A stretch of 64,000 bases of DNA, taken from positions 1,302,001 through 1,366,000 of the forward strand of contig JAQJZZ010000014.1 of NCBI GenBank assembly GCA_030077755.1, in the 5' to 3' direction. Position numbers and translations under genes: made by a program. The notes under the pieces are model-generated. The model searched no databases. It saw only the letters and a program-made list of their open reading frames with translations, and was not told where the DNA came from. The stretch is from Filosporella fistucella (lineage: Eukaryota > Ascomycota > Leotiomycetes > Helotiales). Shown here in pieces: positions 1-64,000 of the stretch (position 1 is the first letter of the stretch; each line of letters begins with the position of its first letter).

Positions 1-959
1 TCGTCTTCATCATCATCGATTATCATCGCAGTCGGCTGAGCGCCATCATCTCGTTGTGCTAACTCATCAGCATCATCCTCCTCGCCAGCAGCATCTTCGA
101 TATCTGCGTCCTCGTCTTGTTCATCGGATCCTGCAACTTCCGTACGAATTTCTGCCCCTGTAGCTTCCTGCTCGTAAGAACTTGTCTCGTGGGTTTCTTC
201 CTTGATCGTCGAGGTAGCTGCAGGTTGTTTTACTCCTTTCGACCCTCTAGTAGCTCTTGCTCGACCGATAGGCTCTGGACTATGACCTTCTCGAATTATG
301 TGACGACCTGATGTGGACAGTGCAACAGGCTCTTCTCCCTCCTCAGTGTGTGCGCGCGTGTTCCTTCGAGGAAGTAGTCCTGCAGATGTAGGTTCAGTGC
401 TTCCTCGGCCTCTTGTCCGAACAGCACTGCCGGCTCTAGTAGCGCGAGTAGTCTGAGGTGTTTTAATCTTCAATGTTACCATCCTCGATGGTCTCTGCCT
501 TGTAGGGCCTTCATCTTCAGAGATGGGTTCCGCTGAAACTTCCGCTCTTGTTCGTTTGTTTTGTGGTCGCTTCTTGGGAGGCTCCAAGAGGTCGCTGTCG
601 CTGAGATCACCAACAATAGGATCCTCTTCAGAATTATCCTCAGACTCTTCATATGTTTGAACCTTCTGTGTAGCTTTCCGAATAGCTCGTCCAGTATGTT
701 CGTTCATCTCGACCTCCTCCTCCTCCTCGTCTTCTGGCTCCGAATAATCCTCTTCTAAGTCACTTTCTGCTGAATCGTCGTCGGCAGATATGTCAGACCC
801 TCGGTATCTTTTGACGCGCTTTTTTGGTGGTCCAGAACCTCTCTTGACAGACTTTCGCGATTTCTTGCTGGAAGCCCTGACTTCCGTTGGGTCGAAGTCG
901 GTGTCGTTCGAGTCGGATTTATTAGGGTCGAAGTTGTCCTGTTTGCGCTTTGCGGGCAT
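1..959 (-). CDS. Acidic nuclear protein, N-terminal part (3' end outside window)
   Basis: An uninterrupted reading frame runs from an ATG at 957-959 to the left edge, about 319 codons with no stop, so the gene continues outside the window. The protein starts MPAKRKQDNFDPNKSDSND and alternates lysine/arginine-rich patches (KKSRKSVKR, PPKKRVKR, PPKKRPQNKRTR, all plausible nuclear localisation signals) with acidic runs (EPEDEEEEEVE, and another Asp/Glu-rich block at the end of the visible part). The rest is rich in Ser, Thr and Arg with RATRAGSAVRTRGRG-like stretches. No catalytic domain is visible. Inference: a chromatin-associated protein; the layout resembles the disordered N-terminus of fungal Yta7/ATAD2-type AAA-bromodomain ATPases, but the AAA and bromodomain parts would lie outside the window, so the identity is only a suggestion. 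Confidence 0.6.
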   Translation of the reverse strand, partial: MPAKRKQDNFDPNKSDSNDTDFDPTEVRASSKKSRKSVKRGSGPPKKRVKRYRGSDISADDDSAESDLEEDYSEPEDEEEEEVEMNEHTGRAIRKATQKVQTYEESEDNSEEDPIVGDLSDSDLLEPPKKRPQNKRTRAEVSAEPISEDEGPTRQRPSRMVTLKIKTPQTTRATRAGSAVRTRGRGSTEPTSAGLLPRRNTRAHTEEGEEPVALSTSGRHIIREGHSPEPIGRARATRGSKGVKQPAATSTIKEETHETSSYEQEATGAEIRTEVAGSDEQDEDADIEDAAGEEDDADELAQRDDGAQPTAMIIDDDED

Positions 960-2049
960 TGCGATACTGATTTGGATGCACTGTTGAAATCGATAAACGG
1001 CGTTGAAGGAAGGTTGTTTGCTTAGACACGAAGCATTGCGCGCGGTTGCTGAATTCTGGCTCGAGTCGCAAGAGCACTGCGACAAACAATCTTGACTTTT
1101 GAGACTATCAAGAAGGATTCAATTAATCCCAGGCCTTGGGCACAAAAAAAGAGATGAAATGCAGATGGAAACAGGACAGTCAAGTCCAGCTTGAGGTGAT
1201 TATTTGTTGTAAGCCTGAGGCCGAAAGTAAAAGTGGATCTCAGTAGCTTACCGCCACAGCTTCCCCAAAAAACAGAGTACCTACTGCCTAAGTAAGGAAG
1301 CAACAATACCAAGCAGAGCAAAGGAGAATTGGACGATATCAACCTCAATATTGTCTTCCTTGACAACTCGCCATCGCGTTGATCTCTCCATAGCCTCTTT
1401 GCGAGTACTTTGCGACTTCATTTTTCGACTTACGACAACTGTCTCAGTGAATATTTGAAGGCCGTCAAAGGTCTCAAGAAGAGAAGTTTTTGAAAGGTAC
1501 GGAATATGATCATAACTTCAAAGAATGCGGCTTAAAATAAGGTTTAGTACCTTTAAGTCTGGTGGGATTTCCGCCCAATTATGGTATCACATGATATCAC
1601 GTGATGGAAACTCGTGTCCTGTTCCATTACGCTTCAACTGTGTTTTCTACAATTGCCTGAATAGACTGGTATTAGAATTGCCGCAAGATCTACCGAATTC
1701 TTGAGGGTACTCTGAATGTGCTCAACCTCTTGACCTCAACAACCTATTTACCTCGAATTATCATCCACTTTTCTTTCGCCAGTCGTCCACATCCGTCCAC
1801 TTTTCGAGCAGAACATCACAGGCAAAGTATTGATCTTCTGTATGAGTGACGATATTTGCTACTCACAAGTGAAATGAAATTGATTTCCCCCACAAATTTC
1901 CCCACATTCTGGGAGCTTGGTCCCCACGATTTAGTGACGGGGACCCCATTTTCTAAATAGAGTTTCATTTGTATACTATAAATTCTCAAACCTCGCTCCT
2001 TAACTCAGCTCATGTCTTCTCATTGTCTTGCCTATCTGATATACTCGCA
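960..2049. other. Intergenic region between divergent genes
   Basis: About 1.1 kb between the minus-strand acidic-protein gene and the plus-strand GH43-like gene, serving as promoter for both. Short reading frames here carry no recognisable protein features. The only notable signal is the paired octamer at 1585-1604. An AT-rich stretch just before 2050 (around 1955-1985) could hold the core promoter of the GH43-like gene. Confidence 0.5.
1585..1604. promoter_or_regulatory. Tandem TATCACATGA/TATCACGTGA, E-box-like
   Basis: Two 10-bp units differing at one base lie head to tail; the second contains the palindrome TCACGTGA, with the CACGTG E-box core at 1598-1603. CACGTG is the established core for fungal bHLH factors (Cbf1, Pho4 and SREBP types). 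Position between divergent genes makes a regulatory role possible; no factor can be assigned from sequence alone. A related pair occurs at 7609-7632. Confidence 0.35.
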
Positions 2050-3752
2050 ATGTTGTTTCTCAATAAATTCACTGTTCTGCTCTGCGTCATTACCTTCAAG
2101 ATCGCTGGCGCCGCTTCTGTATTAACTACTTTCCACAACGGCATCAAATATCAATTTGACACAGATGGAAATGCAATTGATCTCACGAGCGGCAAGATCG
2201 ACTATCTAGGAGGCGCTTATGTCTGGTACGGACTGCATTTCGGATGCGGCAAGTCATTCTGTGGCGTGGCGACCTATTCATCTGTTGACCTTCAGACTTG
2301 GAAATACAACGGGCTTCTCTTCGATATCAATACCACGGACATTCAATCGCGCTGCTACACTCGCCTAGAAGGCAATTGTGGGCGACCGCACATAGTTTAC
2401 AGCTCACAAACTGAGGACTATGTCCTGTGGGTAGATAGTGGAAGTCCCGGATATGTCACCTTCACAAGCAAATCACCGATTACGGGTTTCATTCGCAATG
2501 AAGATCGAGCTCTTGTGGGCTATCAGCCCGCTGGACCGTTCAAAGCAGGCGATTTCAGTGTTCAGTAGGTTTAGTCACCCTTCGCAAGATTTTAGTCGCC
2601 AGCTGTGACTGGGCTACTTGCAAAAACTCTTGCTAACAAGGCTCTAGTGTCATAAACGGAACAGGCTATGTGGCTTATTCTCTCATCGATTTCGGTACGC
2701 TGGGTGCGTCGATATGGCCTCCTTTCTTTCAAAGTATATATGTACAGAAACTCACACCTGACATGCGGAATACGATGGGCGATGTATATCGCGTTGTTAG
2801 CGCTGCGAATGACCTCGTCGATCTTGAGGCAGAGTCGCCAGACATTTTCCAGCGTGGAGATTATTTCTACATTACAGCTTCGAACACTTGCAGCTTCTGT
2901 ACTGGTACAATCTTAGTGGTTTATCGGTCAAAAACTCTCGCGGGGCCATGGCTCCGACAAATCATCAGCGGTGACACTTGTGGCGGGCAATCGACTGGTG
3001 TTTTATCTCTGCCAGACCCGACAGGCGGCCCAACATCCTATCTTCATACCGCAGATCTCTTCTCAACCGCCCCAATCATCGGAACACGTAACGCTGCGCA
3101 TGGTCATCAGCTTCAGCAACTGACTTTCAATTCCGATGGCTCTGTCCAAGATTTGGACTGCTCGCCATCAAAATCTGTCACCATTTCCATCAGCCGCGGC
3201 TCGAATGTCTCCAGCGATGGACTAGCAGTCTCTGCAACCGACGGTTCAGGTGAAACAGAACCTTATTCGGTATCTTGCAACCTCCCCCAATATCAACTTT
3301 ACCAAACCTTCTCACCTTCAAAGTCTGGAAATTTGACGGAGATTGGAGTCAACCTAGCTGGTGTCTCCCCTACAGGTAACACCACTATCACCATCTTTCG
3401 ATACGATAATAACACGAACTTTTTTACCCCTCGATATGTGTGGGAGACACTCACAATTTATATACTCGCTCCCACGAACGTCTCACAAGCTCTTCAGGTG
3501 GTGCGTATTCCACTGAACGCAGCGGTGAATGAGGGAGACAGGCTAGGAATCGCAATCGTCACCGGAAGTGTAACTCCTTTATGCACAATGGTGAAGAGGA
3601 GTATGGACGTGATGTTTGATATAGATTCAAATACTAGGACCCTTTTTGCTATTGGGCCAGGCCAAGTAAGCTTGAGAGGTAAGAATGGAATGCGGCCCCC
3701 AATTTTGATTTTACCTGGGCAAGAAATAAAGTGGTATGCAAGAGTGGCTTGA
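2050..3752 (+). CDS. Secreted GH43-like five-bladed beta-propeller protein
   Basis: Two exons (2050-2564, 2648-3752) encode 539 aa. The 83-nt intron starts GTAGGT, has a GCTAAC branch site and ends CTCTAG; joining restores a continuous frame. I chose the ATG at 2050 because it starts directly with a hydrophobic signal peptide (MLFLNKFTVLLCVITFKIAG); an in-frame ATG at 1969 would bury it. The first 330 residues show blade-like features of GH43-type glycosidases (YLGGAYVWYGLHFGCG, SVDLQTWKYNG, CGRPHIVYSS, FQRGDYFYITASN, and a HTADL segment). A C-terminal region of about 150 residues, rich in Thr, Asn and N-glycosylation sequons, looks like an accessory beta-sandwich. Likely role: extracellular cleavage or binding of plant or fungal polysaccharide, perhaps arabinan or galactan. 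Substrate and catalytic acids cannot be fixed without alignment. Confidence 0.7.
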
Positions 3753-5141
3753 AGGCAAGATGGTGTAACTTATTTCGTGTAAGCAGCAAAAATAAAGCTT
3801 TTTACTGGGAGCAGTGCGGAATCTGGCATTGTCCACATAAGCTGCACCCGATGGCACGGGTACAAATAAATCTATTGATAAATAAAGGTGATGGAGTCCT
3901 TTTGTTGTAATTGAAACGGTTAAAAGAACCTGTGAAGTGTGAATGAAGACAAGGCATTGGAAACGGGATTGAGGTCGAGATGTTCCACTCGAAATATCTA
4001 AGAGATTTTGAAAGGATGGTAATTCTTTGACACTTAATAGCGGACAGGATTTCTTGCTAAATTCTCAAGACTAAACCCGTCGCTGAGAGCCACCAACTAT
4101 GCTTATTATTGTAGAAAAAGTGTTGTTAAGCTCTGTCCACTTCGGAACAAACAATTTGCGGCTGAGCCATTCTCCTCTTTGCGGCTCAGCAACAATCTTC
4201 AGCCAAGATCTTGGTATCACAACATCAACTTATCAAAAGCTCCGACAACCAATTCCGCTCTCCCGCGTGTTGATGATTTTCTTTTACAACGTTTATCATA
4301 TAATTCATGGATAACACATTCCACTGTTGATTATATCAAGGTCCCTACTGCAACCGCCGGGTTGTGGTGACATCATCGTACCGAGCGCACTTTCCAACTT
4401 CTCCAAGGTAACTTGAAAGGCGGTCATAGCTACAGGAAATATGAGGTAGTAACGAGTAAGGCCACAAGAAACCCGCTTGAGCAGGGATAAGTGGCAGCAT
4501 GCAAGTACGAGTTAACTCATCTATATCCTGTAGCTATGGCGGCTGATCTTCTCACGCCAAATCACGTCAATACCCGATCTCGTGCTTCCTGTTGAATCTT
4601 TTACAGAATCAAGCTCCACAAATGCGGCAGCTTGGCCGGAGATTCACGGTTTTATCCACTTCTTCCTCTAATCTAGCCAATCTGAAAACGATGGCCATGC
4701 AGTGACTGAGGACGTTATCAACTGTGCCGTATTATGCGGTAACCTTTTTTAGAACTAAGCTTCTAGTGAGGCAACTAAGCATTTGGCTTGGGAAGCTTCC
4801 TCTGTCGCTGCACTCTCGTATCGATTTATGATCGAAGTCTCTAGTGAAATGACGTATTTGCTATCTGAATCTGCTCCCCATATCGGGGGAATTGGGAAGA
4901 TGGGCCATGAATCACCCACAATCCCACATTTCCCCTCCAAGTGTGCAACACCCTATTTGCTTATAAAGGGTATTCATGACGCTACAGCAACGGTGTCATG
5001 TTGAGCAGCAAACCGTCAGTGCTGCTAAAGGATTTCATGTGGAGCTTCTCCGCATTTACGAATATATAGAAATCCTGGCCCAACAACCTGCGAGCCTTGT
5101 CCGGGCGTCCCTGAGAGAGAAATCAGCAATAATCAAAAATA
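3753..5141. other. Intergenic region, no gene seen
   Basis: Nearly 1.4 kb between the GH43-like gene and the first MFS gene. Short open frames occur on both strands, but none has a plausible protein composition, domain or splice structure. The right end is the promoter of the MFS gene. I see no transposon ends, tRNA or long repeat. Confidence 0.5.
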
Positions 5142-7370
5142 ATGGCAGAACCTCTGGAGAGCCGCGTGTCTACGACTGAACGAGAAATCTTGAGCGAGAA
5201 GGTTACACGCGAGTCCGACACATCTTCAGCAACAAAAGCTGACGAGGAGGCAAAAGTTGCTGGAGATGGAAATATCGCGCCACATACTTCTCACCATCCA
5301 CGATTTGGTGCTAACCAAGTCTTTACAAACAACAACGATGCAGGCGATTTACCAGATGCAGAAAAAGTAGGGACTTATGACAAACTCGAGCTGACCGAGG
5401 ATATGTGTTACGATGAGCTTGGATATGCTTTTCCGTCCTGGAAAAAATGGTTAGTGTTCTAAGTAATGGTGAAAGGGATCAAGCTAATGATTGCAGGACG
5501 ATTCTCTCAGTAATTTTCCTGGTGCAAGTCTCGATGAACTTCAACACAAGTCTCTACAGCAATGCCGTCCCTGGTATCTCTGAACATTACAACGTCAGCC
5601 CTCAAGCGGCACGATGTGGCGCTATGATATTCTTGGTCCTTTACGCCTTCGGTTGCGAGCTCTGGGCTCCATGGAGTGAGGAACTAGGTCGGAAGCCAAT
5701 TCTTCAGCTCAGTTTATTTCTAGTCAATATCTGGCAACTTCCTGTCGCATTGGCCCCGAACTTTGCGTCTATCATGGTTGGCCGAGCCTTAGGGGGTCTC
5801 TCGTCTGCAGGTGGGTCTGTAACATTAGGGATGATTGCGGATATGTGGGAAGCGGATAGTAAGTTGTCGAATTCCATCTCCACACCTGTCAGGTAGTTCG
5901 AGGCATGCATCATCCAAACCATTTTCATCGAAGCTACTCGCTTGTTAATGTATGCAATACTGATTTATCTATAGCCCAGCAGTATGCTGTAGCGTTTGTG
6001 GTGTTCTCCTCAGTAGGCGGCTCTATCCTAGGACCCATTGTCGGTGGTTTCAGCGAAGCTTATCTGTCATGGCGCTGGAGTATTTGGATTCAACTCATCT
6101 TTGGTGGTTTCGTCCAAATTCTCCATTTCGTCCTCGTTCCTGAAACACGGACCACGATAATGATGGACAATATCGCAAAGAAAAGGCGTAAGACTGGAGA
6201 AGAAAAAAACATATGGGGCCCGAACGAACTTGTTCCATTCAGAGATCGATTTTCTGCCAAAGAGATCTTGGTCACATGGATTAGGCCATTCAAGATGTTC
6301 TTGACTGAGCCCATTGTTCTCACGCTGTCGCTTCTCAGTGGTTTTAGCGATGCCCTAATCTTCATGTTTATTCAATCATTCTCGCTCGTATACAAACAAT
6401 GGGGTTTCAGCACCGTCTCCCTAGGCCTGGCATTCATTCCAATTGGGATTGGTTATTTTATTGCTTGGCTGTCCTTTATCCCTATCATCAAGAGGAATAT
6501 ACAAGAGCGAAAGGATAAACCCGATGATGAGAAAGCACAGTACGAATCGAGGCTTTGGTGGCTCCTGTATACAGCTCCATGCCTCCCAATCGGGTTGATA
6601 GGATTCGCGTGGACAAGTACCGGACCACCTATTCACTGGATTGGTTCTATGGTCTTCGCTGGGATTGTAGGAATTGCGAACTATAGCATTTATATGGTCA
6701 GTGTTTCTTCTTCCTTTCTCACGCTGGCAGCGATCAGGTAGTCTAACAGTAAAACTAGGCAACAATTGATTACATGATCTGTGCCTATGGGCCTTACAGT
6801 GCGTCCGCAACTGGAGGAAATGGGTGGTCAAGAGATTTTCTTGCTGGTGTGCTTACTATTCCAGCTACGCCATTCTTCCAAAGTAAGCAACCTCCCATGA
6901 CGAAGCGATCGAGCTAACCTGCTACTCAGATATCGGCGGCAATCCTTTGGCGTATGCGTCAACGATTCTTGGTTAGCTATAGTGTCTATCTTTCAAATAA
7001 AGTCTAACTTTTTACAGCTTGTATCTCCTTCCTCCTGGTTCTCGCCGTGTATGTTATCTACTGGAAAGGTCCAGTGCTTCGAAAGCGATCGCCATTCGCC
7101 CAGCAGCTTTCTCAAGCCCGTGTCGAGCAAGACACACAGGGTCGCCGTCTGTCGAAAATACCCACCGGTGTAAGAAGCAATTCATTTGCTAGATCTCAGC
7201 AAGATCTTAGAATCAGGCAGGCACTTGGCAGCCGTCAAAATAGTTTTGCTCCTGGTCAGGGACGTACCCCAACCAGAACACCAATGGGCAGCAGGAAGAA
7301 CAGTCACGCTGCCCCAAAGAAAACTCCTGCGCACTCACGGAAAAATAGTGATGCTCATATGGAGCTGTAA
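5142..7370 (+). CDS. MFS multidrug transporter (DHA1 type) with RxNS-repeat tail
   Basis: Six exons (5142-5449, 5497-5858, 5975-6696, 6759-6882, 6930-6971, 7018-7370) join to 636 aa. Residues 1-100 are a hydrophilic cytosolic arm; then come 12 predicted membrane segments of the major facilitator fold. Visible DHA1 features are the loop 2-3 signature (WSEELGRKP), the segment GRALGGLSSAGGSVTLGMI and the antiporter-like stretch SVGGSILGPIVGGF. A long central loop is rich in Lys and Glu. The late-membrane segment YMICAYGPYSASA is typical of fungal Tpo/Flr1-like proton antiporters. Likely role: plasma-membrane export of toxic organic compounds or polyamines; the substrate is unknown. After the last helix (ISFLLVLAVYVIYW) follows a cytosolic tail of about 100 residues carrying four R-x-N-S motifs (RSNS, RQNS, RKNS, RKNS), plausible basophilic-kinase sites. 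One intron is 116 nt, the others 46-62 nt. Confidence 0.88.
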
Positions 7371-8185
7371 GAAGTAAATTTGATACTGGTGTACATACAT
7401 TGTATAGTACCGTAAGATACATGAATCAAATCAAGAAGCTTTCAATGCTCGTGGAACATTCTATAATGTAAGGGCAAGGGTTTTGTGAATTGCAGAACGG
7501 ATGATATAGAAGCATTACAATGATTGATTACACACTAAATGCTATTGGACTCTCAACGAAGAAGATCGCTAGAACGCCTTGAAAGGATGATCCATAGGTG
7601 AAGTTGTGTCATGTGATATATTACACACGTGACCCTTACCACTTTGCTTTAGCTTTGTTCTGCCATTGACAATACATAGTTTTCAAGGTCTCAGAGCTTT
7701 CTGGGTGTAACAGCTCGAGTTTAATGTATGGGACGAGATGATTCTTCAGACGTGAATCTGACAGCTCCGTATGGATCTGATTCGTCCAGATCAGATTGGC
7801 TGAAGAATGACTAATCAAGGTCAGGATATCAAGGGTGGGGTCAGAGGAACGGAGCGGCGGGGAGTGGAGACACCTTTGAAGTAACGTAACGCGTCCATAC
7901 GATGAGATTAAAGACTGGTTGATACTCAGGAGCTCATGTCCTTGAAACTGCACCCTATTTTGCTTGCACTTTTAAACAAAATTCAGTTCGATGTCTTGAA
8001 TTCCTCTCTTCAAGCACTGTGAGATTCTTGCAATTGGAGAGCTACCCAGCAACAGTGTGGTGTGGAAACTTTAAGGCTGGGCAGAGGTGAACAATGGCCA
8101 CGTTCAAGATGCAAAGTGGTGAATTTGGACAATATGCTCCTGATTTTCCCACGAAATCATTACCACTTTGCTCCGGTATCTGGGT
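7371..8185. other. Intergenic region with second E-box-like pair
   Basis: About 0.8 kb between two transporter genes. TCATGTGA (7609-7616) lies close to an ACACGTGA (7625-7632, CACGTG core), the same two octamer types as at 1585-1604 but with a different spacer. An ATG at 8094 opens a short frame out of phase with the ABC transporter, so it is either an upstream ORF or chance. No other gene is supported. Confidence 0.45.
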
Positions 8186-11100
8186 ATGCTCCTTCCGTTT
8201 GTCGGCGTCATTTGGAATTTTGCCTTCACGTCAAACCATCTGACATCAACCCAGGATCCAATAAATGCACGCTTCACCACATGTGCACTCCCATACATAT
8301 CTGGAATTCCTGCTGCAGTATCAGCATGTATTGTTCTCGGATTCTTATTCAGAATCCTACCTTGTGGGGTCCTTACCCCAAGATGGACAAAACCATTTGT
8401 AGAAGAACCAAAGGAAACTCCCGAGGATATAAGTATCAACGAGAAGCAGTCTTTCAGACGCCCGACTTGGACCCTTCTTGGCGCTTCAATTGTAGGGCTC
8501 GGGCTCCAGATGCTGACTATCTTCCATCCCACTTTCCGACTGTTGATGGTGTACCCAGCTGCCTCATGGGCAGTGGCATCTCTTCTTATTCTCATTCAGC
8601 GGCCTGTAACCGTCCCAAAATCATTATTGGTACTATACATCAGCATTCTTGCATCCCAATGCATCGTCATAATCGATGGGACGTCTCAGCTTACCCAAAA
8701 TGACATTCCTGCTGTCTTCGCCATCATTACGGCTTTTGCTGCCATTGCGGTCATTCTAGCTATGCCACTTCGAGATCCGTTCTATCCTTCCGATGAGATC
8801 AGTGCTCCTTTCACTGCTCCTAAATCCGAGCTTCGGAGTCCAGAAGATAATATGACATTGTGGCAGTTCATGACCGTCTCTTGGATGGCGCCACTGATTC
8901 GGTTGGGAAATGCCAGGCAGTTGAACGATGATGATGTGTGGGACTTAGGATATGAGTTCAAGCACCGTATGCTACATGACCGGTTCAGAGCGCTGAAGGG
9001 CTCTGTGTTAAGGAGATTGTTGGAAGCTAATGGCATTGATTTGTTGATCATGTCGATTTTAGCTATTGTTGAGTTGATTGCCAGTAAGTTCCAGCCATCA
9101 TCTCGCGGAATGGTTTCTGATACTCTCCCAAGATTTCTCTGCGCCAGTGCTTCTACAGAAGATACTTCAAAGTATGAGTAATCATTTCGCTCCCAAGCGA
9201 GCAGCGCTAAATTATGCCATTCTGTCTGTTGTGGTTCGTCTTATTGCAGCCCAATCAAGTGTCTTCACACTTTGGTTTGGAAGACGTGCGTACGAGCGAT
9301 CACGAGGTGAGATGATAACAATGCTATATGAGAAGACCCTATCACGAAAGGTGGTTAGTGTCAGTAGTAAAGCTATCATCGAGGTGGACCCAGAGGCAGA
9401 AGTGGTACCAAACGGGGTTTCAAAATATGCGGATCATTCAAGACTGGAAAAAATGCAACGTCTTCTTTTGACGCCGTTTCGATGGATTTCAAAACGAAAG
9501 AGGGCGGCAGTAAAGGAGAAAAAGAAAGATTTAGCGTCCATGGGGAAGATCATGAACCTTATGAGGTAAGCTTTTCGAAGCCAAAACATCACCATGCTAA
9601 GACACACTTCAGATTTGATGCGTACGAAGTGGCTCAGAGGTAAATGTTGAAATGCTAACCTCCACAATCCAACTACTTGGCTGACGACCACCAGATTTTG
9701 GGAATTCTCTTCTCTGGTCTCTCAACCTTTGAGTCTCGTATTTTCAGTCGTACTGATCTGGAGACTGCTCGGCTGGCCCTGTCTCATTGGTATTGTTACC
9801 GTCTTTTTCGCTCAAGCTATAAATGCTCTCCTCGCCAAAGCTCTGTTGTATTGGGAAAAGGAGAGAAGAGTTGCGACAGATACAAAGCTTCACAAGATTT
9901 CTCAGCTCGTAGATGCCATTCGCCATCTCAGGTATTATGGTTGGCAAGATGTTTGGCTGGCCAGAATCATGGAATCTCGCCAACATGAACTCAAGCTGCG
10001 GGTAATCACTAGCATTTGGCGTATTCTCATAAGCTTTACAAATACCTTTGCTAGTGGGATGTTTCCAGTGGTGGCTTTTTGGGCGTATACCGTCCTTGCA
10101 GGACAACCATTGCGTGTCGATATTGCATTTCCAGCTCTGCAACTTTTTTCGATGTTGGAAACAAGCTTGAGAGAACTCCCTAATCTCATCACTGTAAGTT
10201 TATACCCGTTCTACTCTCAGCCGTGAACCTACTCATAATCTAGATCCTACTTAACGCGCAAGTTTCGGTCGGGAGATTGGAGGAATTCATGAATGAGCCT
10301 GACAAAGAAGAATCCGATTTTACACCAAGCACAAAAATCGAAATGAAGCATGCCTCGTTCGCTTGGCCGGGGGCTTCAGATCCAGTTCTAAAGGACATAG
10401 ACCTTGCATTCGAGCCAGGGCTAAATGTAATTTGTGGTGAAGTAGGGGCAGGAAAGACGGCTCTGCTCCAGGCGTTGCTGGGGGAACTCGACCAATTGGA
10501 TGGCGAGTACCACAGAACAAATGAAATGGTTGGATATTGCGGCCAGACACCTTGGTTGCAGAGCATGAGTATAAGGGAAAATATTCTCTTCTCAGCACCA
10601 TATAAAGAGGCCCGATATAAGCAGGTTTTGGAAGTATGCGCTCTCATTCCAGACATGGCCAACTTCAAGCACGGAGACTTGTCTATGGTGGGTGAAAATG
10701 GGATCGGCCTTTCGGGAGGACAGAAAGCACGTGTTTCACTTGCAAGAGCAGTATATTCAAATGCAAATATCCTGCTGCTGGATGACCCTCTTTCTGCACT
10801 GGATCACCAAACGGCCGAGTATATCGTCCGCCGATGCCTAGCTGGGCCTTTATTGACAGGTAGAACAACTATCTTGGTGACTCATCGAACCGAGCTTTGC
10901 CTTGGAATGGCAAAGCAAGCAGTTCAGATTACTAATGGGCGAGCATCCCTTATCGATCCTGATACAATTCCCTTCGAGGAGTTACACAGAGTGAAATCAT
11001 CTGACTCTGCGAATGAAGGGGAACACCAAGACGGACAACAGCAAGACGCAGTACCTGACAAGTTTATCGAGGATGAATACAGGGCGCACGGAGGCGTTCA

Positions 11101-12874
11101 GGCATCAGTGTACTGGGAATATATCAAAGCAGGCAAACTAAAGTGGTGGTTTGTTTTGATCTGTGTTCTCGCTATTTACAGGACTATCGAAGTCGGAGAA
11201 ACTTGGTTCCTCAAACAATGGGGTGAAGCATATGGCGACTTTGCAGTTGTTTTCAATGTGGTGGAAGCAGGAAAGCATTGGTTCATTAGGCCATGGGGCG
11301 AAGAATACAGAAGCTCCTCGCTCGAAATAACTCGGTCCGGACCTTTTGGCGACCTTCCCTCGCCGGAGACTAATATCAAGCCTTGGCTTATTGGCTTCTT
11401 CCTTATTGCGGCAGCTCAAGCCATCGCATTCTTGGTCTCTCAGGGTTTCATGCTCGTAATCATCTACAAGGCCGGGAAGAGTTTGTTCGAAAGAGTCATG
11501 TCGAAAGTCACTCACGCTACCTTCCGCTTTTATGATGTTACCCCTGTTGGTAGGCTCATGAATCGCCTCACGTCCGACATAAACACGGTTGATGGAAACA
11601 TTAGCATGCAATTTCAAAATGTTGCGATGCTGTCGATTGCCTGGGTATCGTCCATTGTTGTCATTGGATCAGTGACCCCCCTATTTCTCGTTTTCGCAAT
11701 AGGCCTCACAATTGGATTCGTTGTTATCTTTATGCACTTTCTTCCCACTTCTCAAAGTCTCCGTAGACTCGAGATGGTATCTTTGACGCCACTCATCTCC
11801 AATTTTGGGGCACTGACTGATGGTCTAACAACGATCCGAGCTTTCGCTGCAACATCACGGTTCCAGGATCGAGTGATTGCAGTGACCGATAACTTTCAGA
11901 AGATGGATCATTTCTACTGGAGTCTTCAGTCGTGGCTCATGTATCGCTTTGACACACTCTCCGCCTGCTCAACATTTATTCTCACAGTTCTTGCACTATA
12001 TACTGGAGTCTCTGCTGGCCTTACAGCTTTCGTCCTAACAGCAGCTTCCAAGTTCGTCACTTCAACGCATTCTCTTTGCAAACAGTATGGTCAGCTGCAG
12101 ATGGATTTTGTTTCTGTCGAAAGGGTCGTTGAGCTTCTTCATCTTGAGCAAGAAGAGCCTGGAAAGGTGACTCCTCCAGCGTACTGGCCACTTTATGGCA
12201 GCGACATCGTCTTTGAGAATGTAACGATTCAGTATGCGCCACATCTAGACCCAGCGTTGACTGATGTCTCTTTCACAATTAAGGGAGGCTCAACGACTGC
12301 TCTGATAGGCAGGACTGGATCGGGCAAGAGCACTCTGGCATTAGCATTGCTAGCTACAAATCTGCCAGTGAAGGGAAGGATTCTTATTGATGGCATTGAT
12401 ATTTCGACCGTTGATCTTCAATGCTTGCGCAAACGTGTCACTTTTCTCGCTCAAGAGCCTGTACTCTTTCCTGGAACGATGCGTCAAAACCTCGATCCAT
12501 TGTCCGAATACTCGGACGGCGAATGCAGTGATGTGCTTTCCAAAATTGCCTCTCGACACGAATGGTCACTCAACACCCATATCGACACCGGCGGAAAAAA
12601 CCTCTCACAAGGTCAGCGACAACTAGTAGGCCTCGCGCGAGCGTTGTTGAGGAGAAGCCCAATTGTAGTGATGGATGAGGCTACTGCAAGTATTGACAAA
12701 GAGAATGCAAATCGCATTCAGGAGATTATGAGAGAGGAGATGAAAGAGAGCACTGTGATTACAATTGCGCATAGAGTGGAAGCTGTCAGAGGAGCCGGGA
12801 GATGTGTCGTCCTTGCGAAAGGAAAAGTTGTTGAAGAAGGGGAACCAGGTAAGATGGTGGGGAGGATGGAATAG
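8186..12874 (+). CDS. ABC transporter, ABCC (MRP) full-size type
   Basis: Five exons (8186-9083, 9148-9565, 9613-9639, 9695-10193, 10244-12874) give 1490 aa. Order: TMD0-like hydrophobic start, TMD1, NBD1, TMD2, NBD2. NBD1 has Walker A GEVGAGKT, Q-loop CGQTPWLQ, signature LSGGQKARVSLARA, Walker B ILLLDDP and H-loop VTHR. In NBD1 the residue after Walker B is Asp (LLLDDP), as is usual for the degenerate first site of ABCC proteins. NBD2 has GRTGSGKST, LAQEPVLFPGT, LSQGQRQLVGLARA, VVMDEATAS and IAHR, so site 2 looks fully catalytic. Likely role: ATP-driven export or vacuolar sequestration of organic anions, conjugates or drugs. Exon 3 is only 27 nt. TMD2 contains an apparent short internal duplication (see findings). 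The start at 8186 follows an in-frame stop at 8141; no upstream exon could be joined. Confidence 0.9.
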
Positions 12875-13180
12875 AGGTGTTGGCGAAAACAAGGTTGAAA
12901 AATAGACTTTAGGGCCATTATAGCCTGTAATTACAGGGTTCGCGGAGCCAAATTCAAGATGATTTAGCGTTCTGACATGCTACAACTCCCAGGAGCATAG
13001 CGTCACTTCAGGCCTGAAAATAATCCACGTTGCGGAACCTTATAGTCTGATGCCCTTTGTATATTTCATATTCTCCGACATTCCAAGTTATCCTCTTTGA
13101 TTCTTGCAATAGATTAGTAGCTCCTTGCGAGGGACCTTTGAGCGCAAATGTCGCCTCTGGCGCGTGATGCGTAGTGCGCG

Positions 13181-13220
13181 GAGCGTTCCTAAGAGCGTTC
13201 CTAAGAGCGTTCCTAAGAGC
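13181..13220. repeat. 12-nt tandem repeat, about 3.3 copies
   Basis: The unit GAGCGTTCCTAA is repeated three times without change and followed by a partial fourth copy (GAGC). It lies in non-coding sequence downstream of the ABC transporter. It is a simple minisatellite, useful as a length-variable marker; no function is implied. Confidence 0.85.
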
Positions 13221-13890
13221 ATAAGAGGCACGAGCAATACCTAATGTATCTAGTCTCAAGTTTTGGGGGTCTGCCTCATCGACTAATATAACAGAGCCTT
13301 TGCGGTAAATTACTTGATCGCTTTTGCTGTTGCGGTGGGCTCAAAATGGAAGATTTGATCTGAAGTTCATATGCTCGAGTCTGCATGATATTCCTGACAA
13401 GGACGTTGAGTTCAATCGAATTAATGATAACACTTGGAAGTATTGTAATTCGAATTGTATTTTATGATCTCATTTTCCTGCTACATAGGCACTAGCTCCA
13501 CTTTCCGAGTAGTCTTCCACCCATTCGAGTCTTCTATAGCAGGCAAAAAATACTTTCTTTAAGACCTGCAAGTGAGGCAGCTTTTGGAGAATCTTGATTT
13601 GAAAATTCAATTTGCATGTGTCGATTGTATCATGCGTTGGAAAAATAATCAAGGGGACTTACCACGTTCCTATTGATAATTGGGTACACAAACCACAATT
13701 TATCATTCCTTCTTCCACCCGTTCTCAAACTTCCCACGGCTCGGTTTCAAATTTTGGAGCCCTCAGCCTATTTTTCTGGGTTTGGGCTTTGTATTTTTCT
13801 TTAGTCTGTGATTCATAGTCTCCGATGGAGTCATAAATGTCAAACCGGGGCTCAGAACGGCGGCTAGTCACTGATTTCAATCCTCCCCCA

Positions 13891-14384
13891 TCATCTTATG
13901 GGGTGGAGTAAGTTTAGAGCCTGTAGACACTCCTGTTGTATCAGTAGAAGTTTTGGATGAACGTTCTGAAATACGCGAAGAATCCTCCACCACACTATCA
14001 TAGGGAATGGTCTGCCAGGAAGGAGGGTTCGTTTTCCTTCTAGGGGCCTTTTCGCAGCGCCTTGGAAGGTGGTGCTTTGAGAGCCAAATATTGAGGATAA
14101 TTGATTAAGGTGGGAAGATCTCGAATGGCCAGAGTCGACATTACTTTCAGAGACAACACTATAATTAGGGCCTGGGGAAGTATTTTGTTCAGTCACGCCA
14201 ACGGCGAGACTTGTTTGTGAGACTCCTCCGGAGGGATCTCGATTTGGTGCCAGCACTGGATGCCCAACGTCGCAGCATTGCTAACTTCACTGCCACCACG
14301 GTCGTGCACAGGAAAGTTATCGGGGTTGTCGCCATCGACACCATCTTCGGTATCTCTTTTCTTGCTACTGTCTTCTGCGGTCAT
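13891..14384 (-). pseudogene. Possible frame-broken ORF, unknown
   Basis: On the minus strand an ATG at 14384 opens a hydrophilic frame (MTAEDSSKKRDTEDGVDGD...) that closes at 14193, while the neighbouring frame stays open from about 14256 to 13891 with a similar Ser/Asn/Gly-rich composition (SPGPNYSVVSESNVDSGHS). The two together read like a low-complexity regulatory-protein N-terminus interrupted by a frameshift. No domain is visible and no intron that would join the frames was found. It could equally be two chance frames; I do not assign a function. Confidence 0.22.
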
Positions 14385-15131
14385 TTTCGAAACATTTATT
14401 GACGTGGCAGCTTGATGGCCGTCTCTTTGGGACTTCGGGGATATAGAATGGGCTTACGTTCGAGACTCGTTGCAATGGGTGAGACTCTAGGGACGTCACA
14501 AAACAGATAGTGAGGAAAAAAAGAAAAAAGAGTAGAGTGGTCTGAGAAGTTGCAAATGCTTGTGGTGAACTTGTCCTGTGATCGAAGACGAGGGCAAAAA
14601 TGGAGGGTGAATTTGGGGAATGCCCCTGACACCCGTCGTCGCTACTGCGCCGTCAACCCCGCCACCTACAGAATTCCTTTGGCACATCATAAAATTGCCA
14701 CAAAGTGATTTTAGGTAGGTACTTCTACTTGGCATCTCAAAACGTAACACCAGAGGAATAACATATTTAACTTTGTATATGCTGGGATAAAAAGAAGAAC
14801 CCACTCCCAGGCGTCCAGAAAAGGTTTGAAAGCTTGACCAATCAGAGAGTGTGTGTAACAAAAGCTTAGGAGAGGCGTTGAGGTTTCAGAGGTCCAGCTT
14901 AGGGTGCTAGGAACACACCTCCGGAGTTGCTGTGACCTACTTTAGGCATTAGGCAGGAATTACTTTCTACCCAAGCTGGTGATGGGCAGTTCATTGTGCT
15001 CAAAAATTGCTATGTGCAATCCTAATCTAGTCTATTCCTGTAGCCTCACCGAATTTTCACATCACTCTGGCTTTCGCCCATAAAACACAACACTGGAATG
15101 TCAGCATGCGCACTTCCTGAATCTGGTGAGC

Positions 15132-16939
15132 TTACACATCAATATAGGCATGAATGTGCCTGTCCTTCACGTCTTTCCTCACATTGACCAGAAATGTCTC
15201 TACCTCCTCTCGTGACCACCCAGCTCCTCTCGTCAGCACAGCCATACTCATGGCCTGCAGGCCGTCTAATAGATTCTGTTGTGTCCCTGTTGATTGTGAG
15301 ATCAGGCAAACCCAATAAAAATGGGATATCTCATTTTATTCCCACTTACACATTGCAGTTAATTTTTCCTTCTTTCCCTTTGGCCAAGTATTCAGTGGCC
15401 AGTATACGTGTTTCTCAACAATATCCACAAATCCTGCTTGTTCCATGTACTTCCCATAATTTTTACTATTTGTTACGCTTCGACCCAATTTGGCGGCCGT
15501 TTCACAAAGCACATTGTTCCACTGTTGAAGAGCGGTGCCTTCTATTGTCGAATCTATACAAGTTATAGGCATTTGAGGGTCTTGAATTTCGAAGTAGCCA
15601 CCAGGACGGAGAACTGAAAAGGCTTGGTGGGTTACCCACTGCAACGAATTAGCACCGCAATTTTTGTTGACAATTTATCAGGCGATCAGGTTGAAACCTG
15701 CTCAGAAGCTGATATACAGCAAAAGCTGGAAGAGGGAACAAATGGAAAGATAGCATACGCATGGGTCTCGAAAGCATGAAAGCATGGCGCGTCCATGAAT
15801 GTAATCAAACTTTTGGGAGTACTGCCAAGGTTCTTCCGCATCATTGACCTCGAAACTACAATTTGGTGGCACGCTGAGGCTAGTCAGCTCGGAGTTACGG
15901 ATTTCGGAGTATGAATGAGCGTACTAGAGTGGCTGTATTGGGCTCAAATCAGTACCGAGGACAGAGGAAGACGGGTATTGCGATGCTGTGACAATCAGCT
16001 ACTGGTTCCAGAGCCAAGCGTTGTATGTTGAGGAGTATACCAAATTCGGTCGCCCATATTCCAGTTCCAGTACCAATATCTAAAACATTGTGTAGGCTTT
16101 CTGGTAATGGAGCAAGATGTAAATGGCCATCTAATGATAACATAAATAAGTGATGTTGAAGATCCAATCTTTCCTGTTCTGCTTCATCGTTGGGTAAAAT
16201 ATATTCTCCGATTCTTGTCAGCCTTTTACTCGCAAAGGGAGGATTATATGTGACATACTTCCGGAATTAAAAGCATGGTATGTCCTCCCATTCTCTTCAA
16301 TATAGCTATTGCTCTAAGTTAGAATTCAAGATAACCCCGCAAGGTGCAGAACAAATTCATTGGAGACATGCCGGTGGAGGAATTACACCCCGCCCACTTT
16401 CTCTTTCGACAAAGGAACTGAACGCAGTATATGACTTACCGATATACACTTTCTCTGACTGATATAGTAGAACTTCTTAAGGAAGGTCAGCAGGGTCGTG
16501 TGTGATGGGCAATATATACTCACAAAAAATCAGTCCCAAGTGCGGAATCGGTATCTCCGCTAGACGACTGAAATCTCTCAGTAAAAGCACTTTCGTGGAA
16601 ACGAAGTAGTAGTACTCACAGCCGAGTCAACCTCCATTCCCGAAGCATCCTCAACAGAATCGAGGCCAGCCTCTCCTATCTCCCCAGATCCCGTGCCTTC
16701 TGCATGCAGGGGCTCTTCTTGGACTGCCGCCTTGGCAGTCACTAAATTGTCTGGATCCCTTTCAGAAGTACCTCCGGTGCCGATTTGCGTATGTGACATC
16801 TGGACCATAAAGTTTTAGCTAGTGTTGAAGTGCCTCGGATGCATGTATCATGCAATACCTCTACTGTGTGTTGCGATGAGTTATGACCCATCAGGTTGCT
16901 GTCATCCTCCGCCGGGTTAAGCACTGAGTTGATGTCCAT
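15132..16939 (-). CDS. LaeA-like SAM-dependent methyltransferase
   Basis: Ten exons on the minus strand (16859-16939, 16620-16799, 16524-16567, 16440-16475, 16259-16305, 16041-16205, 15925-15985, 15759-15873, 15350-15638, 15132-15286) join in frame to 390 aa. Residues 1-90 are acidic and disordered. Then follow features of the fungal LaeA/TAM methyltransferase family: DTDSALG, SVRESVYRY, ENGRTYHAF, LPNDEAEQERLDLQHH, SAM motif I VLDIGTGTGIWATEF, acidic post-I GTDLSPIQP, VPPNCSFEVNDAE, FDYIHGRAM and motif VLRPGGYFEIQD. The C-terminus contains GAGWSREEVE, usual for the family. Relatives act as nuclear regulators or small-molecule O-methyltransferases in secondary metabolism; which applies here is open. 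The first ATG could instead be at 16799 (MSHTQIG). Intron 8 (15639-15758) is an introner-like element; intron 4 is unusually long at 134 nt. Confidence 0.87.
15639..15758 (-). repeat. Introner-like element, copy A (intron of methyltransferase)
   Basis: This 120-nt intron starts GTATGCTATC and ends GCGGTGCTAATTC-GTTGCAG. It contains a hairpin at 15684-15703 (GAGCAGGT-TTCA-ACCTGATC on the minus strand). Almost base for base it matches the intron at 27697-27814 in a TRI12-type transporter gene and, less closely, the one at 24393-24508 in another MFS gene. It sits in phase 0 between TGC and TGG. Branch site CTAAT. Confidence 0.85.
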
Positions 16940-17608
16940 GACTTCTATAGCTTAGAAGTATAATCAGAGTAGGTGATTGATTGAGATTTGATTATATTTC
17001 TATATCATCTGACAAAATTCAATGCCTGTCGTTGCATTGTCGCTAGTCCAAATAGATCTTCATCGTGCTAACATGGGGAAATTTGTGGGTCATCTCAAAC
17101 TCTAATTCAAAGCAGCGTTAGTGTGTGCGGATGTGTTCCAGCTGTGCCTCTCCTTCTTCATCTTTTCCATAGACAAGTTAATCCTCTCAATTTCTAATGC
17201 TACACCTCTCAGTAGAACGGTCCTCGTACGCTCGACTGATTGACTTGTTTTCCTATGTCTGAATAGGGGCTCAAGCGAGAGTCCAGTACAATGATCTTGC
17301 CTCTTGGCAGCAAGATGCATATATTTTTTTCGACCAGGCCAGATAAAGCAACTGAACTCAGCGATTGATATGTTTTCAAAATCAGTTCGAAAGGCTTCAA
17401 ATACTTAGAGTAAAGGCAATATTACAAGCCATGCGGTTACTCAATCGAGGAATCGCCTCTTTCATGACCTCAGTAGCTCGGCTAGCTTCTTAGCTTTGCA
17501 TACTGTACAAGTACGTACCTGGCAATGATGTCATTGAAGAAATATCCTGATACTGCTGGAGGAGAAAACAGAGGTACGATGATTCTTAATCTGCTGCAAA
17601 ACCTCAAA
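16940..17608. other. Divergent promoter region
   Basis: About 0.67 kb between the start codons of the methyltransferase gene (minus) and the phosphatase-like gene (plus). It must contain both promoters. An in-frame ATG at 17525 would extend the phosphatase-like protein by 28 residues but hides its signal peptide. No other gene is seen. Confidence 0.5.
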
Positions 17609-19083
17609 ATGTATCGCCCCATAAATCTTGTCATATTTGCTTTTCTCTCTCAGCTATTTGCTGTAAGCTCAGCTGCTCAGATCCCACTTTTCCGGGAGGA
17701 ATCGCACACGGAAGGGTACAAATTCGACGCGCTCCTTCATCTGCCAGGAATCAGCCCCTATTTTGATGCAATTGGCTCAGGACTCGATCATGGCGCTCCT
17801 CGAAGCTGTGAAGTGACTGCTGCATCATATCTTGTTCGACATGCCGCTATTTATGCCAATGACGATGACTACGAGAGATACATGGAACCTTTTATAAAGA
17901 ACCTCGAAGCCACATACTCCACATTATTAGGGAAGAAGAGGAAGGGTTGGACAGGCCCATTGGAGTTTTTCAAGAAATGGCAAAATCCCATTGACGACCC
18001 GGATAATCAATTGGAACAGATCACCCCACAAGGGCTCAAGGATTCGGAGAAGGTTGCGAAACACCTTCTTTCGAGGTACCCAAAACTTGTGCCAACAACG
18101 AAAACGATATATGCAGACAAGAAAGCCCGCACAGTATGTATGATACAAATCTGCTGATGCTAGATTTAGTTGAGGAGTACCCCATCGCTGATTTTAAATA
18201 GCAAGATACCGCAGCAGCATTTGCAAAAGTATTCCCTCAAAAAGTCGAGATCGTTGAAATCAACCTCAATCGATCTTCATTCCACGCACAAGATCCACAT
18301 AAGGCTTGCAATGCCTTTTCGAAAGGTCCAGGCAATGACGAGCTGGGCCAATTTATGTCGATATATACGAAACCCATCATTGAGCGGCTACAAAAATACT
18401 CCCCTGTGAGCTTAAATGAGACAGATATCATGGGTATGCAGCAGATGTGTGGCTACGAGTCCGCTATTACTGGGAAGAAAAGTGACATTTGCGATGTATT
18501 CACCGATAATGAGTGGATGGCCTACGAGTATGCATGGGATATGAAGTATAGTCACATGGTCGGGCATGGGAACCCATTGTCTCCATATCTCGGGTTTCCA
18601 TGGTTGAACACGACCTCCCAATTGATGACCAAGTTCCATAGCCCTCGACATACTTCTTCACCCGAGATACCAGACGATGATGGTCAGAGATTCTTCCTCG
18701 CATTCACGCACCGAGAAGTCCCCCCATTCATCGCAACCGCTCTCGGTCTTTTCAACTCTTCAAATGCACACGCAGAAGAATTTCCTACAGACCGAATAAA
18801 CTGGAGCAGATCGTGGAGAATGGCAGAATTGATCCCATTTCTTGGCCATGTAGGGATTGAAAAACTCACCTGCAATGTTGTTTCTACAAACCCTGAAGAT
18901 GACAAAGAGTACATCAGAATCATAGCTAATACATCTCCCCGACCTATTCCGAGGTGTCAGGATGGGCCTGGAGGGAGCTGCAGTTTTGACAAATTTGTTG
19001 CTATTATTAATGAAGGCATGGAGATGTACGGCGATTTTGATGGTATCTGTCAAAATGACAAGGTAGATGATCTCAACGAATGA
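17609..19083 (+). CDS. Secreted histidine acid phosphatase-like protein, variant active site
   Basis: Two exons (17609-18133, 18202-19083; 68-nt intron) encode 468 aa. The chosen ATG starts a signal peptide (MYRPINLVIFAFLSQLFAVS). The fold follows branch-2 histidine phosphatases: SCEVTAASYLVRHAAIYAND carries the RH dipeptide near residue 80, then the EQITPQGLKDSEKVAKHLL segment, then the ADKKART stretch, and near the C-terminus FTHREVPPFIATALGLF. In classical acid phosphatases and phytases these two sites read RHGxRxP and HD; here they read RHAAIY and HRE. The nucleophile His and the second His are kept, but the usual Arg of RHGxR and the general-acid Asp are not. Several Cys suggest disulfides (CNAFS, MCGYESA, CSFDK). 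Likely extracellular or vacuolar; activity on phytate or phosphate esters is uncertain. Confidence 0.8.
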
Positions 19084-19256
19084 AAGAATCAGGTGTAGAA
19101 TTTATAAATCATAGATTTCATTTCGACATCTCTTTCTAGGGCGAAGTCCACTTCAGTATGACTGCTAAGCCAGAAACAGCTCCCTCAGCTACGTTTCAAA
19201 CGTCGGCTGGAGATGAATGTCCACAAACAGCTACACCATCAGCGTATTACAGCTTC

Positions 19257-20846
19257 TCAATCATAAGCTGGAAACTTTTCCATCTCTTTATCAGCCTGTG
19301 CCTTGGCATTTGTCAGAGTTGCCAGATGCTCTTGACTTCGAATCCGTATCGAACACTCAAAAGGCTTTGGCCGAATGTTGAATCCATCGGTATAGTCAAA
19401 AGTATCATACTTGCGTGTTGGAAGTATATCAAAAGCCCATATGAGATTGGAAAGTGCAATGAAAAGAGAGTTGGCAGCTAGATCTGCACCAGGACAAATC
19501 CGCCTGCCCCACCCGAAACTTGAATGTCCAGCTTTCGCGGGGTGGATCTTCGATCCTTTGAGCTCTGTAATGTATCTTGTATCCTTCTCATCCAGAAACC
19601 TAGCAGGATTGAAGAGGTGGGGATTGGGGTAGTATTCTTCATTTAGATTGATGGCCCAGGTGTTTCCCAAAATGGTAGTACCAGTAGGGATTCTCCATCC
19701 TTGGTAGACATCATCTTCTGTTGAAGCATGTGGCGTTCCTCCGAGAACAGCGACCGGCCTCCATCTCAGGACTTCCTTCACAAGAGCGCGCAGATAGGGG
19801 AGACTGGCCTCATCATCGAATGTTGGGGTTCTTCCGGTACCAATGACAGCATCCATCTCAGCATGGGCTGTCTCTAGGGCCTTGGGATGGCTCACAAATG
19901 CCAGAATAGCTGAGCACATGCTTGAGGCTGTTGTATCTGACCCAGCACCGAACAATGAGGCAGGTACGAAAGAGAAATCTTTGTCAGGCAATGGGATTCC
20001 TTCCTCGTCCCGGACTTGGAGTAATGTCTGTGCAAGGGATGGTGCTACTGCGTGTCCCTTCTCTTTTCCGGTCCGAATGTCTCGTTTGACATCCTCCACG
20101 AGCTCCAAATTAGCAGCAGTCTCTGTTTGGGCATGTTCTTGAATTTCTAGCTTCCATGGTGCTAAGAAAGTTGGTACATGCTTCAAAATAGGAAAGGATT
20201 CCGCTTTGTATGCCCCGGGAACATTCAGAGACGCCATAAACTGCATGAAATCCAAGCGTTGACGAATGACCGGGGAGTCCAGAGAATCGATGCGATGACC
20301 GTACGATATGGAGAAAACCACGCTTGCAGTGAACCTATCAAATGCGCGTTCCCAATTGTCGGGATTCTGCATCACCTGAAAAGCTAGGCGAACAGCTTCA
20401 GCTTCTTGACGAGCACGGTAGGTACGGAGAGCAGCTGGCGTGAGAGCTCGGTGGAGAAGCTTCCGTCTGAGTGACCACTCCTTGCCGTATGGCTGTACAA
20501 GTACAGATCCGGTATTGTACATCTCGCCCATGACAACGAATCTTGGGCGGGAAGAGTACTTGTTACTCCGTTTCTCCATCAGATCCACAGCAATATGGGG
20601 GTCCGATAGAACCAAAGTTGGTCTTCTGCCGACCCATATCGTAAATATTGGGCCATATTTCTTAGACCATTCTTGAAACTGTATCCAGGGTTTGGAGCTG
20701 GGTAACTTGTTGCCAATGAATGGGAGAGGAATGGGACCTGGTGGCATGCGTGACCAGACCCAAATATCATTCAGAAGGATCAATATAGGTAAAGCTATAA
20801 TTCCTGCCCATGTGTACCATGAGAAACATATTTCCAGAATAGACAT
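19257..20846 (-). CDS. Cytochrome P450 monooxygenase
   Basis: A single exon encodes 529 aa. An N-terminal membrane anchor (AGIIALPILILLNDIWVW) is followed by the proline hinge MPPGPIPLPFIGN. The I-helix oxygen-activation motif is AGSDTTAS, the ExxR motif is in KEVLRW, the PERF-like region is FNPARFLDE and the haem-binding loop is FGWGRRICPG with the cysteine ligand. All core elements are present, so the enzyme should be functional, anchored in the ER membrane and dependent on a P450 reductase. The general look is of fungal CYP families that hydroxylate aromatic or polyketide substrates (OrdA-like), but the family cannot be fixed by eye. It lies convergent to the phosphatase-like gene, 173 bp away, and upstream of an FAD monooxygenase on the same strand. 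Confidence 0.93.
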   Translation of the reverse strand: MSILEICFSWYTWAGIIALPILILLNDIWVWSRMPPGPIPLPFIGNKLPSSKPWIQFQEWSKKYGPIFTIWVGRRPTLVLSDPHIAVDLMEKRSNKYSSRPRFVVMGEMYNTGSVLVQPYGKEWSLRRKLLHRALTPAALRTYRARQEAEAVRLAFQVMQNPDNWERAFDRFTASVVFSISYGHRIDSLDSPVIRQRLDFMQFMASLNVPGAYKAESFPILKHVPTFLAPWKLEIQEHAQTETAANLELVEDVKRDIRTGKEKGHAVAPSLAQTLLQVRDEEGIPLPDKDFSFVPASLFGAGSDTTASSMCSAILAFVSHPKALETAHAEMDAVIGTGRTPTFDDEASLPYLRALVKEVLRWRPVAVLGGTPHASTEDDVYQGWRIPTGTTILGNTWAINLNEEYYPNPHLFNPARFLDEKDTRYITELKGSKIHPAKAGHSSFGWGRRICPGADLAANSLFIALSNLIWAFDILPTRKYDTFDYTDGFNIRPKPFECSIRIRSQEHLATLTNAKAQADKEMEKFPAYD

Positions 20847-21655
20847 TGTCTGGAGACGAGATCAATTGGCCAAAATATGCGAATGCGTGATATCGAAAGA
20901 TTTCAAGGTTTCTGTGAGGCAGATGTTTATAGATGTGTAGCTGGAGAATGGTGGAAGTGCAGCCCTTGACAGCTAGATATGAGGTGTAATCAACCAGCCG
21001 TCGCCAAGTCACAGGCTTGTCTGACGGGCTTTACAGGGGATCCTGCAGCATAAGGTAGCGTTGGTGGATTTCCGGGGCCCGACAAAAGCCCTAAACCCAT
21101 TACCAATCCGGGGAGGAAACAAGTCGGTACTTCTGTTTTCTGCGAGCTGCATCATTAATTCATCTGGAGTTGTACACTATCGGCAATTATTCACGGCAAA
21201 TAATTCATCTCTCACACACTGTCGATGTTGGATATTCGAATCGCAAGTATGGCTTAAGATAGTGTTATTACCCTGCTAATCGTTCATCGCTGGCCATGAC
21301 TGCATCAGAACGTATCACTCAAAATTGTCGGTACTGCCAATTCTCTGCGCTGATGCGATAGGTACCTATCTTGGTGTTCACTTCAAGCCCTCTGACTATT
21401 GTTCATACACGCCTCGCAGGACATATTTACATTTTCGTTGATTGTGTTCTTCTTTTGGGTAGAGTTATACTTTTCTAAGTACTTGCGGCTTCGGAATTTA
21501 TTCAAAAAGTTCTGCGCACCCAATGTTTTTCAGATGTGACAAGGTCAATTTGGTGTCAAATGGAGAAAGGTCAAGCAGAATTGGGAAAAAACCCCCCCAT
21601 ATAGTATTCTTTTCTGAAAGTGCCCACGGTATCGGTACCAAACCCCCCTCTCTCC
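20847..21655. other. Intergenic region with dispersed 18-mer
   Basis: About 0.8 kb upstream of the P450 and downstream of the FAD monooxygenase. It contains a copy of the 18-mer CCTGCAGCATAAGGTAGC at 21042-21059, found again at 46482-46499. No gene is supported. Confidence 0.5.
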
Positions 21656-23013
21656 CTATGCAGTCGCTGCGACCTCAGCCCTGGGAGGCAAGTTGAACTG
21701 CCTGACCGCCGTTGCATCATTCAAAAGCGCCGCCGTGCCAGCATAATTCTTCTCTGCATACTCCTCCGCGTCAAAGTTCAGAAGCCAGTCTTCCCGCTGC
21801 AACTTCATACTTTCAGGGTTCTTTTTCGCCTCATCCCAATTGGCTTTGTGCCACTGGTCGCGTGTTTTCTCTCCTGTCTTTTGGGCTGCTCGAACTCTTT
21901 CGTACCTCAAAGCCTCAAAACAGCCCACTGCTTCCTGGACATGATCTTTCCCACCTCGAGAAAGACACACAGCCATGGTCACACCATCTTCCATAGCTTG
22001 CGAAGCACCTTGAATTGAGGTGGGTAAGAACGGATGAGCAGCATCTCCAATGAGGGCAATGCGGCGTTTTGGAGAGATCCAAGTACTCAGAGGATCTCTG
22101 TAGACCAACTTCCAGTCTATGAGAGGGTCGGGAGTGGCAGCCAGAATTTTCTGGACAATTGGATCCCATCCCTCGAGCACTTTTCTGGCATCTGACAAAG
22201 GTGCATGCGCTTGCCAACTTTCTTCTACATCCGCATCATCCTAATAGAGTCAGTTCTAAAGGAAGCAGCCTTTGGCGTATTGAATACCTTATGTGTGCAA
22301 ACCCAACTGAAATCCTGCCCATTTTTAATTGAAGCAGCAATGAAATGGACATCAGGCCCAAGCCACGCGCAATGCTTGTCTCCATTCGTCACCATCCAAG
22401 CTGTGTCAGGGTCTTCTGCTAGCTTAGATGAGTCGAACCAGGTTCGATAGATTGCGTATCCAGATGCTTTTGGTTTGTCTTCATAACCAAGTACAATGGT
22501 TCGACCCTTCGAGCGGACGCCATCTGCTGCCAGAACAACATCGGCGACAAATCTCTCACCATTTGCAATAACCCCAGCTTCTCCGTCTGTTTCAAAATAA
22601 TCCTCCACTTTGTGACCCAAACGGATCTCAACCCCTATTTCTAGAGCATGTTTGTAAATGATCTCGTGAATCTCTCCTCGATGACCATTGTATGCCTTGC
22701 CAAAAGATAGTTCCTCTTGCTTCCAAGTCTGTTTGGTCAAGGTATCTCCTTTCCACGTCTTAATCAACAATCCGTCAGATTTGTGAATTATGGGATCCAA
22801 AATTTCATCTACTCCTGGCCACTTCTGAAAGATTCGTCCAGAATTCGGTCCGAAGCTGATTATATCCCCGAGTAACTTGAGCTCAGGGAAGGATTCCAGA
22901 AGCAGTACTGAATGACCTTTACGATGGCATTCGATCGCCGCTGTCAACCCAGCAAAACCTGCTCCCACAATAATGACACGGATTCCAGACGGGGTATGTT
23001 GTTCGATAGTCAT
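21656..23013 (-). CDS. FAD-dependent monooxygenase, salicylate hydroxylase-like
   Basis: Two exons (22288-23013, 21656-22240) with a 47-nt intron encode 436 aa. The N-terminal dinucleotide-binding fold reads VIIVGAGFAGLTAAIE, the group A flavoprotein DG motif is LAADGVRS, and the second FAD motif is IGDAAHPFLPTSIQGASQA. These mark a single-component, NAD(P)H-using class A flavoprotein hydroxylase. Substrates in the family are usually hydroxylated aromatics or polyketide intermediates. I start at 23013 because the mature Rossmann fold begins 16 residues later; an in-frame ATG at 23121 would add an unsupported 36-residue extension. With the P450 downstream it could form a two-step oxidation pair. 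The C-terminus after the FAD motif is of normal length. Confidence 0.9.
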
Positions 23014-23842
23014 GACGGCAGAGAAGAAATTGAAGTACTGCTGTTTTTGATTCAGTTTGTCCAAAGATGTCGTCGTATATTTAGTTCGGCTCGGAGATAT
23101 AATGCCGCGAAGACATCGCAATCATCCGATCGAATCGTAAGTTAAAGGTCCTTGCCAATGGCGGGATTTGTCGCCATCCAGAATATCGGGGAGTTCCATA
23201 CTCGAGTAACACAATTCGAGGATCGTTCGTTGAGTTCGGAGGATTGGGCGGGGAGGAATAGGTCCAGAGTGGATGGTACAGTACCCTACTGTAGCCGAAC
23301 ATCCTGTACATATCTAGGTATCTAGGACAGTCCACTAAATTACCCCATCCTCATCCCCCACAATCGACCTTGAACACCTTGAACTGTCTTCATCCTTGGC
23401 ATAAGATTGCAACGACACTTGCAGAGTGCATATGCGGCGATTATTATTATTGTATGTCTGCAAATTGCATCCAAATTGGTCCGTCTGCAGCCATCATCGG
23501 CAGACACTAAAACCATTCTGATTCAATTGCCGGGGCTTCGGGAGAGGCGTGTCACTTCCGCGCCTGTAGAATGCAGCGTTGCAGCCACAACGGCAGAAAT
23601 GTCAAGATATTGAAACATCTTCAGGGATGCTGGCACGTCCTCATCAAACTTTGAGCTGGGGATGTATTCTGGCAACAGGGAGATGTCCTTTAAGTTTGTT
23701 GATTGTCCCAAGTGGAACTTTAATCATCTTTTTACGGAGCTATTGCTCATCGACTTGCTGCACTGTTGCTAGTATAAAATTTTCGTCTCATCTTTGAGGT
23801 GGCGATAGCACTTATCACCTTCACTAATACCGCTTCGACAAT
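23014..23842. other. Divergent promoter region
   Basis: About 0.83 kb between the FAD monooxygenase and the second MFS gene, which are divergently transcribed. It must contain both promoters. No gene, repeat or RNA is recognisable in it. Confidence 0.5.
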
Positions 23843-25851
23843 ATGGGGTTCGGGATTTTGGACGACAAGCGAATGGAGCATGTCCCAGGGACGGGTGAGT
23901 GTTTTTACCATTTGAAGGTATATCAATAATCAATTGACGATATGCAGCTTGCATGAACGATCAATCAGATGTACCTCGCGAATATGAAGATGTTCCTCGA
24001 GAAATGTTGAAGCATGCGAAAGGCAGATATTCACATGTCATTTTGGTCCCTCAACCATCGGATTCTCCCAATGACCCATTGAACGTGGGTACTTATATGA
24101 CACATGAAGTCCTAGCTAACATTGTCAGTGGTCCATATGGCAGAAAGACGGCATGCTTCTTATCGTCGGTCTGTCTGCTGCAGTAGTCGGTGCTTTCGGT
24201 CCTATGCTCTCTCCAGGATTTGTCTTGATTGCATCTGAACTCAACATTAGCATTAATACCTTGGCTCAATCTACCGCATGGCTTATCCTCTGCATTGGTC
24301 TTTCACTCTTCCTTGCTAATCCTCTTGCGAAAGTATGGGGCAGGCGACCAGTTTTCATTATTGCCATCGCAATTATGTTTGCCTGTAGCATTGTACGCAG
24401 CCGTTCCTTTCCCTTCCCTCCTAAACTTTGCGTAAAGAAGCTTCCGAGCAGACTTCAGGCTGCTCGTTTGATGAAACGATGACTGATTGAGGTGCTAATG
24501 CATTGCAGTGGGGAGCGATGAGTAAGAATTACGACTCTTTTCTCGCAAGCCGAGTCGTCTCCGGCTTTGGAATGGCACCATACGAGGTGCTTGTTCAATG
24601 TATGATAGGCGATTTGTATTTTGTTCATCAAAGGGCTACAAGGATTGCTTTGTGGAATTTGTTCCTCTTGTGTGGTATTGCCGGCGGAAGTCTGATTAGT
24701 GGGTATATCATCGAGGTTGGTGCCACTGATCCTTCTAGGTGAAAAGGATCTAATAAATTTAGGATCTGGGTTGGAAATGGACCTTTTGGATTTGCGCAAT
24801 CTTCTTTGGAGTCTTCATCATTCTGGTTATCTTATTCATTCCGGAAACGGCCTATGTGCGCACACCACTTAAGGCAAGAATTGGGAGCAGTAATGGCACA
24901 TCAGAAAACGAGAAAGCTTCCTCTACGATTGAACAAACAGAAAAATCGGAAAACCCATTGTCTGATCAGCAACCTACAGTCGAGCAGAAAGAATCATATC
25001 TCAGCTCCATTCGCTTCATGACAGGAAAGAGATATACACATGCGCCGTTCTGGAAAATCCTCATCCGCCCAGTCGCGATCTTCTGGTACCCAGCGGTACT
25101 TTGGGGCTTCCTCATATATGGAGTTACATTGACGTGGATTGTGGTCTTCAGCGTCGTCAATGCTTCTATCTTCAACAAAGCTCCATATAATTTCAGCGTC
25201 TCTGAGGTCGGTCTCATCAGCATATCGCCATTTCTGATGACACTGGTTGGTGAAGTTGTCTCTGGGCCATTAAATGACTGGATCTGTCTTTATCTGACCA
25301 AGAAGAACCATGGCATTTACGAGCCGGAATTTCGCCTTGTGTTAATGTTTCCAGCTTTATTACTCGGGGTTGTGGGTTTCTTTGGATTTGGTGCTACCAT
25401 CCATTATCAAACGCATTGGATCGGGCCTGTATTGTGCTTTGGTTTTGCAAACATGGCTGCAGCTTTCGAAACGGGATGTGTATTTGGTTATGTGATTGAT
25501 TCATATGAGGATTTGAGCGAGGAGGGTATGTAGCAATGATTCCCATGAATGGCGGGACTGACGTTTCGCAGCCTTCGTTGCAATCAACGCTCGAAGTCTA
25601 CTCACATTCGGCTTGACCTACTTCGTCAATGACTGGTTGGAGAAAAGTGGTGTTCTCAACGTTTTCAATGTTCTTGGTAGCACATTCAGTAAGTGCCTAG
25701 TGCAAAGCCTTCCATCTATGAAGGTGTGAAAGCTGACAATTTTCAAGTTGCCGTAGTTTTATTGACAATTCCGCTCTGGATATTTGGAAAGAAGATTCGT
25801 GGAGCAATCGCACGTAACGTCGCTCTCACCGCATTCATGAAAGATGATTAG
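23843..25851 (+). CDS. MFS transporter (fungal DHA1-like)
   Basis: Seven exons (23843-23894, 23948-24084, 24129-24392, 24509-24715, 24763-25525, 25572-25688, 25748-25851) give 547 aa. The start MGFGILDDKRMEHVPGT is the N-terminal signature of a large ascomycete MFS subfamily, as is VLVPQPSDSPNDPLNW at the membrane entry (here ILVPQPSDSPNDPLNW). Loop 2-3 reads NPLAKVWGRRPVF and membrane segment 4 includes SRVVSGFGMAPYE. About 12 membrane segments are predicted, with a hydrophilic central loop rich in Glu, Lys and Ser. The C-terminus ends shortly after the last helix. Likely role: proton-coupled export or import of a small organic compound; the family includes polyamine and drug transporters, and the substrate is unknown. 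Intron 3 (24393-24508) is an introner-like element. Confidence 0.88.
24393..24508 (+). repeat. Introner-like element, copy B (intron of MFS gene)
   Basis: This 116-nt intron starts GTACGCAGCC, is pyrimidine-rich in its first third, and ends GAGGTGCTAATGCATTGCAG. The hairpin at 24446-24465 (GAGCAGAC-TTCA-GGCTGCTC) is the counterpart of those in copies A and C. It is the most diverged copy but keeps the length, hairpin position, branch-site block and phase. It sits in phase 0 between ATT and TGG. Confidence 0.75.
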
Positions 25852-26679
25852 ATTCAATTTCAACTGCCAAAGTCTGGACAAAGTGGATGGAAATCTAGTC
25901 TGAGGATCTCACTACAAGATCATTGGTGGAATTATATCTATCGATTCATCAAATCACTTATTGGAAAAACTTCAAAGCCCTTCTCAAAATGGATCTTGCA
26001 TTATCCCACTTTCCTCAATCCTTTTCGCGAGCACGTATGTATGTCACTCCTCGCTCCCCATGATTCCTTTTTCTGCAGGCACCAGGCTCAACATTCTCTT
26101 GTCTCCATCCCACTTCCCAGTTCTGACACTTCACGATCTGCCGATCTTACCGATCGTGTCAGAAGGCAGGAGCTGTATCCAAAGTATCGGATTGCACTTG
26201 TAATTTTGGGGGAAACCCGACCACAGTACCTAGTACCCCACACAAGACTTCCCCGCACAACCCCTTTACTAGCTCGCATTTTGACAGCATCTTCCCGTCT
26301 CACTTCCTCCCCGATAAACCGAACTGTTCTTGTAAGAGCGCTTGGAAGCTCGACTGACGAGTGAGATATCTGCCGACCACGCGCGACTCAGATGTGGCGG
26401 GGCCATGCAAGATGTGGAGGTGTATCAGGCCGCGCTAGTTGTCAGCTATAGAAGACATGTGAACGAAATAGTCCAAAACGAAGCTTTTGAATTGAAATGG
26501 AGGATAGTTGCCGAGCGGAAAGCTAGCCGAGATGGGGACAAGAAGGGTCTAAGAGGGAGGTTGTCCGGCAGCCTGGATGGCCGAGATCTGCGTATTTGCA
26601 TAAGATGGGACGTCTCTTCTATCGTCTTTGGTTAATATTCGGACAACACTGTATCCTATAGTGACTGACAACTTTCACA
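25852..26679. other. Intergenic region, no gene seen
   Basis: About 0.83 kb between the two MFS genes, which are in tandem. Short overlapping frames on both strands have no coding character. It holds the terminator of the first and the promoter of the second. Confidence 0.5.
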
Positions 26680-28933
26680 ATGTCTAAGATGGAAGAAAGC
26701 ACGATTGAGCCTGCAAAAGCCGACACTGATTATGATGTAAATCAAGTTGAGCAGGCAAACAGGCCGCCCATCATCAAGATGGACTCGTATAGAGATGATC
26801 ATCATATCAACTTGACATGGAGATCGTGGATGGTAGTTTTGTGAGTACCTACTATCTTGATACTTGACTTTGCTGACCTTCCATAGCGTAACATGCTTTG
26901 CGTAAGAAACGGTTTCCCGTGGCAAGGGACATACTCTTAACTTATTTAGAATTATGGCACAGGTCTACGTTGTTGTGGCTGCTGGTTCAGTCATTGGGTT
27001 CATTATTCGGGATCTCGGAGACCCAGCTATTGCAGGTTGGATCATTCAGGTATCTTTCATTACTCCAGTGTTTCCATATCACAAGTTCTTAACACCACTC
27101 TAGGGACCACTTCTCATGCAAAGTGTCCTTTCTCCCATCGTAGGACGACTTTCGGATGTTGTAGACAGAAAATATCTTGCGATGGGGCCTCCGGCGATAT
27201 CCTTCATTGGCGCAATCATATCAGCAAAAGCGACTTCGATGACCATGCTCATTGGAGGTGGTATTTTGATTGGCTGCACGCTTTCTACTATCTCCATTGT
27301 ACAATCAATTCCCTCCGAAGTCCTTCCTCTGAAGTTTCGTGCACTGGCGAACGGATTTGCTTTTCTTGGAGGTGCCGTCGGTGGGTTGTCAGTATCCAAA
27401 GCCATGCCTCTAAGAATATGTTGCTAATTAATCGTAGAGTCGGGAGTTTGGGAGCAGGAGCAGCTACAAATGCCAGCGCCAACGGATGGAGGAACATCTT
27501 CTGGATTCAAGCCGGTTTCTTTGCTGCCACTGTACTAGGACTTCTTTTCTTCTATCATCCGAAGAAAGATTCAGAGTTTCCTAAGATGAGTTGGAAGAGT
27601 GTAGCATGGGCTTGCGATCCTATTGGCTCTTTCTTGTTCATTGTCAGTGCTACTTTGATGCTCCTCGCTCTTGCTTGGGCAGGTGGAGCATACGCTGTAT
27701 GCTACCTTTTCCTTTATTCTCCCTTCCATATTTTGCTGTGATTCAGCTTCCGAGCAGGTTTCAGCCTACTCGCCTAATAAAATGTCGACAAATTGCGGTG
27801 CTAATTCACTGCAGTGGAGTGATGCTCATATCGTCGCACCATTGACGATCGGCCTTGTTGCATTGGTAGGGTTCGGGATATACGAATGGAAGGGACGAGA
27901 CGACGGGTTGATTGCACATGTATTCTTCAAGGGAGGCCCGAACTTTGCCCTATCAGTCTTTGCTTTCGCTGTCGAGGGGTTTGTGAATCTCCAGCTCTTG
28001 GTTGACGGATCTGACAATTCGCAGGTGGATCTTCTACAGTGCAGTCAATAGTGTGACTCCTTTGATCGTCCTCAACCTAGGATTCGAGACTGATGCATGG
28101 CGCATCTCGATTCGACAATTGTCTTATACTTTGATCACTCTCGTTGCCTCCATACCTATCACGTAAGTTTGACATCACGGACATTGAGACTTCTCTGATG
28201 GTTTTAAGGCTGTACTCGACTTGGAAGAAAGATCTCAAGAGTCCTCTTATACTGACATTTGGAATTTTCCTCATCGTGTAAGTCGTTGTCTGAGAATAAC
28301 TGAAGGAGATGGTGCCTGATATTTCATAGCACAATTTGCTACGCATGCATTAAACCTAGCTGGAACCATGCCCAACTTGGCCTTAATGTTTTATGTCAGT
28401 ATCTCATCCCCTCCACGATAAACCATGACTGATAGCCCAAAGCTGGAATCGGACAATCAGGACCACTGACTCTCCTTGTTGCCCTTGTTCAATTCACCGC
28501 GCCTCACGCCTATCTTTCCACTGCGACTGGACTGGCATTCTCGGCCAGAGCTCTCGGAGGAGCATTTGGGTCCGCCGTTCTGAATACCATCATAAACGGT
28601 AAAATTGCCTCTGACTATGCGCCCTCTGTTTCAAACGCGGCTGTAGGAGCTGGACTTCCAAGCTCTTCCGTACCAGCGTTGCTGGAGGCATTTGCCACTG
28701 GGGTGGGTTTTGATAGCATCCCAGGCGCTGATGGACCCATTCTCGCTGCTGCCACTTCTGCCAGTCAAAACAGCTTCGCTGCTGCTTATCGCTTAGCATG
28801 GGCGAGTATTATTCCTTTCGTAGTTTTAGCACTCGTGGCAATTTTCTTTACCAAAGGTGTGAGCGAATTGATGACCGAGCATGTTGAGGCTACTGTTGAA
28901 AAAGACGAAGTGCCAGAGAAGTCTGTTGTTTAG
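26680..28933 (+). CDS. MFS efflux pump, TRI12 family
   Basis: Ten exons (26680-26840, 26887-26901, 26950-27049, 27104-27384, 27438-27696, 27815-27978, 28025-28162, 28209-28277, 28330-28394, 28443-28933) join to 580 aa. The segment HHINLTWRSWMVVFVTCFA begins helix 1; loop 2-3 reads GRLSDVVDRKYL; then GWRNIFWIQAGFFA and the DHA2-like extra helices give about 14 membrane segments, ending in KGVSELMTEHVEATVEKDE. These features match the fungal trichothecene-efflux-pump (TRI12) family of proton antiporters, which also includes siderophore and general drug pumps; family membership does not mean a trichothecene substrate, and no trichothecene genes are in the window. Exon 2 is only 15 nt. The last acceptor is an unusual CAAAG. 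Intron 5 (27697-27814) is an introner-like element. Confidence 0.88.
27697..27814 (+). repeat. Introner-like element, copy C (intron of TRI12-type MFS gene)
   Basis: This 118-nt intron starts GTATGCTACC and ends GCGGTGCTAATTCACTGCAG. Aligned by eye with copy A (15639-15758, opposite strand) roughly four of five positions agree over the full length. The hairpin at 27752-27771 reads GAGCAGGT-TTCA-GCCTACTC. Phase 0, between GCT and TGG. Confidence 0.85.
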
Positions 28934-29309
28934 CGCTTGCAAGGCTGAAGCTTGCCTCGACGCGGGCCGGGAAGAGGAGAGCGCTTATGGGTTCCAGTAT
29001 AGTAATTTATATACCTTGAGATATTGATTTCATTTAATTATCAGGAAACACCGTGACGTATAATAATTCGCGTATTATTTGATGTATACGATGAGTAGTA
29101 ATGATCATATCTCAGGTAACGCAAAATATATACTTTGAGATAAAAGAAATTCTTCTTTTGCTAGTCTTGAAGGTCTCTTGGTACTAGCAAATCAGGCTTG
29201 CCAAGCTCCAGAATGAAGTGTAATGGGGACAATCACTCAGAGCTGAACCTTGACACAATTTTGCAGACATGAAGTACCAAGAATCTACCTGAGCCACATC
29301 TCGAAGACT
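28934..29309. other. Convergent intergenic region
   Basis: About 0.38 kb between the ends of the TRI12-type gene and the FAD oxidoreductase gene. It is AT-rich and presumably holds both polyadenylation regions. Nothing else is seen. Confidence 0.5.
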
Positions 29310-30847
29310 TTATGAAATCATACTCCTACTAATATTCGGCACACGCTCAAGCTTATAGCAGCTTGGAAGCCAGTTTTCCACCTCAGCCGCTTTGCCCATA
29401 ATCATCTGGACACATGCTTCAGCAGATTGGAAAGCGAGTGCCATACCTATTGTCATTAGCCCAATTCTCTGAGTCTGGATTCACCATACCATGCCCATTG
29501 AAGCCTGCACAGATCCAAAGTCCCTTCTGACCTGGAGCTTCTCCAACAACTGGTTGTTGGTCTTGAGTATATCCCATAATACCAGTCCATTCTTGCAAGA
29601 CTTCCCCATCCTCGCCCCAATTTTCTTTTCCAAAGTATCTGGCTGCTGCATGTGTCAAATATTTTGAGATGACAGGATGAATAGTTGAATCGTCCAAGAC
29701 AGGCTGTTCTTTATGGTTGCCGAGGCTTCTACCTCCCCCTGGTATTGTTATCTTCCACAAGTCTGGACAAAATCTAGAGCAACGTACCAACTATCACATC
29801 TCCTTCACCAGAGTAACCAGGAGCTCTCGTCTGCATATAGTCGCCTGACAAGGCACTGTACAATCCACAAGTTCTCAGAAGTGCAGGATTGCCTGCTATC
29901 TTCGTACCCGGTCTCACAGCTGCAACTTGTGCTCGAGTAGGAATAATCCATTCATCAAGACCAGGAAATAATGCAGCAGTGTAAGCATTGGTAGCCAGTA
30001 TAACCTTCTCAGCAGTGATAATTCCCCGCTCAGCGGTACTGATTAGCCATTTTGTCCCAGAGTGTATGGGCATTTGCGCCACCTCAACAACAGGTGTGTT
30101 TGTCTGGAGATTCACGCCTTTGTTGATGCTCATATCAAGGACGGCACATGCAAATTTGTAAGGGGAAAGAGCATACGCTGGGAACGATACTGCACCAACA
30201 CCTTCTGGGATAAGCAACTCCTTTCTAGTCTCCTCTTCGCTCCAAACCCGATGCTTCGTCAATATCTTCGCTTCAAGCTTTCCTTTAAAGGCTTCCTTTC
30301 GGGCTTTCAACGAAGCCAGACAGTCATCCAATTGAAGCCTATCAGTAAAGATATCGACCGTCTCCACATCTCGTAGATCGCAATCTATTTTGTGACCTTT
30401 AATAAACTCTCCCACATTCTTGACATTAGCTTCCTCAAGCATCTCAAGCTTCAACGCTTCCTCTATTCCGAAATTCTCCACATCGTTCTTGAAGTCAAGA
30501 TATCGCCCAGCACGACAATGGCCTCCATTCCTGCCTGCTCGTCATTGATTGAAGATCAGTCGACTGCAATTTGTTTAAATTGGACGGGTAGAAAATAATG
30601 TCATACCTGTGGCACCACTTGCTGCTTGACGAGCTTCCAGAATCACAATCTGTGCCTCTGGTTCGTTGTTGAGAATCTTAAGAGCAATGCTTGCGCCCGT
30701 GATACCAGATCCAATGATAACATATTTGGAAAAAGATGGAAGATCAGGAGTCGTTCGATGATCCGCGATTTTATGAGGAGGTGTCTGCCAATACGCTTTC
30801 GTTGGATGTTGGGCTGGCAAGCCCACAGGGAATTTGGAGACGGTCAT
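29310..30847 (-). CDS. FAD-dependent oxidoreductase, DAO family
   Basis: Four exons (30607-30847, 29788-30534, 29490-29738, 29310-29446) with introns of 72, 49 and 43 nt give 457 aa. The dinucleotide-binding motif is VIIGSGITGASIALKIL, followed by the DAO-family stretch ARQAASGATGRNGGHCRAG, in which the first intron lies. The C-terminal FAD contact region reads WTGIMGYTQDQQPVVGE and GLWICAGFNGHGM. These mark the D-amino-acid oxidase/glycine oxidase-like family, whose fungal members often resemble gamma-glutamylputrescine or sarcosine-type oxidases acting on secondary amines. The substrate cannot be deduced. No signal peptide is visible, so it is probably cytosolic or peroxisomal; the C-terminus (SRSMIS) is not a clear peroxisomal signal. 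Confidence 0.88.
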
Positions 30848-31617
30848 ATCGTATTATAGGTAAATCGATGGCTTTGGATGATTCTGCAGTCCACAAATCT
30901 ACATTTATATATCTATCTTCAAAATGATAGTTTGATGCCTAGATTAGTCCTATTTCATTCATGTATTGTGCGTATAGTTGAAGGGCGTGATGATGACTTC
31001 GGATTATGATATGACCAGTCACTACCCTGGGATCTCTTTCTGCCTTGCTAAGTGACCCTTGGAAGGCGCATTATCGCTTGCCTGCAACAGGCTGGTGGGC
31101 CCCGCTCAATTGTCTGAGGTAGCGATTGAGCGACTAATCCACGAAGATACCTACCCAATACCGAGATCATCCAATCTATTCTTAATCGAGAAGTTGCGAC
31201 AGTATCGACATGTACAGTACCCTGTCGATCTTCGATTGCGAATCTGAAAGCTAGCGGACTACCCATTTAACGGATGCGAATTGTTTCGCCTGAGCGATCG
31301 AAACTCGGAGGGAGATATTCATAAATCAGTTGTTTTATTTGGAATCTACTGACTTGAGAAGATATGGGGAAAGATATCTTATATAGATCCTGTGGTATGT
31401 AACTCGAAACAGATTAACGAAACTTTGATTTGATATTGCATCCCAGGATCGAAGTTGGATGAAAAGGGAATGGAATGAGGGTGCTGATAAATACGCATTT
31501 GGTGGAGTATTTATAGATGTGAGCATTTATCAGAACGCTAAACCAATCGAAACCTCAACCTAACAACCCACTTCAAAATTCCTGGTCTATGTTTCATCGA
31601 CGGACAATTGAGCAACC
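30848..31617. other. Intergenic region, no gene seen
   Basis: About 0.77 kb between the divergently oriented FAD oxidoreductase gene and the alcohol dehydrogenase remnant. No coding frame, repeat or RNA gene can be supported. Confidence 0.5.
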
Positions 31618-32961
31618 ATGGAGACCCTGATATACCTAACCGGAGGTATTGACGGGAAGATCAGTGTAAAAACATCTCAACGAGCTGTAGGAGATCTCGA
31701 AGTCATTGTCAAAGTGACGCATTCTGGCGCGTGTCGAACAGACGTTCATGATTTCAATGCATTAGAATGCGGACTTGGACATGAAGGAGTTGGAATAATT
31801 AAAAGGATAGTCAATAACGTGACCGCTGTAGACATTGGCTAGAGAGTTGGCTGGGGGAAAATTTCTTATTTCTCATTTTCTAGTCAACCCGCCCTTCAAC
31901 CGCTCTAAATTCTTTGTTAATGCATCTCCCAGTTGGCAATTTTCGGTACCTTGTCCATTTTCCAACATTTCGTATGTCTAAGCTGAATTGATTAGTCTTG
32001 TGGTCACCGTCCCGAATGTATCTCAGTATATCGACAGTATTGTCCCGAGTCTCGTGGGCAAAAATATGGAGAGGTGGAGCAAGGTGCTTTTGGCAATTAC
32101 GTAGTCAAGCATCAAGATTTCGTCTACCCTATTCCGGAAGAGATTGAATCAAAGTATGCCGGACCTCTACAATGTGCTGGGTTTAGTCGATCTCCGAAAT
32201 GCTTTCACACGTTATTCATTGATTTAGATCACGGTATATGAATCCCTTGACATTGCAGGTGCGAAACCCTCGGACCAGGTTGGCATTGTGGGTTTGGGTG
32301 GATTGGGTCACCTTGCGGTCCAATACGCAAAAGCTATGGGATGTGATCCTGTGGTCTTTTCACGAAGGAACGACAAAGAGAAGGATTCGCTGAAACTCGG
32401 CGCCAAAGAGTTCCATACCATACCTTCTCGGGGAGAAAAAGTGAATCTGTCAGAGGGGATCAATATTTTGCTTCTCTGTGGTGGTTCTCTCCCAGACTTT
32501 GAGCAGTAAGGTTCCATGATACCATTTGTATGTCTGCTGACAAGAGAAGATTTATGTCAGAACTTGCTCGCCGTGCTACCATCGTCCCTCTGCTAATCCA
32601 AGGAGAGCCATTAGTCATTCCGTATGTTGTGCCAGTGGTAGGCATTGTTGCTGACTTGAATAGGTACCTGTACATGCCTTTCATGCTGCCAGGAATTCGA
32701 ATTATGTACATATCTGACAGATGTCCAAAACTTCGGCTGATAAAGAGCAGTGGAAGCACTAAAGCATCTCGTAGGAATCACATCGACGCTCTCACTTTTG
32801 CGGTGCGCCATAATATTCGTCCTTGGATCGTAGAATTCCCGATGACTGCAGAGGGATTGACTCGAGCGCTCGATGCTCTTCAGAATGGAGACATAAGGTA
32901 TCGGGCAGTGATAACTGTCGGAGAACATGGCGCATCTCTACAAAGTTCAGTCGAAAGATGA
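31618..32961 (+). pseudogene. Broken zinc-dependent alcohol dehydrogenase
   Basis: Pieces of a medium-chain zinc alcohol dehydrogenase are in the right order. The N-terminal part has the catalytic-zinc motifs CRTDVHD and GLGHEGVG, the middle has CGHRPEC..YRQYCPESRGQKYGE and EQGAFGNYVVKH, the cofactor fold is VGIVGLGGLGHLAVQYAKAMG, and the C-terminal part has ARRATIVPLLIQGEP, LPGIRIMY and RHNIRPWIVEFPMTAEG. At least two lesions are visible. A TAG at 31840-31842 falls where the family has GDRVGWG. At the intron near 32181-32227, canonical GT-AG splicing joins exons in the wrong frame. The segment 31860-31990 also has stops in every frame that should code. Neighbouring introns (32509 and 32620 regions) still look intact, so decay is recent. 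A functional alternative splice form is possible but I could not construct one. Confidence 0.75.
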
Positions 32962-33195
32962 GACTCTAGATTTATACAGACTCAAATTTCACAAATGAAA
33001 CAGAAGTTTAGAGCAAGATTACTTTCACAACTTCCATGCACCATCCCACCTTTGACCCTTGTAACTTACTGTACACCCTCCGAAGCTCTATGTAGCTTCA
33101 TTGTTTCGTGCATTTCTCTCAACAATCAGGGCACTTTCCAGACCCTTAATATCAAAATCCAGGATCATCTCAACTTTCACGTGCAAAGTCTCAAA

Positions 33196-33936
33196 ATGTC
33201 ACATTATACGGAACCCACAACAAATTACTGGCAAGACATTCTTCCAGCCCACCAACCCAGCTCTGCGCCGTGGCAATACGGCTACCCCGCTGTTCTCCCA
33301 GATAATAGAATTCTAAGATTGCCGATCAGAAGATTGCCGAACCCAGATGAGGCAGTCGCCTCACTGATCATCAACCAGGCTTCGATTGAAGTTGTCATTG
33401 AGTTGGGAGACATGCTTGCGGAGGTAGTCGCTCCATTCAAACCAGATGTTGTGATCGCGTTGCCGACTCTAGGACTTAGTCTTGGTCCTACTGTTGCTCA
33501 AAGACTGGGACACAGTATTTATATCAATTCTCACCACTGAGGTGACCTAGCTAATCATTCTCTAGAACGTTACGTACCCTTAGGTTATTCTCGCAAGTTT
33601 TGGTATGACGAAAAGCTCTCCACAGAAGTATCATCTATTACCTCTCCAAATGGCGAGAAGAGGCTATATCTTGATCCCAATCAGATTCCTCTTGTGAGGG
33701 GCAAAAAGGTAGCTATCATCGACGATGCTGTAAGTTCGGGGAAGACTTTGAAAGCTACTTGGGAGTTTCTGGAGGGGGAGGCTGTCGGCTGTGAAATTAT
33801 CGTCTGTGGGGTGGTTATGAAGCAGGGGAGTAGGTGGGAGAAGTTCCTGGGGAAAGAATCGACTGAGAAGATGGTCTGGGTGTTTGAAAGTCCGTTATTG
33901 AAGAAAGTGGAGGGAGGGTGGGATGCGAGAACTTAG
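33196..33936 (+). CDS. Phosphoribosyltransferase-domain protein
   Basis: Two exons (33196-33514, 33566-33936; 51-nt intron) encode 229 aa. The N-terminal hood has VASLIINQASIEVVIELGD, then DVVIALPTLGLSLGPTVAQRLGH, the flexible-loop region YVPLGYSRKFWYDEKLS, and the PRPP-binding loop VAIIDDAVSSGKTLKA. This last motif (two acidic residues followed by a phosphate-binding Ser-Gly-Lys-Thr) defines type I phosphoribosyltransferases. Closest in style are adenine- or xanthine-type purine salvage enzymes, but the base is unknown. The ATG at 33196 gives a normal family length; an in-frame ATG at 32995 would add 67 residues of poor composition. It directly follows the alcohol dehydrogenase remnant on the same strand. 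Confidence 0.83.
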
Positions 33937-34228
33937 TGACGTATGAATTATCAACTATGAGGGGAGTTGTGGTAGTTGGAAAGACTAATAGGATTTGAAC
34001 ATGAGTAATTTAATCACCCTCTAGCAATTTTGTTTAACGTCTACCTACAGTGTGTCTCAACCTACTCATCTTGTCATCCTCAGGCTGTAATTCGAAATCA
34101 TTAGCGTTGGGAAGCTCTGTGTTATGTTCTCGATAGAAGCTTGCTGGATATCATGAAGAGTGGATTTAACAACAACAACCTGTTCAGTGAATGGGTTGGG
34201 CGGCGGAGCAGAGGTTTGGTGGCCAGAT

Positions 34229-34348
34229 TTACGTTCGAGGAGAAGTGTTCCGTCTATAGGCCGAAGAATAGTCATCACGTCTTCGATGGGGGCTTGACGG
34301 TCGATGATTGTCTAGTGATGATCTATTGGCTAGAGGTCGATGAGGACT
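34229..34348 (-). other. Open frame beyond the RS gene's TGA
   Basis: After the TGA at 34349-34351 (minus strand) the same frame stays open for 39 codons to a TAA at 34229-34231. It continues the same composition as the gene upstream, including SPHR and DNHRPSSPHRRRDDY, which echo SSPHRR and DNRRPSSPPRS before the stop. This looks like the true C-terminus cut off by one codon. Confidence 0.55.
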
Positions 34349-34865
34349 TCAGGAACCGTCCCTACCGCTGCGGGAGTAGTCGATGCGGCGATGTGGTGAT
34401 GAAGACCTGCTGTAAGAGTTGTACCGGCTTGATTCACTTCCTCTGTACGAGTTGAACGTACGATCTGACAGCCGATATGAATCGTACCGAGTCGGTTTTG
34501 AAGATGAGCCATCACCAGAGGGGCTTCGAGGGGGACTTGAAGGTCGGCGATTGTCTCGTGATAACCAATTATGGTTTGGACTTCTCGAACGGCCATCATA
34601 GCTCGAGAAGGTTTGGCGAAAGCGAGGGCTCCGAGAGCGTTGTCGATATTCAGCCGAGGAATTGGATGCTCGACGAGAGTCTTGAGGAGTTGAGGTCTCC
34701 TGCTTCACTCTTGACAATTGCGCCCTCAATGCCTCATCCTTTGCGTTTGTCTTTATCATGAGCCTCCGTAAGCCCCTTCACTCGTCTGTTTCCCGTATCG
34801 GGAGGCCATCTCTTGAATGGGTGGGTGTTCCAATTGGCTGGTGGTGGAGATGGTGGTGATGCCAT
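34349..34865 (-). CDS. RS-rich (Arg/Ser repeat) protein, probably shortened
   Basis: Two exons (34782-34865, 34349-34738) encode 157 aa. The start MASPPSPPPANWNTHPFKRW is followed by a 43-nt intron (GTGAAG donor, CTCAT branch site, AAAG acceptor) and a short helix-like stretch (RRDEALRAQLSRVKQE). The rest is a Ser/Arg/Tyr domain with RSRSPRF, RSRSPN, RPSSPPRSPS, YRGSESSRYNSYSRSSSPHRR. RS domains are typical of splicing or mRNA-binding proteins and are substrates of SR protein kinases. No RNA-recognition motif is present. The frame ends at a TGA that interrupts an otherwise continuous RS pattern (see 34229-34348). It may be a small RS-domain protein, a gene damaged by one CGA-to-TGA change, or a readthrough gene. 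Confidence 0.5.
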
Positions 34866-35867
34866 CTTACCTTAAGTACCCGGGTATGATCTTACTTCGT
34901 CACCATACATAGATAGACATAGAAAGAAAAAAATTACAGACGGGATTTCGCGCGGTCTTCGGGAGTGACTTCGACTGGTTGAATGACTTGGTCGGAACCT
35001 TCAATGCCTGACCCAACTTCAGGTTCGGAATCCGTCAATTGAACTGTCAGTCCAGTAAACTTCTCTATAGACCAGTCGGCCTTTCAATCCGTCGGTATAT
35101 CCCTCAGGAGAGGGCTCAAGCAAAGCTTGATTACAATCCGTCAGAACAATCAGGTATGTTTGGCAGAAAGTCCTTTGACCTTAAGCTAACGGGGGCGATG
35201 TGTAAAGTCACCGCAGTTGACTGAGAGGGTATACACAATTTTTAGCAGGCTATATGAATAACACTTGCGTCAAGAGTGGTGTCTCTGAAGAAAGATGAAG
35301 AAGAGGGAAGAGAGCATCGCGAAATATTCAATTGTGGGACACTCTCGCCTCCTCTTTCGAAGGGGACCTACCCAGGCTCCCCAATGGTGCTCCTATATCT
35401 CCTGCATTTGGTAAGTACATTCTGCTCTCTGAGTTCGCTCTTTTCATCTCTAGAATGCTCTTTTCATTCTAATCTCAACCCCAAACCCGGAATACTGCGT
35501 ACATTATGTGGCAACGCAACTCCTTTCCAGTACAATAAAGGAAGTCGCATAAGGCAGAAGCTAGCTGACAGACACATGTGAACGTATCTAGTATGTTCCG
35601 CCGAGTACAAACCAACATTTGATAGTGCATCACAAACCCAAGGAACGGGATACAAGCAAGCAAAATACTGATTGAATGTTATCAAACCGACCATCCTGCC
35701 TGGAGCTGCCTAGAACGCTCAGCTCCGATTGGGGGCTCTGCAGCCTGATTCCCCCTGATCGTAAGCGAATCCCTGCCAGATCATATGGGTATAAATATCA
35801 AGATCACGACAGAGAATATTGTTCAGAATTCTCATATGTAAATCTTCCTTCATATTATACCGTGACA
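34866..35867. other. Intergenic region with possible exon remnant on minus strand
   Basis: About 1 kb. A 49-codon minus-strand frame (34934-35083) reads like the C-terminus of a soluble protein (DWSIEKFTGLTVQLTDSEPE ... TPEDRAKSRL, then stop), but it has no start codon and no upstream exon that I could join in frame. It may be an exon of an unrecognised gene or a relic. The right half holds the promoter of the gene at 35868. Confidence 0.35.
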
Positions 35868-36844
35868 ATGAGTGAGTCGAATGAACCAAAATATGTCATT
35901 GATATGCCGCTCGGTGGCCGTGTAGCTTATGAAGCTGTGGTTGGGCTTGGGGCACCGAGAACAACTACTCCACATGAGCGAGTCTGGCCAGCGATTCCTT
36001 TGGACTATTGTCCCCCTCCCCCCGAAATCGAGAACGCCGTGAAAGAAGGTTGATACCTCCATTGATCTATGAAACCTAGCTATTGTACTAATGATAAATA
36101 GTCGGTTGCATCTTGGAAGTTCTCCAACGTACACTTACCCCAATACCATTGCCAGAGGATGATCTCCAGCTCATGTCTGATTACCTCCTCTCCCTAGAAA
36201 CGAGAGATGATATAACTTCTCACGTGCTCATGCAAACAAACGCCAGATCAGAGATCGGTGTCGTGTCTAGAACCTTGATGAAAGATGATTATGAATATAA
36301 CTTCAAAGCTCGCGCCACCGCTCTTGACAACCACTGGAGCGCTATTCAGATATCCATCTCCAAAGACTCTCCAACAAAGAAGCTCATAGACCATCCTACT
36401 GCACCACTCAAGACAGAACTACCTGTAGATAAGCCTTCAGGCTGGAAACTTGACCTTGGCGCAGCCCGAACCGCAGAAGCCCAACGCCAGCTCGAACTCC
36501 GCAACATCGAGAAAGCTCGCTGTTTCAAGTACTGGACGACCGTCCAACCACCTCGGCCCATAGGATGGGTCCCAGCTGATGGAGAAGCATGGAAGAAAGT
36601 CTCTCGTGCTGATCTGGAGAGCGGAAATCTGTTCTTTAGTCCTGACTTTTCGCCGATCTGGGAGGATTTCATGATGGCGTCTCTGGACGCTGCTTTCTGG
36701 AGGGACCCGGATAATACGGAGGAGCAAGAACGGGAGTATGGGGAGAGGATGACGGAAAGAGCACGATCGACCAAACTGTCATTGGAGATGAGGAGTGCGA
36801 GGAAGGCGGCTGCTGAGGAATTAGGGTTCAAGAATATGTTTTGA
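35868..36844 (+). CDS. Hypothetical protein
   Basis: Two exons (35868-36048, 36102-36844; 53-nt intron with a GTACTAAT-type branch region) encode 307 aa. I do not recognise a family. The N-terminus (MSESNEPKYVIDMPLGGRVA) leads to a Pro-rich stretch (YCPPPPEIENA), then a Leu-rich amphipathic part (QRTLTPIPLPEDDLQLMSDY), a Trp-containing middle (DNHWSAIQISISKD, KYWTTVQPPRPIGW) and a charged helical C-terminus (RKAAAEELGFKNMF). No signal peptide, membrane segment or zinc motif is visible; it is probably cytosolic or nuclear. Codon use and intron look like those of the neighbours. The start was placed at the ATG after the last upstream non-coding-like stretch; an in-frame ATG also exists at 35676. 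Confidence 0.72.
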
Positions 36845-39800
36845 GGTGTTGGACTGGTAATAGAGGTTTGAGTTTACCATCTTTTGTTTGTTGTGCTAGG
36901 GAATGAGCATGATTTTGTTGACGTGGAAAGTATGTATTCGTGAGACAAGTATAGTGATATATGGAAATACAACGCCTCGCGACTCCCTCCTCGTTTCTTA
37001 TTTCTCCCGCAGCTCGTACAAGCTACTTGAGTCGTGTTGTTCCGTTTAGATAGCCCGCTGCTTACAGGGTAGGCCATCATTTCACATTCACTTAAACCAT
37101 GGAGCCTCATCAACAGATGAACAAAGTCTGAAGGTATTATTTTGGACTGGGATTGAATGATCAAAAATACATTGCCAGTACTGAAGCGTGGTGGTTTAAG
37201 AACGGAGACATAAAAGAGGGAGAGGAAGAACAGAGGGAAGAGAATGAGATACAAGTAATGATGTCAATGCTGGAAGATACCAGGATCCATTGCGTCTTCC
37301 CAAAATGCCTGCAATATGCGGAGCATATTCTTGGATGATTAATGTCATGATGATATACAAGCTCTGATAACTTGAATTTAGTGCGAGCTGGTACTTCTCC
37401 AAATCTCCCACAAAAATTGACTTGTCATGAGCGGGAGTGACAACAGACTGCACACGAGGAGAGTGGTTTGGATCTGAACAATTGATCCCAAGAAAGACCA
37501 CAATCGAGCCAAAGGGTGTACCAAAATGCTTAGTGGAACCTGGGAGTGGCATTCGGAATGTGAATTACAATTTTCATGTGACTACGACCGCTCCCTAGTA
37601 GCTGACCGTTGAAATTGATATTGCTAAAAAGAACGGAAAAGGATGGAAAATGCAAGGCCAGATTGGGAACTGAAAGCTGTTTCACTTCCTGGTCGTCGCT
37701 CTCTCATCTGACTGAAGCAGTACTACGCTCAGTCTGAGATGTCCAAACCAGAAAAGAACTTCCAAATACTCCAAGCCAACCTTCGGGTCCAATTGTGGCC
37801 GAATGCAAGCGCTTCACGGACCCCTTAAACGACTTCCGTTGTGGGCGGTTACGGGCCGGATTGCAAAAACGGCGGTTTGAAAAACTCTCAACGCCCTTAA
37901 TATCCTCATGAATAACATACCATTCCCGAAAGCTTTGGAGCAATGACCATGGGTTTGGACGGGAGAATCTACCATGTGGGTTCCCCACTGCAGGCGCTTC
38001 GATCTGCACGTTCTCGATATCGTCATCTGAAATGAGAGAAGGATGTCCGAGCGAGGAAAATCAGGGGCCGAATGTTCGAGAGGGTATGATTGGATTTAGA
38101 TGTGAGATTTCATCTTTTGCCTCACTGAAATTCTCGTAACCGAGAGACATGAGGGATTAGTCGATCGAATTGTTCATGAAGAAGTTGGACTGTGAGGGAA
38201 CCGGAGTTCCAGTAAGGTTTGCCTCCAGAGTCAGGTGATAGAACCCACTTCCAGCTCGGGTTTGTTATGAAACTTGATATTTCGGCTTAGAATATACCAC
38301 AGGAGTAGGTATAATCGTGAAGAGGTTCTGACTGGATTGAAACTACATATAGTGAAGGAACTTGGAGTTGCCATATGTGTGCACGTTCAACAAGTGCTGT
38401 AACTCTCCACATTTTTAGCTTCATGAATTCTGGAGCTACCTACTTTAGCAGCTTCGCCGGTCGACAAAAGGCCGATGTGGCAGTAAAAATTTTGAAGAAG
38501 CTCGCTGTCAGCTCCCCATACAAGGTCGTCTTGGTTACCACCGTTACTGGACATGTAAGATGGAATGGGCAAAGTTCAATAAATCTAGTGCCCGAATATT
38601 ACCTAGGTGGGGCTAATGCAGAGACAAAGCGCCACATTCATACTGTGATCTCGACCTCATTGTTCTCATGGTGCCAAGATGATAGTATTTCTGGTTCGAA
38701 TATACAAATCTATATGTTCACCCCTAGATACTAGTTTGATCGCGATGGCAATATGGCCTTTTGAGGATTTGAAGAGGGCCGCCAACTCTCTCAAGGGCAA
38801 TCGTCCGGTACCTAAGTAGTTTGTACAGCCCTATCCGATGCCGCCGCCATCTGGGTTGGCGGCAGAAGCCCCAGTCAGAGGCTAAGCAGTTTGTGTTCGA
38901 CTGGGATCAAAACAAACTCGAAGGATAAAAGCGAGGAAGCCCTTGCAGTGAACAACGTTCGTACCAACTGTGAATGAACAGAGGGATCTTGAGAGGATCC
39001 AAGAAAGATGCGATATCCCGAAGACTGATATATATATTTAAGTCCTCAATAATTCTGTCAAAAGTGGTCGAGCTTCATCCCATACATCAAGGACTCCGTA
39101 CAGACAGAGCTGACGTGCGCATGGCCCTGGTGAGAAGATCGCAGGGGTAAGGACAGGCATTTGACAGCACAACAAGCTGAAAGTGGCAAAGGAAGACCAA
39201 GTGACTTGACTGACTGACTGACTTGACTGGTTCTTGATATTATTCCTGGACCATCGTGGCATTATTGATTGGAAAGGTAAGGTAGGACATGAGGAGGAGC
39301 AGGAGTTGGATTGCAGCTTGCAAATTATGGTCTCACGGTACAAGTAACAAACTCTCGGCGAGTAATAGAGTTTGCCTTGAAGTGTAGTGATACTGTATCG
39401 AGTGTATGTCCGGGCTGTTCAAGGGGCAATGTCTGGCACACTACCTACTCCATACATACCATGCATGGAGCGCATCTGCGCATGTCGACGCTGGTGATGA
39501 AGAAGGGACATTCTCAGATCTGCAGTACCAGATCTACTGTACCATACTTTCCTCAGATTCCTCCTGGGACACTGCTCTTGACCTCACCACACCTCATTTC
39601 ACTTCATCTTTCATTCCATTTTCAAATCTTGTCCTCCATCCAGTATGTTTCACTATCAGGCTGTTTTGAAATTGTACATTGTAAGGCCATTATTGGCACG
39701 GGACAGGAACAAAATGAGGCGGGTGAGGCTATGGCTCAAGCTCGATGACTGAATGATCGATTGAATGACTGACTGGCAGCCGTTTAAGTGTACACCGATG

Positions 39801-40929
39801 AGGCCAGAGTGATATCCAGCCTGTGTTGGGCGGCGTTCATCCTCACTTGTTTTTTCTCGCGCAGTAGGTTTCAGAAGTACCAATAGAACCGATGATGTCC
39901 TACGCAATATGCTGATAATTCTCTCATGGTCGATGCCATAAGAATCGATATATATCTCTATGTTATATCTTTTCATGACGACGATAATTGTTGTGACCGG
40001 TGAACCGTAAATGCAATCATTGAATTGATGGCTATTCCTGGTGTGGGCTCAGTAGTATGGTCTCGAGAGTGCGAGGGGGTGTGTTGTGACTGCCTTAAAT
40101 GGGGCGGGCGAGAGTTAAACTGGGTAGGCGCTACCCTCGTACCTCACCTCGTCGACGACGACTGATGGCTCCTCCTTCATACCTACTCACATTCACATTG
40201 ATCATCCCCAATCCTACTATCTGTGTATCTGCACTCCCACCTCCACACCCTCGAAACCGGCATTCATTATCATTACGAAGACTTTTTCTTCCACCACTTT
40301 GGCCTGACGGTATCTGCCACCAGCCCTCTAGTCCCCTGCAAGTCTTGTCGCAGGCTGTCACCCGTGCGATCGATTCATCACACCCTTCACATTTCACTCG
40401 CTCAATACGGTGCTCATCGTCGACATTCCCATTCTCGAAGACTTTCCGTCGTCATTATTGCGATTTTTATCGTCGTCCGTTATTGTCGTCGTTATTATCA
40501 TTGTCTGTGACTGTGATTTGTGCTTCCTGCGCATCATACGCTCACCGAACCGCCCAACGACGCTCTGTCTGTACTTTAGCGGCGCTCCTCTTCCTCCTTC
40601 TTGAGACTTCTCACGATTCGATTCGAACAACTTCAGACTGTGTCGCAAACCAGGCTTGCCATCTCCCAGAACATACTCTCGCGCGACACAAACTATCGCT
40701 CCATGTGGATCTAGGAGACCTTCCAAGGCAGCCAGCCGTTCATTGTCACAACACGCACAGAAGAGTCTTTCTACCCCCGATATTTCCAACCTCACAACAT
40801 CGCCCGAACCTTCTTTCACCTGGAGTCGACTTCACGAGGTCGTAACTTGGGGACGAAAAAGCGTAGATTTGTCGGATATTTGAGACTCTCCACATAGGAT
40901 CGTGGCTGCTGGCCACACCCGACCTCGAA
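36845..40929. other. Large gene-poor interval
   Basis: About 4.1 kb separating the accessory half from the housekeeping half. Open frames up to about 120 codons occur (for example 37196-37552 minus, 37704-38026 minus, 38375-38734 plus), but none has a domain, plausible splice sites or a partner exon. A TGAC microsatellite lies at 39203-39230. The final 800 bases before 40930 are pyrimidine-rich on the plus strand, typical of a fungal 5' leader and promoter, and probably belong to the Med15 gene. No transposon ends were recognised. Confidence 0.5.
39203..39230. repeat. TGAC microsatellite
   Basis: Imperfect run of TGAC/TGACT units in non-coding sequence. No function is implied. Confidence 0.75.
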
Positions 40930-43900
40930 ATGGCGGGCAATTTTACCCAGCAGCAACAAATGAATGCTGCTCAAATGATGCAGCAACAACAGAGACAGCA
41001 ACAGCAGCGACCCCAAAACACTCAAGGCGCTGCTCAAATACAGCAGATCATATATCAAGCACTGAACCAGCAGACCGCGCCGCTTCAAGGTTGGCAAACC
41101 TCTGTTTTACCCAACGAGCGAATGGGGTTGATATTCAATCTGTAAGCATTTCTTTTCAGTTCCAAATCGATTTGTTCAATTGCAAGCGTTTCAGTCGAAA
41201 ATCAATTCACTAACGCAACTCTCCACTCAAAAGTATTGGAAATCTTCGTCTCGCCAGCCAACACCAACCGAACCCTCCTCCACTTCAACGCATGATCGAG
41301 ATTGGAATAAGATTTGAAAAAGAGATATTCGAGAAGTCACCCGACAAGGTAATGGTATCGGTGTACAACTGCACCTTCGGTCACTAACAAGAACAGGATA
41401 ATTACAAGCATCAGGTTCATGTGAAATTGGAACAACTACTCGAAAGGCGAAACATGAACCAAGCCTCCCTTCAGCAACAAATAAATCTTCAGGCTCAAGC
41501 CCAAGCCCAGCAACAGCAGGCCCAAGTTCAGCAAATGATGATGAATAATCAAAATCCAATGCAAGGTCAAGGACCACGACCAGTTCCTCAACAACAGCCT
41601 CAACAAGGGTTCTCCCATCTTCAACATCAAATGCAAGCTTCTCCACTACCAGGACAACAGCCTCCACAGCCTCCCATGGGGATTCCGAATCAAGGTCTCC
41701 CTCCAAACATGGGTCAAAACCAACAGCAGCAACAATTCCAGGCGTCAATGCAACAATCTCAACCTCAGCAGCAACAAAATATTGGAAGACCTATGAACAA
41801 CCAAAACCAGGCACCTTTATCAGAACAGGATAATGCCATGCTTGCACAGCTGACGAATAGATTGATGGCCCAGGCTTCTGAAGATGAGAAGACAACTCTC
41901 AGGTCATCGCTGCAGCAACGTATGGATCCTCAAACATTTCAGAGATATCAGGCTCAAGGCGTGGATCCGCTGTTCTTGTACTTTCGAAATCAAGCTCTGA
42001 ATCGCTTGCGGCAAGACAAAACAAATCGAATGGCTGCTCAACAGCAACAGCAGCAGCAACAACAGCAACAGCAGCAGATGGCTCTATCACAACAGGCCCA
42101 AAATGGTCCTGGTCAGCCAATGCAGCAGCAGAGGTCAATGAACCCGAGCCCCGCGAATGGCCAAAATCAGCAGCCACCTACTTCTGTTGGTGGTAACCCG
42201 GATTTTGGATCATTTATGGGGAACATGGAGAATATTGCCGCCCAACAACAGCAAGCGGGTGTAATCGCGCAAGAATCGGGGCAGGTCGTGGTACCAGTGA
42301 GCGGTGCTCCACGAAATGCGACTCCACAGCCTGGTGGCATGCCTGGGCAAGGCATAAATATGAATGATCAGAGAGGGGGAGCCGTCAATCCTAATCCTGG
42401 TGCTCAGCGTCAACAGCAAATGTTCAATGCTCAGCAGATACAACAACAGAGGATGCAACATGCGGCTCAACAACAACAGCAGCAACAGGCTCATTCCCAA
42501 GTCCAAGCACGAATGCAGGCACAGGCGAAAGCCCAACAAATAGCTCTTCATGGCCAACCTGGGGGTATGGGCCCAGGCCCAGTTCCTCCTCAGCCAAGTC
42601 CTGCTATGGCCACGCTGAATGCTCCTCTGAGAACACCATCACAGCAAATGAACCACCCTGAACCACCGCAGGTAAATCCAACCACTCCTTTCGGTCAACC
42701 CGTCGATCCACGATTCATGCAAGGGAACCAGAGGCAAGCCGGCCCAGGAAATGGTATGGCTCCTTCAGCCTTGAACCAAGCTTTCCTAAACAACCTACCC
42801 CCCGAGGCTCGGAGAAACTTCGCCAACATCCCGCCTGATAAGGTCGCAGAAGTTGTCAATAGATGGAATGAGAATCGGCAGCAGCAATTGAATGCTGGAA
42901 ATATCCAAGCTGGAGGGCCGCAAATGATGCAGGCCAATGGTCAATTACGGCCAGGACAACAAATTCCTCAACCAGGTCAATTCAACGCTCAGAATCCTGT
43001 GAATCAATTCATGATGCCCAATGGACAACGTCCACCACAATCGATAGCATCGGCTATGAACCCACAACAGCAGGCAATGCTTCGCCAGCAAATGGCAGCG
43101 TTGCGCCCCGGCCAAATACCTCCAGCTTTTAATCCTCAGAATCCTCAGATGGTAGATCCAGCTCGGGCCGCGCAACAAATGGATGGAATTGATATCCCTC
43201 AAGTCTTTCTGAATCACTCTAGCATGCCGCAAGGTATTCCGCCAGAGGTGAAAAAGTGGGGTCAGTTGAAGAACTGGGCGGCACAAAATCCAAATTTAGT
43301 ACCAAACACCCACGAAGGAATCCGAAATCTTCAAAAAGCCCATTATCAAAATATCATTAAGAGTCGGGCTCAACAACAGCAACAGCAGCAGGGTCAACCT
43401 GGAATGATGCAATCTGGACCTCCAGGCTCACAGCCGGGAGGTGTGCCCATTGTACCTCCCGGCATGTCAGCTCCTGTTGCTCCCATGCTTCAAAATCCAA
43501 GTCAAATGCCCAATGCCATGAATATGGGTGGTACCCCGCAACCTCGAATCCCAACACAACAAGAAATTCAGGCTCTTAGAAATCATCCAAGTGGGAAAAT
43601 GGCAGCCTACAACGATGACCAGATTCGACAGATCCTAATGAGGAGCCAACAAGGTCAATTGAACCCTCAGCAGCAGCAACAGCAGCAACAACGTGCTATG
43701 ATGGCAATGCAAATGGCTCGAATGGCACAACATAATGGCCAGCAGCCACCGCCACCAAATCAGGCAAACCAAATTCCGGCCGGCATGAATGTACCAAAGC
43801 CTGGCCAAATTCCACAGCAAAAGCAGCCTCAAACTATACAAGAAACAGCTCCTACTGCATCATCTGCAGCTACAAATACAAGACCTGCTAGACCACAAGC

Positions 43901-45896
43901 TGTCGATCGACCCACCGCCCAAAATTCGTCACCTGCACAACCACCTAATAAGCTGAAGCGCGCAAGCAGCAGTGATGACGTTGTAGAGGTTCCCAATCCG
44001 AACGTTCAGCAATCCCGGCCAACCCCTCAGCCAGCTCCAGGCTCAAATCAAACGCATCAACAAGTTCAAAAACTCACGCCACAACAAATAGCTGCACTGA
44101 ACCCTGAACAGCGTAAGAAGTATGAGGCAGTAGTTAGGGCCGCTCAGGCAAATCAAGCGAACCGTCAACCTCAGATCTCTATTATGCCAGAAGTTCTGGA
44201 GAAGCTGAAGAATATTGATCGAGAAGAAAGAGAAAAGGCTGCTGGTCCTCTTCCAGATATCCCGATGAGCGCCGAAGCCAAGGCTGCAGTCGTTGCATCC
44301 CTCAAGACAATCATGGGGCCTTTGCATAATGTCTCAAAGATGTTGCCAAAATGGTTTGCACTGACACAAGACGAAGACAGAGCAAGAAAATTTTACCGCG
44401 CAGTAAGTCCATGGGATTTCTTTTAACGAGGACATCTTTCTAACAAGTGCCAGCGATATCGACTAGTGAAACAATTTAACGGCGGAAACCCGCAACAAAT
44501 GCGAGACGTCTTTTCTGTAACTTCCCAAGAAGTTGAAGGGATTCGGCAAATATTGGCCTCGATGGTTGTGGATGCCCAAAAGATGACGGAGATGAAGAAG
44601 GGCGACTCGGCCAAATCTCAGCAAGCTCCAGCTCCACCAAACACTCAGCACACACAGGCACAGCAAAATGTCGGCCCTCCTACCCCTCTGAATGCAGCCA
44701 ATCTACAACAGCAGCAGCAGCAGCTAAACAAAATGCATCAACGATCAGGAAGCCGTAGTTCACACACACCTGCAGCGCCTACTTCTTCCCAGCCGCCGTT
44801 CCAATTCGGAGCCAGGTCACCTGATGGTGCCCCAGCTTACATAGGCAAGAACACCATGACTCAGGACAATCTGCATCTTCCAGCTCGGAAGAAACAGAAA
44901 CAGAATAGTACTCCTGTTCCGGGCCAGAGTACCCCCGGGTCGATATCATCCCCGCAGGTTGCTAAGGCATTGTCTCCTGACACAAAAAGACAACACGTTG
45001 AGGCTAAACAACAAGCTAAACCTTCACTTTGCTGTTCAGAACCGGATTGCGACCGACACACTGTCGGATTTGATAGTGAAGAAGCTCTGCGCGCCCATAC
45101 GCAGGAGGAGCACATTCGACCCCTAGAAAATCCATTAAAGTATGTGCAGGAAAGCTTAAGCACAGGCCTCGCTCTTGACAGTCAAGGATTGTCTAAGAAA
45201 CCTGCTCCCAGTAGTAGTCAAGAAAATGGGCAAGCAACGAAGATGCCGGCAAGCAATTCGAAGCAAGTGCAAACGCCTAATGCCAAAGCGGAGAATGCTT
45301 CTGCCGCTGGCACGCCAATGCATCGTCAACTATCTATGAATCGTCAAGCGAGCACCACCGGCGCCAAGCCAACATCATCTCTAAAGAGTGGAGCTGCGAA
45401 AGACTCTGCTCCAAAACCACAGCAAAAAGATGCAGGAAAGCAACAAGACAACCAGCAGCCCCAGGAGCCTATTGTTCTAGAGGATCCATGGGCCAATGCT
45501 ACAATTGATCCACATGACTTGTATCAAGCATTCAAGCCTTTTGAGAGCGGAGCTGGCGGTGCCATATCAGATATGAGTGTCTATCGATCTATAACTCCTA
45601 ATGACACCCCTGAATCAAGCAAAGATGGTGTCTCGGAACCAAACAGCGATATCTCTGATGGTGTCGGATTGGATATTAACATCGATATTTTTGATCATGA
45701 TTGGCAGCCATTCGGTCCGCCCGACACCGATAATTTTAAATTCGATGGTTTTGGCATGGGTGATGGGGATATCACAATGTTTGACGAAGACCAATCGATA
45801 GGGAACTACCAAACTTGGGATGATATGGTAGATCCCTCGGCCTTGGACAAACCTTTCGTTTTCGATAATTCTTTTTATTCCATGAACGTCGGTTAG
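40930..45896 (+). CDS. MED15: Mediator complex subunit 15 (Gal11-like)
   Basis: Four exons (40930-41141, 41234-41348, 41397-44402, 44454-45896) give 1591 aa. Residues about 50-130, spread over exons 1-3, form the KIX-type activator-binding domain: GWQTSVLPNERMGLIFNLIG, LRLAS, EIGIRFEKEIFEKS, DNYKHQVHVKLEQLLERR. After it come long Gln-rich tracts (pure CAG/CAA runs near 42040-42077, 42469-42486, 43371-43390 and 43669-43692) and Pro/Met/Asn-rich stretches, usual for this Mediator tail subunit. A helical segment (PQQIAALNPEQRKKYEAVVR) and a conserved C-terminal region follow. Near residue 1190 a C2H2-like unit is visible (CSEPDCDRHTVGFDSEEALR with AHTQEEH). Role: binds activation domains and recruits RNA polymerase II. 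Intron 1 is 92 nt and uses an AAAAG acceptor. Glutamine tracts may vary in length between strains. Confidence 0.9.
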
Positions 45897-46861
45897 GATA
45901 GTTGCGGGAAGGATCTTATTTTCGGTGTTTTCGGGTTATATTTTTTAAGGGCGTCGATATTGGGGAAGGAAAATATGGCTGAATGACAGGAGATATACCA
46001 CCGGAAAAAGCATGTCTGGCGTTCGGGAACGTCTTGAGGACAATAATCATTTGATCAATGTACAATTTGGGGGATTAGCGATGGCGATCAGTTCGGCGGT
46101 GCATCTAAGGAATGATTTTCGCTGATGAGGTGTACGATGTGGATGCTTTTTGCGGCTGAATGCCAATTCATATATTTCAAGGTTCGAATAATCACTCTAC
46201 CTCACGTGAATTGTACTTGTCTTTCCCAACTCGCCAAATGTCCTCTGGCCTACATCACCAAAGGAAAAGATATGGCGTCGATTTTGCAGAGTGATATGCT
46301 GATCATCTGAGTGCTCAGAAGGCTCAAAATTAACGTTTGTGGTATTGTTGTTTATGTGAAATAATGGTATGGCATGATGGTTCTCTAAAGATTACCTAGG
46401 TAAGGTAACCAAGGTTTCGTTGTCTCCTCGATCATCAGAGTCGTGAGAGACTCTTCGTGCCTAACTAATACATTCGAGGACCTGCAGCATAAGGTAGCCA
46501 GGAAGCTCGGTAGCAACAGGGATTAGCTCGGCTATACCCGCATATGTGGAGAACAACTTTAAGTAAAGTGATCCCAGAACGCGTGTGATTTGCATTTACA
46601 GCTTCCAACACAATTCTGTTCCTAGGAAACTCACATCTGCACCTTCATTTGGTTCGTCTCTGGATCCTAGAGGTTCCAAGCTGTCTTTACAAGCTTGCTA
46701 GCCAGTTCACCATTCTTTACTAACGCGTACAAGTACATTCAATCAATAGGACGCAGCGTCAACATCGAACGCGACTTCCGAAAACCGAAGGATTCTTGAC
46801 CGTAGCTTCCCAGACACTATACAGATCAGACAATACATAGCTTCCGAGGCTGTATTCAACG
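45897..46861. other. Intergenic region with dispersed 18-mer
   Basis: Nearly 1 kb between Med15 and the G1/S repressor gene. The second copy of CCTGCAGCATAAGGTAGC lies at 46482-46499. No gene is supported; the right part is a promoter. Confidence 0.5.
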
Positions 46862-48107
46862 ATGGCAACTTTTACACCCACGCGTCGCGTGCTCAGCGAT
46901 CTCAATGTCAACACGCCCATTGCTCCCAGTGTTGCGAAGTCCCCAAAATCAAAATCTAGCAGTGTTACAGAGCAGGCAACGCTGGGAGAAGTACTGTTAT
47001 CGACACCGCAGAAAGAAGTATCAGCAGATTCGATGCATGAATACACTACTACTGGCAGCACGAAGAGACGCTCAAACGCTCTCAATCCTTACCAAGAACA
47101 TGAACCTTCGAGGAAAAAATCTAGGATCAGCAGTCTACAGACCAGTCCCAAGACGTCCTGGCAAGCTGCGAAAGGTGGAGATGCCAGCAGCCCTTCGGCG
47201 ATTCATAGCAAGGGGGATTTTGGGCCTACTGCAAAAGGTTCAGACATGGAAAGCGAAGAATCCAGTTTGGAAGAGGTGGGCATTCGTGGAAACCAGAATG
47301 TTAGACGGCGTCTTGCTGCTGTGGTCAGTGAAGCTTCCTACTCCTTACCAATTCTTTCACTAACAGATTGTCCTTCAGAATGTTGATTCCGGTACTCAAT
47401 CTCGATCTGTTTCGCCTGATTCATTGCCCGATAATTCGTTTGTGTCTGATAGCGCTGGCCTGAACGACTCCCAAAACACCATTATCACTGAACCTGACGA
47501 AATCATGTTTCCCACTTCCGAAGCCTCTCCGCCAAATAGGTTGACCCGCCTCGTGCTTACAACTGAGCAGCTGCGTGAAGTGAGTCTTTACACCATAATA
47601 TCCACATTCCTCTAACAATACAAATAGAAAGCCAAGGAGATGAAATTACGTCTCAGTTTAGCCAGCTATAAAGTACGGACCAACCAAATCGATATTCCCA
47701 TCTCTCATCTGGAGATTCGCTCTTCGGCGTCGGGATCAAAGCGACCTAGAACCGCCTTAAATAGGTTATCACTTCCTACTATTTCGACAAACCTTCCAGA
47801 TATCACACTGCAGGAGCCATCGGCGGAAAAAAAGCAACCACACGCAATCACAATTACTTCGTCTCCACCGATTCCATATCAGCATCGCTCTTTTCAATCT
47901 TATAAACAAGTTTCACCAACTAAAGAAAAAGATGCTACTCCGCAAGGCTCTTCGACTCCTCTGCTACCTCGCCAACGTGATGGTCTCCTGAACCCTCCAA
48001 ACCTTGAAAGTTCCACTTGGGAAGATAAGAAAATTGATGTTACTAGCAGTGTGATTAAAGGTCGTGCTGCTGATGGCCTTTTGAGTCTCATGCATGACCA
48101 GAATTAA
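46862..48107 (+). CDS. Whi5/Nrm1-like G1/S transcriptional repressor
   Basis: Three exons (46862-47323, 47379-47579, 47628-48107) give 380 aa. The N-terminus TPTRRVLSDLNVNTPIAPSV resembles that of Nrm1-type proteins and carries TP sites for cyclin-dependent kinase. Exons 2-3 encode LTTEQLREKAKEMKLRLSLA followed by SYKVRTNQIDIPISHLE; LRLxLAxYKVRTNQ is the GTB (G1/S transcription-factor binding) motif that contacts SBF/MBF in Whi5 and Nrm1. The rest is Ser/Pro-rich, disordered, with many SP/TP sites (QVSPTKEKD, SVSPDS). Role by family: binds MBF- or SBF-like factors and shuts off G1/S genes until phosphorylated or through negative feedback. Whether it behaves as Whi5 or Nrm1 cannot be told from sequence. 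Introns are 55 and 48 nt. Confidence 0.82.
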
Positions 48108-48671
48108 TTTCCCGAGTCGAATTCATCAACGAATTCATGATGGTCTCCTTACTTTCTAATGTTTGAGGGAAACCCGTATTTTGGGATGTGTAGCATTGCA
48201 TTGGAAGGAGCTTTTGGGTCGTATCATGTTGCATGACTGTGGAACCTTCATCCCGGTCCTGGTTGTTTGAGTGATGGAGCTTGTGCTTAATATCGGCTAC
48301 GAACTGTTGATGAATTGAGGTTTGTTGTTTTGAAGTGTTGGATCTTACATGATCAACCGTTCAATGAGAGTTGATTCAATCAGTGACTGGAAGAGTCAAG
48401 CTAGGAAGGACAATAGTAATGCATCCGAGTGCCGGTAGTCTCAACAATAGAATGCATTAAAGAAGCAACAGTGGAGCTTAAATTTCCGGTGACACGCGTG
48501 ATCAGAACAGACTGTGTAAGATATGTTTTCATTTTTATATCTGAGTCTACCAAGCAGACATCCCAAACCAATAGCAGCACTTGCAGGTTTGACATGAATG
48601 AGTGGGGTATCATAAATCGTGCAAGTCATGTGTTTTTCCAAGAGGTTAAACTGCCAATATCGTCGACAGTA
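48108..48671. other. Convergent intergenic region
   Basis: About 0.56 kb between the ends of the G1/S repressor gene and the TFIIIA gene. Presumably both 3' untranslated regions; nothing else is recognised. Confidence 0.5.
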
Positions 48672-50437
48672 TCAACCAATCAACCTTCGCATCTCGTTCT
48701 CATCAAACATCCAGTCATCCTGGTTGGCCTCATACTCGCCATCTCCGCCAACCCAGAAAGGACCACCTTCCAATGCCCGACGTTGAAGTTCCCAATCAAT
48801 GTCGGCTTGATCGTCCAAGGGATTAAACTCGGTGGCTGGTGCTTGAATTGTGGGTGTCATGAGAGGAACCATCGGTTGCATCATATTTTGATCACCGAAT
48901 GAAGGTTCGGGAAAGGGGAAACCACCATTGTGGATAGGCAATATGCTGAAAGGTTGAGGCATGAGAACGTGGTTTGGATCGTAGCCTGCATGTGCAGTAC
49001 GAGTGTGAACCTGGCGGTCGTACTCTCTCATAAATCTATACTGACAACCTGGCACAATGCAGTGAATATTGCGGGCAGGGTCAGCAGCGTGAGAGGTACC
49101 AAGAAGTTCGTCAATGACTGATGGCTTGCTTGTCTTGCTTCTGGGCTTCCGCTTTTGCCTGGGCGGTTCATCTTCTTCAATGTACTCCTCCACTTCTTCT
49201 TCTCCTTCTTCGTCATCAAAGATACCAGTATTTGAGTCCTGTCGAGCTTTTTTGCGGTTGCTCCCGTTGACGACGCTCGGAAGGCCCAGATGAGCAGTGC
49301 GAACATGGTCCGCTAGACTAGCCTTTGATACAAAGTCCTTTCCACAGCCATCATTGTCATTGAAAATGTGAAGATCAAGATATGAACTGACATCGAAGGT
49401 GCCACAAAAGTATCTCTCCCCCATGTGTGCAGTACGGATATGGGTTTTGAGATTATTTTGCTTTGTGAATTTCTTGTCGCATCCAATGTAAGTGCAAGGT
49501 ATATTTTTTCTTTCTTCTAATGTTGTTCCTGAATGCTGAGTCTCAATATGCTTTTGAAGCTCACGCTGGCTTGCGCACTTCAGATCACAGAATATGCAGT
49601 TGGCATGTTCTTTTCTGATGTGTGTCTGAAGAGCTCTGTCGGATTTGAAGCCCTCAGTAATGCAGTCAGAGCAGAAAAATTGAGGAGGAGCATGAAACTT
49701 TTCCATATGTTGCTTCAGACCAGTCGGTCCATCGAAACCAGCTTCGCAAGCTTTAGAGGTGACAGGATTGACGTAAGTACAAGGATATGGAGAGAGATCA
49801 AGATGATCAGATCGAATATGCCTTTGAAGAGTTTGATGTTTCCGGAACGTCTGGTTACATGGTGGGTAAGCTGTACATCGAAATCGATCGTGGCCTTTAT
49901 GAGTGTCCTTATGCCTCTTCAGCCTTGTCGAAGTCAGGAAGCTTTTGTTGCATCCTTCCCAATCACAATGAAAGTTTCTCTCGTGAGTGTGAGAGCCTTT
50001 GATGTGTTGTTGCAAATGCTTATCCTCGAAGTATGCCTTGTCGCAATCTTCGTAAGGACAAACATATGGTCGTTCATTAGTATGCGTCCTCATATGCGCA
50101 GTCAACCTCGCAGGTCTGTTGAAAGTCTTTGGACATTGCGAGCACTTGATAGTCTTCAATTCGGAAGGGAATCGCTTTCGGCCAGGTGAAATGGGCGTAA
50201 TTGGGGTGTCTACATTTCCTTCGGCCTCTGAGAAATCATCGTCGTGTGGATTATATGTGTCCTCATCATCTTCATCCCAGTCGAGCTCTGCCTCTGCACC
50301 TGTAAATTGTCAAAAATTTCCTTCAGGTGCATAGTGATGCCGAATTTACCTTGCCTTCCTTCTATCCTCGCTCTCTTCTCTGGTTCCTCCGGAAGTGCTT
50401 GGACCTTCCTCTTACTGCTCCTCGTTGCCAACTCCAT
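48672..50437 (-). CDS. Transcription factor IIIA, C2H2 zinc finger
   Basis: Two exons (50350-50437, 48672-50299; 50-nt intron) give 571 aa. After a basic start (ATRSSKRKVQALPEEPEKRA) and an acidic linker come about nine clustered C2H2 fingers from residue 78, beginning CSQCPKTFNRPARLTAHMRT, with finger linkers such as THTNERPYVC. One late finger has a long insertion between its two cysteines (FCGTFDVSSYLDLHIF then CGKDF), a feature I associate with fungal TFIIIA. A further C2H2 unit (CIVPGCQYRF..HTRTAH) follows an acidic-basic spacer, and the C-terminus has DIDWELQRRALEGGPFWVGG, typical of fungal TFIIIA. Role: binds the internal control region of 5S rRNA genes to start RNA polymerase III initiation and binds 5S rRNA. 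It is divergent from RPB6. Confidence 0.88.
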
Positions 50438-50732
50438 CGCAAGGTCTGCGGAAGTTGATAGGAAATCAGTCGAGGCTATGCGAAGAGGAAATATAAATTT
50501 TGAATTAGGTGTGGCTAAGCCCGAAATCTTGGCACAGTTCCACTAAATACGTAGTGCACGGACCTCGGGAACGAGAACCTCTGGAATCGCGCCCAAAATT
50601 TATCTTCGAGACCAAATTAGCCTCTACCATCATAACTCGCCCACCCAGTCTTCTTGAACCTCTCACAATATCTGCAGCAGTCGCAATATCTTCGTGACTT
50701 CGTATCAAAGTCTGTTAATTCGTTAATTCAAA
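50438..50732. promoter_or_regulatory. Bidirectional promoter of TFIIIA and RPB6
   Basis: Only 295 bp separate the two start codons, so both genes share one intergenic control region. Both products serve nuclear RNA polymerases. I do not identify a specific factor site. Confidence 0.6.
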
Positions 50733-51413
50733 ATGTCTGACGTTGAGGATGGTGGCGGCGACGGAGGGTGAGTTCTCAACCCTTACATTCTGTTCTTGTA
50801 CACGTTCTATCCAAGATCGACACACTAAAACAACGTAGATTCTCTCCAACCTACGACAATGATGAGCCCGATTACGATCCAGAAGAGCCCGCTGAGCCAT
50901 TTGACCCTGACGTGGAGACCAATGGCGAGGTTGATGACATTGCAGTCGGACAAAACCCAGACCAACTGTTGACAACCGGTGAACATGGAGTCGTGGTATC
51001 AGGCGATCCATCAGCTGCAGCAAACCGAAAGACAGAAAAGGCACCTAAAGACAAGAAGATTCCCCGTGAACAGAGAACTACTACTCCATATATGACCAAA
51101 TACGAAAGAGCAAGAATTCTTGGTACAAGGGCTTTGCAGATTAGGTATGTGTTACGGCTAGACACGATGCTACATTTACAGCGATTTGCTCACCACCATA
51201 CAGCATGAATGCGCCTGTCCTAGTTGACTTGGAAGGAGAGACAGATCCGCTCCAGATTGCGATCAAGGAGCTGCGAGAGAAAAAGATACCCCTTATTGTA
51301 CGGAGATACATGCCTGATGGCTGGTAAGTCGTGTAGTATAGTCATTTTAAGTCCGTAAGCCATTAATCATTCATAGGTACGAGGATTGGACTTGCGAAGA
51401 ATTGCTTCAATGA
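50733..51413 (+). CDS. RPB6: RNA polymerase I/II/III shared subunit Rpb6 (ABC23)
   Basis: Four exons (50733-50767, 50839-51144, 51204-51323, 51377-51413) give 165 aa. The N-terminal half is acidic ([19 protein letters not shown]), as in other Rpb6 proteins. The C-terminal half is the highly conserved core: [60 protein letters not shown] and the ending [13 protein letters not shown]. This small subunit is common to all three nuclear RNA polymerases and helps clamp assembly. First exon is 35 nt and last exon 37 nt; introns are 71, 59 and 53 nt. Length is normal for fungi. Confidence 0.96.
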
Positions 51414-51821
51414 AGGATGAAATAGGAACTTCTGCATATCAAAGGTGGATTGGCGTATTAAAAGGCGTTTGGTAGGAAGGCATCCAAGAAGGACCTCAAT
51501 CTTGAGCAAGTGAGGGCTAGTCATAAATTAGAATGTACCTTTCGTTAGGAATGAGCAATGAACAGCTTCACGAATACAGCTAGTCTTTCCAGATGCCGAA
51601 TGTGAATGCCAATGCCGTGACATCTCCGATAAGTCAGGAATCTAGTGTCGAACAAGGGTGTCAAATCCAGGCAATACCAGCCTGTAGCGGGGCAAGTTGA
51701 GGGGTGGAAAAGCCTAAAACGTCATATTAATACATATACCTATCTAGAATCATAAACAATTAAACTCCCCCTTCCTTCACATCCAAACTGCATTGAAGAA
51801 TCATCTTGTACTTTTCGAACA
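51414..51821. other. Intergenic region
   Basis: About 0.4 kb between RPB6 and the S-formylglutathione hydrolase gene in tandem. 3' untranslated region and promoter; no gene seen. Confidence 0.5.
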
Positions 51822-52773
51822 ATGTCTTTCAAAACCACAGCAACCATTGCCTCATTTGGTGGCAAGCTCCTGAAACTCACCCACAATGCTTCAACTACCG
51901 GCTGCGAGATGGCATTGAATTTGTACATACCCCCTGGAGCCTCAAGTAGTAAAAAGGTTCCCGTGTTATTCTATCTCGCTGGGCTCACATGTACGGGTGA
52001 TAATTGCGCTGAGAAGGGTTTCTTTCAACATGGAGCCAGCCAGAAGGGAATAGCAGTCGTGTATCCCGATACATCTCCGCGTACTACTCTCCAAGTACAG
52101 AATCGGTTCACTACTAACATTAAACAGGAGGATTGAAAATCGAGGGGGAAGACGATGCTTACGACTTTGGTTCTGGTGCGGGATTCTACATCGATGCTAC
52201 AGCGAAGCCTTGGTCAAAGAACTACAAAATGGAATCATATATCACATCCGAGCTACCGAAAGCGCTATACTCCTCTTTCCCTGAGCTAGACTCCTCCAAA
52301 GTCTCTATCACAGGCCATAGTATGGGCGGTCACGGCGCTCTCACACTGTTCCTCAAGAATCCAGGCATGTACAAGAGCGTCAGCGCATTTGCACCTATTG
52401 CCAACCCGGTAAACTGTCCATGGGGAGAGAAGGCTTTCAAGGGTTATCTCGGCGAGGATAAGGAGAGCTGGAAGAAGCATGATGCTACTGAGTTGATTGC
52501 TAAATGGAAGGGGGATTTCGAGTGTTTAATTGATGTGGGAACGGGAGATAATTTCTACAAGCAGAAGCAACTGTTGCCGGAGAACTTTGCAGAAGCTGCA
52601 AAGAACAGCGGAAATGACAAGGGCTTGAAATTGAGATATCAGGATGTAGGTTCTCTTTTGGCGTTATGTATGAAACATGCTGACAGGTACAGGACTATGA
52701 CCACTCGTACTTCTTCATCTCAACCTTCGCCACGGATCATGTCAACCACGCGGCCAAATATTTGCTTGCATAG
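51822..52773 (+). CDS. S-formylglutathione hydrolase (esterase D)
   Basis: Three exons (51822-52080, 52128-52645, 52693-52773; both introns 47 nt) give 285 aa. The alpha/beta-hydrolase fold shows LFYLAGLTCTGDNCAEKG, the conserved GAGFYIDATAKPWSKNYKME, the nucleophile elbow GHSMGGHGAL with the catalytic Ser, and near the end YDHSYFFIST with the catalytic His; the Asp lies in IDVGTGDNFY. All are characteristic of S-formylglutathione hydrolase. Role: cytosolic hydrolysis of S-formylglutathione to formate and glutathione, the second step of formaldehyde detoxification after the glutathione-dependent dehydrogenase. The length is normal. It is convergent with the Afi1 gene. Confidence 0.94.
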
Positions 52774-53024
52774 TATGTCTGTCGAGCTACTATTCTTACA
52801 GTTCCATGCTCACCTCGATAGAAGCGATTCCTTCTCAAAACAGAAACTTTAGCTCTGCTCAATGAGGAAAAGCACCCCTTCATACCACTTCATAGTTGCG
52901 CCTCCTCTACGTGAAAATGCCATGCTGCACTGAATTTGGCGGGTATCTCTAAAAATGCCTGGTCGCACAGCAACTCCAAAAGCGTCATGAGCTCGTAAAT
53001 CGTCATCCTCTGAAGCTTCGCAGC

Positions 53025-55668
53025 TCAACTTATTCTTCGCTCTACCATCATCGGCTGTCCATTGCCGAAATTCTCCTTTTCTGTTCCTAATTTGTTTCTC
53101 ATTTCGGCCTCGGCCTCCCGTCGTATTCGTATATACGCCAGCTTTTCGAATCGACTTAATGCTTTCCACCAATGCCTGCCGGCCTCATGTTCACTAATTC
53201 TCTCCAGCAAATCGACAACCTTCAATCTTACATCCTTGTCTTTATGAAAAAGACCTAGTGCAACGTAGAACAGTCCTGCGTGTGACTCGGGCGCGACGGT
53301 CAATAGTTGACATATCTCATCATAAGAATGTGTATACTTTGACAAAGCTAAATATATTTCTCGACTCGCAGCGGGCGTCAATTTTGTCATCCGGAGTCGG
53401 TCGTGGAGGTGGTGAAGGTCAAGCGCCTTCAGCGGTCTGAAAGTATATAGCTGGGCCAGATCCTTGGCGGTGTTAGCTGAGGTCACAATTCTCCATGAGG
53501 AATGCTTGCCTGCTTGAAGCTAAAGTAGCTCCGAGTATTTCTCCATCCCTCTATCCTGTGAACGCCGCCAGCAAGCTCCCGCAATTTCGATCCTTCGTCA
53601 CTCCAGACGTATCCATGTCCAGAGACGCTTTCGTTGCCAGGCTCTGCCTCTTCAACGCCAATGTACAGTGCACTGGCGCCATATACACTTTCTTCAAAGG
53701 CAGCTGAGACGCGTGTGAACTTCTCCACCCAGTCTCGCCACTTGGCTCGAATAACACCTTCTCCATGTCGAGCCGCCACACTTCGAAGAACATCATTCAT
53801 GAAAGCAGCGTCTCCCGTCGGGTCAGTGGCAGCATTTGCTGATGATGCTCCATTAACCATATTTGCATACGCAGGATTCTGAGCTTGAAAATTTGCCAAG
53901 CCTTCTGTGATAGGGGACGATTCTATCCTGTTACTGATTTTCATTCTACCTGTGGGCAAATCGCAAAGTAAATCCCACCACTCAGGATGGTTTTCAAAAG
54001 TTGGATTCGTGACCCCAGCTATGAATCCGGGCACCTTCAGCAGATCGTCGATTTTGCTAAGATCTGTATAAGGGAACGCATGGCGGGTAAATCCTCGAAG
54101 AACTCCACCTGAGGCTAGAGCGCATGCAGCCAAAACCGCCTCAGCGACTTCTCCAGATGGTCTGTTATGACCGAGAAATATAACACGTTTCTGTGTCAAC
54201 ATCGCGTTCGCCAAAACAATGATGGGATGAGTATACGCTCCTGCGGTGGTGAGGTGAGGATGTAGTGCAAACGGTTGTGGTGATTTTGCATGAGGCTCTC
54301 CAAAAGTTTGGATCAGTTTGATTAGTGAAAAGTCTCCCACAGTCTCTGGCGACACCGCCACCGGGACTTTGATCGGAATTGGGATACCGTTGTACATAAC
54401 TTTCGTTTCGAACTCGTGGGTGTCCCTAGGGACAGAGTACATTGAATGCGCAACGACATGTGCTTTCGTCCCATTTCTTGTCAGATCCATCCGTCTTTCT
54501 GGACTTTCGGATAAATGAGCTGCGTCTTCTACAGGTTCTCCTCTGTCCTCGGCCATTCTCATCTGAATCATCTGTTCAAATTTCTCGACGAAAAGATCTT
54601 TATTGTCGCTCGCCTGTAGAAGATGGCGTTCTAATAGACTCAACTTCGGCATAAGAGATAAGTCCATGGTATTGACAGCTTCGTATAGCAACGCCAGCGT
54701 TGCTGGATGAGGTGACTTGAAGTACTCTTCAAGGGCTAATAATAACAATGGCTAGTTGCTGTCAGTAGGAAGTATCAAAATTAGGCTTTCGTACGAACCT
54801 TATATATATGTAAGAAAGGATGCCGGGTGCATATTGCCATGGCCTTCACGACTGCCCCTCTTGTGGCAGTCTGATCTCGTTTAGTGTTCACCAAATTCAG
54901 TACGTAGATTAACGGTGGCCCTTCGCCGCCTTCAGGCTCACTCTCATCTGAATCCGAAGCAGATTCATCATCTTCCTCCAGATCATCTCCTGATTCTACA
55001 TCTTCAGGATCCAGCAGACCAGCGGCACGGTCCTTCCTCCTTTGCCGCCTTCTCCTCCTTTCCTCTCTCTGCTCTGCCTCTTCCTCCTCTTGACTTGTAT
55101 CCTTGTGCAGAAAAAATATTGTCCAGTCCTGATTGCGCACATGTGCTTGATCTGGTAACATCAACTCTGCCAGCATATGTTCATCGCCTGTGATTGCCAC
55201 TGGGTACTGGTGTTCCATGATAGGTCCCTTGTCTATGTCAAATGAAGCCACCAGAATATATTCGACATGATTTTCGGTATCCCCACGCGGATACTGCGAG
55301 CGCAGTTTCCTTGCTGGGTGTGCATCTGGATTGTATTTCCTCGGCGCGGACAGAGATGAATGCTGTGAGGAAACACCACTCGAAGGAGTCTTCGAGTTGG
55401 AGCTAGGATTCGAGGTACGGTCGGTATCGATCATAGGAGGATTTGGTGATCTAGAAGGTCTCGAGTGCCGCGACATGGCGGAAGGGGATCTTGAGGACGG
55501 GAATGAAGATAAAGATGTTCTGCGGTTTGGACCAACACTGCCATTGGAACTTCTCGCGCCTGATGTTTCTGTCGTTGCAGTGGTTCCTCTGGTAGTGGGA
55601 CGTTGCATCGCTCCTATAGTTACCTTATTTCTGGCATATACTGGCGGATAAGCAAAGGAGGAAGCCAT
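53025..55668 (-). CDS. AFI1: Afi1/Mesa-type DENN-domain Arf docking protein
   Basis: Three exons (54799-55668, 53510-54751, 53025-53462) give 849 aa. A Ser/Pro-rich N-terminal 120 residues precede the Afi1 docking domain ([57 protein letters not shown]), interrupted by an acidic and Arg-rich loop, then the conserved [17 protein letters not shown] across intron 1. The following SPA/DENN-type region includes [30 protein letters not shown] and [15 protein letters not shown]. The C-terminus has [20 protein letters not shown]. In yeast Afi1 binds Arf3-GTP and controls polarised distribution at the plasma membrane. Intron 2 is a GC-AG intron (47 nt, GCAAGC donor, GCTAAC branch site); without it the frame would not reach the C-terminal part. 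Confidence 0.9.
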
Positions 55669-56301
55669 CGTCTCGTCCCCTGTCCTTCTCCTGTTCTAAG
55701 ACCCCGACCTTTCTCGGGCAAAAGCACTGTCTGTGTCTGCGACGTCTCCACTTTAACAGGGTTCAGACAAGCATCAGCTCAGGATCCGTGCATTCGAGAA
55801 GGGCGGCAAGTCGTATAGAACGTGGTTTGTGTTAGTCGAAATCTTATCAATTTGCAGCCTTTCTTTTCGGATGAATATTATGGTAAGGGGGGCATGTCTG
55901 GAAGAGTAATAAAAGTGATACTATTCCGAAGGATCTCGGGGAAAGATAAATTGCGGAAAGCTACAGGGCGGTTGAATTCAATGTTCGCGTTCTCGTTTTA
56001 CCCCTGTGCCTGGAAATGAGAGCATGTCTTGTCCAATGGCTGGTGGTGTGCCGTTCATTCGGCTGCGGACGGCTGTGTGGTGGTGCAGCCTCGCAACGGG
56101 CTCGCTTTGTTTACTATCTAATCGGGATCGCGATTGTTGCCAACACAAATTGCATTAGATTCTTTCATACAATCAATCACTAGCATTCGAGCACCGATTT
56201 GGAACATTATCGATCATTTATTCTCGATCAGGTTGACCCAAAAGTTAGCATCAGAATCATCCATTTCTCTTCAAAGCTTCTACAAGGGTCAACAAATAAA
56301 T
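55669..56301. other. Divergent promoter region
   Basis: About 0.63 kb between Afi1 (minus) and the EF-hand gene (plus). Short open frames have no coding character. An in-frame ATG at 56199 may be an alternative start of the EF-hand protein. Confidence 0.5.
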
Positions 56302-57246
56302 ATGGTAAACCGCTGCATCGCACTTTCCCCAGATGCAGTGCTAAGAACTCAATCCAGACTTCATACAAGCCATCACCGCTATCCTACGGCTCTCCAAGAG
56401 CGTCGCCATTCCGTCGCCCTGAAAGCCCAGCATCTCCCTCCCCTCTGCGACAATCTACACCAAATCCATCTCCGACCAAATTTGCAAACAGTTCAACGAC
56501 GCCGTCAAGGTTACAACAGCAGACAACGCCTACTACAGATACAGAATCTTGGACTCCCAGAGGGCTTGCACCGACTCACAGAGAAATGGAGCCATCTCCT
56601 ACGCGGGGTTCTAACAGCCCAGGATTTGGAGGGATGCTCAATTCGAGAAATACAGTTACAGACACCAATGCGTTGTCCAAATTGCAACCTGCACAGGTCC
56701 GAGAATTGAGAGAGGGGTTTCAAATTTTGGATAGAGATAGCGATGGTCAAGTTGGTAGAGAAGATATTGCAGATATGTTGACTCAACTTGGTATGTAAAG
56801 CTGTATAGTCGGATGAGTAAGGCTAATTATAAATAGGTATGTCTGCCAATGTGTCAGACATCACAGCGTTCTTCCCCCCTTCAACATCTCAAACTATACC
56901 TCTCCCAACATTTCTCAACTCCATTGCTGGACCCCTAGCTGCCCTTTCGCCATCCTCGGAGCTTCTCAATGCGTTCTCCGCCTTCGATGAAGACGATAGC
57001 GGACAGGTTGACCTTGCAGAATTAAGGGATGCATTGCTTCATACATCTCCAGAGCCCGGAGAGAAAGCTTTGACGGAGAGAGAGATCGACAGGGTTATTA
57101 ATGGATTTACAGGACGTAGGGCCTTTGGAAAACACTCCGGGGGTGGGTTGGGGAAGAGAGGGGAGGTTTTCAAGTATCAGGAGTTTGTGTCAAGCGTAGC
57201 TGGCGGCGCAACCAACGACGAGAACAGTGATAAAAATCATTCGTGA
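56302..57246 (+). CDS. EF-hand protein, myosin regulatory light chain-like
   Basis: Proposed exons are 56302-56304, 56346-56790 and 56837-57246, giving 285 aa. The first exon is just the ATG, followed by a 41-nt intron; this start yields MNSIQTSYKPSPLSYGSPRA, which fits fungal relatives, but a single-exon start at 56199 (in frame) cannot be excluded. The first 130 residues are Ser/Pro-rich with many SP sites. Then LREGFQILDRDSDGQVGRED is a canonical EF-hand, and after intron 2 LLNAFSAFDEDDSGQVDLAE is another. The end reads GEVFKYQEFVSSV. The two-lobed arrangement matches myosin regulatory light chains such as Rlc1, which bind the neck of myosin II at the cytokinetic ring. Calmodulin-like alternatives are possible. 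Confidence 0.72.
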
Positions 57247-57902
57247 GTCCTGCGACCTGAGTAATGTATGGTCATGCATTGGTTGGCGTTTCTGTGCTGG
57301 GTTGATAGGGGCTGAGGAAATGGTTGTCTTTGTAACATAGCGAGGTATAGGTACAACGAAACAAAACGACAGTATACGCTTCGAACAACATTTAACGAAG
57401 CATAATCTCAATCACTTCACGTTTGCACAAGTTTTTTTAATTGCATTCTACCTCCGTCGACGTTTGGGGTTGGACTACATGAATTCCACAATGATGCTGC
57501 TAGGATTCCGGATTCACCTTGCTCCTTACCGACTTCCGTCAACACCTCCACCGACGATGGCCCAACATCTCGACCCGTTTTCTGAAGTTCTGCGGCATGC
57601 CTATTTTGTTCCGTCATTCTGAAATGCCCCTACAATTAAGCTTGTACGGATTTGACAAAGTATTCAGCGGCAGATAATTCCCAATAAGAGCAAAAGTGGT
57701 AAGCCACAACATAGCTCGATTCGAAGGCACATTTGGCCCCCAACATTGCACATCATAGCTTTTCTAGGAAGGTTGCACATGTACGGCTGAGAATGATTCT
57801 GCTCGAACACCTTTCCATCTCTACCCCGCTCCAGCTTTCCTTGCTGCAATCTACATGTTTTTCTATATAATCGTTGCTTCTTAATTTTGGCGCCTAGTCA
57901 TC
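57247..57902. other. Intergenic region, no gene seen
   Basis: About 0.66 kb between the EF-hand gene and the membrane-protein gene in tandem. No recognisable coding frame, RNA or repeat. Confidence 0.5.
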
Positions 57903-59189
57903 ATGACCATCTCGGTTCCTCTTTTAAGTTTTAAGACTTGGGCCCCCTTCAAGCTCGATGCTCTTGGGCTGGTGACTCTCCTCGGAGCTGAAGAGGTCAG
58001 TAATGCCATCGGGGCTTTAGAGCACAGCCGTTATACAGAGTATCTGCCTTTATTCGGCACATATCTGGTGGCTGAAAACAAGTTCACGCGCCCGATTCCT
58101 GGATTTGCTCTATACAATGTCACGGATGGAGTCTATGTACCAATTGTGAATGGATGGTTCTCGCGATGGTTGATAGCTAAGCTGGAAGAGAAGGTGACGA
58201 TACTAGAATGGAATGTGTCCAGACAGAAGAGGAGTCCTGTTGCAAAAGAGCTATTTGCTGTGGTCATCGGCATCATCGCAAATGGGGGACTTCTTGCAAT
58301 AGCTGCTCTGCAGGCAGATTGGTATGGGATATCGAACGGAATTGCTATGATCGTCTCGGTGGCTGTCCGACTGACGATGGTACACGAAAATAGGAAACAC
58401 TTAAACCAGCTGGTTCGGGATTATTCAGTCGGCCAAAGTGGCATCGAATTCCTTCTCCCAGACCGGCCAGAGAACTGTGTTAAGGTTGTCATTACGGCAC
58501 CAGAAGACAAATTGGTTGCCTTCTATATACAGCGTGGTCTCCTTGCATGTATATCTAGCGATCTGGACGTCGTTGAAACGAACTTCAAGCCTGCAAAGAT
58601 AAATAAAGGCCATTCCCGTGCTATGACATCAAAAGTTGATGCGGAAGAAGGCATTGCAGTCCATGTAGCCAAGAGCGACAAAAAGGATTCAAATCGCCTT
58701 GCTTCAGTGTCCGAGAACAACCCCCCAGAAGAACCGCAAACGATTTCTAGTACCCAAGTATCGCCTGGGAGTCAGTTTAATGTGATGCCCAATACTAAAA
58801 AGGCTTCACATACACTGAGGTACACTTTGGCTCGAGGCATAGGATGGGTCACCTTCGCAATTCACGTCATCTCAATCGGTCAATCAAACCTCCTCACCCA
58901 AATCCTTAGCGTTGTACTGCTTGTCTCAGCAACAATTCTGACTATATACAATGTGGGAAATGATGACCCTAAAGTGGGAGATCGACTGAGCGTCAAGAAG
59001 ATCATGACTTTAGCAAGCCATAAGGAGGCATATTTCTACCTGCAGCCCACAAGAGAGGAAGAGAGAGTGTTGAGACGGTACCTGCGACTCCCCTATCGAC
59101 CAGACGATACAAGGAAGTCTGATCTGGGACAGTGGAACGAGGAATGGTGGGACAAATGGGATGGGAGATTGAGAACTCATACAGACTAA
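57903..59189 (+). CDS. Multi-pass membrane protein of unknown function
   Basis: A single exon encodes 428 aa. I recognise no named family. Hydrophobic segments are visible at residues about 120-160 (FAVVIGIIANGGLLAIAALQ, then IAMIVSVAVRL) and about 315-355 (IGWVTFAIHVISIGQSNLL, TQILSVVLLVSATILTIYN). Between them lies a hydrophilic loop with a putative acidic/Lys-rich stretch. The C-terminus is charged and rich in Trp and Arg (LRRYLRLPYRPDD, QWNEEWWDKWDGR). No signal peptide is seen. The context is among conserved genes. An ascomycete-specific membrane protein is a fair description; no function is proposed. Confidence 0.75.
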   Translation: MTISVPLLSFKTWAPFKLDALGLVTLLGAEEVSNAIGALEHSRYTEYLPLFGTYLVAENKFTRPIPGFALYNVTDGVYVPIVNGWFSRWLIAKLEEKVTILEWNVSRQKRSPVAKELFAVVIGIIANGGLLAIAALQADWYGISNGIAMIVSVAVRLTMVHENRKHLNQLVRDYSVGQSGIEFLLPDRPENCVKVVITAPEDKLVAFYIQRGLLACISSDLDVVETNFKPAKINKGHSRAMTSKVDAEEGIAVHVAKSDKKDSNRLASVSENNPPEEPQTISSTQVSPGSQFNVMPNTKKASHTLRYTLARGIGWVTFAIHVISIGQSNLLTQILSVVLLVSATILTIYNVGNDDPKVGDRLSVKKIMTLASHKEAYFYLQPTREEERVLRRYLRLPYRPDDTRKSDLGQWNEEWWDKWDGRLRTHTD

Positions 59190-59566
59190 GACATTTCCCT
59201 TCAACGGTTTCCGGTAAAATATTTGGTCAAATGTCCCAGGAATTCCTGTATCTACCTCTTGCAGGCCCCTTGAGAGGGCTCTAGGTACTATTAGTGAATG
59301 TTACACGTCCTAGAAGCTGTAAATTATTGCTGAGAAGGCAATGTACAGGCACAAGTGAATTAAGAATATCATGATCCGCCCAAAGCAAAAGTCCTTCTTT
59401 CATTAGAGAAAATTGAATATACTTATATTTCTTATCCGTTCCAGAATCTATGTACTTTGCCATGCACTTCTTAAAGCCGTTCAATCGTCGAATCGTCGGG
59501 ATATCGTAAAGTCGTCCGTACTCTCATGAATCATAAATCTCCCATAAAAATCCAAACATACAACTC
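59190..59566. other. Convergent intergenic region
   Basis: About 0.38 kb between the 3' ends of the membrane-protein gene and the CorA-like gene. No further feature is seen. Confidence 0.5.
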
Positions 59567-61028
59567 TTATTCCTTCTTCTTAATATCCTCTTTTACTTGT
59601 GTATCCCACGTACTCTTCTTGTTCATAGTCTTTCTTCTCATCGTAGCCATAATGCTTCTCTCCATCGCCTCACTGCCCTTCTCTAAATCCAGATCCTCCC
59701 GATCATATTTCGCTTCTCGTTTCTTCTCCCAGACGTACCAAATGCCAGTGATGACCATCGTTACTGGAATTGTAACAGCCCAGTATATCCAGAACTGATC
59801 GGAGACTGTTTTTTCTCCTTGTTGGAAATTAAAAAATGTCATGGAGAAGACAGATGCAAGATATGCGCCTGGAAGAAAAACCGCTCCGAGAAGCGAGATA
59901 GTTTTCATAGCTGCCGAATCCCTTTTGCTTGCATGTGCTAGTTTTCGTTGTTCGCCGGCCATCTGAAAGTTCAATTTGCTTTCTTTTTGCGCGATTATGT
60001 TGTAAAGCTGGCTTGTTAGCTGTGTGTGATCATTATAGAGTAGGATGAACTTACCGCACTCCTTTGAATCTCCAATCTCTGCAACGTTGTGTACGCGTAA
60101 CTCTCAATACCTAGTAACTTGACACGATAAAACTCCAATCGACTATTCATGCTAGCATGCAGCTTCCTCATCGATTCCACCCTTCTGGACTCGGGCAATT
60201 TCGCATCGAAGTTGTCCATCGCACCCTTAATGCCTTCCAAAATCTCCAGATAAGCTTTCGGTCTTTTCCAAAGGACCTGTGAATGGCATTCAACCAAGTC
60301 TCTGTTTACAGCATCCAAATCTACCAATCCCTCTTTCACATACCCTTCTCTTTCTTCGATCTCATTGCGCAGGCTGACCGCATGTTCGAGTCGACGAAGC
60401 CAGTCACGTGCATCCCTTTGTTTTAATTCCGTCTTGACACCAACATCGTGAGAGAATATGATGATAGGAAGAAGCAATGGGTGAGCTATTTGAAACACGC
60501 AGGCTTTCAGATGCTTGATACATTCTACCATATCGGAACTTGGGGTGCCTTTGGCAAAGCCGGCCGTAACACCATTTTTCACATCATGTGAAAGCATGAG
60601 CTCCCAACCACGGGTATAACCTTTCTTTCGGACATCACTTTTTCTATACACGATCTCTGTTTTGATGTTAGTGGATGAATAGGTGATGAAGATGAAGACA
60701 TAACTAACGTAAATGTGGAGTCTCTTCATCTTGATCCCATGCAGCCCAGAAAAATGGCCCGACGCAACTAGTACTTTCAATTCCTCTGAATGGCAAGTGT
60801 AAGGTAGTTACCATAGACTTGTAAACTTCAGGTCTTAAACTAATAACATGAGGGGTGAAAGTCTCCGGATGCTTGGCCTCCTGTTGTAAACTTGGGATGT
60901 TAGTTCATCCTATGTATGGATTGTGTTACAATCACATTAATCTTATGGATGCAGTTTGTACTACTCCAGGCAGAAGCTTTGGCGGGGCAAAGGCGCCCTA
61001 TAACAAAATCTGTAAGCCGGTGATTCAT
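59567..61028 (-). CDS. CorA-like divalent-cation transporter family protein
   Basis: Best model on the minus strand: exons 60930-61028, 60709-60880, 60055-60656 and 59567-60007, giving 437 aa. The last three exons are firm. They contain VTTLHLPFRGIES, CVGPFFWAAWDQDEETPH, a long helical domain (KPLL-like bundle residues such as RKLHASMNSRLEFYRVKLLG, LQRLEIQRSA) and the C-terminal pair of membrane helices (MKTISLLGAVFLPGAYLASV, FWIYWAVTIPVTMVITGIWY). This is the architecture of fungal CorA-like proteins. The GMN signature of true CorA/Mrs2 magnesium channels is not present; the loop after the first helix reads FSMTFFNFQQG. Transport activity is therefore inferred from family only. The first exon is weakly supported (splice and frame fit, no homology seen), and the true N-terminus may be longer. 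Confidence 0.75.
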
Positions 61029-62265
61029 CTTATCTCAAATGATTTTGTGCAAACCTTTCTCTGCAGCCAATTCTCAAATTCATACGGCTCTAATGGATGC
61101 TCCTCGATTGTATTTAAGGAGGAATCCTATGCCTAGTCAGTACACTGGGTTGGAGCTTTCAATTGGAAGCAAACCCACTGAATAAGAAAAAATCTCAAGA
61201 TACGTTGTTGATTCATGAACATCTTTGCATCGGTCAACATTGGCTTTGAACATATAATCGTCCATGATTCCAGCGCATCTCTCCTAGAACAGATCTCTTG
61301 AAATTAATTATAAAATGCCCTCCTAATGATATAACAATTATGATTATACGAGATAGAAACCGATGCTTTGACCTTAAAGATGATGAAGAGAAATGAAGCA
61401 CGACGTCGAGAACAAAGCTACTAGGCATAGTGGGTGCAGCCCGTTGTCATCTGCATAAGCCCCAACCCCGCCAAAAACGCCGCTCGAACAAGCCTGTCAG
61501 CCCAGAATTTGCAGTGGATGTGCAGGCTTGGGGGTGCCTAATGCAGAGCGAGGCTGATGTTACATGGACCCGAGAGTGATTGATTGGAGTATCTCGGTGG
61601 CTCCGTCTTGGCGAAAAGAAATTTTGTGTTGAGTTGGAGTAGCGATATTTATGTCTTGCATAGAATGTGATTCGGTGCGGAAGGTAATTCTAAATGTTTG
61701 AGAATGTCCGGGTTGATTTTGAGCCGCGAAAAAAAGGGAACTTGTACAGAAGTGGCGGGCAGTCCATGCTCAATTCTTCAACGTCTCCTATTTAAGCGAC
61801 TGAACTCAGCTGGAGGTTGGAGTCAATATCCAATGCGTAGAATCTTCTGGGGTATCTTTGGAGAGACACAAGCACCAATGATTGATCTTTAACTGTAAAA
61901 TACTTTGTATATTTAGCAGATGGGATCGAACCGACGTGATTTGATAGTCTAGTAGTCTCGAGACTTTGACACCTGAAAATGTCACTAAAAGATTGGCATT
62001 CACCCGCCTTCATTATTCGACTTATTTCTTCGGGCACGTGCCGAACTTCCAGTATCCTGTTTTCGATAGCGAATAATAAAAGGGCTAATCTTGGACCAAG
62101 TCACTGGCATATTGGAAAATATCGTGCCTACAATTGAGCATGCTTATTTCAGATTAGTTGGTATCATAATTATTATGTCTATAAAAGTGTTGCGTGTAGA
62201 CGCTGTAATCCAAGTCTAGGGTACAAACTCCATGCGCTATGCTACCAAAATTATACAGCGCTATC
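61029..62265. other. Intergenic region, no gene supported
   Basis: About 1.24 kb upstream of the CorA-like gene. Short frames are present but none is convincing. It may hold missing 5' exons of the CorA-like gene near its left end. Confidence 0.45.
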
Positions 62266-64000
62266 TTATAATCTAACTCTCCCTTCTGACTGACCTCCAC
62301 CAAACCATCGAGTGAAATCGCTTCCACTTCTGGCAGGCTCTGCTTCATCCCCATCACCCCCCATCCACTTCGGACGCTTAATACCCTCTCCAACATTCTG
62401 GAGCCACTTTGGAGTTTGTACTGTATCGAAAGTATTCTTCACTCTGTGACTAAATGCCTCGAAGAAGTTCTCATCTTCTGGTTCCGTGATGCGTTGTTGT
62501 GGATCCACTCTTGAACGAGGTGTGAATGGCTGTCCTAGTGATCTATGTCTTTCTGCTGGAGGGACTGATAGTGCTGGGGCGTTTCGGTTGTTAGGATTGT
62601 TGGGCACTTGAGATCTTCGGTCTGAGGAGGCCTGTCCCAGTCTTCCCAAAGAAGAATGTCCCTGCAATTCTCGGTCTATCAAGTCTCTACCTTCACGCCA
62701 TGAGCCAGTTCCATAACCGGTCTCGTTCTCATCTTCGTCGTCATCAATGATGCCTCCGAATCCAACGCAGTTTTTGACCTTTCCGTAAAGGTTGAAAAGA
62801 GTAGCACAAACTGGGAACAAGATAAAGGCCGGGAAGAGCCAATCAAACCAGGTACCCACGTCTGTCTTATTGATAAGATTCCCCAGGAACTGGAAGAAAA
62901 TAGTCGGATGATAAATTTCCGGTGACAAGAAAGTCAAGAAGTTGTAGGAGAGCGGAACAGACAGTTTGGTAACCTGCATTGCATACCACATTGCAGATTC
63001 TCCGTGTGTATTCCTCTTCACCAAAGCTCGACCTCTCCATACCTTCACTTCAGTGAGTGAAGTCAGTGCAGCGACGCACATGTAAGAAATCCAGCATGCT
63101 GCAATGACTTGACCAGCGAAACCAATTTGACCTCTTTCGCTTGTAGGATGATGGACCACGGTAACCGCGATGATGGAAAGGAGTGGGTTTATCGACTTGA
63201 TTACTTCCGACCAGACAATACAGAACGAAGCAATGGAAAAGAAACCACCAAGCAGGATGCTTATATAGGGGATGAAGTAATACAAGTAGATATACCGTGT
63301 ATATGGTGTCAGAAGAGTGACTCGTTCCCACAACGACGCATCTGGCGATGCTTGTCCTATTTCGATGCGTTTCGAGCCCGCTGAATCAAGGATCTTTTGA
63401 GTTTCCACGGCATCTGCCAAAATCCCGTCCCATTCGGCCAAATATCTCGACCGACTATGCCGCGCCCTGCTTAATTGTCGACTGAGGTCCGCTAGGTATC
63501 GCTCTGTGATGACATGAGGAACGTTTATTTGTGGAGCTGACATTCGTCTCATCAGAGTTCTGGGGCGAGATTCTGGAAGATGTGATTCATCCGCAAGCTC
63601 CTCGATCCAATCTTTGAACTGTTTCGCCGAGCCCGTCTTTCTTTGTGCCAAGTCAGCCACTTGGGCCTCAAGATCCTCCAAATTTTGGATGGCATCCTCC
63701 ATTTTCTCGTGAGTCTTTGCCGCGTTCGCCTGTATTCTCTTTAATCTCCCACTGATGCTTGCATTCCTGAATAACTTCCTTGGTATGGCCACAAGTCCAT
63801 GACCCATGAGATAAATCGCCAGGATCAAACCCCAACAGTATGCCAATGCCATAACCACGGCTTTCAAATTCTTGAAAGAAGGATTGACCTCGATGAAGAT
63901 ATAGATCATTCCGATAATTCCGGCCCCGAATATAAGCGCCTGATATTGAGCGTTCGCACGTAGGGAGTACATTAGTCGGCTTTGAGGTTCCCGGTATCCT
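62266..64000 (-). CDS. LMBR1-domain membrane protein (LMBD2-like), 5' end outside window
   Basis: One exon on the minus strand runs off the right edge without an intron; the in-frame codons before the first ATG (at 63972) read YREPQSRL and are still coding-like, so the start lies outside. The visible 577 residues show hydrophobic helices (IFGAGIIGMIYIFIEV, VVMALAYCWGLILAIYLMGH, YFIPYISILLGGFFSIASF and others), the motif GHGLVAIPRKLFRNASISGR, a coiled-coil region (EDAIQNLEDLEAQVADLAQR), then further helices and a Gly/Ser/Asp-rich cytosolic tail ending WFGGGQSEGRVRL. The GLVAxPR-type motif with flanking helices is characteristic of the LMBR1 family (LMBD2 type). Members are multi-pass receptor-like proteins; the fungal function is poorly known. 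Confidence 0.85.
   Translation of the reverse strand, partial: GYREPQSRLMYSLRANAQYQALIFGAGIIGMIYIFIEVNPSFKNLKAVVMALAYCWGLILAIYLMGHGLVAIPRKLFRNASISGRLKRIQANAAKTHEKMEDAIQNLEDLEAQVADLAQRKTGSAKQFKDWIEELADESHLPESRPRTLMRRMSAPQINVPHVITERYLADLSRQLSRARHSRSRYLAEWDGILADAVETQKILDSAGSKRIEIGQASPDASLWERVTLLTPYTRYIYLYYFIPYISILLGGFFSIASFCIVWSEVIKSINPLLSIIAVTVVHHPTSERGQIGFAGQVIAACWISYMCVAALTSLTEVKVWRGRALVKRNTHGESAMWYAMQVTKLSVPLSYNFLTFLSPEIYHPTIFFQFLGNLINKTDVGTWFDWLFPAFILFPVCATLFNLYGKVKNCVGFGGIIDDDEDENETGYGTGSWREGRDLIDRELQGHSSLGRLGQASSDRRSQVPNNPNNRNAPALSVPPAERHRSLGQPFTPRSRVDPQQRITEPEDENFFEAFSHRVKNTFDTVQTPKWLQNVGEGIKRPKWMGGDGDEAEPARSGSDFTRWFGGGQSEGRVRL

Follow-up and report, generated by a model that had tools for sequence, protein, structure and literature searches.

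Three introns within one 64,000-nucleotide stretch of the Filosporella fistucella genome (hereafter the window) resemble one another in genes of different kinds, which raises the question of how one intron came to be present in all of them. The initial annotation regarded these introns, here called A, B and C (Table 1), as copies of one sequence in unrelated genes. Both statements hold: all three are copies of a single sequence of about 118 nt, at exactly the positions it gave, and Pfam assigns their hosts to different families, a methyltransferase, an MFS protein and a TRI12 protein. All three start with GTAYGC, have AGCTTCYGAGCAG in common, contain GGTGCTAAT near the 3' end and finish with TGCAG. 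With gaps counted, identity is 82.6% between A and C, 71.2% between B and C and 68.0% between A and B. A profile built from the three copies matches only A, B and C in the window (E 4e-36, 7e-34 and 1e-32), the next match having an E value of 1.5. Other introns are mostly 41-72 nt long, as had been noted; 40 ordinary introns predicted by pattern have a median length of 53 nt, the prediction being limited to 82 nt. That the copies are spliced we infer from the spliced reading frames and from the continuity of the encoded domains. We assign all three to an introner family dispersed through this fungal genome.

Table 1. Positions in the window of the three intron copies, their branch-site-like motifs, the adjoining TGG and the reading frames that cross the junctions.
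Feature	Position	Strand	Remarks
Introner copy A	15639..15758	minus	120 nt; host Methyltransf_23 (Pfam) gene
Copy A branch-site-like CTAAT	15648-15652	minus	by motif only
Copy A exon 2 start TGG	15636..15638	minus	Trp codon, phase 0
Introner copy B	24393..24508	plus	116 nt, diverged; host MFS_1 (Pfam) gene
Copy B CTAAT	24495-24499	plus	by motif only
Copy B TGG target	24509..24511	plus	Trp codon, phase 0
Introner copy C	27697..27814	plus	118 nt; 93% identical to copy L010; host TRI12 (Pfam) TRI12-type MFS gene
Copy C CTAAT	27801-27805	plus	by motif only
Copy C TGG target	27815..27817	plus	Trp codon, phase 0
Open frame across A junction, intron removed	15339..15923	minus	55 codons upstream, 100 downstream
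Open frame across B junction, intron removed	24120..24739	plus	91 codons upstream, 77 downstream
Open frame across C junction, intron removed	26950..28048	plus	249 codons upstream, 78 downstream

A profile search of the genome returned at least 65 matches, a lower bound, in 60 sequences (277,480 bases). Of these, 54 score above 50 bits and are referred to as strong copies. A 23-mer was found at 30 places in the genome with at most two mismatches, and the whole of copy C, used as a pattern, at 33 places; reversed-pattern controls of the three pattern searches gave no match in the genome. The family is thus genome-wide, which excludes a chance resemblance of A, B and C as well as the outcome that the initial annotation had named as refuting, a profile finding these three copies only. 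As expected for a fungus, neither the viral nor the prokaryote contig collection contained an exact match to the central 32-mer (0 and 0). When host peptides in three frames were compared by BLASTP at E 1e-4, 51 of the 65 copies found had host contexts without any link, and the remaining 14 were involved in 10 linked pairs, three of which are two copies within one gene. The linked hosts include three MFS genes and, labelled by motif, what we take to be three sugar-transporter-like and two permease-like genes. Hosts outside the window matched GH16, intradiol dioxygenase and GH1 proteins in the PDB, and a class IV aminotransferase and an ABC transporter in Pfam; no match was obtained for host L059 in the PDB or for host L019 in Pfam. 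The suggestion that all copies lie in accessory genes applies to the three hosts in the window, but genome-wide the copies also occur in metabolic and membrane genes.

The tree of the family is star-like and places A, B and C far apart, with most inner branches weak and the bootstrap not settled. The closest relatives of A and C are on contigs other than theirs, and for B no relative exceeds 73%. The tree and these identities lead us to reject the local spread proposed in the initial annotation. Recent spread, its other proposal, is supported only moderately. The highest pairwise identity does not exceed 94% with gaps counted (97.2% for the best pair when gaps are ignored). Again with gaps counted, 11 of the 54 strong copies are at least 90% identical to a neighbour and none is at least 95% identical. 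These values are below the 98-99% reported for active introner-like elements (ILEs). From its shape, the family looks as if a few master copies had produced the others. Contig C13 carries 14 of the 54 strong copies where 4.4 are expected (p 8e-5), a count that includes A, B and C, which prompted the analysis.

What is copied is a complete intron of spliceosomal type, about 118 nt long (GTATGC ... GGTGCTAATTCGYTGCAG) and equipped with both splice sites; copies were read as single GT-AG introns. Splice signals are retained while the rest of the copies decays. In 29 older copies, with ends allowed to shift by up to 4 nt to GT/AG, conservation is 0.97 each for the donor G and T, 1.00 for the branch C, T and A, 1.00 for the terminal AG and 0.73 for the body. 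With the profile ends unmoved, GT is found in 50/54 and AG in 54/54 strong copies. Three within-copy comparisons of 6 bases for a target duplication were no better than shuffled pairings (p 0.97, 0.87 and 0.35), and no clear terminal inverted repeat was seen, only 6-nt, one-mismatch matches between the consensus ends. Fungal ILEs are expected to have a stable predicted secondary structure; folding gave a z score of -2.8 for the consensus of this family and a mean of -1.3 for the 20 best copies. The consensus has two putative hairpins, a central one (CGAGCAGG/CCTGCTCG) and one around the branch site (GCGGTG/CGCTGC); 87.3% of their cells pair, as compared with 30-54% for slid positions. These hairpins show 0 compensatory changes and 14 further pair types, against 16.3 in shuffles. 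The central hairpin tends to have fewer of its pairs left in weaker copies, so that the hairpins may be inherited from the master copy only. A conserved RNA structure as transposition signal was set aside, RNAalifold predicting no pair.

The strongest feature of the family, new here and missed by the initial annotation, is a TGG target on the 3' side of the intron. Among the 54 strong copies, the intron is followed by T in 54, by TG in 50 and by TGG in 44, and the counts are the same with ends exactly as the profile places them. None of the 40 ordinary predicted introns is followed by TGG (Fisher p 3e-17 versus the copies). The upstream coding flanks, taken as background, contain 416 TGG in 20,034 nt (binomial p 2e-64). 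By score, and with ends again free to shift by up to 4 nt to GT or AG, TGG follows 23/24 copies of at least 90 bits, 9/14 of 70-90, 12/16 of 50-70 and 4/11 below 50, and the terminal AG is present in 24/24, 14/14, 16/16 and 10/11, respectively. A weak copy at L026 1654-1768 (16.9 bits), found later and part of no model, is again followed by TGG. The 12 bases upstream of the insertion have no consensus in the 54 strong copies, 10 of which lack TGG. Since most copies lie directly before TGG, these spreading introns seem to choose their landing place; insertion into seemingly random exonic sequence does not match 44/54 TGG against 0/40 for ordinary predicted introns.

After removal of the intron, at least 25 open codons flank the junction on both sides for 46/54 strong copies in sense, as compared with 19/54 in antisense and 1132 of 3000 random removals. 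Some copies may lie outside exons, as the 25-codon frame is not clear on both sides in 8/54 strong copies and 38% of random removals also pass. By codon usage, a weak guide here, the best frame is in sense upstream of 44/54 and downstream of 38/54 copies; both sides are in sense with the same phase in only 22/54 and with different phases in 10/54. Phases assigned by codon usage to 30 confidently framed TGG copies are 21/7/2, where about 9.7/9.4/11.0 are expected (p 2.5e-5). Open frames give 17/6/5 for 28 copies, with or without TGG. This phase skew is not what a target of three bases would by itself lead one to expect.

The element is missing from the same position in intron-less paralogues of the A, B, C and L011 hosts, the comparison being with paralogues only. 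All 16 paralogue sites come from alignment rows that reach across the junction, which the other rows do not; absence of the intron is therefore a matter of selection, and only the codon identity and the missing gap are informative. TGG is already present at 11 of the 16 sites, including all 11 for B, C and L011 (3/3 for B, 2/2 for C, the nearest C paralogue being 63% identical). The other five, all paralogues of A, have P, S, S, A and S at the site and no TGG (0/5); at about 50% identity they do not fix the ancestral codon. All 16 alignments cross the junction without a gap; in one, a gap of two residues follows 17 residues downstream. The tryptophan is also present in the three PDB alignments listed for each of L035, L023 and L039. 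One identical site is filled by the element in three diverged MFS paralogues (L011, L012 and L026). Between L011 and L012 the introns are 91.5% identical, the exons 68.6% and 66.5% (DNA) and the proteins 32%, and the L026 intron belongs to the other young group. We count this common site as an apparent case of repeated insertion. The 54 strong copies in mostly unrelated genes, the conserved splice signals and the intron-less paralogues bear out the initial identification of introner-like elements.

Taken together, we consider it likely (probability of roughly 0.8) that this is an introner family that inserts seamlessly, in sense and directly 5' of TGG, probably via RNA. Targeted insertion would pick TGG on the sense strand of coding exons, and multiplication would proceed through RNA. 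The excised intron might be joined 5' of UGG, or reverse transcription of the intron might start from a primer strand that has CCA-3', complementary to TGG, at its end; the product would then be fixed in DNA. Once inserted, a copy would act as an ordinary intron and decay. A more specific version is put forward tentatively, and we would not bet on it at even odds: a family that multiplies by RNA-mediated, sequence-specific insertion, its excised intron being attached to the sense strand immediately 5' of UGG/TGG and the target being read on the 3' side only. If true, it would be a spliceosomal counterpart of targeted retrohoming, with tryptophan codons as the main birthplace of introns and with independent hits on one site in diverged genes. 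A search for a U5 snRNA, with its loop pairing with UGG in mind, gave no match, and the same search was also blank in all 14 control genomes, which makes the negative result uninformative.

The same copies could also be DNA-level, non-autonomous transposons, that is, MITE-type introners moved by a TGG-preferring transposase or nuclease with a blunt cut and no duplication. A short fixed target is usual among transposases, and the eight strong copies without a clear frame on both sides fit such an element. Most introner families outside the ascomycetes are reported to bear DNA-transposon marks (PMC9860276, available part). However, no target duplication is found, the consensus ends share only the short imperfect matches described above, and the copies lie mostly in sense open frames, whereas a DNA element should leave many between genes. 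We regard this explanation as unlikely. Still less probable is that insertion was random and TGG was retained later, CAG followed by TGG being needed for splicing. TGG directly 3' of the splice site in 23/24 of the best-preserved copies is what it would require, but TGG becomes rarer in weaker copies while AG persists, pre-exists at all 11 intron-less sites of B, C and L011, and follows none of the ordinary predicted introns.

If instead the element brought its own TGG, each insertion would add one tryptophan codon. The other residues in the five A-site paralogues agree with this, but the absence of any junction gap in 16 alignments, the TGG already at 11 of these sites and the tryptophan in the listed PDB homologues of L035, L023 and L039 make it very improbable. 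Hardly any credence is left for copies moved by gene or segmental duplication, or alike by chance. Some hosts are indeed related (the 10 linked pairs), but three of these pairs are two copies in one gene, 51/65 copies have no link, introns at the common MFS site are far more alike than the exons around them, and the reversed-pattern controls are empty.

The origin of new introns is a long-standing question, and the mechanism of fungal introners is unknown, partly because their insertion sites have been described as random. A short fixed target and a junction free of duplication make the chemistry of insertion more accessible to study. Candidate TGG targets can be listed in advance and filled and empty sites compared between strains, and a changed target in a reporter could test reverse splicing versus nuclease-primed reverse transcription. 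TGG targeting also predicts sites of repeated intron gain, which bears on shared intron positions that are read as common ancestry.

Group II intron retrohoming, where the intron after excision enters a short fixed target next to its end, is an analogy only. Its target pairing is mainly with the 5' exon, unlike the 3' signal of the TGG family, and 118 nt is far too short for a ribozyme or an encoded protein. In searches of open-access PMC papers we found no introner family with a TGG target; the first descriptions of ILEs (van der Burgt 2012, Torriani 2011) are covered only through the papers cited here. The DNA-transposon-like introners of algae and other protists are dispersed intron copies enriched in genes, according to the available part of PMC9860276. 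Many of them have target duplications and/or inverted repeats, neither of which marks the TGG family, and some co-opt a splice site whereas the TGG family carries both. The sister [D1,2] stwintrons and cropped sister introns of Hypoxylaceae and Xylariaceae are inserted seamlessly with no target duplication in the available text of PMC8469720 and PMC12403724, as are the copies found here. In PMC8469720, sister stwintrons are functional on the coding strand only and have no phase bias; these texts also report internal symmetry and no bordering-exon pattern. The present family differs in its bias towards TGG, in its excess of phase 0 and in showing no clear symmetry of its ends. The available text of PMC8469720 also gives fungal ILEs seamless, seemingly random exonic insertion sites, unlike the TGG mostly found on the 3' side of our copies. 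The ILEs of Dothideomycetes (Fulvia fulva, Dothistroma septosporum, Zymoseptoria tritici) are complete introns multiplied in unrelated genes that decay towards ordinary introns, with parallel gains and 98-99% identity of active elements reported in the part of PMC4457414 available. Hundreds of near-identical copies are expected of fungal ILEs. Those found here, at least 65, are fewer and differ more from one another, no pair exceeding 94% with gaps counted. With no duplication or clear inverted repeat, they are, like those ILEs, complete introns that occupy unrelated genes and decay.

Introns A, B and C of the window lie where the initial annotation placed them, and comparison confirmed its view that they are one sequence copied into different genes. 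Each excision leaves an open frame, and the proposed hosts are supported by junction-spanning Pfam matches to Methyltransf_23 (A), MFS_1 (B) and TRI12 (C). Within the window, a three-copy profile matches A, B and C only. Judging from its sequence, the region around the host genes resembles a secondary-metabolism region.

Positions of introns, neighboring reading frames and further intron copies. L-numbers are sequences fetched from the same genome, in local coordinates.
Feature	Sequence	Position	Strand	Remark
Intron A	window	15639-15758	-	
Intron B	window	24393-24508	+	
Intron C	window	27697-27814	+	
ABC transporter frame	window	10277-12874		near A/B/C hosts; Pfam
Cytochrome P450 frame	window	19257-20846		near A/B/C hosts; Pfam
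FAD oxidoreductase frame	window	22225-23121		near A/B/C hosts; Pfam
Long open frame	window	41421-44426		1001 aa; no Pfam match at E 0.001
Long open frame	window	44466-45896		476 aa; no Pfam match at E 0.001
Copy pair	L025	1501-1621, 1956-2051		one strong, one weak
Copy pair	L021	1501-1609, 1740-1853		one strong, one weak
Copy pair	L052	1369-1485, 1996-2115		one strong, one weak
MFS element	L011, L012, L026	from 1501		
Second MFS copy	L026	1654-1768		decayed

We searched the genome (45.77 Mb, 19 contigs) five times, with flanking bases in none of the queries. At least 30 places matched a 23-mer (up to 2 mismatches), at least 33 matched copy C, at least 38 a 3'-end 22-mer and at least 37 a 5'-end 23-mer (both up to 3 mismatches), and a near-consensus query returned at least 41 rows. 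Reversed controls of the three pattern searches found no place in the genome. From the union of these results we took a set of 60 sequences, the window among them, with 277,480 bases in all; in this set a 31-copy profile gave 65 matches, a lower bound for the family. Across the genome the family extends far beyond A, B and C, contrary to the refuting case of just three copies named in the initial annotation. Matches above 50 bits (54 of 65) form the strong set, and the 11 weaker ones were tallied apart. One fetched place, L065, had no match with this profile and scored 10 bits in a later profile scan. Contig C13, which carries the window at 1302001-1366000, is 8% of the genome yet holds 14 of the 54 strong copies (p 8e-5; the window's three included). 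Four weak copies (in L021, L025, L052 and L026) were met by chance in DNA flanking strong copies; there may therefore be many more decayed copies that the searches missed. The L025, L021 and L052 pairs, each with its two copies a few hundred bases apart in a single locus, suggest either favored genes that are repeatedly hit or a large hidden store of decayed copies. Among the hosts of all 65 copies, BLASTP linked 10 pairs, three of which are two copies in one gene.

The exon directly 3' of the intron starts with T in 54/54 strong copies, followed by G at +2 in 50 and at +3 in 46; the full TGG is found in 44. The T, TG and TGG counts are unchanged when intron ends are left exactly at the profile positions, and the 12 bases 5' of the 54 introns show no consensus. 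TGG starts the exon in 0/40 ordinary introns, which were predicted from the same DNA by pattern and frame without RNA support. Upstream coding DNA beside the copies has 416 TGG in 20,034 nt (binomial p 2e-64 for enrichment). The late-found second L026 copy, part of no model, again lies directly 5' of TGG. By descending score class, from at least 90 bits, TGG follows 23/24, 9/14, 12/16 and 4/11 copies, and AG ends 24/24, 14/14, 16/16 and 10/11. Since TGG frequency peaks among the best-preserved copies while AG persists, a landing site that mutates later suits the data better than a splicing signal.

Four host peptides used as queries found paralogues, many matching unbroken across the junction and others not. 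We fetched 16 from the unbroken matches, so that their lack of the intron reflects how they were selected. All 16 align without a gap at the junction, and insertion thus appears neither to add nor to remove sequence; in paralogue L078, two residues are gapped 17 residues farther downstream. TGG occupies the intron-less site in 11/16 (host C 2/2, B 3/3, L011 6/6, A 0/5). Judged from the B, C and L011 paralogues, TGG was present at the site before insertion. The same Trp occurs in the homologous protein in each of the PDB matches listed for L035 (GH16; 3 listed of 19), L023 (intradiol dioxygenase; 3 listed of 7) and L039 (GH1; 3 listed of 169); the first ~17 residues of the L035 query are inexact and lie outside the matched part.

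Three diverged MFS paralogues, L011, L012 and L026, carry the element at one identical point, PIGLF|WFAW, and L026 has its second copy a short distance downstream. Between L011 and L012, intron identity is 91.5%, against 68.6% and 66.5% for exon DNA and 32% for protein, a difference hard to reconcile with common descent. Independent insertion explains it, with gene conversion as a possible alternative; the L026 intron falls in the other young group. The family tree has a star-like shape, and most of its inner branches are weak. C sits inside a supported seven-copy group with the fetched copy L010, A adjoins a supported nine-copy group and B is isolated on a long branch; these separate positions speak against the local spread proposed initially. 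No pair of copies reaches 95% identity, gaps counted.

Open frames in sense surround 46/54 strong copies, compared with 19/54 in antisense and 1132/3000 random removals. By codon usage alone the case is weaker: the upstream side reads in sense in 44/54, the downstream side in 38/54, and both sides in the same phase in 22/54. Phase 0, expected in about a third, accounts for 21/30 confidently framed TGG copies by codon usage and 17/28 copies by open frames; five of the seven phase-1 copies among the 30 lie inside an ATG codon (A|TGG). In older copies, with ends free to shift up to 4 nt to GT or AG, conservation is 0.97 for GT, 1.00 for branch-site C, T and A, 1.00 for the terminal AG and 0.73 for the body, which points to selection for splicing. 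With ends unmoved, GT is found in 50/54 strong copies and AG in 54/54. No target duplication was detected: six-base matches within copies did not exceed shuffled pairings for 5' flank and intron end (p 0.97), 3' flank and intron start (p 0.87) or flank and flank (p 0.35), and the consensus ends showed no more than 6-nt, one-mismatch inverted matches. The copied unit is one complete intron with a one-sided 3' target, placed mostly in open frames in sense. Multiplication probably passes through RNA, because a DNA element should leave many intergenic copies as well. The one-sided target would fit either of two routes: reverse splicing with recognition of the 3' exon, or reverse transcription for which a nicked strand ending CCA-3' serves as primer.

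Ascomycete introners are described in PMC9860276 as having neither target duplications nor inverted repeats, and likewise our family has no detected duplication or clear terminal inverted repeat. Parallel gains of introners have already been reported (PMC4457414). Unlike the fungal introners and stwintrons whose integration sites are called seemingly random exonic in PMC8469720 and PMC12403724, this family mostly lies directly 5' of TGG. On this comparison, it belongs with introners, its target specificity being new relative to these papers.
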